This document shows positions 1 to 64,000 of a stretch of 64,000 nucleotides of DNA, in pieces. Under the pieces are notes generated by a model. It was given only the letters and a program-made list of their open reading frames with translations. It did no database searches and was not told where the DNA came from. This DNA comes from Spirochaetia bacterium (GTDB lineage: Bacteria > Spirochaetota > Spirochaetia > Sphaerochaetales > Sphaerochaetaceae): positions 2,962,784-3,026,783 of the forward strand of contig JAKVOU010000001.1 of assembly GCA_022482625.1 (NCBI GenBank). Direction: 5' to 3'. Positions within the stretch are counted from its first letter, which is position 1, and every line of letters starts with the position of its first letter. The translations under genes and the position numbers were made by a program.

Positions 1-41
1 CTACCGAACTGGCGGTTGATAGTAATGACGAATCTGGACAT
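1..41 (-). CDS. Cytidylate kinase-like protein, N-terminal fragment cut by window edge
   Basis: Only the first 13 codons are inside the window. They read MSRFVITINRQFG, which matches the start of the cytidylate kinase-like family (AAA_26 nucleotide kinases that begin with I-x-I-x-R-Q-F-G-S-G-G). The ATG at 41 is preceded on the minus strand by an AGGAGG ribosome binding site about 6 bases upstream. The gene lies directly after a small open frame on the same strand. The family call rests on the conserved RQFG start alone and cannot be tested further here. Confidence 0.55.
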   Translation of the reverse strand, partial: MSRFVITINRQFG

Positions 42-52
42 GCTGCCTCCTG

Positions 53-217
53 TCATGGGCACATATGCCCATCCGCATTCTTATTTTTCAATGCCATTTG
101 CAAAAGTCTCTGCAGTTTTTCCTGCATCGGCCAAAATTGTTCCAGAGAATGCAGAAGCTTCTCTGGAACAGGTTTTCCATACGGTAACATTAATTTGCAA
201 GCTGCGTAAATCTCCAT
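53..217 (-). CDS. Small hypothetical protein (54 aa), possibly a broken gene
   Basis: A 54-residue frame begins MEIYAACK and ends NADGHMCP just upstream of the cytidylate kinase-like gene, on the same strand. It is rich in Leu, Gln and Lys (EQFWPMQEKLQRLLQMALKN), so a helical protein is plausible. A second short frame (318 to 190, MQHLNKCNFNPQKG...) overlaps its start in another phase. The two could be pieces of one gene split by a frameshift. I do not recognise the family. The plus-strand frame over the same bases looks like a shadow. Confidence 0.3.
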   Translation of the reverse strand: MEIYAACKLMLPYGKPVPEKLLHSLEQFWPMQEKLQRLLQMALKNKNADGHMCP

Positions 218-380
218 TTTTGCTTAGTTCCGACATTCATATATACATTCTTGATATATGCTGCTTGTCTTGCCATGCCTTTCTGCGGATTGAAGTTACA
301 TTTGTTTAGGTGTTGCATTCTGTTGAAGGTGGATGATAAACGATTCTGTTACATGTCGGCAACCGACAACCTGCTGTCTT

Positions 381-1517
381 TTACTGTTTCTTACTTTTAC
401 TGAAATAAAATTGTAGGAATGCAACGGCACTGAAACTGCTGATGGCACCGCAGCACAATGCCGATATCAATGATAGGTCACCCAGTTTCCCATAGAGCAG
501 GTTGAGGGGTATGTCTATTGCATCCATGAAAAATGCATTCACAGAAAGTGCAGTGGTTCGTTCAGAACTTCTGACCTCCTTATGTTGGAGATCTGTCTGT
601 AGTGGCATGAAGAGACTATAGCTGACTCGTAGCAGGACGACGGCAATTACAGAAAGCAACAGGTTGACCGTCAATATCTGTATGACTGCTGCAAATCCTG
701 CAAGGCCAAGCAAAATGGATGATGTCCGTCGTTTTCCGAATCTTGCTGTCAGCCTGTAGGAACAGATGCCAAGCATTCCTGAAAGTGTAACCAGTGCATG
801 GCAGATACCTATCTGTGTCATGGTAGCGTTGCAGCGCAGATACTGCAGCTGACTGAAGAATACGGTAAGATTCTGATGGACGACATCAAATAAGGCAACT
901 GCCAGAAGGAGCAAAAGCAGTTTTGGAGAAGGCATGGGAATTTTCTTGGTGGCAATGTGGCTTTTGCACTTGTCGGTATGTTTGGGTTCTTTGATGCCTA
1001 CTGAAAGTATGGTAGCCAACCCATATGGGAAAATGGTCCATGATGCGGCTTTTGCAAAATCATCTTTGATGAAAAGTGCAAAGACAATTGAAGCGAAAAG
1101 CTGTCCTGCCGTAGAAAAAGCATCATATGTGCCGAAAGTTTTCTGGGCTTTTTCCTGTTTGCATGAAAGATAGAGCAATGTCGTATCCAGCCCTGAAAGT
1201 CCTGCAAATACAAACCCGAGGAGAATCCTTTCAAGTAGAAAAAACCAGAAATCGTGTGCATAGTAAAAGATAATCTTTGTGATGAAGAACAGCAAAGTAC
1301 AGATGACCATGCTGTTCTTATAACCGATTTCGTCTGCTACGATTCCCCATGGAAGTTCGAAGGTGAGGCTTGATGCCATAAAACAGCTTTCGATCAACAT
1401 GATCTGTAGCATTGAAAGTCCTGCTGCCTGTCGGTACAAGGTGGCTATGGGGCCATAGAATACCATTCCCTGAAGCAGGGAAATCAGGTAGAGCAGGTAT
1501 ATGTTCCTGTTGTTCAT
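381..1517 (-). CDS. MFS transporter (378 aa)
   Basis: A protein of about 12 membrane segments with the layout of a major facilitator superfamily carrier. The loop after TM2 carries ELPWGIVADEIGYKNS, the usual G-x3-D-(R/K)-x-G-(R/K) type signature, followed by a long hydrophobic TM3. A charged central loop (EPKHTDKCKSHIATKK) separates the two six-helix halves. The substrate cannot be told. The ATG at 1517 has no visible Shine-Dalgarno sequence, and the 5' leader is filled by a nested inverted repeat (1526-1596). It resembles in style the MFS protein at 13955-15199, which also has an E-(L/I)-P-x-G-I-V-A-D motif. Confidence 0.8.
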   Translation of the reverse strand: MNNRNIYLLYLISLLQGMVFYGPIATLYRQAAGLSMLQIMLIESCFMASSLTFELPWGIVADEIGYKNSMVICTLLFFITKIIFYYAHDFWFFLLERILLGFVFAGLSGLDTTLLYLSCKQEKAQKTFGTYDAFSTAGQLFASIVFALFIKDDFAKAASWTIFPYGLATILSVGIKEPKHTDKCKSHIATKKIPMPSPKLLLLLLAVALFDVVHQNLTVFFSQLQYLRCNATMTQIGICHALVTLSGMLGICSYRLTARFGKRRTSSILLGLAGFAAVIQILTVNLLLSVIAVVLLRVSYSLFMPLQTDLQHKEVRSSERTTALSVNAFFMDAIDIPLNLLYGKLGDLSLISALCCGAISSFSAVAFLQFYFSKSKKQ

Positions 1518-1525
1518 AGATAGTG

Positions 1526-1596
1526 TCCGAAAATAAATAGAAATGACTTTCTTCCTGACGAAGAAAGCTCGATGTCAGTTTGTTTTTATTTTCGGA
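1526..1596. repeat. Nested inverted repeat in the leader of the MFS gene
   Basis: The outer arms TCCGAAAATAAA (1526-1537) and TTTATTTTCGGA (1585-1596) pair perfectly over 12 bases. Inside lies a second perfect stem, CTTTCTTC (1547-1554) with GAAGAAAG (1560-1567). On the minus strand the structure ends only 8 bases before the MFS start codon, where no ribosome binding site is visible. It may be a leader regulatory structure or a small inverted-repeat element. Confidence 0.5.
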
Positions 1597-1740
1597 TTAC
1601 TAAACTGGAACATATATCATGATTTGAATCTTTCCAGTTCTATTTGCTTTTGTCAAGCTATGGAGAAAACAAAGAAGCAACTACTAGCTGCTTTCTTCTA
1701 TGCCTGATACTCTTGAAAAATTTTTTCCGAAGTTCCTTGC

Positions 1741-3171
1741 TTAGGTTCTTGCGGTGTTTTTTATAGGAGTGTCATGGGACTTCTTTGCTTTTGAAAAGAT
1801 GGCAGAAGAACATAACAACCCTGTGCAGGCAAGGATAAAGAGCAGATAAAAGGCTTCTGCACTTCCTTTTGCCGTGGTAACTATGAGATTGCTCGTACTT
1901 CCTTGTTGGGCAGCAGCGACAATTGCTGCCGTTATGGCAGTCCCTACCGCACCTGCAAGTTGCTGCAAGGTGTTTATGATGGCATTGCCGTCAGCTTGTA
2001 ATGTATCCGATATCTGCCTTAAGCCATTTGTCATCGTATTGCCCATGAGAAAGCCTTGTCCGAATGTAAAACATACATAGAATATGATAAAGAGATCTGT
2101 CGTGAGTTCCCATGCGAAAATACTGTAGCATAATGTTGCCATGACCATTGCCAGATTACCGATGATGATCGGTTTTTTTGCTCCCATCCTATCCAGGATC
2201 TTTCCACTGAAAGGCGCCAATATGGCACCGAGCATGCAGCCGGGAAGCAGAAGGCAACCTGCTGTAAAAGGATTTTCGCCCAGGACAATCTGTGCGTAGT
2301 TCGGAATGAGGAAACCTAGGGCCAGGCAGATGAACTGGCCGAAGACAATTACAAGTACACTGAGGGTGAATATATGATTATGGAATATATGGAGATGTAC
2401 TATCGGCCTCTTGGTTTCCTTAGAATGTTTTCTGAAAAGGATAAATCCGATGATACTTGTCCCAAAAGGGCCTATTACCTGTATGCTGGACAGACCTGCA
2501 GTTTCAATCTGGTCAATTGCGTAGATGAAACTAGTAAATCCTATGACTAGGCATAGATAACCGAACCAGTCGAATGATGTTTTCTCGGTTGCTGCAGAAC
2601 GTATGGAAAAGAAACCAAGGAAAAATGCAAGTATCTGAAAAGGTAGCAGGATGGCAAATATCATTCTCCAACCAAACGTGTTGATGATCATACCACCTAC
2701 TGATGGGCCTATGGCAGGTGCCATTGCACAGATCAGGGTAGCAATTCCCATCATCATGCCCATTTTATCCAAGGGGGCCTGTTCCAATACGATGTTGAAC
2801 ATCAAAGGCAAGGCAATGCCTGTGCCGATTCCTTGGATAAGCCGTCCTGCGACAAGTAGTGCAAATGTAGGCGCAATGGCATCTATTACCGTTCCTATTA
2901 TGAACAGCAGCATTGCTGCTATGAAGAGATTTCTTGTCTTGAAACGCTTCTTCAGAAATGAAGATGCAGGAATAACATTTGCCAACATCAGCAGATAAGC
3001 AGTAGTAACCCATTGTACTGTTGCGGTTGTTATGTCGAATTCTTTCATCAATGTAGGGAAGGTAACATTCATTGCTGTTTCAATGACGACCCCCATGAAG
3101 GAAAGCAGACCTGTCGCAACAATCGACAAGACGAGTCTCGTATCTATTCTTCTTTCATATGGACTATCCAT
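1741..3171 (-). CDS. DHA2-family MFS multidrug efflux transporter (476 aa)
   Basis: A 14-segment-type MFS exporter of the EmrB/QacA (DHA2) group. Near the N-terminus it reads TAMNVTFPTLMKEFDITTATVQWVTTAYLLMLA (split here only for description), the typical TM1-TM2 region of this family, in which a substrate-interacting W-x-x-T-A-Y-x-L motif follows TM1. RLIQGIGTGIALP in TM4 is the motif B region, and APAIGPSVGG in TM5 is the motif C of antiporters. The ATG at 3171 has an AGGAG site. It lies 39 bases downstream of a marR gene on the same strand, so the two are probably an operon of a drug-responsive repressor and its pump. Confidence 0.88.
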   Translation of the reverse strand: MDSPYERRIDTRLVLSIVATGLLSFMGVVIETAMNVTFPTLMKEFDITTATVQWVTTAYLLMLANVIPASSFLKKRFKTRNLFIAAMLLFIIGTVIDAIAPTFALLVAGRLIQGIGTGIALPLMFNIVLEQAPLDKMGMMMGIATLICAMAPAIGPSVGGMIINTFGWRMIFAILLPFQILAFFLGFFSIRSAATEKTSFDWFGYLCLVIGFTSFIYAIDQIETAGLSSIQVIGPFGTSIIGFILFRKHSKETKRPIVHLHIFHNHIFTLSVLVIVFGQFICLALGFLIPNYAQIVLGENPFTAGCLLLPGCMLGAILAPFSGKILDRMGAKKPIIIGNLAMVMATLCYSIFAWELTTDLFIIFYVCFTFGQGFLMGNTMTNGLRQISDTLQADGNAIINTLQQLAGAVGTAITAAIVAAAQQGSTSNLIVTTAKGSAEAFYLLFILACTGLLCSSAIFSKAKKSHDTPIKNTART

Positions 3172-3210
3172 ATATACTCCTCACGATAATCAGTTCAGTA
3201 AAACAAGAAG

Positions 3211-3666
3211 TCAGGATGTGTGGAGCTTCGTTTCTTGTCCTTTCATGATTTCATAGGCTTGAAATATCGTTGCTGCAGTAGTCTGTATAGCCTGTTCGCT
3301 GATTGAAGAGAACAGCAAAGCCAGTTGTGCATGGTATTCTTTTACATAGATCTGATAGTAAGTCTGGCCAGAAGTGGTCAGGGTAAGGGAAGTTACCCTT
3401 TTGTCTACCTGTTCCTGGTTTTTTGTCAGGACATGCTTTGCTTCCAATTCATTGATCAGTCTGGTGATGCTTGGTGCTGTTACTTTCAGTTCCTTGCTGA
3501 TATCACTGATTTTTACCGGTTGCCCTTTCTCGCTGAGGCAGTGGATAGTATCGATGACCCTGATGTGGCTTGGACTCAGACCATCGGGAAGCCCCGGCAG
3601 GATTTCAGTAATCCTTTTTGCCTGCTGGCATGCTGTCAGAAATTTTTTTATTGATTCCACGTTCAT
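3211..3666 (-). CDS. MarR-family transcriptional regulator (151 aa)
   Basis: The size and layout are those of MarR repressors: an N-terminal dimerisation helix, a winged helix-turn-helix (about residues 40-95; PVKISDISKELKVTAPSITRLINELEAK is the recognition region, quoted in parts), a wing with KRVTSLTLT, and a C-terminal helix. SHIRVIDTIHCL corresponds to the helix before the HTH. It is the first gene of a two-gene operon with the DHA2 efflux pump. A palindrome at 3685-3710 just upstream is a likely autoregulatory operator. The ligand is unknown. Confidence 0.88.
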   Translation of the reverse strand: MNVESIKKFLTACQQAKRITEILPGLPDGLSPSHIRVIDTIHCLSEKGQPVKISDISKELKVTAPSITRLINELEAKHVLTKNQEQVDKRVTSLTLTTSGQTYYQIYVKEYHAQLALLFSSISEQAIQTTAATIFQAYEIMKGQETKLHTS

Positions 3667-3684
3667 ATTTTTATTATTACCTTA

Positions 3685-3710
3685 GATAATTACTTATGGT
3701 AAGTATTATC
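3685..3710. promoter_or_regulatory. Candidate MarR operator upstream of marR-efflux operon
   Basis: The core TACTTA-TGG-TAAGTA (3691-3705) is a perfect palindrome with a 3-base centre. It is extended outward by GATAAT (3685) and ATTATC (ending 3710). It sits 19-44 bases upstream of the marR start, where a MarR dimer could block the promoter. Self-regulation from such a site is typical of the family; binding by this protein is inferred. Confidence 0.55.
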
Positions 3711-3933
3711 TGAAAAACAGGTTTTTCGTCAATAGGATGCAAGAAAAGCAGTATTCTACTTAGTAGGCAGGTCTCTTTGCTGTTGTTGGATCAAAAGATC
3801 GGTCTATGGACAAAAGATTGCTTCTGATGTCAGAATATCAATGCACCCTGTGGTGGTGTAAGACAATGATTTCGTATGGAGAGCAAGAAAGTTCAAGCCA
3901 TACATTTCTTGTCTTGATATGATAGAGGTAAAT

Positions 3934-4617
3934 ATGGCAGACATTTTAAATAGAATAGATCAATTGAGATTGGCAAAGACGACCGAAAACCTGAAAAAGA
4001 ACAACTTCCAGGTTGTCTTTGTTGAAAAAAAAGAAGAGGTACTTTCTGCCTTTGCACGACTCGTTCCCAAAGGCAGTACCGTATGTTCTGGCAATTCTCT
4101 TTCCATACAGGAATGTGGCCTTGCAGAAAATCTCAGGAAAAGCAAATCTTATACCTATATGGACAAAACCGTTCCAGGGATTTCTGAGCAAGACAAGGAA
4201 TTGATCAACCACAAGGCCTTTGGTGCGGATGCATATCTTTGCAGTGCAGATGCCATTACGGAACATGGGGAATTATATCAGGTCGATGCGCTTGGCAATC
4301 GGATTGCGGCAATGATGTATGGACCTAAGAAAGTCATTGTCGTTGCGGGGATGAACAAAATTGTACCTGACCTGGCCTTTGCCGTGCGACGGGTAAAACA
4401 GATAGCCTGTCCTGCCCATGCCGCATTGCATGGTTGGGAAACCTTTTGCTTTTCCAGCGGTACTTGCATAAGTCCTGGCTGTGAACCCGATAACCTTATG
4501 GCTGTACCTGCGGGGTCCTGCCAGACTTCCCTGTGTAGCTTTTCAACGGTTTTTGCCCAACAGCCGGTCAAGGACCGTATCTGCGTCATCTTGGTCGGCG
4601 AGAAACTGGGGCACTGA
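3934..4617 (+). CDS. LUD-domain protein (LutC/YkgG-like, 227 aa)
   Basis: A single LUD (DUF162) domain, as in lactate-utilisation protein LutC/YkgG. Visible family marks include GSTVCSGNSLSIQECGL near residue 50, HKAFGADAYLCSADAITEHGELYQVDALGNR (in parts: GADAYLCSADAITEHG, VDALGNR) in the middle, and VVAGMNKIVPDL before the C-terminal helix bundle. A cysteine-rich tail (CISPGCEPDN) may hold a metal. The upstream ATG at 3919 is possible, but ATG 3934 has an AGAGG site at good spacing. No LutA or LutB neighbours are present, so its role here is unknown. It is monocistronic and convergent with the next gene. Confidence 0.8.
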   Translation: MADILNRIDQLRLAKTTENLKKNNFQVVFVEKKEEVLSAFARLVPKGSTVCSGNSLSIQECGLAENLRKSKSYTYMDKTVPGISEQDKELINHKAFGADAYLCSADAITEHGELYQVDALGNRIAAMMYGPKKVIVVAGMNKIVPDLAFAVRRVKQIACPAHAALHGWETFCFSSGTCISPGCEPDNLMAVPAGSCQTSLCSFSTVFAQQPVKDRICVILVGEKLGH

Positions 4618-4630
4618 GGCTTATGAAATG

Positions 4631-4653
4631 ACCGGACTGTAGATCAGTCCGGT
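4631..4653. terminator. Hairpin between convergent genes
   Basis: ACCGGACTG (4631-4639) pairs with CAGTCCGGT (4645-4653) around a 5-base loop. It follows the LUD gene and overlaps the stop codon of the convergent barrel gene. There is no clear T-run on either side, so it may be a weak bidirectional terminator or a transcript-end stabiliser. Confidence 0.45.
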
Positions 4654-6302
4654 ATGGTCAGCTTTGCAACCAGATATCCCTGGATATTTGTATCAAGGGA
4701 ATTGCTGTTGTCAAAATCTTTATTGCAAGTACCGACAATGGCAACTCCACCATTGATATTAAACTGCTTGCTGATTGCGATTTGTGTAGTCGTATTGTAG
4801 ATCAGTTCATGGCTGAGAGGACCGACCAATAGGAAAGATTTGGAAAAGTCAGTCGGGATATAGTCCGTGATGGCGTTATTGTATTTAATGCCTAGCGGGC
4901 CTTTGAGAATATAGGTAAGGGAAGAGTGTATTTCGCGTTTTTCCTGAAGCATGTCCTTCGAGAAGGCCAGGACGAAACAATCAGGTCCATACGGGTAACC
5001 ATTGTAACCTATTTCATCACCATCCGTACCTCTGTAGCCGACGATGAAATCGTAGTTGTAATTCAGGTTGCTTTCAGAATCATCATCAGCCGTGTTATAT
5101 TTTCTGTTCAAGTATAGATAAGGCATGGTATAGACCATTTCGATTCCTGTAGTGACAAGGGCTCCATCTTGTTGTTCGACATGTTTGACATTGCACAGCA
5201 GGCCACTGGCATTGGGAAACCTATCTGTGCTTTCCCACGGAAGCTGTACCTGATCCAACAGTAACTGTGCATAGAGGGAATATCTGGGGGCAAACGTATA
5301 ACGTATTGCTCCTGACACCAGATTGTTTGCCTCATCAGAGTGTGCCGAGTCTATCTCTTCATCGAGGTATTCTTTTTCGCTGAAGTTATAAAAGTTGTGA
5401 GGATAGATCATCGGTTCCAGTTCCATCAGTGCAAGCGTGTCTGCATAGACCATGGAAGACTGTCCGAGTATTATCTGCAGGTTATCCAAGACATTTGTTT
5501 CCAACCTGTGGCTTACATAGTATTGTTTCTTTCCATCGTTTGCATAGGCATTGAAGTTGAGAGAACCTGTCTGTACATTGTATTGGATGACCGTCAGATT
5601 GTAGAGCATGCGGTCATTGAGACAGGTCAGCTTTGCGTAGTCCCTATGGGTAAAATTGTCTGAAAGGGCAAGGTTCCCTGTAATGCCGTCTCCTTCGCTC
5701 AGATGATTCCTACCCAGTTGGAAATTGACGTTGTTGTTTCCTAGTGAGATACCGGCTTGATAAGGGGTATAGAGTTCCTGCTGCTCCTCACCGGAGAATA
5801 AGAAAGTCCAATTGGCATCGATCAGTTTTTTCTTATCCGTGGAGTCTTGAATCGGAGCCTTGACTACAAAGTTTCCATTCAGTACCAGGTTATCTCCCAT
5901 ATCTGCATTGAAGGAACCGTCGAGGAGCGACGGTCTGTCTTTCTGAGGATACACTGATTCATACCATCTGATGGCTTTTGGGAAGACTGTATTGACACCA
6001 TAAGCTAAGCTGAGATGTAGGTCGGTACTATTTGCCTGATGAAGTTCTTTCTGTAGCTTTTCATAGATATCTTTCTCATATGCCGACAAAGTATCAGGAT
6101 TGATGTGCTCAAGTGCAGTAACAAGCTGGGCCGCTGTCACAGGAGTTGCAGAGGATGGCCCGCTGCAGCCAGAAAGAGTGCAGAGAGCCATTGTTTCTTT
6201 ATAGGCTAAATCGGAACCTTTATATAACCGTTGTAAATTCATGGCCCGTAATCCTGTTGTCAGGCACAAGAAAATAGTTACCGATGTAAATAATTTTTTC
6301 AT
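4644..6302 (-). CDS. Predicted outer-membrane beta-barrel protein (552 aa), Wzi-like candidate
   Basis: A signal peptide (MKKLFTSVTIFLCLTTGLRA) is followed by an alpha-helical N-terminal part (about residues 50-120) and then many short alternating, aromatic-rich strands with a C-terminal hydrophobic strand ending in KLTIPD, as expected of an outer-membrane barrel. The segment FQLGRNHLSEGDGITGNL followed by LSDNF resembles the GRxxLSxGxG...LxLSDN signature of Wzi-type capsule-assembly barrels. I therefore suggest a Wzi-like protein, but only at moderate to low confidence. The gene stands alone. Cysteines near residue 41-46 (CTLSGCSG) are unlikely to be a lipobox because they lie too far in. 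Confidence 0.6.
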   Translation of the reverse strand: MKKLFTSVTIFLCLTTGLRAMNLQRLYKGSDLAYKETMALCTLSGCSGPSSATPVTAAQLVTALEHINPDTLSAYEKDIYEKLQKELHQANSTDLHLSLAYGVNTVFPKAIRWYESVYPQKDRPSLLDGSFNADMGDNLVLNGNFVVKAPIQDSTDKKKLIDANWTFLFSGEEQQELYTPYQAGISLGNNNVNFQLGRNHLSEGDGITGNLALSDNFTHRDYAKLTCLNDRMLYNLTVIQYNVQTGSLNFNAYANDGKKQYYVSHRLETNVLDNLQIILGQSSMVYADTLALMELEPMIYPHNFYNFSEKEYLDEEIDSAHSDEANNLVSGAIRYTFAPRYSLYAQLLLDQVQLPWESTDRFPNASGLLCNVKHVEQQDGALVTTGIEMVYTMPYLYLNRKYNTADDDSESNLNYNYDFIVGYRGTDGDEIGYNGYPYGPDCFVLAFSKDMLQEKREIHSSLTYILKGPLGIKYNNAITDYIPTDFSKSFLLVGPLSHELIYNTTTQIAISKQFNINGGVAIVGTCNKDFDNSNSLDTNIQGYLVAKLTIPD

Positions 6303-6629
6303 ATCTAAAATCCTGTCGGTATTCTATCAGCTAAGCAAAACGGTTTTCAACCCATATAGCATGGAATGCTTTATATGAGGAACCGGTCTTTGACTTATCC
6401 TGATTGAGGAGAATCGAAATACCGATATAAAATGAGTAGATTTTTCTTTTCAAATCATTACATATCAGTGTATAATATAATTGTATGTATAGATGTTATA
6501 TGCAAGAAAAAACTTGTTGTAAGGCAGGCGGAAAGAGATAAACAATATTCTGTTTTTCTTTCAATTCTGTTGCTGTAACAGAGGCTGTAATGAACAGGTT
6601 CTGTGTACAGAAGGTATCAGGAGGCACCA
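6303..6629. other. Intergenic region between divergent genes
   Basis: 327 bases separate the barrel gene (minus) and the TspO-like gene (plus). A TATAAT box at 6471-6476 with a weak TTTCAA 17 bases upstream could serve the plus-strand gene. No further gene or strong hairpin is seen. Confidence 0.4.
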
Positions 6630-7358
6630 ATGAGTTCATACAAAAAACACGCAATTGTTAATTTTGTGGCTTTGATTATTACCATCGGTATCAATGCTCT
6701 TGCCAATATCCTACCGTTGGGAGGCCGGACAACAGGGGAGGTATCTGGAGCGATTGACCTGTTCATTACACCTGCGCCGTATACCTTTGCAATCTGGTCG
6801 GTCATCTATGTTGCACTGGTTGTTGTTTGTTTGCAGGCGTTGGGAAGAAAAGAAGCTACTGTTGTCCTTGGTGGTGATTTCCTTGCCAGCTGTATTGCCA
6901 ACAGCCTATGGATTATCTGTTGGCATTTGCTTCCTGTCCAGATTTCTTTCTTTGTCATCCTGCTTCTGTTGTTTTTTTTATACAGAATTGCCCGGCGTAT
7001 GGTTGCTGAAACGACTGATTTAGGGAAGTTGTTCCGTTTTACTTTCTCTGTATATTTCGGGTGGCTTACGGCAGCAACATTAGTCAACTTCTGCGTATTC
7101 CTTTATGCCATTGGAGTTGTCCCTTCCATCGCATTGACCGTGTTTTTGCTGGCAATAGCCACAGCATGTGCACTGCTGGTACTGCACGGATGGTCCTTGC
7201 CTTGGTATGCTCTTACAGTTGCTTGGGCCTTGTTCGGTGTATGCGTCAGGAACATGGGAAAGAATATGGTAGCACCTATTGCACTTATCCTTTGTCTGGT
7301 ACTGGTTGCCGATGTCATATTTCAAAAGATCAGGCCAGTAACCGGCTCATCTGACTGA
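6630..7358 (+). CDS. TspO/MBR-like membrane protein (242 aa)
   Basis: An integral membrane protein of about seven segments related to the TspO/MBR (tryptophan-rich sensory) family in its longer bacterial form. The key mark is ITPAPYTFAIWSVIYVAL near residue 50, matching the family's (T/P)-P-x-x-x-F-x-x-W-x-x-(I/L)-Y core. Later segments carry FGWLTAATLVNF and a terminal charged tail. The start is set at ATG 6630 because AGGAGG lies just upstream; an upstream start at 6603 lacks such a site. TspO proteins bind porphyrins and related ligands, but the ligand of this long subgroup is not established. Monocistronic. Confidence 0.75.
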   Translation: MSSYKKHAIVNFVALIITIGINALANILPLGGRTTGEVSGAIDLFITPAPYTFAIWSVIYVALVVVCLQALGRKEATVVLGGDFLASCIANSLWIICWHLLPVQISFFVILLLLFFLYRIARRMVAETTDLGKLFRFTFSVYFGWLTAATLVNFCVFLYAIGVVPSIALTVFLLAIATACALLVLHGWSLPWYALTVAWALFGVCVRNMGKNMVAPIALILCLVLVADVIFQKIRPVTGSSD

Positions 7359-7384
7359 TGATGTGTTTGGAGCCGGTCCTTTTG
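7341..7384 (+). terminator. Probable terminator of the TspO-like gene
   Basis: ACCGGCTC (7341-7348) pairs with GAGCCGGT (7370-7377), followed by CCTTTTG. The arm starts within the last codons of the gene and the loop is long (21 bases), so the call is moderate. Confidence 0.45.
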
Positions 7385-7399
7385 CTTTGATGACCTGGA

Positions 7400-8143
7400 T
7401 TACTGCACTGAAGGGCCCTGAAGTTTCTTCTTTCGCTTTGAGATGCCGTCTGCCACTTTTGCTGCAGCGAAAGCAAAGACATAGGTAATCGAACCATAGG
7501 TAAGGAAGGTCATGATCGTATCATCCCATTGGATTACCTCCAAAGGACTGGTAAGAGTACCTTCACTGTGGTTCCTTCCTGAGCCTCTGCCTTGTCCTTC
7601 TCCTCGGAATTCTTCTGTTCCGTTTCTGAAAGGAGCAGCAAGGAATGAAAGGAATCGGGAAGATACCAGACTGTAGACGCCGAATGCCAGGATGGTGCTT
7701 ATCAATAGAGTAGCCAGGATCTTGGGTAAATGGAGCCTACGTGCAATCATGTTGAAATGAAGTCCCAGATGAATCCCGACAAGGACCAGCATTATTGCAG
7801 CAGTTGTCAGGTGGATTGTCTCCCAATAACCTGCACCATGGAAGGAGAAGATGATTTTACTGATCATCAGGCTGCTGATAAGCATGACGATCACGCAGAT
7901 TCCGAGCAGGATGTTGACTATATAGCCGATCCTGGTTTTCTTGTTGATTCCTGAAGAAAATGCCTTTTTGAATAAGTTTTCAACATATCGTGGGTGGATA
8001 GCAATGTGTACGACCATCAATCCAAGTAAGGCCAGGCCAAAGACCTCATGGAATTTCAACGTCACCGCAAACTTATAAAACATCAGAAAGAACAGGACAG
8101 AGAGCAGTGCATCAAGTAGTAGCAATGCAGTTGACTTTTTCAT
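7400..8143 (-). CDS. DUF4405-like multi-pass membrane protein (247 aa), possible haem-binding cytochrome
   Basis: Six or so membrane segments contain spaced histidine pairs: FHEVFGLALLGLMVVHIAIH in TM2 and FHGAGYWETIHLTTAA / GIHLGLHFNMI in TM4-TM5. This is the pattern of DUF4405 and related four-helix b-type cytochrome or flavinylation-associated membrane proteins. A Gly/Arg-rich periplasmic loop (GEGQGRGSGRNHSEG) precedes the last segment. The function is inferred from the histidine pattern only. No redox partner gene is adjacent. The start ATG at 8143 has a GGAAAAGGG-type site. Confidence 0.65.
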   Translation of the reverse strand: MKKSTALLLLDALLSVLFFLMFYKFAVTLKFHEVFGLALLGLMVVHIAIHPRYVENLFKKAFSSGINKKTRIGYIVNILLGICVIVMLISSLMISKIIFSFHGAGYWETIHLTTAAIMLVLVGIHLGLHFNMIARRLHLPKILATLLISTILAFGVYSLVSSRFLSFLAAPFRNGTEEFRGEGQGRGSGRNHSEGTLTSPLEVIQWDDTIMTFLTYGSITYVFAFAAAKVADGISKRKKKLQGPSVQ

Positions 8144-8265
8144 TTTTTCCCTTTTCCTGCAGCAGCAAGCTATTGCTGCAGTATTTTTTAATGTTATATA
8201 TCCTCATCCGAGGCTAAGTCGAATGTAGCATGTGCATGTGGTGAAAATATGGTGATTGTGAGCTT

Positions 8266-9840
8266 TCAAAGAGGCTTGATGCCAGAAAATGCAAAACTGT
8301 TTTTTTGCGCACGCTTGATAGTGTACATGGCTTCATCAGCGTTTTTGATTCTTCCTAGTATGTGAATGGCCGTATTGCTGTCGATGCCGATTGATGCGCC
8401 GATATGGATGATGGTTGAATTGTAATAGTAGGATTGGTTTATATATGAAATTAAGCGCAAGGCGATTTCCGTGAGCATGGCCTTGTCTGTTTCCCTTATT
8501 TCCAAGAGGAACTCATCACCTCCGAACCGGGAAACTGTTCCATTCTTAGGTAAGGCGTTTTTCAGTCTGCTTGCTGTTTCCTTCAGTATCTGGTCTCCTG
8601 CTTCGTGGCCTAATTGGTCATTCACTTGCTTGAAATTGTCCAGGTCAAGGAAAAGTATCGAAAAAGCAGTCTTTGATTGCTTGAGTCCTGAGAGCTGTTC
8701 GATCATGGTCTTGCGGTTGATCAATCCTGTCAAGAAATCATAACGGGCCCGATATTGGAGATCTTTCCTTTCTTTTTGTCGTATCATGGCTCGTCGGGAA
8801 AGGTAAAGTACAAAAATGTAGCATACGAAGATTGATAGAACCGAAATGAGGATTTCCTTGAATCTAAGCAGGATAAACCATGAACTGGAACGGTAATCAT
8901 ATACGTTTATAAGGACCAGGTCTCTCATTTCATCTTTCAGGAAATATGTATGCTGTGTGATGCCTTCCAATCTGTGAAGTAAGCCACTAGGAGAGAAGAT
9001 GTGTATACCATAGAGCTTTCCTTCATGTTCTTGGATGAAAGTCTTGTCTTTCTGTGGTACAGTCCGAGGATCAAAATCGTGATAATCGGAAAAACGAATG
9101 CTGTTCCCATACATGAATCCAAATTCCCTTGAAGGGTCTATTGCCTGTAGATATGAAAGATCTGCATTAAGCACTTCTTCTTTGATATTGGTATCCATGC
9201 TTATGGCTGAAGTCGGTGTAAGGATGTTTTCAGCCCTATAGTTGATAATGATCAGGCCTACGAGCTTGTTGTTGTAGAATATCGGCGTAGCAACTCTGAG
9301 CAAGGGATTTTGCTTGCCATTTTTCAGTTCAATCTGACCTTGTTCAATGTTAAGGTCAAGCGGAGAGATATAGATGCCGTTGTCAGGTAACCCGATGGCT
9401 TTATGAAAATAGTAACGGGCCGATTTATCTTCCAACTGTTCCTGAGGGACAACATATGGATGTCCTTTTTCATCTTTGACCCGTACTTTTTCCATGCCAT
9501 CGGCATTGATGAACCGGATTTGGTCATATAGGTCCCTGTACATCATTACTTTGGTATAGATTTCTGTAAGTTGCTTACAGATGTCACTGGAAGGGCAATC
9601 TATTCCATTTTCGTTCTGTAACATATCCATGGTAAAGCTTTTGAGAAGTAACAGATCTGACAGCACATTGGTATTTTCCTGCATCATCATGGATGATTCC
9701 ATTTCCAATGAAGCTGTCATCTGGTTCCTGATATCGTTGATTTGGCTTTTTTGTTCAATATGTCCTGTAAAGAAAATAATGCTGAGGGAAGACACAGAAA
9801 GGAACAAGAACAGGAACCATTCTTTTTTGCTCTTTATCAT
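8266..9840 (-). CDS. Membrane-bound diguanylate cyclase (GGDEF) with periplasmic sensor
   Basis: Makes the second messenger c-di-GMP. TM1 is near the N-terminus (FLFLFLSVSSLSIIFF). It is followed by a periplasmic region of roughly 290 residues resembling a Cache-type ligand sensor, a second TM (LISVLSIFVCYIFVLYL), and a GGDEF domain starting at RYDFLTGLINR. The catalytic motif is intact (RFGGDEFLLEI). No RxxD inhibitory site is seen in the residues just before it (PKNGTVSRFGGDEF), so product inhibition may be absent. I prefer ATG 9840; a TTG at 9906 in the same frame would add 22 residues. Neither has an ideally spaced ribosome site. Monocistronic. Confidence 0.88.
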   Translation of the reverse strand: MIKSKKEWFLFLFLSVSSLSIIFFTGHIEQKSQINDIRNQMTASLEMESSMMMQENTNVLSDLLLLKSFTMDMLQNENGIDCPSSDICKQLTEIYTKVMMYRDLYDQIRFINADGMEKVRVKDEKGHPYVVPQEQLEDKSARYYFHKAIGLPDNGIYISPLDLNIEQGQIELKNGKQNPLLRVATPIFYNNKLVGLIIINYRAENILTPTSAISMDTNIKEEVLNADLSYLQAIDPSREFGFMYGNSIRFSDYHDFDPRTVPQKDKTFIQEHEGKLYGIHIFSPSGLLHRLEGITQHTYFLKDEMRDLVLINVYDYRSSSWFILLRFKEILISVLSIFVCYIFVLYLSRRAMIRQKERKDLQYRARYDFLTGLINRKTMIEQLSGLKQSKTAFSILFLDLDNFKQVNDQLGHEAGDQILKETASRLKNALPKNGTVSRFGGDEFLLEIRETDKAMLTEIALRLISYINQSYYYNSTIIHIGASIGIDSNTAIHILGRIKNADEAMYTIKRAQKNSFAFSGIKPL

Positions 9841-10046
9841 CTGTCGACAGGTTCTCCTATATGTCTTCCCTTTTTCCAGTGTACTCGGGTACTGTCGGTT
9901 TCGCAAGAAAATTATGTTCTTTCCTTATAGCAAAAGCAAAAATATGTTATATGAACAAACAAAATGTCTGATTTTGTCCATGAAGAAACCTAGAGATCAA
10001 TCTCTGACGGTAGCCTTAATATCTGGAATGGGTTATGCTTCTACAG

Positions 10047-10065
10047 ACACCGGACAGGCCGGTGT
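10047..10065 (+). promoter_or_regulatory. GC-rich leader hairpin upstream of the ACT/PFL operon
   Basis: ACACCGG (10047-10053) pairs with CCGGTGT (10059-10065) around ACAGG, 25 bases before the ACT start codon. A weaker stem, AGAGAT/ATCTCT, lies about 55 bases upstream. There is no T-run. It could be a leader regulatory structure; no known riboswitch core is recognisable. Confidence 0.3.
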
Positions 10066-10090
10066 GATCAATACGTATGGAGGTTGTCAT

Positions 10091-10354
10091 ATGCGTGCTA
10101 TACTATCGGTCGTCGGAAAAGACCGCGTAGGCATATTGGCTGAAGTGTCAGGGATCTGCAGGCAGTATCAGGCAAACATCGTTGATGTTTCCCAGACAGT
10201 TCTGCAAGGGTTTTTCACTATGATCATGCTGGTAGAGATGGATACCGGAAATTTTCTCCAGTTTGTCGATTACATCCAGAATTTTGGTAATGAAAATGAT
10301 TTGAAGATTCATGCCATGCATGAGGATATCTTCAAGTCCATGCACACTGTCTGA
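10091..10354 (+). CDS. ACT-domain protein (UPF0237 type, 87 aa)
   Basis: A free-standing ACT domain. It begins MRAILSVVGKDRVGILAEVS, the ligand-binding loop typical of the family (GKDRxGI), and ends with a short helix. ACT domains bind amino acids or other small ligands and act as regulatory modules. The start at ATG 10091 has a GGAGG site. It is followed 12 bases later by a UPF0210 (PFL) gene. This pair is a conserved two-gene arrangement in many anaerobes, with the ACT protein thought to be a partner or sensor for the larger protein. The exact biochemical role is not established. Confidence 0.88.
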   Translation: MRAILSVVGKDRVGILAEVSGICRQYQANIVDVSQTVLQGFFTMIMLVEMDTGNFLQFVDYIQNFGNENDLKIHAMHEDIFKSMHTV

Positions 10355-10366
10355 TGGAGGAAGGTG

Positions 10367-11725
10367 ATGATTGAGCCCAATGATATCGTTGAAACAATAA
10401 AGATGATTGAGGAAGATCACCTGGACATCAGGACCATTACCATGGGAATTTCCCTTTTGGACTGTGCTGATGCCGACATTGACAGATCCTGCCAAAAAAT
10501 CTATGACAAGGTGCTGGGTAAGGCAAAGAATCTCGTCCAGGTTGCCGGGCAGATCCAGAAGGAATATGGAATTCCGATCATCAACAAAAGGATTTCCGTA
10601 ACACCTATCTCCTTGTTGGTTTCTGCATCAGGAGGTGATCCTGTCAAGTATGCCTTGGTTCTTGAGAAGCTTGCACGGGAACTTCATGTTGATTTCATAG
10701 GTGGATATTCGGTCCTTTGCCAGAAAGGCTTTGCAAGCGGAGACCTTGCCTTGATTGAATCAATTCCCCGCGCATTGGTGCAGACAGAACATATTTGTTC
10801 CAGTGTCAATATCGGTTCCTCACGGGCTGGTATCAACATGGATGCCGTCAAGATGATGGGGGAGACAGTCCTGAAAACAGCAGAAGCGACCAAGGAGCAG
10901 AGCTGTATCGGTGCTGCCAAGCTGGTGGTGTTCTGTAATTCGGTTGATGACAATCCTTTCATGGCCGGTGCATACCATGGCATCGGAGAACCCGACTGTG
11001 AAATCCATGTCGGGGTTTCTGGTCCTGGAGTCGTTCGTGCTGCTTTGGCACGGGCTGACAAGAGCCTTGAAATGAACCAGGTAGCCGAAATTATCAAGAA
11101 AGTAGCTTTCAAGATTACAAGAGTAGGGCAGTTGGTAGGCAATATCGCTTCACAGATGCTTGATGTACCGTTCGGTATCGTCGATTTGTCTCTTGCGCCG
11201 ACTCCTGCAGTCGGTGATTCCGTTGCCCATATCCTGGAAGAAATCGGATTGGAACAATGCGGGGGGCCGGGAACTACGGCCTGTCTGGCTATGCTCAATG
11301 ACGCAGTCAAGAAAGGCGGTGTCATGGCGTCGAGTTCAGTCGGAGGATTGTCCGGTGCTTTCATTCCTGTCTCTGAAGATGCCGGTATGATTGATGCCGC
11401 CAGAAGCGGCAACTTGACTATCGAAAAACTTGAAGCTATGACTGCAGTCTGTTCTGTAGGCATTGACATGGTCATCATACCGGGTGATGTAACTGCTACT
11501 ACCATTTCAGGTATCATTGCTGATGAGGCTGCAATCGGTATGGTCAACCATAAGACGACTGCAGTACGTGTCATTCCTGCCATAGGAGTACCTGCGGGTA
11601 AAGAAGTGGAATTCGGTGGGTTGCTTGGTTCCGGGCCGGTCATGCCTGTGAAGAAATCCTCCTGCAGTGTGATGATCAACCGAGGTGGAAAGATTCCAGC
11701 ACCGCTGCATAGTTTGAAAAATTGA
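10367..11725 (+). CDS. UPF0210 / PFL-family protein (DUF711, 452 aa)
   Basis: The full-length match in size and layout is to the PFL/DUF711 family (about 450 aa), which structurally relates to glycyl-radical-like barrels but whose reaction is unknown. Visible conserved stretches include [14 protein letters not shown] near residue 30, [67 protein letters not shown] and [19 protein letters not shown] 10367 is chosen over GTG 10364 because both share the upstream GGAGG and ATG is stronger. It forms an operon with the ACT protein and ends at a strong terminator. Confidence 0.9.
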
Positions 11726-11741
11726 TTGGCGGGATACCAAG

Positions 11742-11780
11742 AAAATGGTCAGATTGAATGATATGTCTGACCATTTTATT
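11742..11780 (+). terminator. Rho-independent terminator after the PFL gene
   Basis: AAAATGGTCAGA (11742-11753) pairs perfectly with TCTGACCATTTT (11765-11776), followed by ATTAT. The symmetric A/T ends suggest it could work on both strands. Confidence 0.8.
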
Positions 11781-11790
11781 ATGAATTAAT

Positions 11791-11811
11791 ATTGAATGAA
11801 TTTCATTCATT
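11791..11811. promoter_or_regulatory. TetR operator 1, overlapping the tetR promoter
   Basis: The left arm ATTGAATG and right arm CATTCATT flank a 5-base centre (AATTT), one mismatch from a perfect 8-base inverted repeat. The same arms recur at 12449-12469 before the MATE gene. The right edge overlaps a TTGACA -35 box (11810-11815), so a bound repressor would block tetR transcription. The -10 is weak (possibly TAACCT at 11833). Confidence 0.75.
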
Positions 11812-11858
11812 GACATTTTTCTTAGAATATGCTAACCTTTGAAAGAAGGAAAAGAAGA

Positions 11859-12416
11859 ATGAGGATAACGAAAGATCCTGAAGACCGAAAGCAAGAAATA
11901 CTTGACACAGCAATGCGACTGTTCCATGAAAAAGGGTATGAGAAGACATCAATGTCGGATATTGCCAAGAAAATGGGAGTTGCACAAGGCCTATGTTATC
12001 GATATTTTCCTTCAAAGGAAGCACTTTTCAATAGTTCCATAGATCGGTATGCCCAACTGTTGGTTGATTGGAACCTTTCCCGGCAAAAAGCTGATATGTC
12101 CTTGAAGGAAAGAATTGAAGAAATGACAATCTTTGAAGAAACCCAGAATCCTGACTATTATGTCGTATTTCATCAGATAGAAAATGTAAGTTTTCATGAA
12201 CTGCTCAGTCTCAGTGTCTGCAGGAAAATGATTCCCCATGTGAGAGATTGGGCTGAACAAGCCCGGCAACGTGGTGAAATACATATTGATGATTTGGATA
12301 CGGCTGTTTCTTTCTGCATATATGGACAACTTGGTATATTGCTTGACCATAATTTGTCCGTGAGTGAAAAAGAATCGCGTATCAAGTCTTTTTTATTGAC
12401 TGTATTGAAGTTTTAA
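11859..12416 (+). CDS. TetR-family repressor (185 aa)
   Basis: The N-terminal helix-turn-helix is intact: KQEILDTAMRLFHEKGYEKT then SMSDIAKKMGVAQGLCYRYF and PSKEALF, all standard TetR residues at positions 10-60. The C-terminal ligand domain is divergent, as usual. The start at ATG 11859 is supported by an upstream AGAAGG-like site; ATG 11829 lies inside the promoter. Matching palindromes before this gene and before the MATE pump 70 bases downstream imply that it represses both itself and the pump, releasing them when a toxic compound binds. Confidence 0.9.
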   Translation: MRITKDPEDRKQEILDTAMRLFHEKGYEKTSMSDIAKKMGVAQGLCYRYFPSKEALFNSSIDRYAQLLVDWNLSRQKADMSLKERIEEMTIFEETQNPDYYVVFHQIENVSFHELLSLSVCRKMIPHVRDWAEQARQRGEIHIDDLDTAVSFCIYGQLGILLDHNLSVSEKESRIKSFLLTVLKF

Positions 12417-12448
12417 ACAATACAATAGTGAAATTTTTTTAATTCATT

Positions 12449-12469
12449 AATGAATGAAATTCATTCATT
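12449..12469. promoter_or_regulatory. TetR operator 2, before the MATE gene
   Basis: AATGAATG (12449-12456) and CATTCATT (12462-12469) form a perfect 8-base inverted repeat with centre AAATT, 17 bases before the MATE start codon. The overlapping perfect palindrome ATTCATTAATGAAT (12442-12455) adds a third half-site, so two repressor dimers might bind side by side. Confidence 0.75.
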
Positions 12470-12485
12470 ATTAGAGAGGCATACT

Positions 12486-13847
12486 ATGGAAACCAAAATT
12501 GATTTTATCACCAGAAACACGAAAAAAAGCTTGTTTGCCATAACTGCTCCGATGTTGCTGGCAATGTTTCTCAACATGGCCTATAACCTTGTTGACAGTC
12601 TTTGGATCGGGAATCTGTTGGGTAAGACAGCCTATGCAGCCTTTACCGGTTCTCTTCCTGTTATCCTTATTTTGCTTTCTGTTGCAATGGGAGCGACAAA
12701 TGGCATGGCTATCTTGATTTCACAGGCCATTGGGTCCGCAGACCATAACAGGGGTGATACTCTTATCGCAAGTTCCTTGCTAGGGACACTTATCTTTGCA
12801 GTGATGGTAACAATTGGTTGTGAAGGCCTGTTGCCTGCAATTGCAAGACTTTCTGGAGTACCATCTGAAACTTATGGCTTGGTACTGGATTATCTGTCTA
12901 TTTATTTACTTGGCTATCCAGTAATGTCCCTTTATCTTTATTTTGCCGCAGTACTGCGTAGTTTCGGTAACAGCCTGTTCCAAGCTATGTCCATGTTGAT
13001 GGCAACAGTACTCAATGCGATACTTGATCCACTGTGTATCAGAAATCTTGGGTTTAAGGGGGCTGCACTGGCGACACTTGTTTCTCAGAGTATCTGTCTG
13101 GTGACTATCATCCTTTATCTCCATAAGAAAAAACTGTTTCGGATTGATTTGAGTAAAGTGTCTCGGAATGTTCTTCTTCCATTGATGCAAAAGGCAGTCC
13201 CTTCAATTATCCAACAGTGTATACCTGCAGTCAGTACAATGTTCCTGACATCCTTGGTGGGCTCCTATGGTATTACTGCTCTTGTAGGGTATGGAATTGC
13301 GGGTAGAATAGAGATTATCCTTCTTTATCCTGCAATGGCCCTGAATATGGTTTTGACAATCATAGTCGGACAATGTGTGGGAGGTCTGAGATATGACCGG
13401 GTCAAGGAATATCTTAAAGCGGCAACATGGAACAGTTCCCTTATCGTGCTTATGCTTTCTTTTCTCGTAGTTGTGTCCTCCGGGTATCTATCTGGTCTGT
13501 TTGTCAAAGCTGGTGATGCTGCAATTATTGTGAAAGGATATTTTCTGATTATCGGTGCAGGGTATGTCTGCAATATGGTAACCAATTGTTTGCTTGGGTT
13601 GCTCAATGGAATGGGATATCCATCTCTCAGTATGCTTCTTATGGTCCTATACTATCTTCTTATACGTATTCCGCTTGCTTATTTGTTTTCTTATTTTGGA
13701 TTCGGCCTGCATGGCATTTGGCTTGCGGTTCTTATAAGCCATGTCATAGCATGTCTGGCTGCAATGGCCATGGCCCATCATCATGTGGATAGGAAATGTT
13801 TTATGAATGTTCCTGTACGGGAGGGGAATGGAATGACTTTGTCCTAA
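12486..13847 (+). CDS. MATE-family multidrug efflux transporter (453 aa)
   Basis: A cation-driven exporter of the MATE (NorM/DinF-like) family with twelve predicted membrane segments in two similar halves. Family residues seen include APMLLAMFLNMAYNLVDSLWIGNLLG in TM1 (short form: MAYNLVDSLWIG), GATNGMAILISQAIG in TM2, and LNAILDPL after TM5. The start at ATG 12486 is chosen because the upstream ATG at 12450 lies within the operator. It is co-regulated with the adjacent tetR gene through a shared operator. The substrate is unknown. Confidence 0.9.
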   Translation: METKIDFITRNTKKSLFAITAPMLLAMFLNMAYNLVDSLWIGNLLGKTAYAAFTGSLPVILILLSVAMGATNGMAILISQAIGSADHNRGDTLIASSLLGTLIFAVMVTIGCEGLLPAIARLSGVPSETYGLVLDYLSIYLLGYPVMSLYLYFAAVLRSFGNSLFQAMSMLMATVLNAILDPLCIRNLGFKGAALATLVSQSICLVTIILYLHKKKLFRIDLSKVSRNVLLPLMQKAVPSIIQQCIPAVSTMFLTSLVGSYGITALVGYGIAGRIEIILLYPAMALNMVLTIIVGQCVGGLRYDRVKEYLKAATWNSSLIVLMLSFLVVVSSGYLSGLFVKAGDAAIIVKGYFLIIGAGYVCNMVTNCLLGLLNGMGYPSLSMLLMVLYYLLIRIPLAYLFSYFGFGLHGIWLAVLISHVIACLAAMAMAHHHVDRKCFMNVPVREGNGMTLS

Positions 13848-13954
13848 GCTTTCCAAGTTCAGAAGGTATGTGTATACTGATGCAGAAGTCTTTGTGTTGT
13901 TCCATTGGCTGTAGCTGTATACAAAAATTCTGTTGCATCCGGAGGAGTCATGCT

Positions 13955-15199
13955 ATGGATGAAGATGTCCTTAAGACAATCTGCAGGGACAGGCAGATTA
14001 CAAAATTCAGATTCTACGGTTTTTTCAAGAATCTGAAGTTTTTTGAACCGTATCTGATTCTTTTCCTGCTGTCAAAGCATCTCAATCTTTTTCAGATCGG
14101 ACTGTTGATATCAATCAGGGAACTTATCATCAATTTTTTTGAGATTCCCTCAGGTATCGTTGCAGACTATTGGGGCAAGAAAAAGGAACTTTATTGTTGT
14201 TTTCTGTTCTATATCCTTTCTTTTTTCCTGTTTTTCCTTACTGATTCCTTTCTGCTCGGTGCTCTTGCAATGATATCCTTCGGATTTGGAGAGGCTTTTC
14301 GATCCGGTACCCATAAGGCAATGATTTATATCTATCTTGAGAAAAAAGGATGGCAGGAGTATAAGAGCTTTGTCTATGGGAGGACCAGGGGTGCCTCTTT
14401 GGTTGGAAGTGCCCTTTCGTCTTTGGTTGCCATTCTCCTTGCTTTAAGTTTGCCTGATCTTAATTACATCTTTCTTTTTTCCATTGTTCCCTATGTACTT
14501 GACTTGTTGCTTATAGCCTCATATCCCAACTATCTGGATGCCCCGGGAAAGAGTACTTCCGTCTGCTTGTCTGCTTTTCTCAAGCGAATGTTTTTAGGGC
14601 TGAAATCAAACAGTTCCTTACGTCGTTTGCTTCTTGCTGAGGGACTTTTTGAAGGATCCGTTTCCAGCATAAAGGACCTTGTGCAGCCGATATTAGAAAG
14701 TCTGGCCATGGCATCCGGTATTGTGCTTATAGCAAATCTATCGCAGAAAGACAATCTCAATGTCTTGCTGGGACTGCTTTATATGATCATCAACATAGCA
14801 GGTGTATTTGCTTCCAGGAATTCATACAGGCTCATCAAACGTTTCAAGGCACCAAGACTGCTGAATCTGGCTCAACTCCTGCTTATCATATCCATTCTTA
14901 TTATTGGAATGCTGATCAAGCAACCTGTTGTGGTCTGTTTGGCTTTCCTTGTCATCAACATGACCAGGGATGCCAGAAAACCTCTGTACATTGATGTAAT
15001 TGATGATAATATGGAAAAAGAAGAACGTGCCACTATGCTCAGCTTGGGATCACAGCTGAAAAGTATCTTTACCGTTGTCATTGCCCCTGCCATCGGCTAT
15101 GTGGCTGACACATATTCACTCAGCAAGGGGTTTGTAGCCTTGGCATTGCTGCTGTTGGTGATTTTCCCATTTTCTTGGAATAGCAAAGGGGAAAAGTAG
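13955..15199 (+). CDS. MFS transporter (414 aa)
   Basis: A major facilitator superfamily protein of about 12 segments. FEIPSGIVADYWGKKKELYC carries the loop 2-3 signature, and FGFGEAFRSGTHKAMIYIYL corresponds to TM4 and the following loop. The start at ATG 13955 is favoured by GGAGGAG seven bases upstream. The gene follows the MATE pump by 107 bases in the same direction and may be co-transcribed, but no shared operator is seen. The substrate is unknown. It shares the E-I/L-P-x-G-I-V-A-D motif with the MFS gene at 381-1517. Confidence 0.82.
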   Translation: MDEDVLKTICRDRQITKFRFYGFFKNLKFFEPYLILFLLSKHLNLFQIGLLISIRELIINFFEIPSGIVADYWGKKKELYCCFLFYILSFFLFFLTDSFLLGALAMISFGFGEAFRSGTHKAMIYIYLEKKGWQEYKSFVYGRTRGASLVGSALSSLVAILLALSLPDLNYIFLFSIVPYVLDLLLIASYPNYLDAPGKSTSVCLSAFLKRMFLGLKSNSSLRRLLLAEGLFEGSVSSIKDLVQPILESLAMASGIVLIANLSQKDNLNVLLGLLYMIINIAGVFASRNSYRLIKRFKAPRLLNLAQLLLIISILIIGMLIKQPVVVCLAFLVINMTRDARKPLYIDVIDDNMEKEERATMLSLGSQLKSIFTVVIAPAIGYVADTYSLSKGFVALALLLLVIFPFSWNSKGEK

Positions 15200-15207
15200 T
15201 AGGTTGC

Positions 15208-16080
15208 TTAAGAAGGTAAGTATTGGAATAATTTTCTATATGCTTTTGGGGTTGTACCATACTCCTTTTTGAAAAGTTTATAAAAATAGCTTAGGGAACT
15301 ATAACCAAGATCTTCACTTAAATCAGCAATTTCTCTATTAGAATGTTGTAGCATGTTTGCAGCATAGGTTAGTTTTTTTGTATTGAGAAATTTTGTGGGG
15401 GTAATGCCTAGATATTTTTTAAACGATCGGCAAATGTATTCTTTTGTCTTTCCTGAAAAGTCTACCATATAATCAATACCTTCATACAAGTTGTCATAAG
15501 AATTCATTTCATCAATTAATTTTTGTAGCCATATCGGTATGATCATTAGATTTTGTTGTTGTCTCTTACAACCGGGAACAATAATATTATAGAAAAGTGG
15601 AAGGATGAGGCTGCGTAGTTCAGCTCGTTGTTCTTTTTTTTGGTCATTTCTGAATAATGAGAAATATCGAATTGATGTAAGAAAGTTCCTTTGTTGGTTG
15701 CTACTTATATCGAATATATGTTGTTTGTGTACAAGAATATGTTTTGGTGAGTCTTTATAAAGATAGAGGAATAATTCATTAACTGTTGCTGCTGAAATTG
15801 CTATATTGATATTGTCGCAGAGTTCATCTCCCTCAATATCAAGTTTGCTATGTATATCATTTGGAAATGCAACGGCAAGCTGTGATTTTGTCAATGTATA
15901 GCTTATGTTGTTAATGATTAGATCAAACCTTCCCTTTGTGACAAGATAAATTTCATAGTAATCATGTACTTGTGGATATTCTTTGTTATTTACTCCTTTT
16001 CTGAGCGAGTAATTTGCTTCACTTTCTGCATCAAGCATTTCCTGTGCATTGAAAACATGTATCATGTTGGCTTCCTTCAT
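15208..16080 (-). CDS. AraC-family transcriptional regulator (290 aa)
   Basis: The N-terminal part (about residues 20-110) is a cupin-like sugar-sensing fold (YPQVHDYYEIYLVTKGRFDL). The C-terminal 100 residues hold two helix-turn-helix motifs: KEYICRSFKKYLGITPTKFL and the classic second HTH region REIADLSEDLGYSSLSYFYKLF followed by GTTPKAYRK. It is transcribed away from the hexuronate TRAP/uxa/uxu cluster across a 1.1 kb gap, so it is the likely activator of that cluster, with a uronate or related sugar as ligand. That link is inferred from position only. Confidence 0.85.
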   Translation of the reverse strand: MKEANMIHVFNAQEMLDAESEANYSLRKGVNNKEYPQVHDYYEIYLVTKGRFDLIINNISYTLTKSQLAVAFPNDIHSKLDIEGDELCDNINIAISAATVNELFLYLYKDSPKHILVHKQHIFDISSNQQRNFLTSIRYFSLFRNDQKKEQRAELRSLILPLFYNIIVPGCKRQQQNLMIIPIWLQKLIDEMNSYDNLYEGIDYMVDFSGKTKEYICRSFKKYLGITPTKFLNTKKLTYAANMLQHSNREIADLSEDLGYSSLSYFYKLFKKEYGTTPKAYRKLFQYLPS

Positions 16081-17200
16081 TATGACGGCATATTTTTATT
16101 TTATAAAGATAGTAGGTAGCATATAAGGTTGTTTAATGTAATACTTTGTAATTAGTAGATAATCTGATTTTTAATAATTGTAACCGCAAAATGATTTTTT
16201 GTATGTAAGTTTCAATAACTTAAATTATGATTTCTGTTTTTATAAAACAAAAGTGAGGATTTTCATTCTTTTACTTTAATATGTTGATATCTCTTTGAGT
16301 TTGCTGGGGTTGCTGTTGCCTAGAAGGAATGTTGAAGATTTTTTTTCGTAGTCTTGCAATTGTGAGATTTTAATGCTGAAAATATGAGTTTCTGTGGCTT
16401 AATCAAGAATTTAATTGCATTTAACGGAATGATATTCCCTTGTCTTAATAATATCACAGTACTATTAGATAGAAAATTTGATGTAACCATATGTTGTCAT
16501 AATTATCAAAGTAGTCAAACCGGCAAGGATACAAATAATCTAAAATAAATCAAACCAAACTATATGTAATTCTATATCAATTTTGCTGGTAACAAGGTTT
16601 TTCCTACGAGAATGGAATGAGTTTCCTTTTGTGAAAATGATCGAAATATGGGAAGCAAGAAATATATAGTATAATAAAAGTAAACTATCTAAATTTGATT
16701 TGTGCTACAAAATTAAAATATTGTTTCATTAAAGTAAATGTCAATATTGAGCAAAAAATATACAAATAAAATGCAAGCCTGACGACGAGGAAAGATATAT
16801 GCTTCATATATAAAATAAATTGCAGAATTGAAGTTTCTAAGATGTTAAGCGGAGATTTTCATGTATTGTCTGATGGTAGTGGAAAAATGGATAATGTAAC
16901 CGTTGAAAGTTTTATATAATTTGTTATTCAAAAATAAAATATTGTAAATTATATAGCTATGGTCTGACTAAAGGTCTTAAGGTGGTTTGTTATTGATAGA
17001 AAAGGTTGCTTTTTGCATGTAAGAATGCCTGATGTAATAGGTATGTGTTGTATTAATGATAAATTTTGCATATATAAGAAAGGAGAAATAGATAAATTAG
17101 TAGCAATAATGGTTTGTCATTTATTCTGCTAAATTATAAATAATTTTGCATAGCTTGTAATTATCTTTTTGGGATAAATAAATATACAAAGGAGTACAAA
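16081..17200. other. Long AT-rich non-coding region before the uronate TRAP operon
   Basis: 1,120 bases without a convincing gene, strongly A/T rich and full of stop codons in all frames. It holds the divergent control region between the AraC gene and dctP. A promoter candidate is given at 17048-17076. No riboswitch, tRNA or strong terminator is recognised. It may contain decayed sequence that I cannot identify. Confidence 0.5.
17048..17076 (+). promoter_or_regulatory. Candidate promoter for the dctPQM-uxaC operon
   Basis: TTGTAT (17048-17053) and TATATA (17071-17076) are 17 bases apart, about 125 bases before the dctP start codon. The box sequences are imperfect but well spaced. Confidence 0.4.
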
Positions 17201-18205
17201 ATGAGAAAATGTTTTGCATTGTTGATGATTTTATTGACAAGTTTTGGTTTGCTTTTTGCACAAGGGAGTGCTGAAAAAAGTAGTGTAGCGACAAATGGTA
17301 AGACACAAAAAAAGTATGTAATTAAACTTGCTAATACTCAAGGCGAAAAGGATACACAGTCTATAGGTTTGTTTGAAGTTGCGAAACGACTTAATGCATC
17401 CGGTATGTTTGACGCCCAAGTTTATACTTCCTCTTCGTTAGGTGATACTGATGATATTACTGAACAGGCCATTGCCGGCGCTCCGGTACTTACGGTTTCC
17501 GATCCTGGTAGATTAATGAGCTATGTGCATGATTTTGGTGTCATCCAGATGCCATATCTTTTTACTGATGCTGCAGTACTTGATAAACTTGTTAATACAG
17601 ATGTTTATAAAAGTTGGGAAAAAGACTTTGAAAAGGATGGAATTAAGTTGATTACTTCCAATTGGTATAATGGTCCAAGGAATTTTGTGTGTAATAAGCA
17701 AATTGATACTCCTGCGGATTTGAAAGGCCAAAAAATTAGAACTATTGGTTCTGAATTGTTTGTTGATTCTGTCAATGCAATGGGTGCGGTAGCAACCCCT
17801 ATGGCTTGGTCTGAAGTATATTCTGGTATTCAGCAGGGAGCCATTGATGGTGCTGAAGTTCAGACTCCGGCTTCCTATGCAACTCGTTTGTATGAAATCT
17901 GTAAATACACGAATAAGACTGAACATTTCCAATTGGTTGGTTGTGTAGTTATGGGAACTAATGTTTTTAATTCATGGAGCAAAGAAGCTCAGGATTTCTT
18001 TGTCAAAACATTCAGAGAAGTTGGAACAGAGAATAGAAAGATGGTTAATGATTATATTAAAAACTATGAAACCGACATGGCAAAAAAGGGAATGATTATA
18101 CATGAAGTTGACAAGGCTCCATTCATTGAGGCTGTTCAGCCAATTTATGACAAACTTGGATATACACAATTAGCAAAAACTCTTAAAGCTGATCTTGCAA
18201 AATAA
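17201..18205 (+). CDS. dctP: TRAP transporter solute-binding protein DctP (334 aa)
   Basis: The periplasmic receptor of a tripartite ATP-independent transporter, probably for glucuronate/galacturonate given the downstream uxaC-uxuAB. A signal peptide (MRKCFALLMILLTSFGLLFA) ends at the spirochaete-style FAQGSAE junction. TRAP-family marks include the binding-site region NWYNGPRNFVCNKQIDTPADLKGQKIR (shown in parts: NKQIDTPADLKGQKIR), GAVATPMAWSEVYSGIQQG and AIDGAE. The carboxylate-binding arginine is likely in GPRNF. The length is typical. The start has AAAGGAG. A stable hairpin separates it from dctQ, a frequent way to keep receptor mRNA in excess. Confidence 0.92.
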   Translation: MRKCFALLMILLTSFGLLFAQGSAEKSSVATNGKTQKKYVIKLANTQGEKDTQSIGLFEVAKRLNASGMFDAQVYTSSSLGDTDDITEQAIAGAPVLTVSDPGRLMSYVHDFGVIQMPYLFTDAAVLDKLVNTDVYKSWEKDFEKDGIKLITSNWYNGPRNFVCNKQIDTPADLKGQKIRTIGSELFVDSVNAMGAVATPMAWSEVYSGIQQGAIDGAEVQTPASYATRLYEICKYTNKTEHFQLVGCVVMGTNVFNSWSKEAQDFFVKTFREVGTENRKMVNDYIKNYETDMAKKGMIIHEVDKAPFIEAVQPIYDKLGYTQLAKTLKADLAK

Positions 18206-18220
18206 TTGTATGTAATATAT

Positions 18221-18258
18221 ACATCCTTTCTTGGTGTGGATATATCAGGAAAGGATGT
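18221..18258 (+). other. Intercistronic hairpin between dctP and dctQ
   Basis: ACATCCTTTCTTG (18221-18233) pairs with CAGGAAAGGATGT (18246-18258) with one G-U pair. No T-run follows, so rather than a full terminator it is probably a 3' stabiliser or partial attenuator giving more DctP than DctQM. Confidence 0.6.
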
Positions 18259-18349
18259 AAGATTTGAGAATTATCTTTGTTGTCTTGCACAGCATATATG
18301 ATTTATCAGCAATTCGAACATACAAAACAATTGTGTCATGGAGAAAAAA

Positions 18350-18889
18350 ATGAAGGAAAGATTACAAAGGCTTGATTCCTTATATGGCAAGTTTTGTAAA
18401 ATTGAGACTGCAATATGTATGATACTGTTTGTCGTAATAGTTGTACTTGTTTTTCTAGCTGCTGTTTTGCGAAAAATTAACTTGCCTATTCAATGGTCTA
18501 ATGATGTTGCGCAATTGTGTTTTGCTTGGCTTGCTTTTCTTGGTGCCGATATTGCCTTAAGAAAAGGATCACTGGTGGGGGTTGCGCTTATTACTACTAA
18601 GTTTAATGAAACAGTTCAGAAAGTTCTCAATATAATTTGTTACGTTATAATGATTGGTCTCTTGATTATTATGGCCAAATATGGATTTTTGCTTGCTGTC
18701 AGAGATTGGCAAAGAGCATTCCAAACATTGCCGATAAGTTATAGTTTTGTCACGTTGAGTCTCGCTATAAGTGCAGTGCTTATGATTTGTTCTATTATTC
18801 ATAATGTTTTACATATAAATGAATTGAATGGTTGTTCAACAGTTTCATGTTCATGTAAAAGTGCTGAAAGAGATATGGGGGAAAAGTAA
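18350..18889 (+). CDS. dctQ: TRAP transporter small permease DctQ (179 aa)
   Basis: The four-helix small membrane subunit of the TRAP transporter. Four hydrophobic segments are seen, with family residues WSNDVAQLCFAWLAFLGADIAL (in part: FAWLAFLGADIALRKG) in the second to third segment, the common W-x-F-L-G-A-x-x-A-x-R-x-x-x-H/L motif. The ATG at 18350 is preceded by GGAG at ideal spacing; ATG 18338 overlaps that site. The stop nearly abuts dctM. Confidence 0.88.
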   Translation: MKERLQRLDSLYGKFCKIETAICMILFVVIVVLVFLAAVLRKINLPIQWSNDVAQLCFAWLAFLGADIALRKGSLVGVALITTKFNETVQKVLNIICYVIMIGLLIIMAKYGFLLAVRDWQRAFQTLPISYSFVTLSLAISAVLMICSIIHNVLHINELNGCSTVSCSCKSAERDMGEK

Positions 18890-18890
18890 A

Positions 18891-20180
18891 ATGGGATTGT
18901 TACTGTTCTTATTCATTGTTTTACTTTTGGCAAACATGCCGATTGCTTTTGTCATTGGAATTTCTGGTGCTGGCTATTTTTTTGTTCATAATGAAATTCC
19001 TTGGAGTGTCTTGGTACAAAGAGTGGTGGCTCAAACACAATCAACATCTTTCTTGGCTGTACCTTTCTTCCTGCTTGCAGGAAACCTTATGAATGAAACA
19101 GGAATTACCAAGAATTTACTTGCTCTTGCTAGGTTGCTGACTCGTACGCTTTATGGTGGAATAGCTCAAGTCAATGTTGTGCTCAGTACTTTGATGGGGG
19201 GAATTTCCGGTAGTGCTTGTGCCGATGCCGGTATGGAAATAAGAATCCTAGGTCCGGAAATGGATGCAAAAGGGTATCCGAAGGGTTATGCTGCGAGTTT
19301 GACATGTTTGACTAGTCTCATAACAGCAACCATACCTCCTAGTCTTGGTTTGATTCTTTATGGGTTTGTCGGCAGTGTCTCAATCGGTCAATTGTTTGCA
19401 GCAGGGATGATACCTGGCCTTTTTATGTGCGTAGCTCTTATGACTGCTGTAACAATTACCAGCCATAAACATAAATATGATCCTCCTTGCCCAGGTGTGA
19501 AAAGAGTGACATGGGTTGAGTTGAGAGCTAATTTAAAATCATCTGTTTGGGCATTGATGTTTCCAATTATTCTTGTTGTCGGTATTCGTTTTGGCTTTTT
19601 TACCCCATCTGAGGCCGGTGCTTTTGCTGTTGTGTATTCTATTATCATAGGAATTTTTGTTTACAAAGAACTTACTTGGGAAAAGTTCAAGACAGCTCTC
19701 TTCAATGGCATTATCGATGACGGTGCAATTATTATAATTATAGCTTTTTCTGGAATTTTCAGTTATGCGCTTACTTATGGCAACGTACCTAAGATTATGT
19801 CACATTTTTTGCTTGGGATTACCAAAAATCCGCAACTTATGATGTTACTCATGTTGGTTTTTCTCTTTTTCTCAGGTATGCTTGTGGATTCAAATGTTAA
19901 TATTCTCTTGCTAACACCCATTTTTCTTCCTGTTGTAGAATCTATGGGAATTAATCCTGTCCATTTTGGTATTTGTATGATGACTATTGTAACAATGGGG
20001 TGCATGACACCTCCTGTTGGAACAGCTATTTATATTGTCTGTGGCATACATGGTTGTACAGTTGGAGATTACATGAAAGAAGCAAAACCTTTCTTTGCTG
20101 CAATTCTTTTAGAGGTTGTTGTTCTTGTGTTTATTCCTGAGATTTCTATGTTTTTGCCCCATCTTATGTATGGAATATAG
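18891..20180 (+). CDS. dctM: TRAP transporter large permease DctM (429 aa)
   Basis: The large, transport-conducting subunit with about 12 segments. Conserved family segments include FLAVPFFLLAGNLMNETGIT, GGISGSACADAGMEIRILGP, ATIPPSLGLILYGFVG, FFTPSEAGAFAVVYS and TPPVGTAIYIVCGI. ATG 18891 follows a GGGGGAAAAG site, and the gene begins one base after dctQ stops. Together with DctP and DctQ it forms a sodium-driven importer, placed directly before uronate isomerase, which supports a hexuronate substrate. Confidence 0.92.
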   Translation: MGLLLFLFIVLLLANMPIAFVIGISGAGYFFVHNEIPWSVLVQRVVAQTQSTSFLAVPFFLLAGNLMNETGITKNLLALARLLTRTLYGGIAQVNVVLSTLMGGISGSACADAGMEIRILGPEMDAKGYPKGYAASLTCLTSLITATIPPSLGLILYGFVGSVSIGQLFAAGMIPGLFMCVALMTAVTITSHKHKYDPPCPGVKRVTWVELRANLKSSVWALMFPIILVVGIRFGFFTPSEAGAFAVVYSIIIGIFVYKELTWEKFKTALFNGIIDDGAIIIIIAFSGIFSYALTYGNVPKIMSHFLLGITKNPQLMMLLMLVFLFFSGMLVDSNVNILLLTPIFLPVVESMGINPVHFGICMMTIVTMGCMTPPVGTAIYIVCGIHGCTVGDYMKEAKPFFAAILLEVVVLVFIPEISMFLPHLMYGI

Positions 20181-20192
20181 GAGAAATATACA

Positions 20193-21587
20193 ATGATACC
20201 TTTTATGACTAAAGATTTTCTTCTGGAAACCAGTATGGCTAAACGTCTTTTTTTTGACTATGCCGAGCATATGCCGATATTTGACTATCATTGTCATTTG
20301 TCGGCTAAAGAAATCTATGAAGATAATGTTTTTGATTCCTTAGGTTCTCTTTGGCTCGATGGTGACCATTATAAATGGCGGATTATGCGTGCGGCTGGTA
20401 TCCCTGAAAAGTATATTACAGGATCTGCGCCAATATACGATAAAATGATGGCATTTGCAAAGACGCTTCCTCTAGCAATAGGTAATCCTATTTACCATTG
20501 GTCACATCTAGAATTACAACGATACTTTGGCATAACAGTACCTTTTGACGAAAGGACTGCTCCATCCATCATGGAAAAAGCAGATAATTTGATTAAAGAA
20601 AAGCAACTTTCTCCTAGAAAAATGATTGTTTGTTCACATGTAAAGACATTATGCACTACAGAGGACCCAACAGTTGATTTTACTTATCACGAACGGCTGG
20701 CCAAGCAGTTTTCTGATTGCAAAGTCTTGCCTGCTTGGAGGCCTGACAAAGCATTGAAAATCAATGAAACAGATTTCATTGGATATCTTGCTCAATTAGA
20801 AGTGAAAAGTCACATTAAGATTAAATCTTATGGTGATTTGTTGAATGCTTTGGAAAACAGAATGGATGATTTTGCTTTGCATGGATGTATCGCAAGTGAC
20901 CATGATATCAACAGACCCATATATATCGGTGTTGATGAGGCCTCTGTTGAATCACTGTTTCAAAAAAGATTGCAGGGCAATTTGCTGACAGAGGATGAAT
21001 ATCACGCCTATCGGTCTGCACTGTTATTACATTTGGCAAAAAGTTATCATAAGCGTAATTGGGCAATGGAACTGCATGTTGGCTGTAATAGGAACCAGAA
21101 TCATCGGATGACCCGATTGTTAGGCGAATCAACAGGATTTGATTCTACAGGCGATTATGAAGTTGCTGAAGGCGTTGGTGCTTTCCTTGATGCTTTGGCA
21201 TCTCAGGCTGAATTACCAAAGGCGATACTCTTTTCATTGAATCCAAAAGATAACTGGATACTTGCTAGTTTGGCAAATACATTCCAAGGCACAGAGATCC
21301 CTTCAAAAATTCAACTTGGCGCTGCTTGGTGGATGCAGGATCATAAGTACGGAATGGAACAGCAGTTGATAGCTTTGTCCAGTTCCGGATTGTTGGGTAC
21401 ATTTATTGGTATGCTTACAGACAGTCGATCATTTTTATCTTATTCACGTCATGAATATTTCCGAAGAATCCTTTGCAATTTTATTGGGAATCTTGTTGAA
21501 AATGGGGAATATCCAATGAGTGAGAATCTAGGAAAGCTTGTAGAAAATATTTGCTATAACAATGCTACATATTATTTCAAAATATGA
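20193..21587 (+). CDS. uxaC: Uronate isomerase (464 aa)
   Basis: Converts D-glucuronate to D-fructuronate and D-galacturonate to D-tagaturonate, the first step of hexuronate breakdown. It belongs to the amidohydrolase-fold UxaC family. The metal-binding HxH is seen in FDYHCHLSAKEIYED near residue 28. MELHVGCNRNQNHRM near the middle and FIGMLTDSRSFLSYSRHEYF near the C-terminus are diagnostic. The length is typical. It starts 12 bases after dctM in the same operon. Confidence 0.95.
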   Translation: MIPFMTKDFLLETSMAKRLFFDYAEHMPIFDYHCHLSAKEIYEDNVFDSLGSLWLDGDHYKWRIMRAAGIPEKYITGSAPIYDKMMAFAKTLPLAIGNPIYHWSHLELQRYFGITVPFDERTAPSIMEKADNLIKEKQLSPRKMIVCSHVKTLCTTEDPTVDFTYHERLAKQFSDCKVLPAWRPDKALKINETDFIGYLAQLEVKSHIKIKSYGDLLNALENRMDDFALHGCIASDHDINRPIYIGVDEASVESLFQKRLQGNLLTEDEYHAYRSALLLHLAKSYHKRNWAMELHVGCNRNQNHRMTRLLGESTGFDSTGDYEVAEGVGAFLDALASQAELPKAILFSLNPKDNWILASLANTFQGTEIPSKIQLGAAWWMQDHKYGMEQQLIALSSSGLLGTFIGMLTDSRSFLSYSRHEYFRRILCNFIGNLVENGEYPMSENLGKLVENICYNNATYYFKI

Positions 21588-22198
21588 TGATATCTAAAGT
21601 TAGGATTAGTTGATTATATATTATGTGAAATAATGAGCAATTTGCAAAAATGCAGTATGGAACTGTTACGTTTATGAATGACATTGGATTTGAGTGAGCC
21701 CTAAATGCAAGCATCAGAAGTAACAAATAACATATACCGGATATTTCTGATTCCATTCAATTTATGTTGTTGAGATGAAAAAAGATTCGAAACATATGAG
21801 GTATCGGTCCTTTTATATCATGAGAATTAGAATGACATAAGAGGAAAATTATGAATATCACTAAAACGAGGCTTAACTAAATAATATATAATTCTAAAAT
21901 TTATGACTGAAAAGTTGTCTACTTACAATTGAAATAGATAATTGTTTGTGAAAATATAATTATTTTCGGACTAAATATCGTTTATTGTTTGTGCGTAGTT
22001 ATACAAACTTACAGTAGATAATCTTTTTGCTATTGAATATTGAGATACATAGTCTTGAAGATTGTATGGAATACAGAATGAAAAAAACTGTGTGGAGTAT
22101 AATTTTTTACATGCAGTTCAAAAGACACCAAGTAAGATTATTATGCCTATTTGACTTGGTAGTTATGATTTGGTGCGAGGATTTTGGAGGAGCTTTTG
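21588..22198. other. Non-coding region between uxaC and uxuA
   Basis: 611 AT-rich bases with no convincing gene; a 69-codon frame at 22027-22236 lacks a ribosome site and overlaps uxuA. The region implies that uxuA-uxuB have their own promoter, but no strong -35/-10 pair or terminator stands out. Confidence 0.4.
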
Positions 22199-23266
22199 AT
22201 GAAGATGACGATGCGCTGGTACGGTTCAAAATTTGATACTGTAACCTTAAAACAGATGAGACAGATTCCTGGTTTGAAGGGCGTCATTACGACCTTATAT
22301 GATATTCCGGTAGGAGAAGTATGGCCGCAGGATCGAATCCATGAACTGAAGGAAGAAGTCGAAGCTTCAGGGCTCGTGATAGAAGGTATCGAAAGTATCA
22401 ATATCCATGATGCAATCAAAATTGGCTTACCTGAACGGGACCGATATATCGAGAATTATATAGCAACCCTTGAGCATCTTGGAAAAGAAGGCATTACGCT
22501 GGTATGCTACAATTTCATGCCTGTCTTTGACTGGACCCGGACCGATTTGTCCAAACAGCGGCCAGACGGTTCCTTTGTCATGGCATATGATCAGAAAAAG
22601 GTCGATGCCCTTGATCCACAGGCTTTCTTTGACCAGACGAATTCCAATAGCAACGGCTTTGTGATGCCCGGTTGGGAACCGGACAGGCTGGCTCATGTCA
22701 AGGAACTGTTTGCAGCATATGCTTCGGTTGATGCCGATGTACTGTTCAATAACCTTGTTTATTTCCTTAAGGCAATCGAACCGATATGCGAAAAATATGG
22801 GATCAAAATGGCAATCCACCCAGATGATCCCGCATGGTCGGTCTTTGGACTGCCAAGGATTATTACAGGAAAGGAAACAATTCTCAGATTGATGAAGGCT
22901 GTCGACAAACCATTCAACGGACTGACTTTCTGTACTGGATCTCTTGGAACGAATCCAAAGAATGATCTTCCTGGGATTGTCAGAGCATTACCTGGTCGTA
23001 TACATTTTGCCCATATACGGAATCTGCACCATTTTTCACCTGGAGTATTTGAGGAGTCTGCACATCTTTCCAGTGATGGCTCCTTTGATATGTATGAAAT
23101 TTGCAAAGCACTCTATGACATTGGTTTCAATGGCCCTGTCAGACCTGACCATGGCCGTATGATTTGGGGAGAAAAAGCGATGCCTGGTTATGGACTGTAC
23201 GACAGGGCACTCGGAGCTACATACATCAATGGATTGTTTGAAGCAATTGAGAAATCCAACAGATAG
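22199..23266 (+). CDS. uxuA: Mannonate dehydratase (355 aa)
   Basis: Dehydrates D-mannonate to 2-keto-3-deoxy-D-gluconate (KDG). It is a full-length UxuA-family TIM barrel. It begins KMTMRWYGSKFDTVTLKQMR with the usual W-(Y/F)-G opening. IHPDDPAWSVFGLPRI in the middle and RIHFAHIRNLHHF plus PVRPDHGRMIWGE near the end carry the metal-binding Cys/His and catalytic residues. ATG 22199 follows GGAGGAG; the TTG at 22184 is not needed. It is followed by uxuB. Confidence 0.95.
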   Translation: MKMTMRWYGSKFDTVTLKQMRQIPGLKGVITTLYDIPVGEVWPQDRIHELKEEVEASGLVIEGIESINIHDAIKIGLPERDRYIENYIATLEHLGKEGITLVCYNFMPVFDWTRTDLSKQRPDGSFVMAYDQKKVDALDPQAFFDQTNSNSNGFVMPGWEPDRLAHVKELFAAYASVDADVLFNNLVYFLKAIEPICEKYGIKMAIHPDDPAWSVFGLPRIITGKETILRLMKAVDKPFNGLTFCTGSLGTNPKNDLPGIVRALPGRIHFAHIRNLHHFSPGVFEESAHLSSDGSFDMYEICKALYDIGFNGPVRPDHGRMIWGEKAMPGYGLYDRALGATYINGLFEAIEKSNR

Positions 23267-23296
23267 CGGATTGATGATGGAGGAGAGGTAGACGAC

Positions 23297-24907
23297 ATGC
23301 AATTGACTGCAAAAGAATTGAAAGAACGTACTACATGGCTTTCAAAAGGATATGAATTACCGCAATTTGACCGTCAGAAAATGATTGACAGCACCTTGCA
23401 GGAGCCTGTATGGATTCACTTTGGTGCTGGTAATATTTTCAGGGGATTTCCTGCCATGCTCATGCAGAAACTCTTGGATGAAGGTCTGGAAAAGAAAGGC
23501 ATCATTGTCGGAGAAGGGTTCGATTATGAAATCATCGACCGGATATATGTACCCCATGATAATCTTTCTTTGCTTGTTACTTTGAATGATAACGGTACAA
23601 TTGACACTTCCGTGGTTGCATCGGTAGCTGCTGCATGGAAATGCAATTCTTCCTTTTCGAGGGAATGGGAGAATTTCAAAAATGCTTTTGAAAAACCATC
23701 ACTTCAAATGGTATCGTTTACAATAACGGAAAAAGGCTATGCAATGAAAGGACAGGATGGCAACTATTTCCCATTTGTACAAGAAGATATAGGCCAAGGA
23801 CCGGATGGAAATCTCAAAGGCTTGATGGGTATGGTTACTGCACTCGTTTATCATCGTTATAAGAGTTGTGGGGTACCGCTTGCCTTGTGTAGCATGGACA
23901 ATTGTTCACATAATGGCGAAAAGCTTCAGACGGCTGTTTCTACTATGGCAAATGAATGGGTAGAAAAAGGTCTGTGTGAAAAAGGTTTCCTAGCTTATCT
24001 TCATGAGCAAATCAGTTTTCCTTGGTCAATGATAGACAAGATTACACCGAGACCTGATGCTGATGTACAGCATATGCTGAAGAAAAATGACTTTGAGTCA
24101 ACAGATGTCGTCATTACGGCGAAACATACCTATATTGCTCCGTTTGTCAATGCCGAGAGACCTCAATATCTGGTCATCGAGGACAAGTTTCCCAATGGTA
24201 GGCCATGTCTTGAGAAAGCTGGTGTCTACTTTACTGACCGAGATACAGTCAACAAGGTCGAAAAGATGAAGGTTTGTACTTGCCTGAATCCTTTGCACAC
24301 CTGCTTGGCAATTTATGGTTGCCTCTTGGGATATAATCGGATTGCCGATGAGATGAAAGATGGTCAGCTGAATAGAATGGTACATGTCCTTGGGCATGAT
24401 GAAGGCCTGCCTGTTGTTGTGGATCCCGGTATCATTGAACCAAAGGCCTTTCTTGATGAGGTACTGGAAACTCGTTTTCCGAATCCTTTTATGCCTGACA
24501 CCCCTCAACGTATTGCCTGTGATACCAGCCAGAAGCTTCCCATCAGATATGGAGAAACGATCAAGGCATATATGGCAAGTGACAGCCTTGATATAAAAAG
24601 ACTTACAGTCGTTCCGCTGGCCATTGCCGGATGGTGCAGATATCTCATGGGTGTTGATGATGAAGGTAAAGCTTTCCAGCCATCACCGGATCCGAGACTT
24701 GAACAGGAAAGAAAATATCTGAAAGACGTGAAGCTGGGTGACGAAGGTCCTTTTGATGAGGCACTCAGGCCTATACTCAGCGATGCGTCACTTTTTGCTG
24801 TAGATTTGTACAAGGCTGGCCTTGCAGACAAAGTGACTGATTATTTTACACAACTTGTAAAAGGCAAAGGAGCTGTCAGGAATACGTTGCAAAAGTATAT
24901 AAGGTAA
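23297..24907 (+). CDS. uxuB: D-mannonate oxidoreductase / fructuronate reductase (536 aa)
   Basis: The NAD-dependent long-chain mannitol-dehydrogenase family enzyme that reduces D-fructuronate to D-mannonate. N-terminal nucleotide-binding residues are in IHFGAGNIFRGF (about residue 40). The middle has SFTITEKGY and SMDNCSHNGEKL, and the C-terminal domain has the catalytic Lys region in NPLHTCLAIYGCLLG. The position after uxuA makes a mannonate/fructuronate role more likely than mannitol. The length is at the long end of the family. It ends at a strong terminator. Confidence 0.92.
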   Translation: MQLTAKELKERTTWLSKGYELPQFDRQKMIDSTLQEPVWIHFGAGNIFRGFPAMLMQKLLDEGLEKKGIIVGEGFDYEIIDRIYVPHDNLSLLVTLNDNGTIDTSVVASVAAAWKCNSSFSREWENFKNAFEKPSLQMVSFTITEKGYAMKGQDGNYFPFVQEDIGQGPDGNLKGLMGMVTALVYHRYKSCGVPLALCSMDNCSHNGEKLQTAVSTMANEWVEKGLCEKGFLAYLHEQISFPWSMIDKITPRPDADVQHMLKKNDFESTDVVITAKHTYIAPFVNAERPQYLVIEDKFPNGRPCLEKAGVYFTDRDTVNKVEKMKVCTCLNPLHTCLAIYGCLLGYNRIADEMKDGQLNRMVHVLGHDEGLPVVVDPGIIEPKAFLDEVLETRFPNPFMPDTPQRIACDTSQKLPIRYGETIKAYMASDSLDIKRLTVVPLAIAGWCRYLMGVDDEGKAFQPSPDPRLEQERKYLKDVKLGDEGPFDEALRPILSDASLFAVDLYKAGLADKVTDYFTQLVKGKGAVRNTLQKYIR

Positions 24908-24987
24908 GTATATAAAGTAAGTATGTATTGCTACTATAGTAAGTTGAAGAATCTGTCAATTCAGAATATTTCCAAAGTAATAGTATC

Positions 24988-25020
24988 AACAGGAGCCAAT
25001 GATCAGACTCCTGTTTTTTT
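24988..25020 (+). terminator. Terminator after uxuB
   Basis: AACAGGAG (24988-24995) pairs with CTCCTGTT (25008-25015) followed by a run of T's. This closes the uronate operon before the convergent defence module. Confidence 0.85.
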
Positions 25021-25033
25021 CTGAATTAAGCGG

Positions 25034-25648
25034 TCAATGAAATATAATATGACCTCGATATAAGGGACATAAGGATTTTCTGCTAACAGAAGTTCCCCTT
25101 TTTTGTAGTTTTCCGAGACTGAATGAATTTTCTTTATTGAGCTCTTTAATCAATGTTTCGTAAACCTGTTGTCTGTTCAATCTGAAAGTTTTGTTGTTCG
25201 GATTCAAGATGTCATTCAGTTCTTTATTATAGTGACTATCTGTAGCCTCGATTTTTCCTCTACGTGTATAAGAAAGAGTATCTATACAGCTTTGCTTTTG
25301 CGAATCAAAGAAGAGCTTGCTGTCACCTTTATGCTTATCACAAGTCGTTTCACCTAAAGGACCTTGTGCATGGCCATTGCATACGAACAGCAAATTATTC
25401 CAATCCAGTTGCAGAGATTGTCCTTGGGGACAAGATTGCGGAATATAATGTTCTATGGTTCCACAAGGATCTTCAACTTCATTGCAGGAAACCCTTCTCA
25501 TGCAATACGCACAAAGGCCATGTTGCTCTTTGCAGAGATTTGCTTTCATTTGGTTTTTTATCTTTGTGTCTAATCCAATATATGTTCCGCCAGAACATCT
25601 GTATGTAGTTAAATCCTTAGGCTCTTTTCTTTTTCTTATTGCTATCAT
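25034..25648 (-). CDS. ptuB: PtuB-like HNH endonuclease (TIGR02646-type, 204 aa)
   Basis: A small HNH nuclease of the type paired with PtuA ATPases in Septu anti-phage systems and in some retrons. Zinc and catalytic residues are visible: CAYC at residues 46-49, the catalytic His in TIEHYIPQS (residue 67), Asn in DWNNLLFVC (84/85), then C90, C103 and DKHKG with His 106. It overlaps the end of the upstream ATPase by four bases (ATGA), showing translational coupling. The C-terminal region is shorter than in some homologues but nothing key is missing. No reverse transcriptase is nearby, so a Septu rather than retron identity is inferred. Confidence 0.82.
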   Translation of the reverse strand: MIAIRKRKEPKDLTTYRCSGGTYIGLDTKIKNQMKANLCKEQHGLCAYCMRRVSCNEVEDPCGTIEHYIPQSCPQGQSLQLDWNNLLFVCNGHAQGPLGETTCDKHKGDSKLFFDSQKQSCIDTLSYTRRGKIEATDSHYNKELNDILNPNNKTFRLNRQQVYETLIKELNKENSFSLGKLQKRGTSVSRKSLCPLYRGHIIFH

Positions 25649-26913
25649 ACTGATGAAGACTCCGGAGTTTCCAAGGCAAGGGAAACTTGTGCAGAAGTTA
25701 AATCTGGATCATTCGCGTTCAATTTTTGTTCGAGTATATTTAGTTTTTCTTTTGCAGATATATAATCGTCCTCATCTAATGCTTTGTAGAATTCCTTGAA
25801 CAGTATACTGATTTCCTGTGGCTTGTCGTCTACATTCATGATAAGCTTTGCTACATTGTTAAGGCTGCTTCCATAGTTGCCGATTATTTTCTGTAACTCA
25901 AAATTCTTTAAATAGCTGACGCTATCTTTTGGAGCTGCAGAGATAACGAAAGGTGAATGTGTAGTAATGAGAAATTGGCAATTGGGAAAGGTATTCAGTA
26001 ATTTGTCGAGAACTACATATTGCCATGAAGGATGTAGGTGTAGCTCTATTTCATCTATCAATATGATGCCTTCTCCTTCCAATGGATTTTGTCTCTTGGG
26101 ATTTGCTATTGCCAATTTTCTAGCTAAGTCGCCTACAAGGGCAAGCAAGACTTGTTCACCATCAGACAGTTGTTCAATTCTTAGATTGTCCCTGCCTTTG
26201 CTTACCCATAGGCCTTGGGGAGATTGCCAGTCAAAATGTAGATTTGAAAAGTCTGGTATGAATGTATAGATAGCTTTTTTGACATTTTCCAACAAAGGTT
26301 CTACATACGTTGCATCATGTTGTTCTCTGCTTTTTTGGTTCTGTAATGCTTCCATATCCCTGAACCACTCATAGAACAGCTTGAACTCTGTATGAAAAAG
26401 ATTTTCTTTTTCATAAATTGCAGTTGGAGAAAAAGTATGGTGTTTCCGTATCCTTGAAGGAATAGAATAACCTACTCTGGAAACTGTATAATAGGAATAG
26501 ATCGGAAGATTACATTGCCCTTTTGTTTCTGTAATTTGTTTGCGCAACTCTGTGGCATAAGCATTTAATTCTTGAAATGAACTTGAAATGTTCTGCTTCG
26601 TATACTGCCCTCTTTTTACCCTATACAGTTTCCATGTTATTTCATGTCCGATGGTATCTTCACAGGTAATCTCAAGTGTTGCACTGTTGCTATGTATGTT
26701 GATATCAGCTGTACTGTTGATACGTGTCCCATTTCCGTTCGGAGACAGAATACGTGCTGGAATCCATGAAATAGCTGTGAAGATTGCATCAAGCAATGTA
26801 CTTTTGCCAGAACCATTTTCACCTGTAAAAACCTGCAATGGATAGGCTGGGGTTACTTCAAATGGTTTCTGAAATCCCCTGTATCCTTCCAGACGTATAC
26901 GTTTGAGTTTCAT
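25645..26913 (-). CDS. ptuA: PtuA-like AAA/SMC-type ATPase (Septu, 422 aa)
   Basis: An ABC/SMC-like ATPase of the overcoming-lysogenisation/Septu type. Walker A GENGSGKST is at residues 31-39; a signature-like LSDGEQVLLALVGDLARKLA follows in the C-terminal half; Walker B is EGIILIDEIELHLHPSWQ, and the switch His is in LITTHSPFVISAAP. The short C-terminal tail (ILEQKLNANDPDL) resembles partner-binding tails. The start at ATG 26913 has AAGGGG; TTG 26919 is less likely. In known Septu systems PtuA assembles into a filament or hexamer that holds the PtuB nuclease until phage infection. Confidence 0.85.
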   Translation of the reverse strand: MKLKRIRLEGYRGFQKPFEVTPAYPLQVFTGENGSGKSTLLDAIFTAISWIPARILSPNGNGTRINSTADINIHSNSATLEITCEDTIGHEITWKLYRVKRGQYTKQNISSSFQELNAYATELRKQITETKGQCNLPIYSYYTVSRVGYSIPSRIRKHHTFSPTAIYEKENLFHTEFKLFYEWFRDMEALQNQKSREQHDATYVEPLLENVKKAIYTFIPDFSNLHFDWQSPQGLWVSKGRDNLRIEQLSDGEQVLLALVGDLARKLAIANPKRQNPLEGEGIILIDEIELHLHPSWQYVVLDKLLNTFPNCQFLITTHSPFVISAAPKDSVSYLKNFELQKIIGNYGSSLNNVAKLIMNVDDKPQEISILFKEFYKALDEDDYISAKEKLNILEQKLNANDPDLTSAQVSLALETPESSSV

Positions 26914-26978
26914 TGTCAACCCCTTGCTTTGTTTCTGATACTTTCAATAATACCCTATAAAATATACAGGACCAGTAT

Positions 26979-26992
26979 GAAACAATTGTTTC
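26979..26992. promoter_or_regulatory. Perfect palindrome upstream of the Septu operon
   Basis: GAAACAATTGTTTC is a perfect 14-base palindrome 66-79 bases before ptuA. On the minus strand its TTGTTT half could also serve as a -35 box with TATTTT 17 bases on, so it may be an operator overlapping the promoter. Confidence 0.45.
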
Positions 26993-27072
26993 CGTAATAT
27001 CAAGGAAGATTTCCATTTTGACAGTACTTGTTTCCAGAATGACTTTCTTACCGATCAAACCATATCTATTTC

Positions 27073-28830
27073 CTATCTGTCTATGTGCCAACCTTCTGCT
27101 TTTTCCCTGATGCGGATGAAATGGCGATAGGTGCCTTCCTGTTGCATGAGTTGCCTATGGGTACCTTGCTGGATTACCGTTCCATTGTCAACGACAAGGA
27201 TTTGGTCTGCATGTTCGATGGTAGCAAGACGATGTGCAATGACTATGATGGTCTTTCCCATGGTAAGATTTGTAATTGCCTTTTGAATCAGATGCTCATT
27301 TTCAGGATCCAGACTTGCCGTTGCCTCATCAAGGATGACAATGGGAGCATCCTTCAGCATAGCCCTGGCTATTGATATCCGTTGTTTCTCTCCTCCTGAC
27401 AGGGTTGAACCTCCTTCGCCGACCACTGTGTCATAGCCATTTGACAATGCCATGATGAAGTCATGGCAACAGGCCGCTTTTGCAGCAGCAATCAATTCGG
27501 ATTCGGTTGCATCTGGTTTTCCAAAACAGATGTTGTTCCTGATGGTATCGTTGAAGAGATAGACATTCTGAAATACCATCGAGATTTTGCCAAGTAAACT
27601 ATCACAGGTAAATTCCCGTATGTCATGGTTACCCATTGAGATGCTTCCGTCCCAGATATCATAGAACCGTGCCAATAGATTGCATATCGTGGTTTTTCCA
27701 CTTCCTGAAGGACCTACGATAGCGGTCATCGTATGTTGGGGAATATCAAAGGATACATTATTGATTATCTTTCTGTCGCCGTAACCGAAAGTTACGTTTT
27801 TGAAACTGATATCGTACTTATCAAGAAATATATCCTTTCCATTCTTGTCGATGTAGTCTGTAGTTTTCAGCCTATCAAGCTGATCCATTGCATCATCAAT
27901 GACACCAAGTACGTGTGCTGAATCAGAAATCGGTTCTACGCCGCTGAAGATTGAGAATGAGAAAAAGAAGAACATCAGCATGATGGGGAAAGGAAGTTGG
28001 CTTGTTATGCCAAGATATGCTGTCGCAAGTACCATGGCAACTGAGGCAAGCCGGAGTACAAGCAGATGTGCACAGTTGAAAGGAATGAAACCGAATTCAA
28101 TTTTAATCCTTATCTTTTTACTTTCGCTGCAGGCTTCCTGCATGGCATTGATGCTGTTTCGAGATTGGTTGAATGACTTGATTATCGGAAGCCCTCGTGC
28201 ATATTCGATGGCTGCACTTGCCATATCTCTGTCTGCAGCAGCAGCCACAGGTGCATTGACCGTACTGCAGTGCGAAACTCCACAGAGAAAACCGAAAGAG
28301 GCAAGTACTCCTGCTAGGGCTATCAAGGCAATGGGTAAATTGAAGGTTGCGAGACAAATGAAAATGCACAGGCAATTGACATAACCACCCAATAACGTAT
28401 CAATCATTCTGATTCCCATGTTTTCCAAAGTATTGAGCCCTGTGGTTATGGCTGTGAGTATCTGGCCTGTATCCGTTTTCTGAAAGTAGCCTAATGAGAC
28501 ACGCTTGAGAATATTGCCGACTGCCAATCTGTCCCTTGCTGCAAGTTCATAGCTGATGCTTTCCTGATATTTTGCCCGGAGATAGTCGAACAGGAACCTT
28601 AGGAAAGTGCATGCGGCAATGATAAGGAACGACAGCAATATCCATAGCCGATTGAAAGGGACACCGAGTTTTTCCTTTTCAATCAACAGACCTATCGTAT
28701 AAGCTGCAATGATGATAGGAACTGCCGCGGCCCATGTGGCAAGCAATGAGAAAACCAATCCGATCCATATGCGTTTCCGTAATGTTCCACACCATGTTAT
28801 GATTCTCTTTATGGTCCTATACATTGGCAT
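27073..28830 (-). CDS. ABC transporter, fused permease-ATPase half (585 aa), second subunit
   Basis: A six-helix membrane domain (about residues 15-310) joined to a nucleotide-binding domain. Walker A is VGPSGSGKTT, the signature LSGGEKQRI, Walker B IVILDEATASLDPENEH, and the switch VIAHRLAT. Both ATP-site motifs look intact. The gene overlaps the previous half-transporter by 14 bases and has an AGAAGGAG site, so the two products probably form a heterodimer. Half-transporters of this arrangement next to AraC and ECF genes resemble YbtPQ-like siderophore importers as well as drug exporters, so direction of transport is uncertain. Confidence 0.9.
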   Translation of the reverse strand: MPMYRTIKRIITWCGTLRKRIWIGLVFSLLATWAAAVPIIIAAYTIGLLIEKEKLGVPFNRLWILLSFLIIAACTFLRFLFDYLRAKYQESISYELAARDRLAVGNILKRVSLGYFQKTDTGQILTAITTGLNTLENMGIRMIDTLLGGYVNCLCIFICLATFNLPIALIALAGVLASFGFLCGVSHCSTVNAPVAAAADRDMASAAIEYARGLPIIKSFNQSRNSINAMQEACSESKKIRIKIEFGFIPFNCAHLLVLRLASVAMVLATAYLGITSQLPFPIMLMFFFFSFSIFSGVEPISDSAHVLGVIDDAMDQLDRLKTTDYIDKNGKDIFLDKYDISFKNVTFGYGDRKIINNVSFDIPQHTMTAIVGPSGSGKTTICNLLARFYDIWDGSISMGNHDIREFTCDSLLGKISMVFQNVYLFNDTIRNNICFGKPDATESELIAAAKAACCHDFIMALSNGYDTVVGEGGSTLSGGEKQRISIARAMLKDAPIVILDEATASLDPENEHLIQKAITNLTMGKTIIVIAHRLATIEHADQILVVDNGTVIQQGTHRQLMQQEGTYRHFIRIREKAEGWHIDR

Positions 28831-30595
28831 TGTTCTCCTTCTGCTGTGAAACAGCCCAGGCTTTTGACCCTATATGAGCTTTCCACATGTTCTTGTAAAG
28901 CTGACATCTTTGCAGCAGTTCTTCTTGGTTGCCTTGAGCAATGATCGTACCTTTTTCCAATACGACAATGTTGTCTGCATGTTTGATAGTTGAAAGCCTA
29001 TGGGCTATCACAAGCAGCGTCTTGTTTTTTGATATTGCAGAGATTGCAAGCTGAAGCTTGTCTTCATTTTCTGGATCGGTAAAAGCTGTTGCTTCGTCAA
29101 GGATGATGATCGGTGCATTTTTCAGGATCATCCTTGCAAGGGCTATCCTTTGTTTCTCGCCACCGGAAAGCCGATTGCCTGCTTCACCTGCGGGAGTCTC
29201 ATATCCTTTTTCCAACTTCATGATGAATTGGTCACATTGGGCGGCTTTCGCAGCTCTGTAGACTTCTTCATCAGTTGCATCTGGTTTTCCGATCCTGATA
29301 TTTTCAAGTATGGAACAGCGGAACAGGAAATTGTCCTGTGTAACGAAACTGACAAGTGATGAAAGTTGCGCGAGCGGTATCATTCTGATATCCGTGCCTC
29401 CGATTTCAATTTTTCCAGCTGATACATCCCAGAAACGGGCAATCAGCTTCGCTATGGTCGACTTGCCGCCTCCTGATGGTCCTACCAAAGCGGTAAAGCT
29501 GTGCTGTGGTAGGGTTAGGCTGATGCCATGTAATATTTCTTCTTTTCCTGTATAGGAAAACTGTACGTCGGAAAGTTTGATTACATGATTGTCTATCGTT
29601 GCTTTGTCCTGTCGTTCAGGCAGGCTCTGCATGTTCAGGAAACGTTGGGACTCATCTATGACAAATCCCATCTGCTTGATTTCGTTCATGAATACTTCAA
29701 GATGAGCAAGGGAACCTACCATTGACATTGCAATCATGACACACAGGCAAAGTCTGTCTGGTGAAAGCGTACCATTTGAGCATAGTAAAAGACCTATAGG
29801 AAGCGTACCCAACAATGTAGAAGGAAACAGGGCTATGCATAGCTTTGCGGGTATCCATGTGCCGGACATCCAGCCAAGGATGAATTTCTTGTATGTCAAG
29901 ATGGCTTTTGAGAATTTCTCATAGGATTTTCCTTCTTGCCCGAAAGTCTTGATGACCTGTATACCTTCTACATATTCCACTATTGCACTGTTCACGGCAT
30001 TTCTTGATTGCATATACTTGCCGTAATTTTCCTCATTGCTCTTCAGCAGTATGGAAAGGGGGATCAAGGTCAATGGAATTGTTATCAAGGATGCGAGTGC
30101 TACCTTCCAGTTGATGGTCAGCAGGATGATGATGCTGATGATAGGAAGTACCAGATTGCCGGAAACTTCAGGTATCATATGAGCCAGGGGAGGTTCGATA
30201 CTTTCGATTTTATCAACGATCATATCTTTGATTTCGCCGATTGATTTTGCTGTAACCGTACCCAAGGGCGCTTTTAGGAATTTGTCAATGACACGCAGGC
30301 GGAGCTTTTCCAGGATTGTATAGGCGCTGATATGTGACAGCATGGTCGAGATGCCGAAGCATAGAGTCTTGGCTAGGTAAGCTACGGCCGCTAATCCTAC
30401 CCATGGTAAGATTCCCTCCATGGTGAACTTGTCTTGCATGTATGTCTGTATGATTCTGTAGACGCTCAGATAAGGTACCAATCCTGCAACGATGCTGGCA
30501 ATGGAAAACAATACCGAAACGATCAGCTTGATTTTACAATATGCTGCATAGGTCAGCAGCGAAAACAACCAGTTTTCTTTTTTTTCTTTGCTCAC
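28817..30595 (-). CDS. ABC transporter, fused permease-ATPase half (592 aa), first subunit
   Basis: Same architecture as its partner: six membrane helices, then an ATPase domain with Walker A VGPSGGGKST, signature LSGGEKQRI, Walker B IIILDEATAFTDPENE, and switch VIAHRLST. The residue after the Walker B Glu is normal, so this is not an obviously degenerate ATP site. It lies 130 bases downstream of the AraC gene on the same strand. The pair may move a metallophore, peptide or drug; sequence alone does not decide. Confidence 0.9.
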   Translation of the reverse strand: MSKEKKENWLFSLLTYAAYCKIKLIVSVLFSIASIVAGLVPYLSVYRIIQTYMQDKFTMEGILPWVGLAAVAYLAKTLCFGISTMLSHISAYTILEKLRLRVIDKFLKAPLGTVTAKSIGEIKDMIVDKIESIEPPLAHMIPEVSGNLVLPIISIIILLTINWKVALASLITIPLTLIPLSILLKSNEENYGKYMQSRNAVNSAIVEYVEGIQVIKTFGQEGKSYEKFSKAILTYKKFILGWMSGTWIPAKLCIALFPSTLLGTLPIGLLLCSNGTLSPDRLCLCVMIAMSMVGSLAHLEVFMNEIKQMGFVIDESQRFLNMQSLPERQDKATIDNHVIKLSDVQFSYTGKEEILHGISLTLPQHSFTALVGPSGGGKSTIAKLIARFWDVSAGKIEIGGTDIRMIPLAQLSSLVSFVTQDNFLFRCSILENIRIGKPDATDEEVYRAAKAAQCDQFIMKLEKGYETPAGEAGNRLSGGEKQRIALARMILKNAPIIILDEATAFTDPENEDKLQLAISAISKNKTLLVIAHRLSTIKHADNIVVLEKGTIIAQGNQEELLQRCQLYKNMWKAHIGSKAWAVSQQKENNANV

Positions 30596-30725
30596 TATAG
30601 GTATCCTTTTTATTCAGTCATCATGCACGCTGTGGTGCAGATACCTATGATGCTAGCGTATCTGTCGATTGCTTTCCGCTCCACTCGGACCGATCAAGTC
30701 CATATGGACATATATTTTATTTTGG

Positions 30726-31691
30726 CTATTTTGCAGAGAAACTGTTTTTGCGATACTCCAATGGTGTCTTTCCCATGATTTTCTTGAAGGCTGCTGCAAA
30801 TTTGCTTGGGCTGTCATAGCCTACGCGTCCTGCAATTTCTGCTACGGAACTGTCTTTGTCCTGCCTGAGGAATTCTGCTGCACGATTCATGCGATAGACT
30901 CGCATGTATGTACTGATAGGATTGCCATAGACACATTTGAAACAGTTCTTCATCGGTGTGAGAGGAATATCAAATTGTTCAGAAAGCTCTTTCATTGTGT
31001 AATGCTGTTCGGGGTGCTTGGTTACCAAGGTAAACATTGCCTTTATCTTTTCTACTTGCGATTTGTAGAAATAGGGACGTTCTTCCTGATTGCTTGGAAG
31101 CTCAAGGGCCCGGAGGCAGAGCAGCAGTTCTATGACCTTGATCTTGAAGTAAGAGCGTCTGATGCTTGTCGGTACATCATAGAGTTCTTTGAAAATATGA
31201 GTAATTTCTGGAAGTCCATGGATGACCATCGGATTGCTGTCTGAACAGAATTTCTGTTGTAAGCTATACAGGTCAATGGAAAATTCAGGTAACTTTTCAT
31301 TGAAGAATTCTGCTGCCAAAGGTAATTTGATTGAGACGGTAATTCCGTGATAATGGGACAGTGGAAACGCAAAAAGGCCTGTATGCCTTACCCGTCGGTC
31401 AAATTTCAGATCGTCGGCTTCGACATAGGACAAGGTTTTCTCTCCTACATGGTATTCCAGGCGGCCTTCCCTGCAATAATCGATACAGAACAGATTGTCT
31501 GTCGTATGCAGTTTTGAATGAAAGTAGGCCATGTGATAATCATTGTAAAACAAGAGGATACCTGGGAGTACTTCATAGATGGTCATGACGCCATTTCCCG
31601 TTTCATTGCTGAGCTGATATGCTTTGCATTCACTGTTTGCAGAAAGTTTTGCCATGGGTTGGGAATCCAGTTGCATGCTGTACCATTTCAT
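30726..31691 (-). CDS. AraC-family regulator of the ECF/ABC cluster (321 aa)
   Basis: The C-terminal DNA-binding region of about 100 residues holds KELSEQFDIPLTPMKNCFK and the second HTH SSVAEIAGRVGYDSPSKFAAAF followed by GKTPLEYR (written in parts: VGYDSPSKFAAAFKKIMG). The N-terminal 200 residues resemble the ligand domain of the YbtA/PchR type regulators that sense siderophores (EGRLEYHVGEK, HYHGITVSIKL). It sits inside the operon between the ECF ATPase and the ABC pair, 15 bases after the former. A metallophore as inducer is a reasonable inference. Confidence 0.85.
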   Translation of the reverse strand: MKWYSMQLDSQPMAKLSANSECKAYQLSNETGNGVMTIYEVLPGILLFYNDYHMAYFHSKLHTTDNLFCIDYCREGRLEYHVGEKTLSYVEADDLKFDRRVRHTGLFAFPLSHYHGITVSIKLPLAAEFFNEKLPEFSIDLYSLQQKFCSDSNPMVIHGLPEITHIFKELYDVPTSIRRSYFKIKVIELLLCLRALELPSNQEERPYFYKSQVEKIKAMFTLVTKHPEQHYTMKELSEQFDIPLTPMKNCFKCVYGNPISTYMRVYRMNRAAEFLRQDKDSSVAEIAGRVGYDSPSKFAAAFKKIMGKTPLEYRKNSFSAK

Positions 31692-31706
31692 GTGTTGGGC
31701 CTCCTT

Positions 31707-33089
31707 CTACAATACAAGTATTCTATCACAGACATGTCGGATAAACTCCTTGTCATGGGTAACGACAATCACCGTACTCCCTTTGTTTGCCAGCTCCTTG
31801 ATTGCTTTTGCAACCTTTATCATGTGGACATAGTCGAGCCCACTGGTAGGTTCGTCAAATATAAGCAATTGCTTTCTAGAGAGGATTGCAGTTGTTATGG
31901 CAAGCCGCTGTTTCTGGCCTCCTGAAAGTGCCATCGGATGTATTTCCTCAAAAGGCAAAAGATCGAAATGTTCAAGAATCTGCTTGATCTGCTGTCCTGT
32001 ATATCCATGATTTGACAGCAGGCATTCTCCCGATACACTGTCGGAAAACAGCTGATGGTTTACATCCTGCATCACGCAGTATGCCTGTTTTTGCCGTTTT
32101 TTCCTATTCGTTTTTTGACCATCAATCAGAATAGTCCCGCTATATTGACGTACAAAGCCACACAAGCAACGGATCAAGGTTGTTTTTCCTATGCCATTTC
32201 TGCCACATATTGCCAATATCTCTCCAGGTATTGCAGAGAAAGATAGTTTTTCGAAAATGGGTTTGCCTTTTCCAAAACTACAGGCAAGGTTTTCTACTGA
32301 CAGTCCCTTTGTACTTCCCGGAGGTAATGCAGTAGGTAAATTCAGTTCAGTCTGTACCAATGATCGTAATCCCATGGCCTTTCGCTTTGTATCAGGCAAT
32401 GCAAAGAAAGAAGCTCCTGAGAATATCTGCTGGATATGACCTTGCTTGATAAAAACTGCACGGTCAATAAGATCAGATAGAAACCAGAGACGGTGTTCTG
32501 CAATGATGATTGTATGTCCTTGTCGTTTCAGAAGGGCAATCTGGGCTCTCAGCAGCTCTATTGTCTTGTTGTCAAGGTTTGCCGTCGGTTCGTCCAGGAG
32601 AAAAACCGAAGGATGCATCATATAGACAGAAGCAAAGGCCAGCAATTGTTTTTCACCTCCGGACATTGCAAAAATATTCCGTTTCATAAGAGATTCGAGA
32701 TGAAGGGTGCTGACAGTATGGCGCAGGCGCATATGGATATAGGATGGTGCAGATCCTTGGTTCTCCAACCCAAAGGCAAGTTCACTGGTTGCATCGAGAT
32801 TGAAAAATTGACTTTTGGGGTTTTGGAATACTGATCCTATATGCAAGGCAAGTTCGTATAGCTCGCTTTCAGATACGGAAAGATTTTCTGCAGATACAGT
32901 ACCGCTTGTAAACGTACCTGCCGTAAAATGTGGAATCAAGCCATTGATAAGTTTGGTAACGGTTGTTTTCCCACATCCTGATTCTCCGCAGAGCAGTATA
33001 CATTCACCATCAGCAACATCCAATGAAAAATCATTGAGTGTCTGTGGTCTGCCTGGATAGCTGAAAGATACCCTTTTGATTGAGACCAT
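31707..33089 (-). CDS. ECF transporter duplicated ATPase EcfA-A' (460 aa)
   Basis: Two ABC ATPase domains in one chain, the energy unit of an energy-coupling-factor importer. Domain 1: LCGESGCGKTT (Walker A), MSGGEKQLLAFA (signature), VFLLDEPTANLD (Walker B). Domain 2: ICGRNGIGKTT, LSGGQKQRLAI, LLIFDEPTSGLD. The start at ATG 33089 shares its A with the stop of ecfT (TGATG), and AAGGAG lies upstream; a farther start would run into ecfT. It works with the T and S components immediately upstream. Confidence 0.9.
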   Translation of the reverse strand: MVSIKRVSFSYPGRPQTLNDFSLDVADGECILLCGESGCGKTTVTKLINGLIPHFTAGTFTSGTVSAENLSVSESELYELALHIGSVFQNPKSQFFNLDATSELAFGLENQGSAPSYIHMRLRHTVSTLHLESLMKRNIFAMSGGEKQLLAFASVYMMHPSVFLLDEPTANLDNKTIELLRAQIALLKRQGHTIIIAEHRLWFLSDLIDRAVFIKQGHIQQIFSGASFFALPDTKRKAMGLRSLVQTELNLPTALPPGSTKGLSVENLACSFGKGKPIFEKLSFSAIPGEILAICGRNGIGKTTLIRCLCGFVRQYSGTILIDGQKTNRKKRQKQAYCVMQDVNHQLFSDSVSGECLLSNHGYTGQQIKQILEHFDLLPFEEIHPMALSGGQKQRLAITTAILSRKQLLIFDEPTSGLDYVHMIKVAKAIKELANKGSTVIVVTHDKEFIRHVCDRILVL

Positions 33090-33772
33090 CAGAAGGCTCC
33101 TTGCCATAGCGACCTGAATGAAGCAATTGTAAACATAAGGCCAATACCGCAGGTAATCCAATCAAAGGTTTTCATTTTCAGTGTAATGATACTTGTTTTC
33201 TTTACTGGATTTTCAATACCACGTGTCACGGCTGCTGCTGATAATTCTTCAGCAGTTGATGTGGCTGACAGTATAAGGGGGACTGATAGGCATTCTATTT
33301 TCTTTAGTCCATGGATATCCCTAAGTTTCATTGCATCATGGATATAACCGGATTCTTCTCTGATAGCTGGGAAATAACGTATGGTAACGGAGATTGCAAC
33401 TATCAATTGTTGAGGCAAGTGCAGTTTTCTCAAGCCTACGATAAAACGGCTCAATGGGATTTCCCTGATCATCAACAGACCGATGATCAGGCAGGGGAGA
33501 ATCTTCCTGGCATAGGTAACAAGGATTGAAAAGCTGGTCGCGATGAATTTTGGGGAGTTCGGAAGTATGTAATGCTGTAATCCTAGAAGTACAAGGTAAT
33601 ACAATACCCATTTTACTGCAGTACTTCTATGCGTGCAGAAAAATGTCATGAAACATAGGCTTGCTATCCAACCGGATTCGATGGAAAAAGGATTCTGCCG
33701 GTAGGCAATTATGTTTGACAGAACCAGGAGCAGTATGCCGGTCCTGGGGTCAATGGATAAGCGTAACTGCAT
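33089..33772 (-). CDS. ECF transporter transmembrane component EcfT (227 aa)
   Basis: The CbiQ/EcfT family scaffold that links ATPases to the S component. It has several membrane segments and the cytoplasmic coupling region with Ala-Arg-Gly like motifs: SATSTAEELSAAAVTRGIENP near residue 180 (short form: LSAAAVTRGIE). The gene is flanked on one side by the S component (2 bases apart) and on the other by the double ATPase with a one-base overlap, so the stoichiometric unit is translated as an operon. Confidence 0.88.
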   Translation of the reverse strand: MQLRLSIDPRTGILLLVLSNIIAYRQNPFSIESGWIASLCFMTFFCTHRSTAVKWVLYYLVLLGLQHYILPNSPKFIATSFSILVTYARKILPCLIIGLLMIREIPLSRFIVGLRKLHLPQQLIVAISVTIRYFPAIREESGYIHDAMKLRDIHGLKKIECLSVPLILSATSTAEELSAAAVTRGIENPVKKTSIITLKMKTFDWITCGIGLMFTIASFRSLWQGAF

Positions 33773-33774
33773 GT

Positions 33775-34383
33775 CTAGACGATCCCTGCTTTTATAAAAT
33801 GCTTATGAAACATACCTTTTGCAATAAGTGCTCCGAGAAAGGCGCCTAGGAGCGGAGCAATGAAAAGGACGACAAACATTGCCGGAGAAATGAATGTCCT
33901 GAGAGTCGCTACATAGGCTGCGGGCATCCCTTGTGAAGAAATCTGGTTGAGGAATTGGTCTTTCATGAGCCACATCGGAAGTGGAGACCCGGTCATGCCA
34001 AGGGAAAAACACATGAAGGCCAGTATGTTGCCTCTGAAACTTTCATATTTTGAAACTGCACGGCAGAGTTCAGCCAATGTGCAGGAAACAAGGAATGTGA
34101 TGAGTATGATAGCTGTAAATTGTCCTGTCACGAAATAAATCAATCCTGTAATGAATCCCATCAATGCCACGGCTCCGGTTTTTTGCACCTTTGCACACAT
34201 CAGCATGAAGGGAATCCCTGTGCATACGGCAATGAAAGCAGGCATCAGTATCCACATGATGGGGTGTATGCCTCCCAAAAGCATGAAAATGAAATTTATG
34301 ACAAAGTAGATTGCCGAAAAGATACCTATCGAGATGAGGTCTTTTCCTTTCAGTCCTCCATTCTTACCGGTCTGTGAATCCAT
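33775..34383 (-). CDS. Trep_Strep / MptD-family ECF S component (202 aa)
   Basis: A six-helix substrate-binding membrane protein of the Trep_Strep (TIGR02185, MptD) type, named from treponemes and streptococci. Marks include LKGKDLISIGIFSAIYFVIN at the N-terminus, the segment GGIHPIMWILMPAFIA and GMTGSPLPMWLMKDQF. The cluster order S-T-A-AraC-ABC-ABC is known from anaerobes; the substrate of these S proteins is not firmly established. It is the first gene of the operon, preceded by about 200 bases of control sequence. Confidence 0.88.
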   Translation of the reverse strand: MDSQTGKNGGLKGKDLISIGIFSAIYFVINFIFMLLGGIHPIMWILMPAFIAVCTGIPFMLMCAKVQKTGAVALMGFITGLIYFVTGQFTAIILITFLVSCTLAELCRAVSKYESFRGNILAFMCFSLGMTGSPLPMWLMKDQFLNQISSQGMPAAYVATLRTFISPAMFVVLFIAPLLGAFLGALIAKGMFHKHFIKAGIV

Positions 34384-34584
34384 ATGGTACTCCTTGATAT
34401 GTTGCAGTTAGCTAATGCTAACTTAATGTGTTTTTATAAGGATGCCAAGAGGCATCCCGACTGTACCATATGGTATTTGAAGTCTTCTTTCTGCTCCATT
34501 TGGTCTTTTTTGTACCGTTTGGACAATTTTTTGTTTGCGAGATTCATTTGTGATGGTCAGATCGTAGGAGACCAAAAAAGTCAT

Positions 34585-35457
34585 TCAAATGGCTTGTTGC
34601 CTACTGTGCTGCTGTTTGCTTAGATATTCTCTTGGACAGACTCCTTTATATTTCCTGAAGGTCTTTGTAAAGTAGCTGGCATCATGGAAACCTACATTGT
34701 AGGCTACATCGATGATGGAGAATGAAGTAGTGGCAAATTGTTCACAGGCACATTCGATCCTGTATGCATTGAGATAGTCTATAGGTGGCCTTCCTGTCAT
34801 CTGTTTGAAGAAGGTACAGAAATATTTGCTGTCCATGCCAGCCAATTCTGCCAAGGTGGCGAGTGTCAATTGATCACTGTAATTCTCTTCAATGAATTGA
34901 AGGACTTTCTTGAATTTTCCCAGTTTTCTTGCGGTAACGAATTTCGTCAGTTTCTGTTCAGTATAGAACTTTTTCCTTATGATCAGTCCGAAGATTGTAT
35001 AGAGGCTGCCTAAGGCCAAGAATTCATAGCCTTCCCTTCGGTGGGACATTGCTTGGAACAAAAGGTCTACGGAGTGTTGGAAATCTTCATCAATAGGCAA
35101 TTCTGTCCATACCTGCCGTTCCTTGCTGAGGAATTCTCCTATCTTTGCAGTACAGGCATTTGTGTCTTTTTGCAGGAGCCGAAGGTCAAAGACCAAGCAT
35201 TCATAGCAGCAACCGAGGGGATGTCCGCTGTGTAGGCAGCCTCCGGGGATATACAATAATGTTCCTGGTTCAAGCATATGTACAGTATTGTCTATGATTA
35301 TTTTCAATTTGCCTGACAATACACGTATGAATTCACTTTCCGGATGCCAATGGAGTATCATCCTGTAACGGGGATGCTCTTTTGTTAAAAAATAATATGC
35401 CATGGGAAATGCTAGTGTCCCATGTTGCCGTTGTTCCTTGTAAGACAAATAGCGCAT
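34585..35457 (-). CDS. AraC-family regulator, cupin type (290 aa), divergent from fucI
   Basis: The N-terminal cupin domain reads HWHPESEFIRVLSGKLKI and LEPGTLLYIPGGCLHSG, the RhaR/AraC-like sugar-sensing fold (residues 30-110). The C-terminal two HTHs contain LATLAELAGMDSKYFCTFFK and SFSIIDVAYNVGFHDASYFTK followed by YKGVCPREY (each shown short: VAYNVGFHDASYFTKTFRKY). It is divergent from L-fucose isomerase with a 108-base shared control region, so it probably activates fucI in response to fucose or a related sugar. Confidence 0.87.
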   Translation of the reverse strand: MRYLSYKEQRQHGTLAFPMAYYFLTKEHPRYRMILHWHPESEFIRVLSGKLKIIIDNTVHMLEPGTLLYIPGGCLHSGHPLGCCYECLVFDLRLLQKDTNACTAKIGEFLSKERQVWTELPIDEDFQHSVDLLFQAMSHRREGYEFLALGSLYTIFGLIIRKKFYTEQKLTKFVTARKLGKFKKVLQFIEENYSDQLTLATLAELAGMDSKYFCTFFKQMTGRPPIDYLNAYRIECACEQFATTSFSIIDVAYNVGFHDASYFTKTFRKYKGVCPREYLSKQQHSRQQAI

Positions 35458-35495
35458 TATGATTCCTTCTGGAAAATCTGAATATTATACTATTC

Positions 35496-35526
35496 TTTCC
35501 CAACTATACATCAAGATTGTGGGAAA
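35496..35526. promoter_or_regulatory. Candidate operator between araC and fucI
   Basis: TTTCCCA (35496-35502) and TGGGAAA (35520-35526) form a 7-base inverted repeat with a 17-base spacer in the shared control region. AraC proteins more often use direct repeats, so this is tentative. Confidence 0.35.
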
Positions 35527-35565
35527 AATAAAGAGTATCGTAAAATAAGATTGGAGGAATATGCT

Positions 35566-37362
35566 ATGAATGAACAACGAATGATAGGGGGACATCCCAC
35601 TATAGGTATCAGACCGATAATTGATGCTAGGATTGGGTTCCTCAATGTAAGAGGTTCCTTGGAGAAACAGACAATGCAGATGGCGCAGTCCGCTGCAGCC
35701 CTATTCAGGGATAACCTTAGGTATTCTGACGGGACAGCGGTAAAGGTTGTCATCAGTGATACGACAATCGGAAGAGTAGCTGAGGCTGCACGGTGTGCAG
35801 AGCAGTTCCGTAGGGAAGGTGTTTCCATTACCCTTTCTGTTACGCCTTGCTGGTGCTATGGTTCAGAGACAATGGACATGGATAAGCATACGATCAAAGG
35901 TGTATGGGGGCTCAATGCAACCGAACGTCCCGGTGCTGTCTATCTTGCCTGTGTACTTGCTGCGCATGCCCAGAAAGGCCTTCCGGCTTTCGGCATCTAT
36001 GGCAAGGATGTACAGGAAGCTGATGATGCGACGATTCCTGATGATGTGAGGGAAAAACTGCTTCGATTCGGAAGAGCGGCAGTGGCAGCAGCTTCCATGC
36101 GCGGTGCTTCTTTCCTGCAGATAGGGTCCCAGTGCATGGGCATAGCAGGAAGTGCCATCAACCAGGATTTCTTTGAAGAATACTTGGGCATGAGAGTAGA
36201 ATCTGTAGATGAGGTTGAGATTCTCCGTCGGATGAAAGAACACATCTATGATGAGAAGGAAGTTAAGCGGGCAATTGCCTGGGCATGGAAAAACTGTCCC
36301 ATCGGATTCAACAAGAATCCAAAGGAAGTACAGCGCAGTGAGGCAGAAACGAAGGAAGAATTCGAATTCGTTGTCAAGATGGCTGTCATCGTCAAGGATT
36401 TGATGAACGGTAACCCGAATCTTCCCAAAGGGCGGGAAGAGGAAATGCTCGGCCATAATGCCATTGCTGCGGGATTCCAGGGACAACGTCAATGGACTGA
36501 CCATTATCCTGATTGTGATTTCGGTGAAGCCATCCTCAATACGACCTTTGATTGGAACGGTACAAGGGAGCCTTATATACTTGCTACTGAAAATGATACG
36601 CTTAACGGTGTCAGCATGTTGTTCATGAAGTTGCTGACGCATAGGGCACAGATGTTCAGTGATGTGAGGACATACTGGAGTGAGGCTTCGGTCCGCAAGG
36701 CCACCGGCTACCAGCTGGAAGGGAAAGCCAAGGAAAACGGTGGATTCCTGCATCTGATCAATTCCGGAGCAACTGCCCTTGATGCCTGCGGACTATGTAC
36801 CGACGAGAAAGGTGAGCCGGTGATGAAACGATGGTATGAGGTGACCGAAGAAGACCAGAAGAAGATGCTTGGCGCAACGACTTGGTGTGAGGCGGACAAC
36901 GGCTACTTCCGTGGAGGTGGTTTTTCATCCAGGTTCATTACCGAAGCGCAGATGCCTGCGACGATGATCAGGCTCAATTTGATCAAGGGACTGGGACCTG
37001 TGCTGCAGATTGCCGAAGGATGGACCGTAAAGTTGCCCAGGGAAGTCAGTGAATCCCTGTGGAAGCGTACAGACTATACATGGCCGTGTACATGGTTTAC
37101 ACCTCGCTGTGATGGCAAGGACGGTCCGTTCAAGAGTGCCTATGATGTCATGAACAACTGGGGTGCCAACCATGGAGCTATAAGCTATGGGCACATTGGC
37201 GCTGATCTCATAACCCTTTGCTCAATCCTGCGTATTCCTGTCTGTATGCATAATGTTCCACAGGAGGATATCTTCCGTCCTGCCTGTTGGAATGCCTTTG
37301 GTATGGACAAGGAAGGCCAGGATTACAGGGCCTGTCTGAATTATGGACCTTTATATAAATAA
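35566..37362 (+). CDS. fucI: L-fucose isomerase (598 aa)
   Basis: Isomerises L-fucose to L-fuculose (and often D-arabinose to D-ribulose). The full family length and layout are present: [20 protein letters not shown] at the N-terminus (short: [10 protein letters not shown]), [36 protein letters not shown], and the metal-binding region [16 protein letters not shown] with Glu and Asp ligands; the third ligand His is likely in [12 protein letters not shown] near the C-terminus. ATG 35566 has GGAGG. A TTG at 35551 is unlikely. No fuculokinase or aldolase is adjacent. Confidence 0.95.
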
Positions 37363-37386
37363 ATAAGAATATATCGATTGAATAAA

Positions 37387-37429
37387 ACTGACGGAATCAT
37401 ATACAATGTGATTCCGTCAGTTGTTTTTT
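37387..37429 (+). terminator. Terminator after fucI
   Basis: ACTGACGGAATCA (37387-37399) pairs perfectly with TGATTCCGTCAGT (37409-37421), followed by TGTTTTTT. It closes the fucose unit before the mobile-element debris. Confidence 0.9.
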
Positions 37430-37639
37430 AGTTCTGGATGCCACTGTGCGTCGTTCGGGCGCAAAGGATGGCTTGCCACATGGGAAGCCTGAGGCTTAGA
37501 ATAAGCCGAGAAAATTAGTATCAGAACTTGCTGTACAGCATGTCGAATTTGGTCTATCATTTTGTGGAAAGTGTCGGAAAGCATGCGAGCAAGAAGTGGT
37601 AGTGGAGCATGTAAAGAATCAGAGTAAGCAGAAGAATGA

Positions 37640-37756
37640 CTATAGGTAATTGTATCCCAAACTTAGAAGTGAAAAATCTGATATCTTTGTAAGGGATTCC
37701 TCTATCTTGATTTTCATATTCCGTAGAATATTTAAGATGAAGGCAAAGAGCTTTAG
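37640..37756 (-). pseudogene. Diverged C-terminal remnant of an IS1595-like transposase
   Basis: The minus-strand frame reads LKLFAFILNILRNMKIKIEE then SLTKISDFSLLSLGYNYL-stop. It aligns with the remnant at 55469-55717 (LNLFAFITNTPRDMNMKIEE...), which itself resembles the C-terminal end of ISXO2/IS1595-type transposases (linker INxxHxxLKKxL...DYLNLFAF). Only the last ~38 codons are recognisable. No terminal repeats are seen. The surrounding 37430-37640 bases hold nothing I can name. Confidence 0.5.
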
Positions 37757-37780
37757 ACAATTTTTCCCCCAAAAAAGGGG

Positions 37781-38090
37781 CTGAGCGACATTACCGAGTT
37801 CAGCATCACCGCAAGGAAGGTATATCTCTTTCCCGTAGTGAACTGTAATGACGATATGGCAGTCTCATGGACATTGGGGCCAAGGCTTAATGCCCAGTTG
37901 GTAAATACGATGCTGGACGAGGTGACGGCTACCCTGCGGGAAGACGAGCATCCGGTAATCCATACGGACAGGGGCTGCCATTATCGCTGTTTTGAATGGA
38001 TTTGGTGGATAATGGAATAGGCAGAACTGGTATGCTCGATGTCAAGGAAAGGCTGTGCCCCTGTCATACAGCAGGTGGAATCTGTTCACC
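37781..38090 (+). pseudogene. IS3-family transposase (OrfB) remnant
   Basis: An open stretch reads LSDITEFSITARKVYLFPVV, then NCNDDMAVSWTLGPRLNAQL, then TATLREDEHPVIHTDRGCHY. This is the DDE integrase core of an IS3-family OrfB (first Asp in ..V.NCNDDMAVSW, second Asp in IHTDRGCHY). A frameshift after GCHYRCFEWIW moves the sequence to ELVCSMSRKGCAPV, the expected next block (S-M-S-R-K-G-C-x-P), after which similarity stops before the third catalytic residue. The start is missing. Clearly non-functional. Confidence 0.75.
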
Positions 38091-38233
38091 CTGCCCGACC
38101 ATGCTGCCAAAAAGAATTCCCAAAAACTAGTCTATCTATCTAATTTGATGCTTACAGTCGAAGCGGATACTCGCAAGGCAGCAGGGGCAGTGCCCATTGG
38201 TCATAGCCTATGCGGACAGGGCAAGGAAAAAGA

Positions 38234-38419
38234 TCAGTACATGATCCAGCCATCTTCGACTAAACTATGAGACTGAAACAGACTCTCGCTTGTAGACTGA
38301 AAGGGCTTTCGACGAACCATTGACCTGTAGGTATCCAATCCACGTATATCAGAATGGCCAAGTGTCGAAAAGACTGTAGCCTTTTCCTTATCCACGTCCA
38401 TGACATCTGCAGAAATGGC
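38234..38419 (-). pseudogene. Possible tyrosine-recombinase C-terminal remnant
   Basis: A stop-to-stop frame contains TVFSTLGHSDIRGLDTY, which recalls the LGHSDIxTTLDTYSH block around the catalytic Tyr of phage-type integrases. The rest of the catalytic domain is absent and there is no start codon with a ribosome site. The match is short, so the call is weak, but the location among other transposase debris makes it plausible. Confidence 0.25.
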
Positions 38420-38550
38420 TTAGCCGATGAAAAAGGAGTAAAGGGTGTTGCAATAGTGCTTGACAGAATATATAGTCTAGACAATTTTATAATAATTATA
38501 TAATATATTTTGTAATTTTGATTATATATTTTTTTAAAATCAAATACTAA

Positions 38551-38578
38551 TTGACATGATTAGAATCAATGTTATAAT
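38551..38578 (+). promoter_or_regulatory. Strong consensus promoter before the first TTT operon
   Basis: TTGACA (38551-38556), a 16-base spacer and TATAAT (38573-38578) match the housekeeping consensus exactly. The spacer contains TGATT-AG-AATCA (38559-38570), a perfect inverted repeat, and the -10 overlaps TTATAATTATAA (38572-38583), also a perfect palindrome. A repressor is therefore expected, perhaps the IclR protein of this island. Confidence 0.75.
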
Positions 38579-38603
38579 TATAATCAAAAATTAGGAGGGA
38601 AAT

Positions 38604-39605
38604 ATGAAAAAAATATTTTCATTATTATTATGTATTGTTTTGTCAACATGTTTGTTTGCAAATGGTTCGCATGAAGATGAGGCTGATTTGCAAATTTCTC
38701 AAACAGATGCCGGTGCCATTTGGCCACAAAAAACTACGACGATTATTGTACCTGCACAAGCAGGAAGTTCTTTGGATTTAAATGCTAGGGTTATGGCTGA
38801 ATATCTTCAAAGAACGACTGGAAATGCATTTGTTATTCAAAATGATGTAACAGGTAATGGTACCGTCGCGTATGAGAATGTACGAAATGCTGCAAAGAAT
38901 GGAACAACATTGCTTTATACGCAAAATTTATTTTTACAATATCATGGAGGTGTATACAGTCAGAATCCATGGGATGCTTTTGATGTTGTAGGAATTGGTC
39001 AAAATCTTTCCGAAATGTATATTTTGGTTGCAAAGAATGGACGGAAAGAGTTTTCAAATTGGAATGAGCTTGTTGCATATGCAAAAGCTAATCCTGGGAA
39101 ATTAGTTGCAGGTATCCAAAATGGTGGTATGGCTCATCTATTGACTGTACTTTTGGAAAAGGATGCTGGAATCCAATTTAAATTGGTAGAGGCTGGTTCA
39201 TCTGCAGATAAAATTAGTGGTATTCTTGGCGGGTATATTGATGTTGCATTTGTTGCAACTGCAACAGGAGCTGATTATGTAAAATCTGGTGATCTCCTTG
39301 CATTTATGACAACAACATCAAAAAGAAGTGCTTATAATGATACTTGGCCTACTTCATCGGAACTTGGTTATAAGGATATTGTTAATCTAGCTGCTACGGG
39401 CATATTTGTACCAAAAGGAACTGATCCAAAAATTATTGCAGCAATTAGCAATGCTATAAGTGGAATGGCCTCTGATACAAAAGTTATTGAATCTGATACT
39501 AAATTGCATAGTATTTATACTCATTATTCTCCTGAAGAAGCTACGAAACTTTTGCAAGATTATGATATTGCTTTGACTGCTGCTTATAAGATGATTGGTA
39601 GGTAA
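38604..39605 (+). CDS. tctC: TTT-family solute-binding protein TctC, copy 1 (333 aa)
   Basis: The periplasmic receptor of a tripartite tricarboxylate transporter. The signal peptide ends at CLFANGSHEDE, the spirochaete style. Family residues: TTTIIVPAQAGSSLDLNARV (the binding-loop P-A-x-A-G-S), IQNDVTGNGTVAYENV, NGGMAHLLTV and LVEAGSSADKISGILGGYID. Bug/TctC proteins bind dicarboxylates and similar acids with high affinity. First gene of a TctC-TctB-TctA-amidohydrolase operon behind a consensus promoter. The coding sequence is strongly AT-rich. Substrate not determined; hexarates or a derivative are likely from context. Confidence 0.92.
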   Translation: MKKIFSLLLCIVLSTCLFANGSHEDEADLQISQTDAGAIWPQKTTTIIVPAQAGSSLDLNARVMAEYLQRTTGNAFVIQNDVTGNGTVAYENVRNAAKNGTTLLYTQNLFLQYHGGVYSQNPWDAFDVVGIGQNLSEMYILVAKNGRKEFSNWNELVAYAKANPGKLVAGIQNGGMAHLLTVLLEKDAGIQFKLVEAGSSADKISGILGGYIDVAFVATATGADYVKSGDLLAFMTTTSKRSAYNDTWPTSSELGYKDIVNLAATGIFVPKGTDPKIIAAISNAISGMASDTKVIESDTKLHSIYTHYSPEEATKLLQDYDIALTAAYKMIGR

Positions 39606-39629
39606 GTGAGAAAGGAGTGAGGTGTAACT

Positions 39630-40121
39630 ATGGATAAGAAAAACCTATCATCCTACAAAGACCGTATTTGTGGAATTATCATGCTGATTTTAGGGATAGT
39701 AGTAGTAATCGCGACAATGGTATTGCCTGACTCAAACTTAGAGGGTGATCCTGGCCCAAAATATTTTCCTTTATTTAGTGCGATACTTATTATCGGAAGT
39801 AGCCTTGCTCTGATTTTAAAAAAAACTGATGAAGCTGCAAAACCATTTTTAAACAAAACCCAATGGAAAAGGCTTGCTGTTATGTTCTGTGTTATTGCTG
39901 GGTATGCATTTGTTATGTGGTTGCTTGGTTATGTTATTTCAACAATTATCACTCTTTATTATGTAAATTATTTGTTTTGTGAACGCGAGGGAGTAAATAC
40001 AAAATCATCAGCATATCGTATTAAAACTGCAGTTTATTCTATTACAATTACAGTAATTATTTATTTTGTATTTCATAAAGGACTGCAGATGATTCTTCCA
40101 CAGGGATTACTTTTTAAATAG
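39630..40121 (+). CDS. tctB: TTT-family small permease TctB, copy 1 (163 aa)
   Basis: A four-helix small subunit. The N-terminus KDRICGIIMLILGIVVVIAT and the loop DPGPKYFPLFSAILII are typical: TctB proteins carry a D-x-G-P-x-x-(F/Y)-P motif after the first helix. It lies 24 bases downstream of tctC and 9 bases before tctA, in the same operon. Confidence 0.85.
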   Translation: MDKKNLSSYKDRICGIIMLILGIVVVIATMVLPDSNLEGDPGPKYFPLFSAILIIGSSLALILKKTDEAAKPFLNKTQWKRLAVMFCVIAGYAFVMWLLGYVISTIITLYYVNYLFCEREGVNTKSSAYRIKTAVYSITITVIIYFVFHKGLQMILPQGLLFK

Positions 40122-40130
40122 GAGATGAGA

Positions 40131-41618
40131 ATGAGTAGCATTGTTGGGCAGATTTTTGTTAACCTGCTAAATCCCATTTGTTTTTTTTTGGTGCTTGTAG
40201 GTGGAGTCCTCGGCACTGTCCTTGGTGCTATACCTGGCCTTTCCGGTGGACTTGCTATAGCTGTTTTTTTGCCAGCAACTTTTTTTATGAAAGCCGAACT
40301 GTCGATTCCCTTTTTGATGGCTATTTACGTTGGTAGTATGTCAGGAAGTTATATAGGAGCTATTTTACTTGGAATTCCAGGAACTCCTTCTTCAATTGCA
40401 ACTGTATATGACGGTTACCAGTTTACAAAAAAGGGAGATGCTGTACATGCTTTGTCCGTAGTTACTGTGTGTAATTTTCTTGGAACAATTCCGTCAATTC
40501 TAATAGCAATGTTCTTTAGTCCGTTGCTTGCGAAATGGGCTTTGAAGCTTGGTCCTTGGGAGTTTTTCTCCCTTAGCTTTTGTGCTGTTATGATGGTTAT
40601 TTCTTTGTCAAAGGGGAATATTACCAAGGGATTGCTTTCAGCAGGAATTGCTTTTCTTGTTTCGTCAGTTGGTACTGCACCACTTTGTGGTACACAACGT
40701 TTTACCTTTGGTAGTTATTATCTGTCCAGTGGTTTTAGCATTACATCGGTTATGCTTGGTTTATTTGCAGGAATTACTATTTTAATGGAATATGCTAAAC
40801 AAGGTGAAGTTGCAAAAGTTAAACAAAAGGTTGGACACTTTAAATATTATAAAAGGGATTTTGTTCATAATAGGAAAAATATGTTTCGGTCTTTTTTGAT
40901 TGGACTATGGGTAGGATTTCTTCCAGGGTTGGGTGGATCTGTGTCAAACCAAATGGCCTATGCAATGGAAAAAAATGCCTCCAAAACCCCCGATCAGTTT
41001 GGGAAAGGTTGTATTGATGGGTGTATTGCTTCTGAAACAGCTAATAATGCTTCCCTTGGTGGAGCTTTAATCCCTTTCCTTGCTTTAGGGATTCCTGGTG
41101 ATATGGTAACTTCATTGTTGTTGGGAGCCTTGACGATTCAAGGGGTTCAAGCTGGACCCTTGGTGTTTAGAAATTCGCCGAAGGTTGTTTATTTGATTTT
41201 TGGTGCTTGTCTTATGACTGCTATTTTTGTATTTTTGTTTGAAATCATTGGTATGCCGATTTTTCCTAAAATTCTTAGTCTTTCGTCACATGTTTTGTAT
41301 CCTGCAATTTTAGTTGTTGCTATTTGTGGGGCATACACAAGTAGCAGTAATATATTTGCAGTTGTTATGGTTTTGGTTTTTACTGCATTAGGTTTGTTTA
41401 TGGCATTTCTTGAGTTACCTGTTGGCCCCTTTATGTTGGCCTATGTACTTTCCAATGTGTTGGAAACAAATTTTAGAAAGGGTATCAGTTATGCAGGGAA
41501 TGGTGCATGGTCCTTTTTTACACGTCCCATTTCATGTATTCTTTTATTGATTGCTATTGGTTCCGTTGTTTATCCATGTTTAAAGGGAATTGTTTTGAAA
41601 AAGAAGGTTTCGGTATGA
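40131..41618 (+). CDS. tctA: TTT-family large permease TctA, copy 1 (495 aa)
   Basis: The large 12-helix transport subunit. Conserved sites are GAIPGLSGGLAIAVFLPATF in the first re-entrant region, MSGSYIGAILLGIPGTPSS, GFLPGLGGSVSNQMAYAMEK, and ETANNASLGGALIPFLALGIPGD (short: NNASLGGALIPFLALGIPGD), the two G-x-(L/I)-P-G motifs being the family fingerprint. ATG 40131 is better spaced from AGGAG than ATG 40125. The end overlaps the amidohydrolase start (ATGA), so the two are translationally coupled. Confidence 0.92.
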   Translation: MSSIVGQIFVNLLNPICFFLVLVGGVLGTVLGAIPGLSGGLAIAVFLPATFFMKAELSIPFLMAIYVGSMSGSYIGAILLGIPGTPSSIATVYDGYQFTKKGDAVHALSVVTVCNFLGTIPSILIAMFFSPLLAKWALKLGPWEFFSLSFCAVMMVISLSKGNITKGLLSAGIAFLVSSVGTAPLCGTQRFTFGSYYLSSGFSITSVMLGLFAGITILMEYAKQGEVAKVKQKVGHFKYYKRDFVHNRKNMFRSFLIGLWVGFLPGLGGSVSNQMAYAMEKNASKTPDQFGKGCIDGCIASETANNASLGGALIPFLALGIPGDMVTSLLLGALTIQGVQAGPLVFRNSPKVVYLIFGACLMTAIFVFLFEIIGMPIFPKILSLSSHVLYPAILVVAICGAYTSSSNIFAVVMVLVFTALGLFMAFLELPVGPFMLAYVLSNVLETNFRKGISYAGNGAWSFFTRPISCILLLIAIGSVVYPCLKGIVLKKKVSV

Positions 41619-42796
41619 AAACTTTAATTGAAGGTGCGACTATTGTCACTTGTATGGGAAAAACTATCAAGGATGGCTGTATTCTTTTTAGCGATAGGAT
41701 TCTTGGAATAGGAAAAACCAGAGATGAAGTTGGAAATGTGGAAGATGCAAGAGTCATAAACGGGGAAGGGAAAACCATTATTCCTGGTCTAATTGATTGT
41801 CATGTCCATTTGGGGATGGATTTAGAAAATGATGCATCAGATACAACTATAGGCGCTGTAGTGTTGTCTGAAGCACAAGAATGCTCAACATACGGAATTA
41901 CAACTGTAAGAAATATGGGAACGAAGCATAATGCCGATATTGCCGTTAGGGATATTATTAACAGTACTTATTGCAAAGGTGTGCGAATTGTTGCTAGTGG
42001 ACAGCCGATTACAATTACAGGAGGACATGGCTCTTCGATGAGTTATATTGCTGATTCGGTTGATGAAGCAAGAAAAGCAGCCAGGACAGTTATCGGTAAT
42101 GGTGCTGATGTCATCAAGATGATTGCGACAGGAGGGATGGGTACAAAAGGTTCAAATCCTTATGCGGTACAACTTTCTGAGGAGCAAATGAGAGTTATCT
42201 GTGAAGAGGCTCGCAGAGCGGGTATCCTGACGGGAGCCCACTGTACAGCTCTTGATGGAGCAAAAAATGCTATAAAGGCTGGTGTCAGAAGTGTTGAGCA
42301 TGTGCAAATGAATGAAGAAATTGCCCGTATGATGAGAACAAACGGTACCTATTATTGTCCAACAATTGTAACAAGGTATAATATCTTGCATCTTTTGGAT
42401 CCGTCTTTGCAATGGTTGAAACAAAAGGCTCGCCCTACTGATTTAGATGGGAAAAAACGTGCTATCCAGCTTTGTCATAAATATGGTATTCCTGTTTGTG
42501 CTTCGACTGATTCAATGAATAGTTCAAAGGCGGAACATGCAGTAACAAAACTAGGAGTGAGTCTTGCAACAGAACTGCATATTTATGTTGAATTTGGTAT
42601 GACGAATGAAGAAGCCTTGCTTACAGCAACAAAAACAGCTTCAGAAATGTTGTGTATTGGCAATCAAGTAGGGACCCTTGAAGTAGATAAATGTGCTGAT
42701 TTGGTTCTTTTGGATGGAAATCCATTGGATTGTATTGATAATGTTTCCAGAGTGGTAAAAACATATCAAAGAGGTAAACTTTCATTTTCAGCATGA
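41615..42796 (+). CDS. Amidohydrolase-family metallo-enzyme (393 aa)
   Basis: An imidazolonepropionase/prolidase-like amidohydrolase. Metal ligands: HxH in IDCHVHLGMD (about residue 60), a Lys in DVIKMIATGG, His in TGAHCTALDGA and SVEHVQMNEE, and Asp in VCASTDSMNSS; N-terminal and C-terminal beta-sandwich strands include VDKCADLVLLDGNPL. It probably hydrolyses an amide, lactam or lactone of an imported compound. The translational coupling to TctA argues that its substrate is what this transporter brings in. The exact reaction is unknown. Confidence 0.82.
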   Translation: MKTLIEGATIVTCMGKTIKDGCILFSDRILGIGKTRDEVGNVEDARVINGEGKTIIPGLIDCHVHLGMDLENDASDTTIGAVVLSEAQECSTYGITTVRNMGTKHNADIAVRDIINSTYCKGVRIVASGQPITITGGHGSSMSYIADSVDEARKAARTVIGNGADVIKMIATGGMGTKGSNPYAVQLSEEQMRVICEEARRAGILTGAHCTALDGAKNAIKAGVRSVEHVQMNEEIARMMRTNGTYYCPTIVTRYNILHLLDPSLQWLKQKARPTDLDGKKRAIQLCHKYGIPVCASTDSMNSSKAEHAVTKLGVSLATELHIYVEFGMTNEEALLTATKTASEMLCIGNQVGTLEVDKCADLVLLDGNPLDCIDNVSRVVKTYQRGKLSFSA

Positions 42797-43039
42797 AATT
42801 ATTTATAAAGTAATTATTTACTTTAGTTTGAAGCTTTGTACAATTATAAAAAAGCATTAATTAAAATTTTACCATGTGGCAATTTTTATTTTAGGTATTA
42901 TTTCTCTATAAGCTTCATTGCTAATAAGTAGGGGCAATTTCGAGAATAGTAATATTATATTTTGTTGATTGCTACCTGATAAATTTGAATGAATATAATA
43001 TAAGTTTTAGTTTTGCGAGAAAAAGTAAAGGATGTAATA

Positions 43040-44371
43040 ATGTTCAATACTCCAAAAGTAACTGATATGAAGGTAATTCCCGTTGCTGGATGTGACAGTA
43101 TGCTACTGTCTCTCAGTGGGGCACATTATCCATATTTTACAAGAAACATCGTAATTTTGACTGATGACAGCGGTCATACCGGAATCGGCGAAGTACACGG
43201 TGGAAAGAGAATTACCCAAAGTCTTCAGGCCTGTGTGCCTGAAGTGGTTGGCAAACCGATCGGAGCCTATAGGAATATCATCAGCAAGCTGCGAAGGATA
43301 CACGACTGTGGTTGCAAGGACAGCGATGGATTGCAGAATTTGGATTTGTGCAAACTTGCTGATGTCGTACACTTTGAAACAGCTATTGAATGTGCTCTCT
43401 TGGACTTGATGGGGCAGTTCATGGATGTTCCCGTATGTGAACTTCTGGGTGATGGCAAACAAAGAGATGATGTAGTCGTATTGGGATATCTTTTCTATCA
43501 GGCAGATTCCAAGAAAACTGATTTGCCATATATCCATGAGAAAAAATGCGGAAATCCTTGGTTTGATGTCAGAAGAAATACGTATATGACCAGTGACTCG
43601 ATAGTAGAACAAGCCCAGGCCTTGCAAGAATACTATGGTTTCAAGGATTTTAAGCTGAAGGGTGGAGTTTTTTCTGGTGAAGAAGAAATGGAAGCTGTCG
43701 AAAAATTGGCCAAGACTTTTCCCGATGCAAGAATCAATATCGATCCCAATGGGGCTTGGAAGCTGGAACAGGCAATTGATCTCTGTAAGGGCAGTTCGCT
43801 TACCTATGCTGAAGATCCCTGCGGTACTGAATGCGGCTATTCAGGCAGAGAAACAATGGCAGAATTCAAGGAAGCGACAGGAATTCCGACGGCTACCAAT
43901 ATGATTGCTACGGATTGGAGACAATTCAAGCATGCAATTGTAGAAAAGTCAGTTGATATCGTACTTGCAGATCCTCATTTCTGGCTGATGTCCGGTTCTG
44001 TCAGGATTGCACAGGTTCTGAACGATTGGAAGCTTACCTGGGGATGCCATTCCAACAATCATTTTGATGTTTCCTTGGCAATATTTGCCCAGTGTGCCGC
44101 TGCCTGTCCTGGTAACATTACAGCTATGGATACACACTGGATTTGGCAGGATGGACAGTACCTGACTAAAAATCCGTATCAGATAAAAGAAGGTAAGATC
44201 CATATTCCTGATGCTCCTGGTCTTGGACTTGATATAGACATGGATGCAATCATGAAGGCGAATGAACTGTATGAAAGTCTGTCATTTGCAGATCGGAATG
44301 ATGCCTTGGGTATGCAATATCTTATACCTGGTTGGAAATTTGATTCCAAGCTGCCTTGCCTCGTGCGATAA
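43040..44371 (+). CDS. Glucarate dehydratase-like enolase-superfamily protein (443 aa), GudX-like
   Basis: Closely related to the GudD next door in general plan ([97 protein letters not shown]). The catalytic Lys (KLKGG), metal ligands (DPNG, EDPCG, NMIATDW) and the catalytic His (CHSNNHF) are all kept. The region around residue 95-110 differs (RRIHDCGCKDSDGLQNLDLC), close to the substrate-specificity loop. It may be a glucarate dehydratase-related protein as GudX, or act on idarate or another hexarate. Start ATG 43040 has AAAGGA. Confidence 0.85.
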   Translation: MFNTPKVTDMKVIPVAGCDSMLLSLSGAHYPYFTRNIVILTDDSGHTGIGEVHGGKRITQSLQACVPEVVGKPIGAYRNIISKLRRIHDCGCKDSDGLQNLDLCKLADVVHFETAIECALLDLMGQFMDVPVCELLGDGKQRDDVVVLGYLFYQADSKKTDLPYIHEKKCGNPWFDVRRNTYMTSDSIVEQAQALQEYYGFKDFKLKGGVFSGEEEMEAVEKLAKTFPDARINIDPNGAWKLEQAIDLCKGSSLTYAEDPCGTECGYSGRETMAEFKEATGIPTATNMIATDWRQFKHAIVEKSVDIVLADPHFWLMSGSVRIAQVLNDWKLTWGCHSNNHFDVSLAIFAQCAAACPGNITAMDTHWIWQDGQYLTKNPYQIKEGKIHIPDAPGLGLDIDMDAIMKANELYESLSFADRNDALGMQYLIPGWKFDSKLPCLVR

Positions 44372-44596
44372 GGATATATCCTTTTTGGCCTGACAAACAA
44401 TTTTTTTGATTGGTTGGTGAGATAAGGGCAAGTGTATTGGTTTTTTATAAAATATAATAGAATTATAAATATATGATTTTTTATATTATTATATAAAGTA
44501 TTAAGATAATAAACTGGAAATTAACTTGATAATTCAAAATAAATTTTAAGTTGTTACCCAGTATGTATTGGTTGTGACTGAAGGAAGGAGTGCAGG

Positions 44597-45919
44597 ATGT
44601 CACCAAAAGTTATTGATATGCAGGTTTATCCCGTTGCGGGGCACGATTCAATGTTGTTGAATCTCAGTGGTGCCCATGGCCCATTCTTTACCCGTAATGT
44701 GGTGATTCTGACAGATGATGCCGGACACACCGGAGTAGGTGAGGTTCCTGGTGGACAAAAAATCACGAAAGCTTTGGAAGAAGCCAAGAGCCTTATCGTT
44801 GGGTCGGCAATCGGTGACTATAAGAATACGCTGCTGAAGGTCAAGGACTCAATTCAGAGTGAGAATGATGTAAGGGGTGACCAGACCTATGACCTTCGTA
44901 CCGGAGTACATGTACTTACGGCAGTGGAAGCTCCCTTGCTGGATTTGCTGGGCCAGTATCTTGGTGTACCTGTAGCATCCCTTTTAGGTGATGGCATGGT
45001 AAGAAGAAAGGTAAAAGTACTTGGCTACCTCTTTTTTGTAGGGGACAGGAACAAGACTGATCTTCCATATTGCAATGAACAGGACAGCGATGTCGAATGG
45101 TATAGGCTTCGAAGGGAAGAAGCCATGACTCCTGAGAAAATCGTGGCACTGGCGAAAGCAAGCAAGAGTCTCTATGGGTTCAAGGATTTCAAGCTCAAGG
45201 GTGGTGTCCTCAAAGGTGAGGAAGAGATGGAATGCATCATTGCCCTGAAGAAGGAATTTCCTGATGCACGTATTACTCTTGATCCGAATGGTGGTTGGTT
45301 ACTTAAGGATGCCATAAGGCTCTGCAAGGATAAACATGGAATTCTTACGTATTGCGAAGATCCCTGTGGTGCTGAGGAAGGATATTCCGGACGTGAAATC
45401 ATGGCTGAATTCCGCAGGGCAACAGGATTGCCTACGGCAACGAACATGATTGATACCGATTGGAGACAGATGCAGCATGCCATAGCGCAGAATGCAGTGG
45501 ATATTCCTTTGGCAGATCCGCATTTCTGGACTATGGAAGGTTCTGTAAGGGTTGCTCAGCTCTGCAATGATTTTGGGCTTACCTGGGGCTGCCATTCAAA
45601 TAATCATTTTGATATTTCCTTGGCGATGATTGCCCATTGTGGATCTGCGGCTCCTGGGAATCCGACTGCATTGGATACCCATTGGATCTGGCAGGAAGGC
45701 GAGGAAAGACTTACCAAAGAACCTCCTCGGATTGAAAATGGTTGTCTGACGATTACCGACAAACCGGGACTTGGAATTGACGTTGATATGGATAGGATTA
45801 TTGCAGCAAACGACCTTTATAAGAAACATTGCCTTGGGGCAAGAAATGATGCTGCAGCAATGCAATATCTGGTACCAGGATGGAAATTTAATGCAAAGCG
45901 TCCATGCTTGGTACGTTGA
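44597..45919 (+). CDS. gudD: D-glucarate dehydratase (440 aa)
   Basis: Dehydrates D-glucarate (and L-idarate) to 5-keto-4-deoxy-D-glucarate. It follows the well-known family sequence closely: [70 protein letters not shown] with catalytic Lys, [60 protein letters not shown] with catalytic His, and DTHWIWQEG. All active-site residues appear intact. The ATG at 44597 has GGAAGGAG. A 225-base gap separates it from the paralogue upstream, suggesting separate control. Confidence 0.95.
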
Positions 45920-46226
45920 AAATTGTGGATATGTTATGATAGACATTTTTTAAAACTAATATTGCTAATAGAACCGAATATAGACCTTTGTATGACATGC
46001 TGAATGAAAAAAATGGGTTTTAATCATTATGAATTTCTAGGTTAAGACTTGAAATTATTGTGGTATGTATAGAAATTTTAAAAGAAACAAAACGTTTCTG
46101 ACTTAATTTATGAAAGTGATATTAATATCAGTATAGTAATATTATTTTATAAATATGGATTATTTTTATTTTGTTATAGTCAGTTGTAATAAGGGCTATA
46201 GTTTTTGTTTCAGAAGGTAATGAATT
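45920..46226. other. Non-coding region between gudD and garD
   Basis: 307 AT-rich bases without a gene. They contain AGAAAC-AAAAC-GTTTCT (46084-46100), an inverted repeat similar in form to the palindrome before ptuA and to KdgR-type IclR operators. No clear terminator follows gudD. Confidence 0.4.
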
Positions 46227-47753
46227 ATGCTAATATACAAGCCCCAGCAAATAATCAAAATCGCATCCACGGATAATGTTGCCATTGCAATCAGGCAAAT
46301 AAAAAAAGGTACGCAATTATCTCCCGACTTAATTGCGACCGAAAATATTCCACAAGGACATAAAATTGCCTTATACAATCTCAAAAAGGGTGATAAAATT
46401 TTTCGTTATGGAGTTGAATTAGGACATTTGCTTGTCGATACATCGAAAGGTAGTTGGATAAATGAAAAAATGCTATCACTACCAGCAGCTCCACAACTAA
46501 AAAATCTTGATTTAACTTGTCAGTTGACTCCGCCAAAATTCATTCCTCCACGTATGACATTTCAAGGATATGAAGTCCCGGGAAGCCCTTATGCAGGTAC
46601 ACGTAACATCCTTGGCATTACAACTACGGTCCAGTGTGTTGCAGGAGTACTCAGAGTTGCAGTTGAAAAAATGAAACGGGAACTATTACCCAAATATTCC
46701 AATGTTGATGATATTGTTTCGCTTGAGCATCCATATGGATGTGGAGTCGCAATCAATGCAAAAGATGCAGATATTCCAATACGTGCAATCAAGAATCTTG
46801 CTAAAAACCCTAATTTTGGCGGAGAGCTCATGGTAGTTGGCCTAGGATGTGAAAAGTTAACTGTGGACAAATTACTTGATTCCGAAGATAACAATAGTGA
46901 TAACGTTATCATGCTACAGGATTGCAAGGGATTCAATGCAATGATTGATGCATTAATGACTATGGCTGACAAAAAGTTAAGGAAACTCAATACAAGAAAA
47001 AGAACAACGCTACCGCTTTCTGCTTTATGTATTGGTCTTCAATGCGGAGGAAGTGACGCATTCAGTGGAATAACTGCAAATCCATCTGCCGGATATGCAA
47101 GTGATCTTTTGGTAAGCGGAGGAGCTACAGTTTTATTCAGTGAAGTAACAGAAGTACGAGACGGCGTGGATAAAATCGCTCATCGTTGTGTAGATACTGG
47201 TACAGTAAAAAAACTTGCTCAACAGATGGCTTGGTATGACAATTACTTAGAAAAGGGGAATGTCGATCGTAATGCAAATCCTACTCCAGGTAATAAACAA
47301 GGCGGCCTATGTAATATTGTGGAAAAGGCAATGGGTTCTATAGCAAAAAGTGGTACTAGCCCTATTGTAGAAGTGCTTGCTCCTGGCGAGCTTCCCTCCA
47401 AACATGGAATGATTTTTGCAGCAACTCCAGCCAGTGATTTTGTTTGTGGCCCTATGCAATTAGCAAGTGGTATCACTTTACAAGTTTTTATGACCGGACG
47501 AGGTACTCCTTATGGATTGGCAGTTGCTCCTGTCATCAAGGTTTGTTCCAGAACCGAACTAAAGAACATGTGGAATGATTTGATCGATGTAAACGCAGGT
47601 ACTATTGCTACAGGAGAAAAAACCATCCAACAGGTAGGACTGGAATTATTTAATCTGATTTTGGATATTGCATCAGGACAAAAAAAACCGTGGGCAGAAA
47701 AATATAATCTGGCAAATAGTCTTTGTATTTTTAATCCTGCACCAATCACATAG
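46227..47753 (+). CDS. garD: Galactarate dehydratase (508 aa)
   Basis: Dehydrates galactarate (mucate) to 5-keto-4-deoxy-D-glucarate. The UxaA/GarD family layout is complete: an N-terminal SAF domain (IPQGHKIALYNLKKGDKIFRYG, in part), then GTRNILGITTTVQCVAGVLR, LEHPYGCGVAINAKDA, NPNFGGELMVVGLGCEKL, LQCGGSDAFSGITANPSAGY, FSEVTEVRDG, and the C-terminal FMTGRGTPYGLAVAPVIKV and INAGTIATGE-like VNAGTIATGEKT. It is strongly similar to E. coli GarD in order and spacing. More AT-rich than gudD and garR. Confidence 0.95.
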   Translation: MLIYKPQQIIKIASTDNVAIAIRQIKKGTQLSPDLIATENIPQGHKIALYNLKKGDKIFRYGVELGHLLVDTSKGSWINEKMLSLPAAPQLKNLDLTCQLTPPKFIPPRMTFQGYEVPGSPYAGTRNILGITTTVQCVAGVLRVAVEKMKRELLPKYSNVDDIVSLEHPYGCGVAINAKDADIPIRAIKNLAKNPNFGGELMVVGLGCEKLTVDKLLDSEDNNSDNVIMLQDCKGFNAMIDALMTMADKKLRKLNTRKRTTLPLSALCIGLQCGGSDAFSGITANPSAGYASDLLVSGGATVLFSEVTEVRDGVDKIAHRCVDTGTVKKLAQQMAWYDNYLEKGNVDRNANPTPGNKQGGLCNIVEKAMGSIAKSGTSPIVEVLAPGELPSKHGMIFAATPASDFVCGPMQLASGITLQVFMTGRGTPYGLAVAPVIKVCSRTELKNMWNDLIDVNAGTIATGEKTIQQVGLELFNLILDIASGQKKPWAEKYNLANSLCIFNPAPIT

Positions 47754-47837
47754 AAATATAGGTTTTTAAAATTTTATTTAGTAATATAAATTCAAGTTTT
47801 TATTATTTTAAATATAATCTTAAATTATATATTTTTA

Positions 47838-47879
47838 TTGACATATGATATTTTTTATAATATAACTATATTATAAATT
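47838..47879 (+). promoter_or_regulatory. Promoter and palindrome before garR copy 1
   Basis: TTGACA (47838-47843) with TATAAC (47861-47866) at 17-base spacing. The -10 lies within the perfect inverted repeat TATAATATA-AC-TATATTATA. The position, about 170 bases before garR, fits an operator-controlled promoter. Confidence 0.5.
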
Positions 47880-48047
47880 GTTGAAAAATATTTTTTTGTA
47901 ACTACTATAGAAATTTGTTTAATTATAACATTTTAATATTTAGGTAGATTAGTAGAATTCCATGGCAAGTTGAGGTGTTAATAACCTAAGCAACTATAAT
48001 CTGATAGGAAAGTAGTTATCATGTTAAAAATGTAAGGAGATACAATT

Positions 48048-48932
48048 ATGAAGATTGGATTCATTGGACTTGGTATCATGGGCAAACCCATGGTAAAGAA
48101 CCTGCTGAAGGCAGGCTATGAAGTTGTCGTATATGACATCATAAAAGAAAATGTTGACCAGATGATTGCTGCCGGAGCTTCTTCCGGCAAGAGCGCCGCC
48201 GAGATAGCAGCCAGTTGTCCTGTAGTCATCACCATGTTGCCGAATTCACCTCATGTGAAGACCGTAGTCTTGGGCAAGGACGGCGTTCTGGAAGGTGCAA
48301 AGCCCGGCCTCAAGTATATTGACATGAGCTCCATTGCTCCTCTGGCAAGCCAGGAAGTTGGGAAGGCCTGTGCGGCAAAGGGCGTGCGCATGCTTGATGC
48401 TCCTGTTTCCGGCGGAGAGCCGAAGGCAATAGACGGGACCATGTCGATCATGGTCGGCGGTGACAAGGACCTGTTCGAGGAAGTCAAGCCGATCTTCGAG
48501 GTACTGGGCGGATCATACGTGCTCTGTGGCTCGATCGGGGCCGGCAATACGACAAAGCTTGCAAACCAGATGATCGTTGCAGGCAATATTGCAATCCTGG
48601 CCGAAGCCCTTACCTTGGCCAAGAAGGCTGGTGTTGATCCCCAGACTGTGTTCGAAGCCATCAGAGGTGGCCTTGCCGGTTCGACTGTGATGAATGCAAA
48701 GGCACCCATGATGATTGCAGGGGATTTCAAGCCTGGCTTCAAGATTGACCTGCACATCAAGGACCTGAACAATGCCATTGAGACCGGACATGGTATCGGT
48801 TCCCCCATGCCGCTGACCGTTGAGGTACAGGAGATGCTTGAGAACCTTCACTTTGAGGGCAAGGGCCAGCATGACCACAGCGGTTTGGCTGAGTACTATG
48901 CGAAAGTATCCGGTACAAAAATCGGCAAGTAA
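48048..48932 (+). CDS. garR: Tartronate semialdehyde reductase, copy 1 (294 aa)
   Basis: Reduces tartronate semialdehyde (2-hydroxy-3-oxopropanoate) to D-glycerate with NAD(P)H. A beta-hydroxyacid dehydrogenase: dinucleotide motif GFIGLGIMGKPMVKNL (residues 4-19), substrate-binding DAPVSGGEPKAIDGT (about 120), and the catalytic Lys in GNTTKLANQMIVAGN (about 170). The gene is visibly richer in G/C, especially at third positions, than the AT-rich genes around it. A second, very similar copy is at 59736-60620. It is followed 12 bases later by a DapA-family gene. Confidence 0.93.
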   Translation: MKIGFIGLGIMGKPMVKNLLKAGYEVVVYDIIKENVDQMIAAGASSGKSAAEIAASCPVVITMLPNSPHVKTVVLGKDGVLEGAKPGLKYIDMSSIAPLASQEVGKACAAKGVRMLDAPVSGGEPKAIDGTMSIMVGGDKDLFEEVKPIFEVLGGSYVLCGSIGAGNTTKLANQMIVAGNIAILAEALTLAKKAGVDPQTVFEAIRGGLAGSTVMNAKAPMMIAGDFKPGFKIDLHIKDLNNAIETGHGIGSPMPLTVEVQEMLENLHFEGKGQHDHSGLAEYYAKVSGTKIGK

Positions 48933-48944
48933 GGAATGAATACA

Positions 48945-49844
48945 ATGGACACGGATTTCTTCAAAGGTATCATCGTACCGATCTTGACTCCAATGACTGA
49001 TGACGAGCGTATTGATGCTGAAAGGTTGTGCAGGCAGGTAGACTTTGTTATTGATGGCGGAGTCTCCGGTATCCTGCTGTTTGGCAGCAACGGAGAATTC
49101 TACGTCATGGAGGAAAGCGAGATTGAGCAGTCTCTTGGACTCGTTGTAGAACATGTAGCGGGACGTGTACCCGTATACATGGGAATCGGAGCAATCAGGA
49201 CGAGCAAATGCGTAAGGCTGGCAAAGATGGCGCAAGGGTATGGAGTGAATGGCATTTCTATCCTTCAGCCCATGTTCCTGAAGCCTTCTGAAGATGAGCT
49301 GCGAACACATTTTGCAACTATTGCTGAAGCCGTGTCTGACCTGCCTGTATTGCTGTATAACAATCCGGGCAGGACTGGTTACGGCATAAGCCAGGACTGC
49401 GTGGAATATCTGGCACATCACCAGGAAAACATCATAGGCATGAAGGACAGCAGCGGCAATCTGACAGAAACCATTGAGTTCATCCGCAGGAACCATGATG
49501 TGAATTTCAAGGTCATGTGCGGAAAAGACACTTTGATTTATTCAGGTCTTAGTGCTGGGTGTGTAGGAGCAGTTTGCAGTACCGCAAATTTTCTTCCCAA
49601 GCTTGTCTGTTCCATCTATGATAAGTTCACGGCTGGAGATTCAAAGGGCTCCTTGGAAGCCCAATGGAGATTGAATCCGATCCGTCTGCAGATGGATAAG
49701 AGCAGTTTCCCTGTTGCAACAAAGGACTATGCGAATCTTCTTGGTCTTGATGTGGGTGCACCTATATTGCCATGTAAGCCTTCTGATCAACAGCAGATGG
49801 ATGGACTGAAACAGCAACTGAAGGAATCGGGTTATATTGATTGA
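48945..49844 (+). CDS. DapA-family aldolase/dehydratase (299 aa), candidate for 5-keto-4-deoxyglucarate cleavage
   Basis: A Schiff-base TIM barrel of the DHDPS/NAL superfamily. GIIVPILTPMTDDERIDAER is the N-terminal motif, GSNGEFYVM the phosphate/carboxylate loop, LLYNNPGRTG holds the Tyr-x-x-P motif, and GMKDSSGNL contains the Schiff-base Lys (about residue 165). The start at ATG 48945 is preferred over 48936 because the latter overlaps AAGGAATG. In this locus the usual HpcH-type aldolase GarL is missing, so this enzyme is a good candidate for splitting 5-keto-4-deoxyglucarate to pyruvate and tartronate semialdehyde; KdgD-type dehydration is the alternative. Confidence 0.85.
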   Translation: MDTDFFKGIIVPILTPMTDDERIDAERLCRQVDFVIDGGVSGILLFGSNGEFYVMEESEIEQSLGLVVEHVAGRVPVYMGIGAIRTSKCVRLAKMAQGYGVNGISILQPMFLKPSEDELRTHFATIAEAVSDLPVLLYNNPGRTGYGISQDCVEYLAHHQENIIGMKDSSGNLTETIEFIRRNHDVNFKVMCGKDTLIYSGLSAGCVGAVCSTANFLPKLVCSIYDKFTAGDSKGSLEAQWRLNPIRLQMDKSSFPVATKDYANLLGLDVGAPILPCKPSDQQQMDGLKQQLKESGYID

Positions 49845-49896
49845 TTTTTCAGAATGAATAATTAATTTTTAAGGTTTTTATTTTGTATGTAGTCAA

Positions 49897-49909
49897 ATGT
49901 ATAATACAT
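49897..49909. promoter_or_regulatory. Palindrome at the TctCBA copy 2 promoter
   Basis: ATGTAT-A-ATACAT is a perfect inverted repeat that contains a TATAAT-like -10 (TATAAT at 49901), 22 bases before the tctC start codon. A repressor here would block transcription. Confidence 0.4.
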
Positions 49910-49930
49910 ATCTCATAGGATGGAGGAAGT

Positions 49931-50920
49931 ATGAAAAAAATATTGTTTGTGTTTTGTATCTTGCTAGGAAGTATGTCTCTTGTTTTTGCTAATGGGCAAG
50001 GGGAATCAAATGATTCTACTTGGGCAAAAAAAGTAGAAATCCAAGTACCTGCCCGTGCTGGGGGTGGAAGTGATGTCATAGCAAGGACACTAGGTACTGA
50101 AGTGGCAAAGGCATCCGGTCGAACATTTACTATTGTCAATGATACAGATGGCAATGGAGTAGTTGCGTTTGAAAAGACTCGAACAGCAAAGACTGACGGA
50201 AGTACTCTACTTGCATATCATACATCTATGTTGATTAAGATGGCAACAAATGTTTATAACCATTCATTAGATGATTTTACAGTGATTGGAGTTGCTCATC
50301 CGTTGGATCAAGCACCGGAGGTTTTTGTTGTAGGTGCCGATTCTCCTTATCAATCGTTAGATGATTTTGTAAAGGCTGCAAAAGCGGCACCTGATACTTT
50401 GCTTGTAGGTGTTGAAACAGGAGGGGTGTCTCATATTATAGGAGGTCTCTTTGACAATGCTGCTGGTATTACTCTCAAATTTGTCGAGGCAGGTAGTGAT
50501 ACTGAGAAACTGACTTCTTTGGTTGGAAAAAATATTGATGCTTGCATAGTCAATGTAAATCAAGCAAAACAATATGTACAATCGAACAAAGTCAGGGCCT
50601 TAGGGGTGATTTCACGAGATAGTGAGGGAGGAAAAAGTGAAGTACTTCCTGATGTACCCAGTTTTATTCAGCAGGGCTATAATGTTGATTTCTGTATTTT
50701 CGATCTTTTATTGGGTCCAAAAGACATGAATCTTGATCTGGTTGCATCCATCTATAATTATTATGCAAACGCGGCTACTTCTGATGCTGTCAATGCAGTA
50801 CTGGAACCGGCAGGATTTGCAATGGAATTTTACGGGCAGGAAAAAGGTTTGCAGGTAATTGAGAAACAACAGAAGGAACTGAACGAAATAGTCAAGGATC
50901 TTGGATTGATGAAGAAGTAG
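49931..50920 (+). CDS. tctC: TTT-family solute-binding protein TctC, copy 2 (329 aa)
   Basis: A second Bug/TctC receptor. The signal peptide ends in LVFANGQGES. Family residues: KKVEIQVPARAGGGSDVIAR, TIVNDTDGNGVVAFEKTR, GVETGGVSHIIGGLFDNAA, LKFVEAGSDTEKLTSLVGKN. It differs substantially from copy 1 (about the level of distant paralogues), so it probably recognises another acid. The operon TctC-TctB-TctA continues with an MBL-fold hydrolase. Confidence 0.92.
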   Translation: MKKILFVFCILLGSMSLVFANGQGESNDSTWAKKVEIQVPARAGGGSDVIARTLGTEVAKASGRTFTIVNDTDGNGVVAFEKTRTAKTDGSTLLAYHTSMLIKMATNVYNHSLDDFTVIGVAHPLDQAPEVFVVGADSPYQSLDDFVKAAKAAPDTLLVGVETGGVSHIIGGLFDNAAGITLKFVEAGSDTEKLTSLVGKNIDACIVNVNQAKQYVQSNKVRALGVISRDSEGGKSEVLPDVPSFIQQGYNVDFCIFDLLLGPKDMNLDLVASIYNYYANAATSDAVNAVLEPAGFAMEFYGQEKGLQVIEKQQKELNEIVKDLGLMKK

Positions 50921-50977
50921 GCTTTGCCATCTTTATCTTGGAGAAAGTGTAATATCTTTCTCCATGAAGGAAAATAT

Positions 50978-51442
50978 ATGAAAGTTAAACGTGATCAAAT
51001 AACAGGTTCAATTTTAATATTGTTTGGAATCTGTGTGCTTGTATTAATACAGCAGTTTCAGAAAAATTTTTCATTGTCTTATCCAGGGCCTAAGTTTGTA
51101 CCTGCATGCGCAGCCATTGGCTTTTTAATCTGTGGCAGTGGTATTTTCATTGAAAGTTCATTGAATAAGAAAGAAGAAAAAAAGTTTCTTGTGAAAGATG
51201 GCTGGATGAGAATGTTTGTAAGTGTATGTATCTTATGTTTATATGTCTTAGCAATGAAATATTTTGGCTATTTGGTATGTACACCTATATTCACTTATGC
51301 CATTGTAACATTATTCGCAAGAGAGAAAAAAACGACACTGATAGGGCGGATATTTTTTTCTCTTTCTGTTAGTTTTATCGTGTATGCTGTCTATGTGTTT
51401 GCCTTTGGCATGTCGTTGCCTGTAGGTCTTGTCTTTGACTAA
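50978..51442 (+). CDS. tctB: TTT-family small permease TctB, copy 2 (154 aa)
   Basis: A four-helix small subunit with the family motif in the first loop: FSLSYPGPKFVPACAAIGF. The start at ATG 50978 follows GAAGGAAAA; the upstream ATG at 50924 would give an N-terminal extension (MPSLSWRKCNIF) unlike the family. It lies between tctC and tctA of copy 2, 15 bases before the latter. Confidence 0.83.
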   Translation: MKVKRDQITGSILILFGICVLVLIQQFQKNFSLSYPGPKFVPACAAIGFLICGSGIFIESSLNKKEEKKFLVKDGWMRMFVSVCILCLYVLAMKYFGYLVCTPIFTYAIVTLFAREKKTTLIGRIFFSLSVSFIVYAVYVFAFGMSLPVGLVFD

Positions 51443-51457
51443 AAAAGGAGTACTTTT

Positions 51458-52960
51458 ATGGGTTCTTATTTGCCCTATATTCTATCACAACTACTACAAC
51501 CATTTAATTTTAGTCTGCTGTTGATAGGAAATATTATTGGTTTGATTTTTGGGGCTATTCCAGGTCTTTCTGGGACACTTGCAGTTATTCTTTTCATGGC
51601 ATTGACTTATACAATGAAAACCGCTCCTTCGGTAATCTTTTTGATAAGTCTTTGGGTGGGAGGCTGTTCCGGTGCCTTTATTGGATCGATTTTGCTTGGT
51701 ATTCCGGGATCGCCCTCTGCCGTTGCAACTTGTTTTGATGGTTATCCGATGGCTCAGAAAGGTAAGGCAGGAAAGGCACTGGCTATTGGTATGTGTGCTT
51801 CGCTGATTGGTACTTTTTTCAGTGCGATTTTCGGTGCTCTTTTGAGTGAGAAAATTGCAGATCTTGCTTTCAAGTTGGGACCATGGGAATATTTTTCTCT
51901 TTGTTTGCTTGCTATTACTATGGTAGTGGCAATTTCAAAAGGAAATATGTTGAAAGGGTTGGCCTCCGGATTCCTTGGGCTTTTATTGGCTTGTATTGGC
52001 TATTCTCCAATTGATGCCGAACCTCGTTTCGTTTTTGGGAATATGTATTTGATGAGTGGTTTAAGTATGATTGTTGTAATGATTGGTATATTTGGAGTTA
52101 GCAAAATTCTTTATGAATATGCCAAAGGATTTTCAGTGTTGCCTGAAGTCGATACTAAGTCAATCAAGGGGTTGGGAATTACCCTTCATGAAATCAAGGC
52201 ACAATTCGGTAATATACTTCGATCCTTCGGTATTGGTCTTGGCATAGGATTTCTGCCTGGTATGGGAGCTGGTTTGTCTAATCTTGTTTCTTATTCAGCT
52301 TGCAAGAATGCTTCTAAACATCCTGAACGTTTTGGAACTGGTGTCCCTGAGGGGCTATGGGCTTCCGAAGTTGCAAACAATGCGTCGGTTGGTGGCTCTT
52401 TAATTCCTATGTCTGCTTTGGGAATACCTGGTGATTCGACTACTGCATTGCTTATCGGTGCTCTTACAATACATGGGCTTGAAATGGGGCCTATGGTTTT
52501 TAAGAACAGTGGTAATATTGTATTCTTAATGTTTGGTGCTGTTGCAGCAGGAGCTATCATAGTATTTATTCTCCAAGCTTTGGGGATGAGGATTTTTCCA
52601 GAAATTTTAAAGGTACCCTATCATTATATGTATCCTGCTTTGCTGGTTGTTTCATTTGTGAGTTGCTATGTTGAGTCTGCAAGTTTGTATAAATGCGGGA
52701 TGCTCATTGTATTTGCCATTTTAGGTGTTGTTATGGCTTTTGGAGATTTACCTGTAGCTCCGCTTATTCTTGCCTTTATTCTTGAACCTACATTGGAGTC
52801 AAATATGCTTAAGGCTTTTCAATATACGGGGACCGGTGTTACGTTCTTTGCTAGACCGATTTCTTGTATTTTCATTTTATTATCTATTTTCAGTGTTTTC
52901 TCTCCGATTTTACGTTTTCTATTTAATAAATTTAAGAAGAACAAGGCTCTATCGGCATAA
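51458..52960 (+). CDS. tctA: TTT-family large permease TctA, copy 2 (500 aa)
   Basis: The large permease. Family fingerprints: GAIPGLSGTLAVILFMALTY, GAFIGSILLGIPGSPSAVAT, GFLPGMGAGLSNLVSYSACK, EVANNASVGGSLIPMSALGI followed by PGDSTTALLIGAL. These give reference points for the truncated TctA pieces downstream (53838 and 56040). Preceded by AAGGAG. Followed by an MBL-fold gene 18 bases later. Confidence 0.92.
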   Translation: MGSYLPYILSQLLQPFNFSLLLIGNIIGLIFGAIPGLSGTLAVILFMALTYTMKTAPSVIFLISLWVGGCSGAFIGSILLGIPGSPSAVATCFDGYPMAQKGKAGKALAIGMCASLIGTFFSAIFGALLSEKIADLAFKLGPWEYFSLCLLAITMVVAISKGNMLKGLASGFLGLLLACIGYSPIDAEPRFVFGNMYLMSGLSMIVVMIGIFGVSKILYEYAKGFSVLPEVDTKSIKGLGITLHEIKAQFGNILRSFGIGLGIGFLPGMGAGLSNLVSYSACKNASKHPERFGTGVPEGLWASEVANNASVGGSLIPMSALGIPGDSTTALLIGALTIHGLEMGPMVFKNSGNIVFLMFGAVAAGAIIVFILQALGMRIFPEILKVPYHYMYPALLVVSFVSCYVESASLYKCGMLIVFAILGVVMAFGDLPVAPLILAFILEPTLESNMLKAFQYTGTGVTFFARPISCIFILLSIFSVFSPILRFLFNKFKKNKALSA

Positions 52961-52977
52961 AATTTTAGGAGGAATCT

Positions 52978-53835
52978 ATGTCATTGCAATATAATACTGT
53001 TGACAAATTGTTATCAGCTGAGGTCTTGATGGAGCATTGTTGCAGAGAACCATGGGACACATATCAATCACCTATTAAGATGGCTCCTCGTGTATATTAT
53101 GTATCCGGCAATAATTGGGTAGCTAGCTACCTTATTGATACTGGAGATGGGTTGATACTAATTGATACCGGCATGCATGAAACTGCGTATCTATTATTGG
53201 AAAATATTCGTAAACTTGGTTTTGACTATCGTGATATAAAAAAAATATTACTTTCTCATGCACACATAGACCATATAGGTGCGGCAAGGACTTTGAAGGA
53301 GCTGACCAAAGCGGATTTGTACTTGGGAAAAAGGGACTTACTTTTTCTGCATGAAAGGCGAGATTTGATTTATATTGGTAATTATACCTGTGGCTTATTT
53401 GAACCAGATTATATTTATGATGATGAAAAGCCCATTATACAGGGAGATATTACTATACGTACTATATCTACGCCTGGGCATACTCCCGGCTGTACCTCGT
53501 TTTTCTTTGATGTCAGGGATGATATACATAATAAAATTTTGCATTGCGGTATGCATGGTGGTATTGGAGTTACCTGTACAAAGAAAGCATTGAATCAGAT
53601 GGGACTTCCGCTGTCATTGCAGACTGAATTTGCAGAGGGGCTAGAAAATTTGGATAAAATGGATATTGATGTTTGTTTGCCTTCTCATACAAATCAAGTG
53701 GATATACTATCACTTCAGGATCAAGTTACTGACAGTTTCAACCCCTATGATGATCCATCAGTATGGCATAAACTTATGAAAGAGCGACTAATGCGGGTTA
53801 AGACTATGATTGAAGAAGAGAAGGATAAATATTAG
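52978..53835 (+). CDS. MBL-fold metallo-hydrolase, copy 1 (285 aa)
   Basis: A metallo-beta-lactamase-fold hydrolase. HAHIDH (residues 94-99) is the dinuclear metal motif; STPGHTPGCTSFFF supplies a third ligand; LPSHTNQVDI near the C-terminus carries another His. The N-terminus (APRVYYVSGNNWVASYLIDT) is similar to that of the second copy at 54538. The family includes lactonases, thioesterases and other hydrolases; next to hexarate genes, opening of a sugar-acid lactone is an appealing but unproven role. The stop overlaps the following chimeric frame. Confidence 0.85.
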   Translation: MSLQYNTVDKLLSAEVLMEHCCREPWDTYQSPIKMAPRVYYVSGNNWVASYLIDTGDGLILIDTGMHETAYLLLENIRKLGFDYRDIKKILLSHAHIDHIGAARTLKELTKADLYLGKRDLLFLHERRDLIYIGNYTCGLFEPDYIYDDEKPIIQGDITIRTISTPGHTPGCTSFFFDVRDDIHNKILHCGMHGGIGVTCTKKALNQMGLPLSLQTEFAEGLENLDKMDIDVCLPSHTNQVDILSLQDQVTDSFNPYDDPSVWHKLMKERLMRVKTMIEEEKDKY

Positions 53836-53837
53836 CT

Positions 53838-54532
53838 TGTCAAATAATGCAGCTTGTGGCGGAGCTATGATTCCCATGGTTGCATTAGGAATTCCTAGGG
53901 ACTCAACTACTGCAATTATTGAAGCGATTCCAAAAGAAAAAATAACATCTAGGGAACCAGAATTGCTTATAAAGGCAAAGGGGCTGTTACCCAAACTTTT
54001 TATCAAGAAAATAGATGTCTTGATTGTTGATACTATAGGTAAAAATTTTAGTGGTGCTGGCATGGATGCAAATATTACAGGGTCGTTCATATCTCCGTTT
54101 GCAAGCGGAGGACCTGAGGTTGAAAGATATGTGATATTGGATTTGAGCAAAGAATCACATGGAAATGCAATGGGCGCCGGCCGAGCTGATTTCATGACAA
54201 AGCGTTTGTTCGATAAAATAGATTTTGATTCAGCATATCCAAATGCTTTGACCTGTAAGCTTCTTTTAGGCGCAAAAATCCCAATTGTTTTAAAGAATGA
54301 TGAAGATGCAATAAAAGCCGGAATTTTCACCTGTGATTCAATTGATTTTGACAACCCTAGAATTGTCCGTATCCATGATAGTTCGCATGTTACAAAAATT
54401 ATGGTTTCAGAAGCGTTGTCAGAAGAAGTGGAAAAATCTTCAGAAATGAAATTGCTTTCTGAATTCCAGCCAATGACTTTTGATGAAAAAGGTAATTTGG
54501 ATATTTCTTCTGACTTTTGGAATAGAAGGTGA
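53838..54532 (+). pseudogene. Deletion-fusion pseudogene: TctA segment joined to LarA-like C-terminus
   Basis: The first ~27 codons (SNNAACGGAMIPMVALGIPR, then DSTTAII) equal the conserved TctA core (compare NNASVGGSLIPMSALGIPGD in the intact copy). Without a stop, the frame runs into EAIPKEKITSREPELL... which aligns with DSILAKDVLDREPELL in the LarA-like protein at 56212, and continues to its end (DVLIVDTIGKNFSGAGMDAN, ITGSFISPFASGG). Hence everything between the middle of a lost TctA and the middle of a lost LarA was deleted. The LarA part lacks the N-terminal catalytic half. A TTG at 53810 could start translation inside the MBL gene. Confidence 0.85.
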
Positions 54533-54537
54533 AAATT

Positions 54538-55419
54538 ATGAAAACAATGAAAAAGGCATATGAGGATTATTTACAACGGCGGAATATTTTAATGCAAGAT
54601 TCCCATGCTCAATTTTGGTTTGAGCAAGAAAAGCGTTATGTACATCCATTTCGGATATTTGGAAATATTTATTATGTGGGTGATAACTGGGTGTGTGTCC
54701 ATATCATTGATACAGGAGATGGACTTTTAATGATTGATGCTGGAAATGTTGGGGCAACAGCTATGCTTATAAATTCAATTTGGGAAATTGGATTGGATCC
54801 TAAAAATGTAAAATGGATTATTTTAAGTCATGGGCATGTAGATCATATTGGAGCGGCTTGGTTTTTCAAGAGGATGTTTGGAACAAGGTTGTTGATGGGC
54901 GAACCTGATGCCATAAATTTTAAGGAAAAACCAGAATTGTCAGCAATTCAAGATGCAGGACAGTTACAGGATTCTTTGTTCATGGTGGATGAGGTAATAA
55001 GAGATGGTGATGTTAAACAGTTTGGAAATACTCTGATACATTTTTTTCTTGTTCCTGGACATACGGATGGATGTGTAGCTGCTTTTTTTGATGTTTCTGA
55101 TGGTGTCTCCTTTAAAAGGGCCGGTTATTATGGAGGATTTGGATTTAATACTTTGCAAAAAGATTATTTACTGGAAATAGGCGATAATACCTTTAATCAT
55201 CGGAAAATGTATCTTAATTCGCTTCGGCATGTCAGAGAACAGAAGGTTGATATTTTCTTGGGAAATCATACTGAGAATAATCATTTGTTGGAAAAGAGGA
55301 AACAAATGTTAATGGGCTGTAGCAAAAATCCCTTTATTAATTCGTCCGAATGGAAAGAATATTTGGATAAGAAGCGCGATGCCCTTATGTTATTTATGAA
55401 TGATCCCAAAAACAAATAA
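54538..55419 (+). CDS. MBL-fold metallo-hydrolase, copy 2 (293 aa)
   Basis: A paralogue of the MBL protein at 52978. HGHVDH (residues 98-103) provides the metal site, LVPGHTDGCVAAFF a further ligand, and FLGNHTENNHL a C-terminal His. Shared N-terminal pattern FGNIYYVGDNWVCVHIIDTG. Somewhat longer. ATG 54538 sits six bases after the stop of the chimeric pseudogene with AGAAGG upstream. The duplication of MBL genes around TTT and LarA pieces suggests repeated cassettes TTT-MBL-LarA. Confidence 0.85.
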   Translation: MKTMKKAYEDYLQRRNILMQDSHAQFWFEQEKRYVHPFRIFGNIYYVGDNWVCVHIIDTGDGLLMIDAGNVGATAMLINSIWEIGLDPKNVKWIILSHGHVDHIGAAWFFKRMFGTRLLMGEPDAINFKEKPELSAIQDAGQLQDSLFMVDEVIRDGDVKQFGNTLIHFFLVPGHTDGCVAAFFDVSDGVSFKRAGYYGGFGFNTLQKDYLLEIGDNTFNHRKMYLNSLRHVREQKVDIFLGNHTENNHLLEKRKQMLMGCSKNPFINSSEWKEYLDKKRDALMLFMNDPKNK

Positions 55420-55468
55420 GAAAAATTTTATTTTGTACACGAATGATGGAAAACATTGATCCAATCGT

Positions 55469-55717
55469 TCAATTGGGCTTTTCATCCCGATATCTGAGCA
55501 AAATGGAAGTTGCGAGGCTCCGTTTCAGGAATTCCTCGATTTTCATGTTCATATCCCGTGGCGTATTCGTGATGAAGGCAAAGAGGTTCAGATAGTCCTG
55601 CAGGTCATCCCTGCAGAAGCCGCCGTGGACATTGAGGGATCTTTTTCAGCAGCCTGTGCACGCTGTTGATCCTGTCCATGGGATTGCCATAGCCTGCAAG
55701 GCCCCTCGTTTCCCTCG
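55469..55717 (-). pseudogene. IS1595-like transposase C-terminal remnant, second site
   Basis: Read on the minus strand: RGLAGYGNPMDRINSVHRLL then KK in one frame, and after a one-base shift NVHGGFCRDDLQDYLNLFAF, ITNTPRDMNMKIEEFLKRSL, ATSILLRYRDEKPN-stop. The layout (INS-x-H-x-x-LKK ... DYLNLF) is that of the C-terminus of IS1595/ISXO2-type transposases. The frameshift and missing N-terminus make it a pseudogene. It is more complete than the copy at 37640-37756. Its left edge meets the TctC::TctA pseudogene at a CCCTCGAGGG palindrome (55712-55721). Confidence 0.6.
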
Positions 55718-55720
55718 AGG

Positions 55721-56212
55721 GTTACTTTTGCAAATGGTTCAACAAAACAACAGCAATCACAGGATAGTAGTACTACGGCTACATCAGTTAAATGGCCCTC
55801 GACTGTAGAAATCATTGTTCCTGCAGGTGCAGGTGACGATACTGATTTTAATGCTCGATTACTTGCCCAGAAGTTATCTAAAAAAATATATATTAATTTT
55901 GTAGTATCTAATGTAAATGGTAATGGAGGAGCAACAGGAATTCGACAAGTAAGGAATACAAAACCAGATGGCTCTACTGTTTTGTTTTACTATTCTGCAG
56001 TAGTAGTCAATCAGTTGACTGGAGCTGCTGATTATGGATTTGTTTTGGGCGGTATTATCGAACAAAATCTTATCCGTGGCCTCATGTATGCAAATGGCAA
56101 TTTCTTAGTTTTCTTTACTTCGCCGGTAGCTGCTGTTTGTCTTGGGTTAGCAGTTGTCTATATGATATATTTGATTATAAAACAAATAAAAATGAAAAGG
56201 GAGCAGCATTAA
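55721..56212 (+). pseudogene. Deletion-fusion pseudogene: TctC N-terminus joined to TctA C-terminus
   Basis: A 163-codon frame without a start codon opens with VTFANGSTKQQQSQDSS, the end of a signal peptide, then TctC sequence (STVEIIVPAGAGDDTDFNAR, SNVNGNGGATGIRQVRNTKP, DGSTVLFYYSAVVVNQLTG). It then passes in frame into the end of a TctA (VLGGIIEQNLIRGLMYANGN, LVFFTSPVAAVCLGLAVVYM, then a basic tail KQIKMKREQH). The end of TctC, all of TctB and most of TctA are missing. The signal-peptide start was lost at the transposase junction. Its stop overlaps the start of the LarA-like gene, keeping that gene's original context. Confidence 0.85.
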
Positions 56213-57528
56213 TGGTTAAGGTTGAAAAAGATGGGAAAGTATCCCAATTATTAAGTTCTGTACTGATTCCACGAATGTTTCATGCAACCCAAGTTTTCCC
56301 TAATGAAAAAATTAAATGTGAAGATATTCCCGCCTATGTTGACGCGTTACTTAATGATAGTTGCTATAAGTCTTTGGTGAGACCTGCTATGAATATTGCT
56401 ATTACTGCCGGTAGTAGGGGAATACGTAATATTGACATAATTACAAAGGCAATAGTGGATTGGGTAAAAAGGCAACATGCTGTTCCTTTTATTGTCCCTG
56501 CAATGGGGAGTCATGGAGGTGCAACCGCCCAAGGGCAACGAGAGATTCTGACTCATTATGGGATTTCAGAAAGGACAATGGGTTGTCCTGTAGTTTCTTC
56601 AATGGAAGTAATAAAACTAGGTGTTTCGAAAAGCGGTAAAACGGTCTTTTTCGATAAACATGCCTATGAAGCAGATGGTATCATCGTTTCGTGTAGAATT
56701 AAACCTCATAACGCATTTCGAGGGCCTATAGAAAGTGGTATCTGCAAGATGCTGACTGTTGGTTTGGGAAAACAAATTGGCGCTTCTGTTGTTCATGGTG
56801 ATGGAATGGCTCATATAGCGCAAAATATTCCTGAAATGGCAAAAGTAGTATTGGAAAAAGCTCCAGTACTTTTTGCCGTTGCAACTATTGAAAATGCTTA
56901 TGATCAAACATATATGATTGATTCTATTCTTGCAAAAGATGTTCTTGATCGTGAACCTGAATTATTGAAAATTGCCTTTAGGCAAATGCCATCGCTTTTG
57001 GTTGGAAAAACCGATGTATTGATTGTAGATGAAATTGGTAAAAATTTTAGTGGGACCGGAGTAGATCCAAATATTACTGGTACTTTTTCTACTCCATATG
57101 CTTCGGGAGGTATAAAAGTTCAGCGAACCTGTATGCTTGATTTGACGGAGGAATCTGATGGAAATGCGTTGGGTATCGGACTTGCTGATGTTATTACAAA
57201 TAAGATTTTTTCCAAAATGGATATTAGCAAGATGTATCCTAATTGTATTACCAGTACTGTATTGGCGTCAGCAAAGATTCCATGTATTGTATATAGCGAT
57301 AAAGAAGCAATTCAACTGTGTATTCGTACATGTACAGGTTTATCAGGGAAGCAACCTTATGTTGTTAGAATTCCTAACAGTTTGAATATTGGGCAGGTAA
57401 TGCTTTCAGAGCGATATTATAATGATGTTATAGGGGGTAAATATCCTAATGTCCATGCAGTTGATCAACCGAAAGCTTTGGAATTTGATCAAGCTGGTAT
57501 GTTGCAAACTACCTGCCTAATTGATTAA
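56212..57528 (+). CDS. LarA-like (DUF2088/lactate racemase domain) protein (438 aa)
   Basis: A full-length relative of nickel-pincer lactate racemase LarA, of the subgroup often seen next to TTT transporters. Conserved areas: AITAGSRGIRNIDIITKAIV, VPAMGSHGGATAQGQREIL with a His, RIKPHNAFRGPIESGICKML (possible His and pincer-Lys), SVVHGDG, and the C-terminal DVLIVDEIGKNFSGTGVDPN followed by ITGTFSTPYASGG. The His-to-Lys spacing differs from classical LarA, so the reaction may be another alpha-hydroxyacid racemisation or epimerisation. ATG 56212 shares a base with the preceding stop. LarB/C/E maturation genes are not in the window. Confidence 0.83.
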   Translation: MVKVEKDGKVSQLLSSVLIPRMFHATQVFPNEKIKCEDIPAYVDALLNDSCYKSLVRPAMNIAITAGSRGIRNIDIITKAIVDWVKRQHAVPFIVPAMGSHGGATAQGQREILTHYGISERTMGCPVVSSMEVIKLGVSKSGKTVFFDKHAYEADGIIVSCRIKPHNAFRGPIESGICKMLTVGLGKQIGASVVHGDGMAHIAQNIPEMAKVVLEKAPVLFAVATIENAYDQTYMIDSILAKDVLDREPELLKIAFRQMPSLLVGKTDVLIVDEIGKNFSGTGVDPNITGTFSTPYASGGIKVQRTCMLDLTEESDGNALGIGLADVITNKIFSKMDISKMYPNCITSTVLASAKIPCIVYSDKEAIQLCIRTCTGLSGKQPYVVRIPNSLNIGQVMLSERYYNDVIGGKYPNVHAVDQPKALEFDQAGMLQTTCLID

Positions 57529-57581
57529 GTTGCTAACAGTATGTTGGGTGTAATTATTTATATCTGAAAGGGTAATGCTCA

Positions 57582-58583
57582 ATGGGAAAGAAAAAAGTTT
57601 TCGTAGGACAAGCGGTTTCATCATCTGGTATTAATTATCTGATTAGTCATGGGTATCAAGTCGTTAATGCCACAAAAGCTGATCCAAGAGTTTGGGTACA
57701 TGAAATAGGTGATGCGGATGGTTTTTTTTCCAGAGGTACCATAGGGTGCCCTGGTTTTGTAATGGATGTTGCAAAATCTCTCAAAGTCATAGGAAACTAT
57801 GGTGTTGGAATTGACAAAATAGATGTCAAGCATGCCACAGAGCTCGGCATACAGGTGACGAATGGTCCCTATTCTAATTTGGTTGCAGTAGCTGAGTATA
57901 CAATGGCTTTGATTTTGGCTCTCGAAACGGATTTAATTCATATGGATAGTCAAACACGGGAAGGACATTGGAATGATATTCGAGATACGACTAACGCCCG
58001 TGAAATCAAAGGGAGAACATTGGGAATTGTAGGTTTTGGCCATATAGGAAGGTATGTAGCCCAATGTGCTAAAACCTTCGGTATGCATATTATAATATAT
58101 AATCATAATCTTTCAAAGGATACTGTCCCTGGTTATGTTACTTTGATTGATTCCCTTGCTGAGATCTTTAGTAAAGCAGATGTCGTTTCTTTGCATGTAC
58201 CTTTGACTAAAGCGACTTTTCATCTTGTCAGTGATGGCCTTCTCAATTGTATGAAGCCATCTGCATATATTATTAATTGTGCCCGTGGTGGTGTCATTGA
58301 TGAGAACGCTTTATATACGAAGCTTGTTAATAAAGAAATTGCCGGAGCTGGAATTAATTGTTTTGAGGAAGAACCTGTCAGATCTGGCAATAAATTACTG
58401 AAACTAAGCAATATTATTGTAGGACCTCATAGTGCAGGACAAACAGTAGATTCTGTTGAACGGATGAGTCTACATGCTGCAATTGGGATAGATGAAGTCT
58501 TAAGTGGGAAAAATCCTTCATGGCCTGTTAATTTTGTAGATAAGAAAATTATTTCTAAATGTATGCAAACTAACTCTAGATAG
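57582..58583 (+). CDS. D-2-hydroxyacid dehydrogenase (333 aa)
   Basis: The two-domain D-isomer-specific 2-hydroxyacid dehydrogenase family (as in phosphoglycerate, hydroxypyruvate or glyoxylate reductases). The NAD-binding motif VGFGHIGRYVAQCAKTFG is at about residue 150; the catalytic Arg is in NCARGGVIDENAL, Glu in CFEEEPV, and His in VGPHSAGQT. NGPYSNLVAVAEYTMALIL is the usual dimer helix. It follows the LarA-like gene by 54 bases and probably oxidises or reduces the product of the racemase. Substrate unknown. Confidence 0.88.
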   Translation: MGKKKVFVGQAVSSSGINYLISHGYQVVNATKADPRVWVHEIGDADGFFSRGTIGCPGFVMDVAKSLKVIGNYGVGIDKIDVKHATELGIQVTNGPYSNLVAVAEYTMALILALETDLIHMDSQTREGHWNDIRDTTNAREIKGRTLGIVGFGHIGRYVAQCAKTFGMHIIIYNHNLSKDTVPGYVTLIDSLAEIFSKADVVSLHVPLTKATFHLVSDGLLNCMKPSAYIINCARGGVIDENALYTKLVNKEIAGAGINCFEEEPVRSGNKLLKLSNIIVGPHSAGQTVDSVERMSLHAAIGIDEVLSGKNPSWPVNFVDKKIISKCMQTNSR

Positions 58584-58732
58584 TTTGATATTAAAAGGAT
58601 AAAAATGGAAAATAAAACAAGTGGATTTTATGTCAATTAATATGTTTGTATTGACTTTATTTAGGAGCGTAATGCTAAAGTATTCTACTTAATTATTTTT
58701 ACTTATTTACTTTTCAATTACGTAAGTAATAT

Positions 58733-58761
58733 TTGATTATTCAATAAGAAAATGCTATAAT
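58733..58761 (+). promoter_or_regulatory. Promoter of the IclR gene
   Basis: TTGATT (58733-58738) and TATAAT (58756-58761) with a 17-base spacer, 44 bases before the ATG. A good match to the housekeeping consensus. Confidence 0.6.
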
Positions 58762-58778
58762 ACTCTATAAGTGTTATA
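58756..58778. promoter_or_regulatory. Candidate IclR autoregulatory operator
   Basis: TATAATACTC and AAGTGTTATA with three central bases form an imperfect inverted repeat (8 of 10 pairs) that starts at the -10 box. AT-rich palindromes also mark the promoters of tctC copies 1 and 2, gudD and garR, so a common regulator is possible. Confidence 0.35.
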
Positions 58779-58804
58779 AAAATAAAGATATTTTTGAGGT
58801 GTAT

Positions 58805-59593
58805 ATGGCAGTTGACAATGACAAATACAGTATCAAAGCTGTAATGAGATGTTTCCAGATTCTTGATTTTGCGGCTGACCATAATGGTCCTATATCCATT
58901 CCTGATGTATGCACAGCTTTGGATACCAACAGCAATATGGCTTTCAGGTTACTCAACAGCCTTGAGAGTTCCGGATATATGGTAAAGGATGCTACTACCG
59001 GTTTATATTCCGTTTCCCTGAAGACATTGAAGCTGTCAAGGAGAGCATTGCAATCGTTGGTAATACGTAAAGTTACCATGCCTTATCTTGAATTGCTATG
59101 GAACCAGTATCCGAAGGCAAATGCCAATATGGCAGTCTTCCATCAAGATGAGGTCCTTATGCTTGACCGTGTCGACACACAAACTACTCCACGTACCTAT
59201 TTTACTCCTGGCCGTGTCTTGCCTTTTCATTGTTCTGGACTGGGAAAAGTGCTGACTTGTTCGCTCCCGGAAAAAGAAATTGACAAACTGATAAAAGAAA
59301 AAGGATTGAAAAAGTATACCGAGAATACTATTACTGATCCTGATCGCTTGAAAGAGGAATTACGGAAGGTAAAGGAAGAAGGTGTCGGTCGGGACAGAAA
59401 TGAGTTTATGCAGGGTGACAATTGTTCTGCAGTTCCTATTTTCGGGCATGAAGGTGCAATAGTTGCAGCAATCAGTCTCAGTTCACTTTCTACGAACATG
59501 AGTGCAGACGAAATTGAGGCAGCTATTCCTGTATTGAAAGATACGGCGACAAAGATTTCTTATGTGATGGGATTTGGTGCACAGTTGCTCTGA
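58805..59593 (+). CDS. IclR-family transcriptional regulator (262 aa)
   Basis: The N-terminal winged HTH (about residues 10-70) reads SIKAVMRCFQILDFAADHNG and SIPDVCTALDTNSNMAFRLL then NSLESSGYM. The C-terminal IclR effector domain has PFHCSGLGKVLTCSLPEKEI, GVGRDRNEFMQGDNCSAVPI and FGHEGAIVAAISLSSL. KdgR-like IclR proteins typically control sugar-acid pathways, so this is the most likely regulator of the hexarate/TTT island. ATG 58805 has GAGG; GTG 58799 would add two residues. Confidence 0.92.
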   Translation: MAVDNDKYSIKAVMRCFQILDFAADHNGPISIPDVCTALDTNSNMAFRLLNSLESSGYMVKDATTGLYSVSLKTLKLSRRALQSLVIRKVTMPYLELLWNQYPKANANMAVFHQDEVLMLDRVDTQTTPRTYFTPGRVLPFHCSGLGKVLTCSLPEKEIDKLIKEKGLKKYTENTITDPDRLKEELRKVKEEGVGRDRNEFMQGDNCSAVPIFGHEGAIVAAISLSSLSTNMSADEIEAAIPVLKDTATKISYVMGFGAQLL

Positions 59594-59658
59594 TTGGCAG
59601 TAACTGTTATTTTTTCAAGGAAAAGGGTAGTTTGTCTTTTATGTTGTTTCTCAAAGCG

Positions 59659-59692
59659 ATGCAGCTTCCGTTTCTAAAAACGGAAGCTGCAT
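59659..59692. terminator. Bidirectional terminator between iclR and garR copy 2
   Basis: ATGCAGCTTCCGTTT (59659-59673) pairs perfectly with AAACGGAAGCTGCAT (59678-59692), followed on the plus strand by GCCAATTTTTAC. It lies between two convergent genes. Confidence 0.8.
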
Positions 59693-59735
59693 GCCAATTT
59701 TTACAAAACAAAACTAACCAAAGCAATGGAGTATA

Positions 59736-60620
59736 TCAATCTCCGATAGAAATACCGGATAATTGCTTATAGTAAAGAGCCAGTCCACTGTGATCTTCCA
59801 GACCTTTTCCCTGTGCATGTAAGTTTTCAAACATTTCCTGCACAGCGACTGTCAAAGGAAGCGGAGACCCGAATTTATGGGCAGACATAATTGCATTGTT
59901 CAGATCCTTGATATGCAGGTCAATCCTGAAACCAGGCTTGAAATCTCCTGCAATCATCATCGGAGCCTTTGCGTTCATTACAGTTGAACCAGCAAGTCCA
60001 CCTTTGATGGCTTCGAATACAGTCTGCGGATCAACACCAGCTTTCTTGGCCAAGGTAAGTGCCTCAGCAAGAATAGCAATATTACCGGCAACGATTATCT
60101 GATTTGCCAGTTTTGTTGTGTTTCCCGCTCCGACAGAGCCACAATAGACAACAGAAGAGCCCATGGCATTCAATATAGGTTCACACTGTTCAAATATCTG
60201 TTTCTCACCGCCGACCATAATCGAAAGGGTGCCGTCAATTGCTTTTGGTTCTCCGCCTGAAACCGGGGCATCAAGCATCTTGATACCTTTCTGCGCACAG
60301 GCCACTGCAACATCCTGACTGTCTGTAGGTGCTATGGAACTCATATCGATTAGAATAGTTCCGGTTTTTGCATTGTCAAGCAGCCCATCTTTGTCCATGA
60401 CGACAGATTTGACCTGAGGACCATTTGGAAGCATGGTAATGATGATATCTGCCCTTTGCATGATATCTTGGGCAGACGTACCTGCCACAGCACCATCTTT
60501 AGCTACAGCATCGATGTTTGACTGATGATGGTCGCTCACCAGAACTTCATAACCAGCCTTAAGCAGATTTCTGACCATGGGCTTGCCCATGATACCGAGA
60601 CCGATAAATGCAATCTTCAT
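59736..60620 (-). CDS. garR: Tartronate semialdehyde reductase, copy 2 (294 aa)
   Basis: A second beta-hydroxyacid dehydrogenase nearly parallel to the copy at 48048 over its whole length: AFIGLGIMGKPMVRNLLKAG, DAPVSGGEPKAIDGTLSIMV, GNTTKLANQIIVAGNIAILA and the identical block EALTLAKKAGVDPQTVFEAI. The start at ATG 60620 has CGGAGG; the farther in-frame ATG is not needed. It is convergent with iclR and has its own AT-rich promoter region. Two copies may serve the glucarate/galactarate and another route (e.g. glyoxylate via tartronate semialdehyde). Confidence 0.93.
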   Translation of the reverse strand: MKIAFIGLGIMGKPMVRNLLKAGYEVLVSDHHQSNIDAVAKDGAVAGTSAQDIMQRADIIITMLPNGPQVKSVVMDKDGLLDNAKTGTILIDMSSIAPTDSQDVAVACAQKGIKMLDAPVSGGEPKAIDGTLSIMVGGEKQIFEQCEPILNAMGSSVVYCGSVGAGNTTKLANQIIVAGNIAILAEALTLAKKAGVDPQTVFEAIKGGLAGSTVMNAKAPMMIAGDFKPGFRIDLHIKDLNNAIMSAHKFGSPLPLTVAVQEMFENLHAQGKGLEDHSGLALYYKQLSGISIGD

Positions 60621-61078
60621 GTTTTTCCTCCGGATTCTGTATAAAAAACTAACATATTGTAAAATTTTGGTCAAATATAATTATATTAATTTATAAAAAT
60701 ATAAATATTTTATAATTTAAAAATAAATATTTTTATATTTGTGATAATATATCGAGTTTCCTTGAGGTGTTTATACGCTGGTTCCCTGTGGAATCCTTCA
60801 ACAGTGCTGAAGGAACAAATATTTTTGAGGAATCGTGGCATGGTATACATGTGCTGTACTGGAATGGATAGAGTCTTTGGGCAATAGCTTTATTTCAAAA
60901 GTAAGGCAGGAGAAGTAAATTACTCTGGAGAACTGCCAGAGGTATCCCTTGTCTTCCTTACGAATTGGTATATTCTGTGAAAGATCTGCAGGCGTCAAGA
61001 AAAAGATACTGTCCTTTAAAGGGCAGTATCTTTTTACATTTCAGACTATAGCAGGCAATGATATCAGACTGATATTTT
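60621..61078. other. Non-coding region between garR copy 2 and the LacI-type gene
   Basis: 458 bases. The first 130 are extremely AT-rich with several AT palindromes (e.g. ATATAATTATAT) and hold the garR promoter. A hairpin TCCTTCA/TGAAGGA (60794-60814) precedes ATTTTT. The remainder to 60998 has no recognisable gene. Confidence 0.4.
61000..61036 (-). terminator. Terminator of the araA-araD-lacI operon
   Basis: AAAAGATACTG-CCC-type stem: GATACTGTCC (61005-61014) pairs with GGGCAGTATC (61021-61030) with one G-U pair. It is flanked by A-runs on the left and T-runs on the right, so it works on both strands and closes the arabinose operon. Confidence 0.8.
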
Positions 61079-62140
61079 CTATCCCTCCAAGATGACAGGT
61101 TCCTTGCTATCAGTCTGTTCCGGGAGATTTTCCTTGAGAAGTATCTCGATAGGGATTGATACTGTCGGCACGGTCTCTTCCTGATGCATGACCAAAGCCC
61201 TGAAAAGTTCCTTGATGGTGAGGTATCCCTGCCTTTTCGGTTGCTGGGAAATCAGAGCATCAATCTTTCCTTGTTCAAGTGCTGTTTTGTTCTTTTCCAT
61301 CAGATCAAAACCGATGATGACCGGTCTGGAAGGAAGCTGCAGTTTTTCAATTTCTTCTTCCAATCTCCATACTGCATCGTTGGTTACGAAGATTCCATCG
61401 GGCACTCCTTGCTTTTCCAACACGTCATTGATATATCCCTTGAAATCTTCAAGACCAAGGTCGTGGGCAAAAATACAATTGGATATTTTCACGGTCGAAT
61501 TGAATTGCTTGAAAAAATCACAGAAACCTTCTGCGCGTTCTTTCAAGTTACAAGCATTGGCGTACATCTGCAAACAAGTCAGCAGGTGTGCCTGGGGTGC
61601 CAGCAGACTCATAAGGCGTCCTGCTGTAAATCCTGCCCGATAGGCATCCTGCAGATTTGTAGTGACCGGAGAACTACCAGGAAGTGAAGAATCAAAAATC
61701 GCATATGGCAGGTTTTTGTTGATTTCGATTACCTGCAATGCTTCTTCCTGCATTACAGGGGCCAAAGCCAAGGCATTCGGTCCGCTTTTGACCAGTTGCT
61801 TGCCTGTTGCAAGACAATCACCTGGAATGGAACGGTCAAATTCTTTCATTACCAAAGTCACGCAAAAAGGCTTCAGTTCTTCTTCCGCTTGTTTCATACC
61901 CTCAATGACTTGTTTCCAATATCCTGATTCGGAACCAAGCTTCGGCAAGAGCACGCCGATTTTGAAGGGTGTCCCTTTCTTGAGATTCTGTGCCAAAGGA
62001 TTGGGTTTGTATCCTGATTCCTTTATGACTTTTTCAATTTTGGTCTTCGTTTCAGGTGAGACTCTTCCTCTGTTGTGAAGCACACGGTCTACCGTACCGA
62101 TGGAAACACCGGTCTTGGCAGCTATTTCTGCAATTTTCAT
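61079..62140 (-). CDS. LacI-family regulator, probably of the arabinose operon (353 aa)
   Basis: The N-terminal HTH MKIAEIAAKTGVSIGTVDRV followed by LHNRGRVSPETKTKIE is of the LacI/GalR type. From residue 60 on there is a periplasmic-binding-protein-like sugar domain (GVLLPKLGSESGYWKQ, FVTNDAVWRLEEE, VIIGFDLMEKNK). It begins three bases after araD, so it is co-transcribed with araA and araD. It is likely the arabinose-responsive repressor; some related proteins act as D-ribose or xylose regulators. Intact. Confidence 0.88.
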   Translation of the reverse strand: MKIAEIAAKTGVSIGTVDRVLHNRGRVSPETKTKIEKVIKESGYKPNPLAQNLKKGTPFKIGVLLPKLGSESGYWKQVIEGMKQAEEELKPFCVTLVMKEFDRSIPGDCLATGKQLVKSGPNALALAPVMQEEALQVIEINKNLPYAIFDSSLPGSSPVTTNLQDAYRAGFTAGRLMSLLAPQAHLLTCLQMYANACNLKERAEGFCDFFKQFNSTVKISNCIFAHDLGLEDFKGYINDVLEKQGVPDGIFVTNDAVWRLEEEIEKLQLPSRPVIIGFDLMEKNKTALEQGKIDALISQQPKRQGYLTIKELFRALVMHQEETVPTVSIPIEILLKENLPEQTDSKEPVILEG

Positions 62141-62143
62141 AGT

Positions 62144-62901
62144 CTACTTCAATCCTGACTGTCCGTAGTATGCATTCTTGCCATGCTTCCGCTCATAATG
62201 TTTCTGTACGACATATTGAGGGAGAGGCTTGAAATCCGGCTTCAGCAATCGGACGAAAAGAGCCATTTTGGAAATTTCTTCAAGTACTGCTGCATTGTAT
62301 ACGCTAGCTTGTGCATCCTTTCCCCAGGCAAAAGGACCATGTCCACAGACCAATACCATCGGATTTTCAAGTGGAACCAGTTCCCTTGAAGGATAAGGTC
62401 CTTCATTGAGGACTTCCATTGCTGTCTGGGGATGCCTGAAGGTATCCACGATGACAAGGCCTGTGTTTTCTTCATAGGCTGTACGTACTTCCTCTTCGCT
62501 AAGTGAACGGGTGCATGGGACCGGCGAACAGAGATGGTCAGCATGGGTTGTGCCAAGCAAGGGCAGGGAAAGTCCTGCCTGTGCCCAACCGACGGCATAG
62601 GGAGAATGCGTATGGCAGATGCCACCCAATCCTTTAAGTTTCTGTAAAGGACTGCATGTGTCGGTGTATCACTGGAGGGATTCAGTTTCCCTTCTACCTT
62701 CTTGCCATCAAGATCGACGATTACCATATCGTCAACGTTCATTTTGTCATATGGGACTCCTGAGGGCTTTATGGCAAAGACTCCTGCGGCTCTGTCAAGA
62801 GCCGATACATTTCCCCATGTATAAATAGCCAGATGTTGTTTTGGAATTTCAAGGTTCGCTTCAAATGCTTCTTCCTTGAGATTCTTGTACTTGCTTGTCA
62901 T
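62144..62901 (-). pseudogene. araD: L-ribulose-5-phosphate 4-epimerase with a frameshift
   Basis: The first half (LEIPKQHLAIYTWGNVSALD, RAAGVFAIKPSGVPYDKM, PSSDTPTHAVLYRNLK) and the second half (GGICHTHSPYAVGWAQAGLS, TTHADHLCSPVPCTRSLS, HGPFAWGKDAQASVYNAAVL, HYERKHGKNAYYGQ) of AraD lie in different frames. They meet near 62625-62645 (after RNLK), where one base appears to be missing. Metal ligands (HTH, HGPFAWG) and the catalytic region are all in the second half. A true mutation would abolish L-arabinose use through AraD; a sequencing or assembly error is the alternative. The surrounding operon looks intact. Confidence 0.85.
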
Positions 62902-62914
62902 TGATTGCTTCTCC

Positions 62915-64000
62915 TTAAGTCCTGTCGTAATAAGCTCGGTTCCAATGAGCTTCGTTCCTGATCTGGCGTATGGTAGTATTTTCTGTGACTTCGAGTAGCT
63001 CTATTCTCAGTATTTCAGCCAAGTCCCGTAGCATTTCCAGGTCAACCGCATACGTCAGTGTACAGTGATGCCCTGCTCCGGCCAGAATCCATGCTTCGGT
63101 TGCCGTCGTAAAGTCCGGGATAGGTTTCCATAGACAACGTGCGACAGGAAGGGATGTAAACTGTTCCGGCGGGTCAACAGCCTGCACTTGATCGCAGATT
63201 ATACGGAAACGGTTACCAAGGTCAACAATGGAAACTGTCATTGCCTTTCCCGGTTTTCCTGTGAAAACGAGTCTGGCAGGATCTTCCTTGCCACCGATTC
63301 CCAAAGGATGCACTTCAACAGTCGGTTTGTCCTTTGCAATGGTCGGACAGACTTCAAGCATGTGGGCAGCCAAGTTCATCTGGTTTCCTTCCACGAGGTT
63401 GTATGTGTAGTCTTCCATGAAACTGCAGCTGTTCTCGATCCCTCCCATGAACTTCATGGTCCTTACCATTCCTGCTGTTTTCCAATCACCCTCGGCACCG
63501 AACCCATAGCCAAGTTGCATCAGATGCTGTGCGGCAAGTCCTGGAAGTTGTTTTAGTCCATGAAGATCTTGGAAATTGGTACAGAATGCTTCAGCCTGAC
63601 GGTCATCAAGGAATTTCTTGATGGCTGTTTCCATTTTAGCTTGTTCCCTGACGGAAGCTATTGTTTCCGGTTTTTCATCCTGGAATTCATATAAGCGACG
63701 GTAGGTCGCCATCAGCTCGTCGACTTGAAGTTCAGATACCTTGTCCATTTCTTCTACCAAGTCTCCGATACCATAGTAAGGAACACTCCAACCAAGCTTT
63801 ACCATTGCTTCAACCTTGTCTCCATCGGTTACTGCAACTTCCCGCATGTTGTCACCGAACCTGAGTATGATGAGTTCTCTTCCGAAGACAGCAGCGGCTG
63901 CAGCCCCCATCCATTTTGCAAGTCTTTGCTGGAATTTTCCATTTTTCCAATGTCCTACGATTACCTTGCGCGGTAGGTCAAGCCTGCTGGTGATATGGCC
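62915..64000 (-). CDS. araA: L-arabinose isomerase, C-terminal part (runs off window end)
   Basis: Converts L-arabinose to L-ribulose. The frame is open to the end of the window, so the N-terminal part lies outside. Visible: LRFGDNMREVAVTDGDKVEA, EDLHGLKQLPGLAAQHLMQL, GYGFGAEGDWKTAGMVR (Glu ligand), SFMEDYTYNLVEGN (Glu ligand), AAHMLEVCPTIA (His ligand), HPLGIGGKEDPARLVFTG and ILAGAGHHCTLTYA (His ligand). All four metal-binding residues of the family are present. It precedes araD and the LacI-type gene. Confidence 0.95.
   Translation of the reverse strand, partial: GHITSRLDLPRKVIVGHWKNGKFQQRLAKWMGAAAAAVFGRELIILRFGDNMREVAVTDGDKVEAMVKLGWSVPYYGIGDLVEEMDKVSELQVDELMATYRRLYEFQDEKPETIASVREQAKMETAIKKFLDDRQAEAFCTNFQDLHGLKQLPGLAAQHLMQLGYGFGAEGDWKTAGMVRTMKFMGGIENSCSFMEDYTYNLVEGNQMNLAAHMLEVCPTIAKDKPTVEVHPLGIGGKEDPARLVFTGKPGKAMTVSIVDLGNRFRIICDQVQAVDPPEQFTSLPVARCLWKPIPDFTTATEAWILAGAGHHCTLTYAVDLEMLRDLAEILRIELLEVTENTTIRQIRNEAHWNRAYYDRT

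Follow-up and report, generated by a model that had tools for sequence, protein, structure and literature searches.

What role a LarA-like protein plays beside two metallo-beta-lactamase (MBL)-fold proteins, copies of a tripartite tricarboxylate-type transporter (TTT) and a D-2-hydroxyacid dehydrogenase is the question raised by this locus of a Spirochaetia bacterium. These genes, with both an intact and a truncated LarA-like gene among them, lie together at positions 49931-58583 of the window (the whole stretch of 64,000 nucleotides that was analysed), largely as an earlier note had described. The note read them as a possible new hydroxy-acid pathway and left out the neighbouring aldarate genes. 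This larger reading dissolves because those neighbours are now included: the block does not form a free-standing pathway but has been inserted, as a mosaic, into a glucarate/galactarate (gud/gar) locus at about 38600-60674, and aldarate genes border it on both sides.

The glucarate/galactarate locus

An inspection of the locus gave the following gene order, on the forward strand unless stated otherwise. A first intact transporter, TctC1-TctB1-TctA1 (38604-41618; Pfam TctC/TctB/TctA), is followed by an amidohydrolase-family protein (41507-42796; Pfam Amidohydro_1) and by a GudX/GudD-like pair. Both members of the pair, a GudX-like glucarate dehydratase paralogue (43013-44371) and a GudD-like glucarate dehydratase (44597-45919), are full length and score 661.7 and 757.6 bits, respectively, with TIGR03247, below its cut-off of 828.7. 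The galactarate dehydratase GarD (46227-47753) exceeds the cut-off of TIGR03248 (733.5 bits, cut-off 730.85), as does the tartronate semialdehyde reductase GarR (48048-48932) that of NF008592 (454 bits, cut-off 397). The next gene encodes a DapA-like 5-KDG aldolase (48936-49844), which is of the GudL type as it contains the diagnostic residues M113, K170 and K197 (M110, K167 and K194 of GudL; spacings 57 and 27); the aldolase copies of two related genomes, G049 and G007, contain them likewise. Beyond the block lie an IclR regulator (58799-59593), orthologous (63-80%) to the aldarate-operon regulator of relatives, and a second GarR on the reverse strand (59736-60674; NF008592, 441 bits). The minimum gud/gar set, GudD or GarD together with GarR and with GudL or GarL (PMC11775122), is thus found here, and the genes around the block make up a complete gud/gar pathway of a type already known. 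The assembly holds a second version of the locus on contig C2, where the aldarate genes adjoin a TRAP transporter and LarA is missing. An Rfam scan of the whole window gave no match, and promoter and terminator scans gave counts no higher than in shuffled sequence.

As in the gud/gar pathway of gut commensals (Enterocloster clostridioformis, PMC11775122), GarD, a GudD-like protein, GarR and GudL stand side by side. The locus differs in its use of a TTT, whereas the gut commensals use the ABC transporter GarABC, and in having two GudD-like paralogues, an IclR regulator, a LarA of group 22, two MBL-fold proteins and a D-2-hydroxyacid dehydrogenase. In the passages covered of the report on a Halomonas cluster for galactarate and glucarate, which has TctABC and GguR (PMC5507952), a TTT assigned to glucarate/galactarate likewise adjoins the aldarate enzymes, the regulator is of the GntR type rather than the IclR type, and LarA is not reported.

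The group-22 LarA-like protein

The intact LarA-like protein (56212-57528), our candidate acid-sugar C2 epimerase, belongs to NF052515, "NPN isomerase group 22" (514.6 bits, cut-off 400), a group that carries only a number as its name in databases. Its true start is the ATG at 56212 and not 56137 as given earlier; the stretch 56137-56212 is the tail of a dead TctA. Residues R69, H101, H166, K179 and H195 are invariant in 32/32 group-22 sequences. By motif and spacing rather than by superposed structures, R69, K179 and H195 correspond to R75, K184 and H200, which bind the nickel-pincer nucleotide (NPN) in LarA. H101 and H166 correspond to the catalytic histidines H108 and H174. The catalytic D72 of LarA is not conserved, with A66 at the equivalent place, and K298 is apparently replaced by S293 in a profile alignment with canonical LarA that was contaminated by one group-22 sequence (L130) and whose score is disregarded here. 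For some LarA groups the absence of catalytic residues, H174 and K298 among them, has been reported (Desguin 2020, PMC7583248).

The predicted structure, built from five sequences and weak in stretches 166-202 and 278-358, has the two-domain fold of LarA (pTM 0.71, mean pLDDT 69.5). Its best fold matches in the PDB are all members of the LarA family (Z 17-20, next match 6.6). A sequence search of the PDB with the protein, as a single sequence and as a profile, gave no match, and a scan of genome contigs with it yielded only three distant, uninformative loci. The genes larE-larB-larC are present in the genome (C1:409626-411895), and the enzyme is presumably loaded with NPN. Among the genomes of this class, larB, larC and larE are absent in 26/34 that carry group 22; as they are also absent in 17/24 genomes with an over-cut-off canonical LarA, the idea that group 22 is independent of NPN was dropped.

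LarA homologues epimerise gluconate/mannonate and, weakly, the epimers of arabinarate (PMC7583248; PMC11770544). With the D-gluconate 2-epimerase GntE (LarA groups 19 and 20; PMC7583248) the window protein shares the LarA superfamily, a sugar-acid gene context and, as we propose, the epimerisation of a sugar acid at C2. It belongs to a different group, however, and is related to the solved GntE structure by fold (Z 17.6), with no detectable sequence match. In the papers covered by our literature search, no substrate or activity of group 22 is reported; Supplementary Table S1 of PMC7583248 lists gene contexts for each LarA group and may include notes on group 22.

Neighbourhoods of group 22 and the proposed epimerisation

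Of 49 group-22 LarA genes, 35 have a TTT or TRAP transporter no more than six genes away, which agrees with the earlier proposal that a TTT imports the sugar acid. That the LarA-like protein would then act at C2 is likewise favoured by its closest relative (58%, support 1.0), found in another genus (G049) in the order LarA2-TctCBA-LarA-GudL-GarD. A third genus (G007) has a full gud/gar operon that includes LarA, GudL-GarR-GarD-GudD-TctCBA-LarA-GudX, and a further genome (G056) has GudX-TTT-TTT-LarA. In 3/12 genomes having both, GarD and a group-22 LarA are no more than 10 kb apart (2 genomes without the one under study), with 0.13 expected (P 0.0002); the proximity test for GudD is weak (P 0.03).

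Because a complete gud/gar pathway surrounds LarA, aldarates are its likely substrate class. We lean towards the view that a C2 epimerase of acid sugars, of the nickel-pincer type, has been added to the gud/gar locus. On this view, hexaric acids would enter via the TTT. The group-22 LarA would invert the carbon beside the carboxylate by transient hydride transfer to NPN, assisted by H101 and H166, and would thereby make galactarate or glucarate from epimers that the dehydratases refuse, e.g., talarate/altrarate, mannarate or idarate. Dehydration of galactarate and glucarate by GarD and GudD would give 5-keto-4-deoxyglucarate, which the GudL-type aldolase would cleave into pyruvate and tartronate semialdehyde, and the latter would be reduced to glycerate by GarR. 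The IclR protein probably regulates the gene set.

Weighing against this view are the absence of D72, the rarity of larB, larC and larE among group-22 genomes of this class, the version of the locus on contig C2 and the varied surroundings of group 22. Most of its loci are without an aldarate gene, and two related loci (L045/L046) have dehydrogenases in place of the aldarate genes. Other clades speak for an acid-sugar epimerase: their LarA genes stand next to a galactonate dehydratase (630 bits, cut-off 311), next to an IlvD/Edd dehydratase, or beside a kinase of four-carbon acid sugars together with PdxA. The pairings with galactonate dehydratase and with a tetronate-type kinase and PdxA would also suit an enzyme that acts on a different acid, such as a hexonate, tetronate, lactate or glycerate, and that sits in an aldarate locus only because TTT-linked modules gather there. 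Turnover at the locus is indeed evident: at least two transporter modules are wrecked, and another version of the locus lacks LarA. Yet in one other genus GudL and GarD belong to the operon of the sister LarA and its transporter, and LarA is part of the full gud/gar operon of the third, so we regard this alternative as rather unlikely.

A wider form of the epimerase proposal, which we put forward more tentatively, is that all members of group 22 are C2 epimerases of acid sugars and that the enzyme encoded next door indicates the substrate of each. The proposed key would be hexarates beside GarD/GudD, galactonate beside DgoD, and threonate/erythronate beside the kinase and PdxA, and the window LarA would be a hexarate 2-epimerase through which rare stereoisomers of aldarates gain access to the gud/gar pathway. 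The new part of the locus is the group-22 LarA-like nickel enzyme in a gud/gar cluster, which probably inverts a single carbon in related sugar acids so that the standard pathway accepts them, and its context narrows the question of group 22 to which acid-sugar epimers are interconverted, for which the test is specific and cheap. If true, the proposal would provide an enzyme with which aldaric acids, in demand as chemical building blocks, could be interconverted. It would also add a nickel-cofactor step to the catabolism of oxidised sugars, which has been associated with the inflamed gut (PMC11775122).

Transporter remnants, hydrolases and the dehydrogenase

The transporter copies noted earlier in the block comprise one intact set, TctC2-TctB2-TctA2 (49931-52960; Pfam), and two wrecks. 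The first wreck is the pseudogene TctA'::LarA' (53837-54532), which accounts for the truncated LarA (53810-54532): it is a deletion chimera in which about 28 residues of TctA (about 305-332) are joined to residues 233-435 of LarA, the C-terminal half of a second group-22 protein. The second, TctC''::TctA'' (about 55727-56212), directly precedes the window LarA. Its TctC'' remnant (55727-56041) and C-terminal TctA'' remnant (56042-56212) match best the TctC (67%) and TctA (59%) of the G049 LarA-GarD operon, and judged by sequence these fragments are derived from the transporter type of that operon. A short degraded repeat, probably a mobile-element remnant, lies at 55446-55720 without an assigned strand, with similar pieces at C3:10291 and at window position 37692.

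The block had been called a repeated cassette, which it is not. LarA' is only 42% identical to the intact LarA and 66% identical to a LarA from another clade, and MBL1 (52978-53835) and MBL2 (54529-55419) are 31% identical; on these grounds an origin of the copies by tandem duplication was rejected. Since the transporter that belonged to the LarA gene is gone, its module may be decaying, and the two chimeric deletions and mobile-element scrap within 2.4 kb would fit a block that is altogether a non-functional remnant of foreign sugar-acid operons. We consider this highly improbable, since TctC2B2A2, both MBL-fold proteins, LarA and the dehydrogenase all have their full length and intact catalytic residues.

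Both MBL-fold proteins share with subclass B3 enzymes such as GOB-18 the fold and all the zinc ligands (HxHxDH, H196 and H263; HAHIDH, H168 and H237 in MBL1). They score below the cut-off of 240 with NF033105, the subclass B3 metallo-beta-lactamase family (155.8 and 140.6 bits), and stand in a catabolic context, and unlike GOB-18 they are not called beta-lactamases here. MBL genes recur with TTT/TRAP transporters and sugar-acid dehydratases. A role as lactonase is plausible because relatives occur with a TTT and a galactonate-dehydratase-like enzyme (G037), and also with TRAP; most likely, MBL1 and MBL2 act as hydrolases on a lactone or ester of a sugar acid that comes with the same diet.

The same contexts, the adjacency of all the genes on one strand, and the presence of dehydrogenase relatives near 7/49 group-22 LarA genes speak for the single pathway of the earlier note, in which an MBL protein opens a lactone, LarA epimerises the acid and the dehydrogenase oxidises the product. 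Import and epimerisation survive from this scheme; as one chain we find it improbable. While the pairing of TTT with LarA is conserved, none of the 19 MBL1-like genes in 16 genomes lies near a group-22 LarA outside the genome under study, so that a fixed TTT-MBL-LarA-dehydrogenase set is not supported either, with the dehydrogenase family near no more than the 7/49 LarA genes, and the closest relative of MBL1 (62%) sits in an L-rhamnose isomerase/kinase/aldolase cluster. A final oxidation is superfluous given GarD, GudD, GudL and GarR. The dehydrogenase (57582-58583), of the PGDH/glyoxylate reductase type with catalytic residues R235, E264 and H283, is more likely to act as a reductase on a 2-oxo acid, hydroxypyruvate for instance, than to oxidise the substrate.

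The block and its aldarate surroundings

All the genes that the earlier note had claimed for the block were found on the plus strand from 49931. They comprise the tripartite tricarboxylate-type (TTT) transporter genes TctC2-TctB2-TctA2, MBL1, a chimeric ORF, MBL2, a scrap region, LarA and a D-2-hydroxyacid dehydrogenase, followed by an IclR regulator. In a profile search, LarA scores 514.6 bits against NF052515, "nickel pincer cofactor-dependent isomerase, group 22" (cut-off 400). Its true start is the ATG at 56212; the 5' portion of the listed ORF is a dead TctA tail.

Upstream of the block, also on the plus strand, are TctC1-B1-A1, an amidohydrolase, two glucarate-dehydratase-like proteins, GarD (733.5 bits, cut-off 730.85), GarR (454 bits, cut-off 397) and a DapA-like protein. 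In the last, M113, K170 and K197 match, with identical spacing, M110, K167 and K194 of the commensal-bacterial 5-KDG aldolase GudL (PMC11775122). Downstream lie IclR and a second GarR. The IclR orthologue in relatives (63-80%) adjoins combinations of GarD, GudD, GarR, GudL and TctCBA, and no MBL stands beside it in their aldarate loci, e.g. L136, L139, L141 and L142. The genes on both sides and the context of IclR in relatives place the block within an aldarate locus. An earlier report proposes TTT uptake of galactarate/glucarate in Halomonas (PMC5507952). A strong 15-pair hairpin with a T tail at 59659-59692, between the convergent IclR and second GarR genes, is likely a terminator common to both.

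The system is the known gud/gar pathway with an added group-22 LarA. Its most economical reading is that LarA would be an acid-sugar C2 epimerase. Such epimerisation would admit aldarate epimers to GarD/GudD. What the sequence shows is the family, the fold and the residues, the gene order with its conservation in two other genera, and where the fragments come from. The dehydrogenase keeps the catalytic Arg/Glu/His; in a pathway yielding tartronate semialdehyde and glycerate, reduction of a 2-oxo acid would be its more natural role.

Active-site residues and cofactor genes

R69, H101, H166, K179 and H195 are invariant in an alignment of 32 group-22 sequences. By motif and spacing, R69, K179 and H195 correspond to the nickel-pincer nucleotide (NPN) ligands R75, K184 and H200 of LarA, and H101 and H166 to its catalytic H108 and H174 (PMC7583248). 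The position of LarA D72 is replaced by A66. Strong structure matches of the AlphaFold model (pTM 0.71) are to the LarA family only (Z 17-20). Group 22 therefore seems capable of NPN binding and of the two-histidine mechanism, and its substrate pocket seems to be different.

The genome of the window contains larE-larB-larC. Among the 150 related genomes, larB, larC and larE are all missing in 17 of 24 with over-cut-off canonical LarA and in 26 of 34 with group 22, a weak partial match being left out; G049 (C1:3372362) is a single-contig example. In this class, either NPN is scavenged or a second synthesis route exists. Spirochaetota are reported to be rich in LarA (PMC11770544).

Origin of the block

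The block had been read as a repeated cassette, and duplication does not account for it. The ORF at 53810-54532 fuses about 28 TctA residues (64% to TctA2) to LarA residues 233-435; the identity of this half to the intact LarA is 42%, against 66% to a LarA from a different clade, which is accompanied by TRAP and dehydrogenase genes. MBL1 and MBL2 share 31% identity. At 55727-56212 an N-terminal piece of TctC is fused to a C-terminal tail of TctA, and a short repeat at about 55446-55720 has weak copies elsewhere in the genome. All this makes the region a mosaic, built of modules that carry internal deletions.

One LarA of G049 is the sister of the window's (58% identity, support 1.0); its operon reads LarA2-TctC-TctB-TctA-LarA-GudL-GarD. 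Among all transporters compared, the dead TctC and TctA pieces 5' of LarA best match those of this operon (67% and 59%). Hence LarA either came with a TctCBA-LarA unit of this type or descended within one, and its own transporter was lost afterwards. Genome G007 has a complete GudL-GarR-GarD-GudD-TctCBA-LarA-GudX set, and in G056 group-22 LarA is flanked by GudX and two TTT systems. In G049 (L044 9711-18051), the two group-22 LarA proteins that enclose TctCBA in a single operon, ahead of GudL and GarD, share 35% and 58% identity with that of the window, which suggests two distinct epimerisations.

Both MBLs have complete zinc ligands and score far under the B3 beta-lactamase cut-off. Their relatives lie beside TTT (G095, 42%), TTT and a galactonate-dehydratase-like enzyme (G037), TRAP (G137), or an ABC sugar transporter, an enolase-family dehydratase and IclR (G087). 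The closest relative of MBL1 (G007, 62%; L107 6085-12275) is clustered with rhamnose isomerase, kinase and aldolase genes. For the MBLs, hydrolysis of a sugar-acid lactone or ester is a plausible role, though not a specific one. A serine beta-lactamase-fold protein adjoins the G007 gene.

Neighbourhoods in relatives and a second version

Group 22 was found in 35 of 150 relatives, one a weak partial match. TTT or TRAP transporter genes lie within six genes of 35 of the 49 group-22 genes with neighbourhoods; the dehydrogenase family is that near in 7, and the GarD and GudD families in 5 each. In 3 of the 12 genomes with both, GarD proper and a group-22 LarA are no more than 10 kb apart (expected 0.13, P 0.0002); two genomes are left without the window's own, which is not independent since the window was selected for this very cluster. 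GudD is that close in 2 of 15 (P 0.03). The proposed pairing of MBL with LarA was seen at this distance in 1 of 6 genomes, the window's own. In the wider class sample, other group-22 genes have as neighbours a four-carbon acid-sugar kinase and PdxA (G384, G376), an IlvD/Edd dehydratase (G153) or galactonate dehydratase (G135, 630 bits). Acid-sugar catabolism is the theme common to group-22 neighbourhoods.

Group-22 LarA stands directly beside an other-group homologue in G127 (C146:29623-32168), G134 (C1:331083-333713) and G095 (C1:131084-133800), possibly as a paired system. At least seven genomes have a gene of the GarD/altronate-dehydratase family beside canonical LarA: G003, G018, G022, G093, G119, G134 and the window's own (C1:2418502-2421223).

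Contig C2 of the same assembly (1749-28369) aligns with pieces of window 20814-49820 at 98-99.5% identity. This version is without GarD and its TctCBA is different; past the aldolase come genes for a TRAP transporter and an amidohydrolase, and LarA, MBL and dehydrogenase are absent. The block is thus either strain-variable or in just one of two copies. An insertion placed at window 34390 has an apparent IS110-type transposase.
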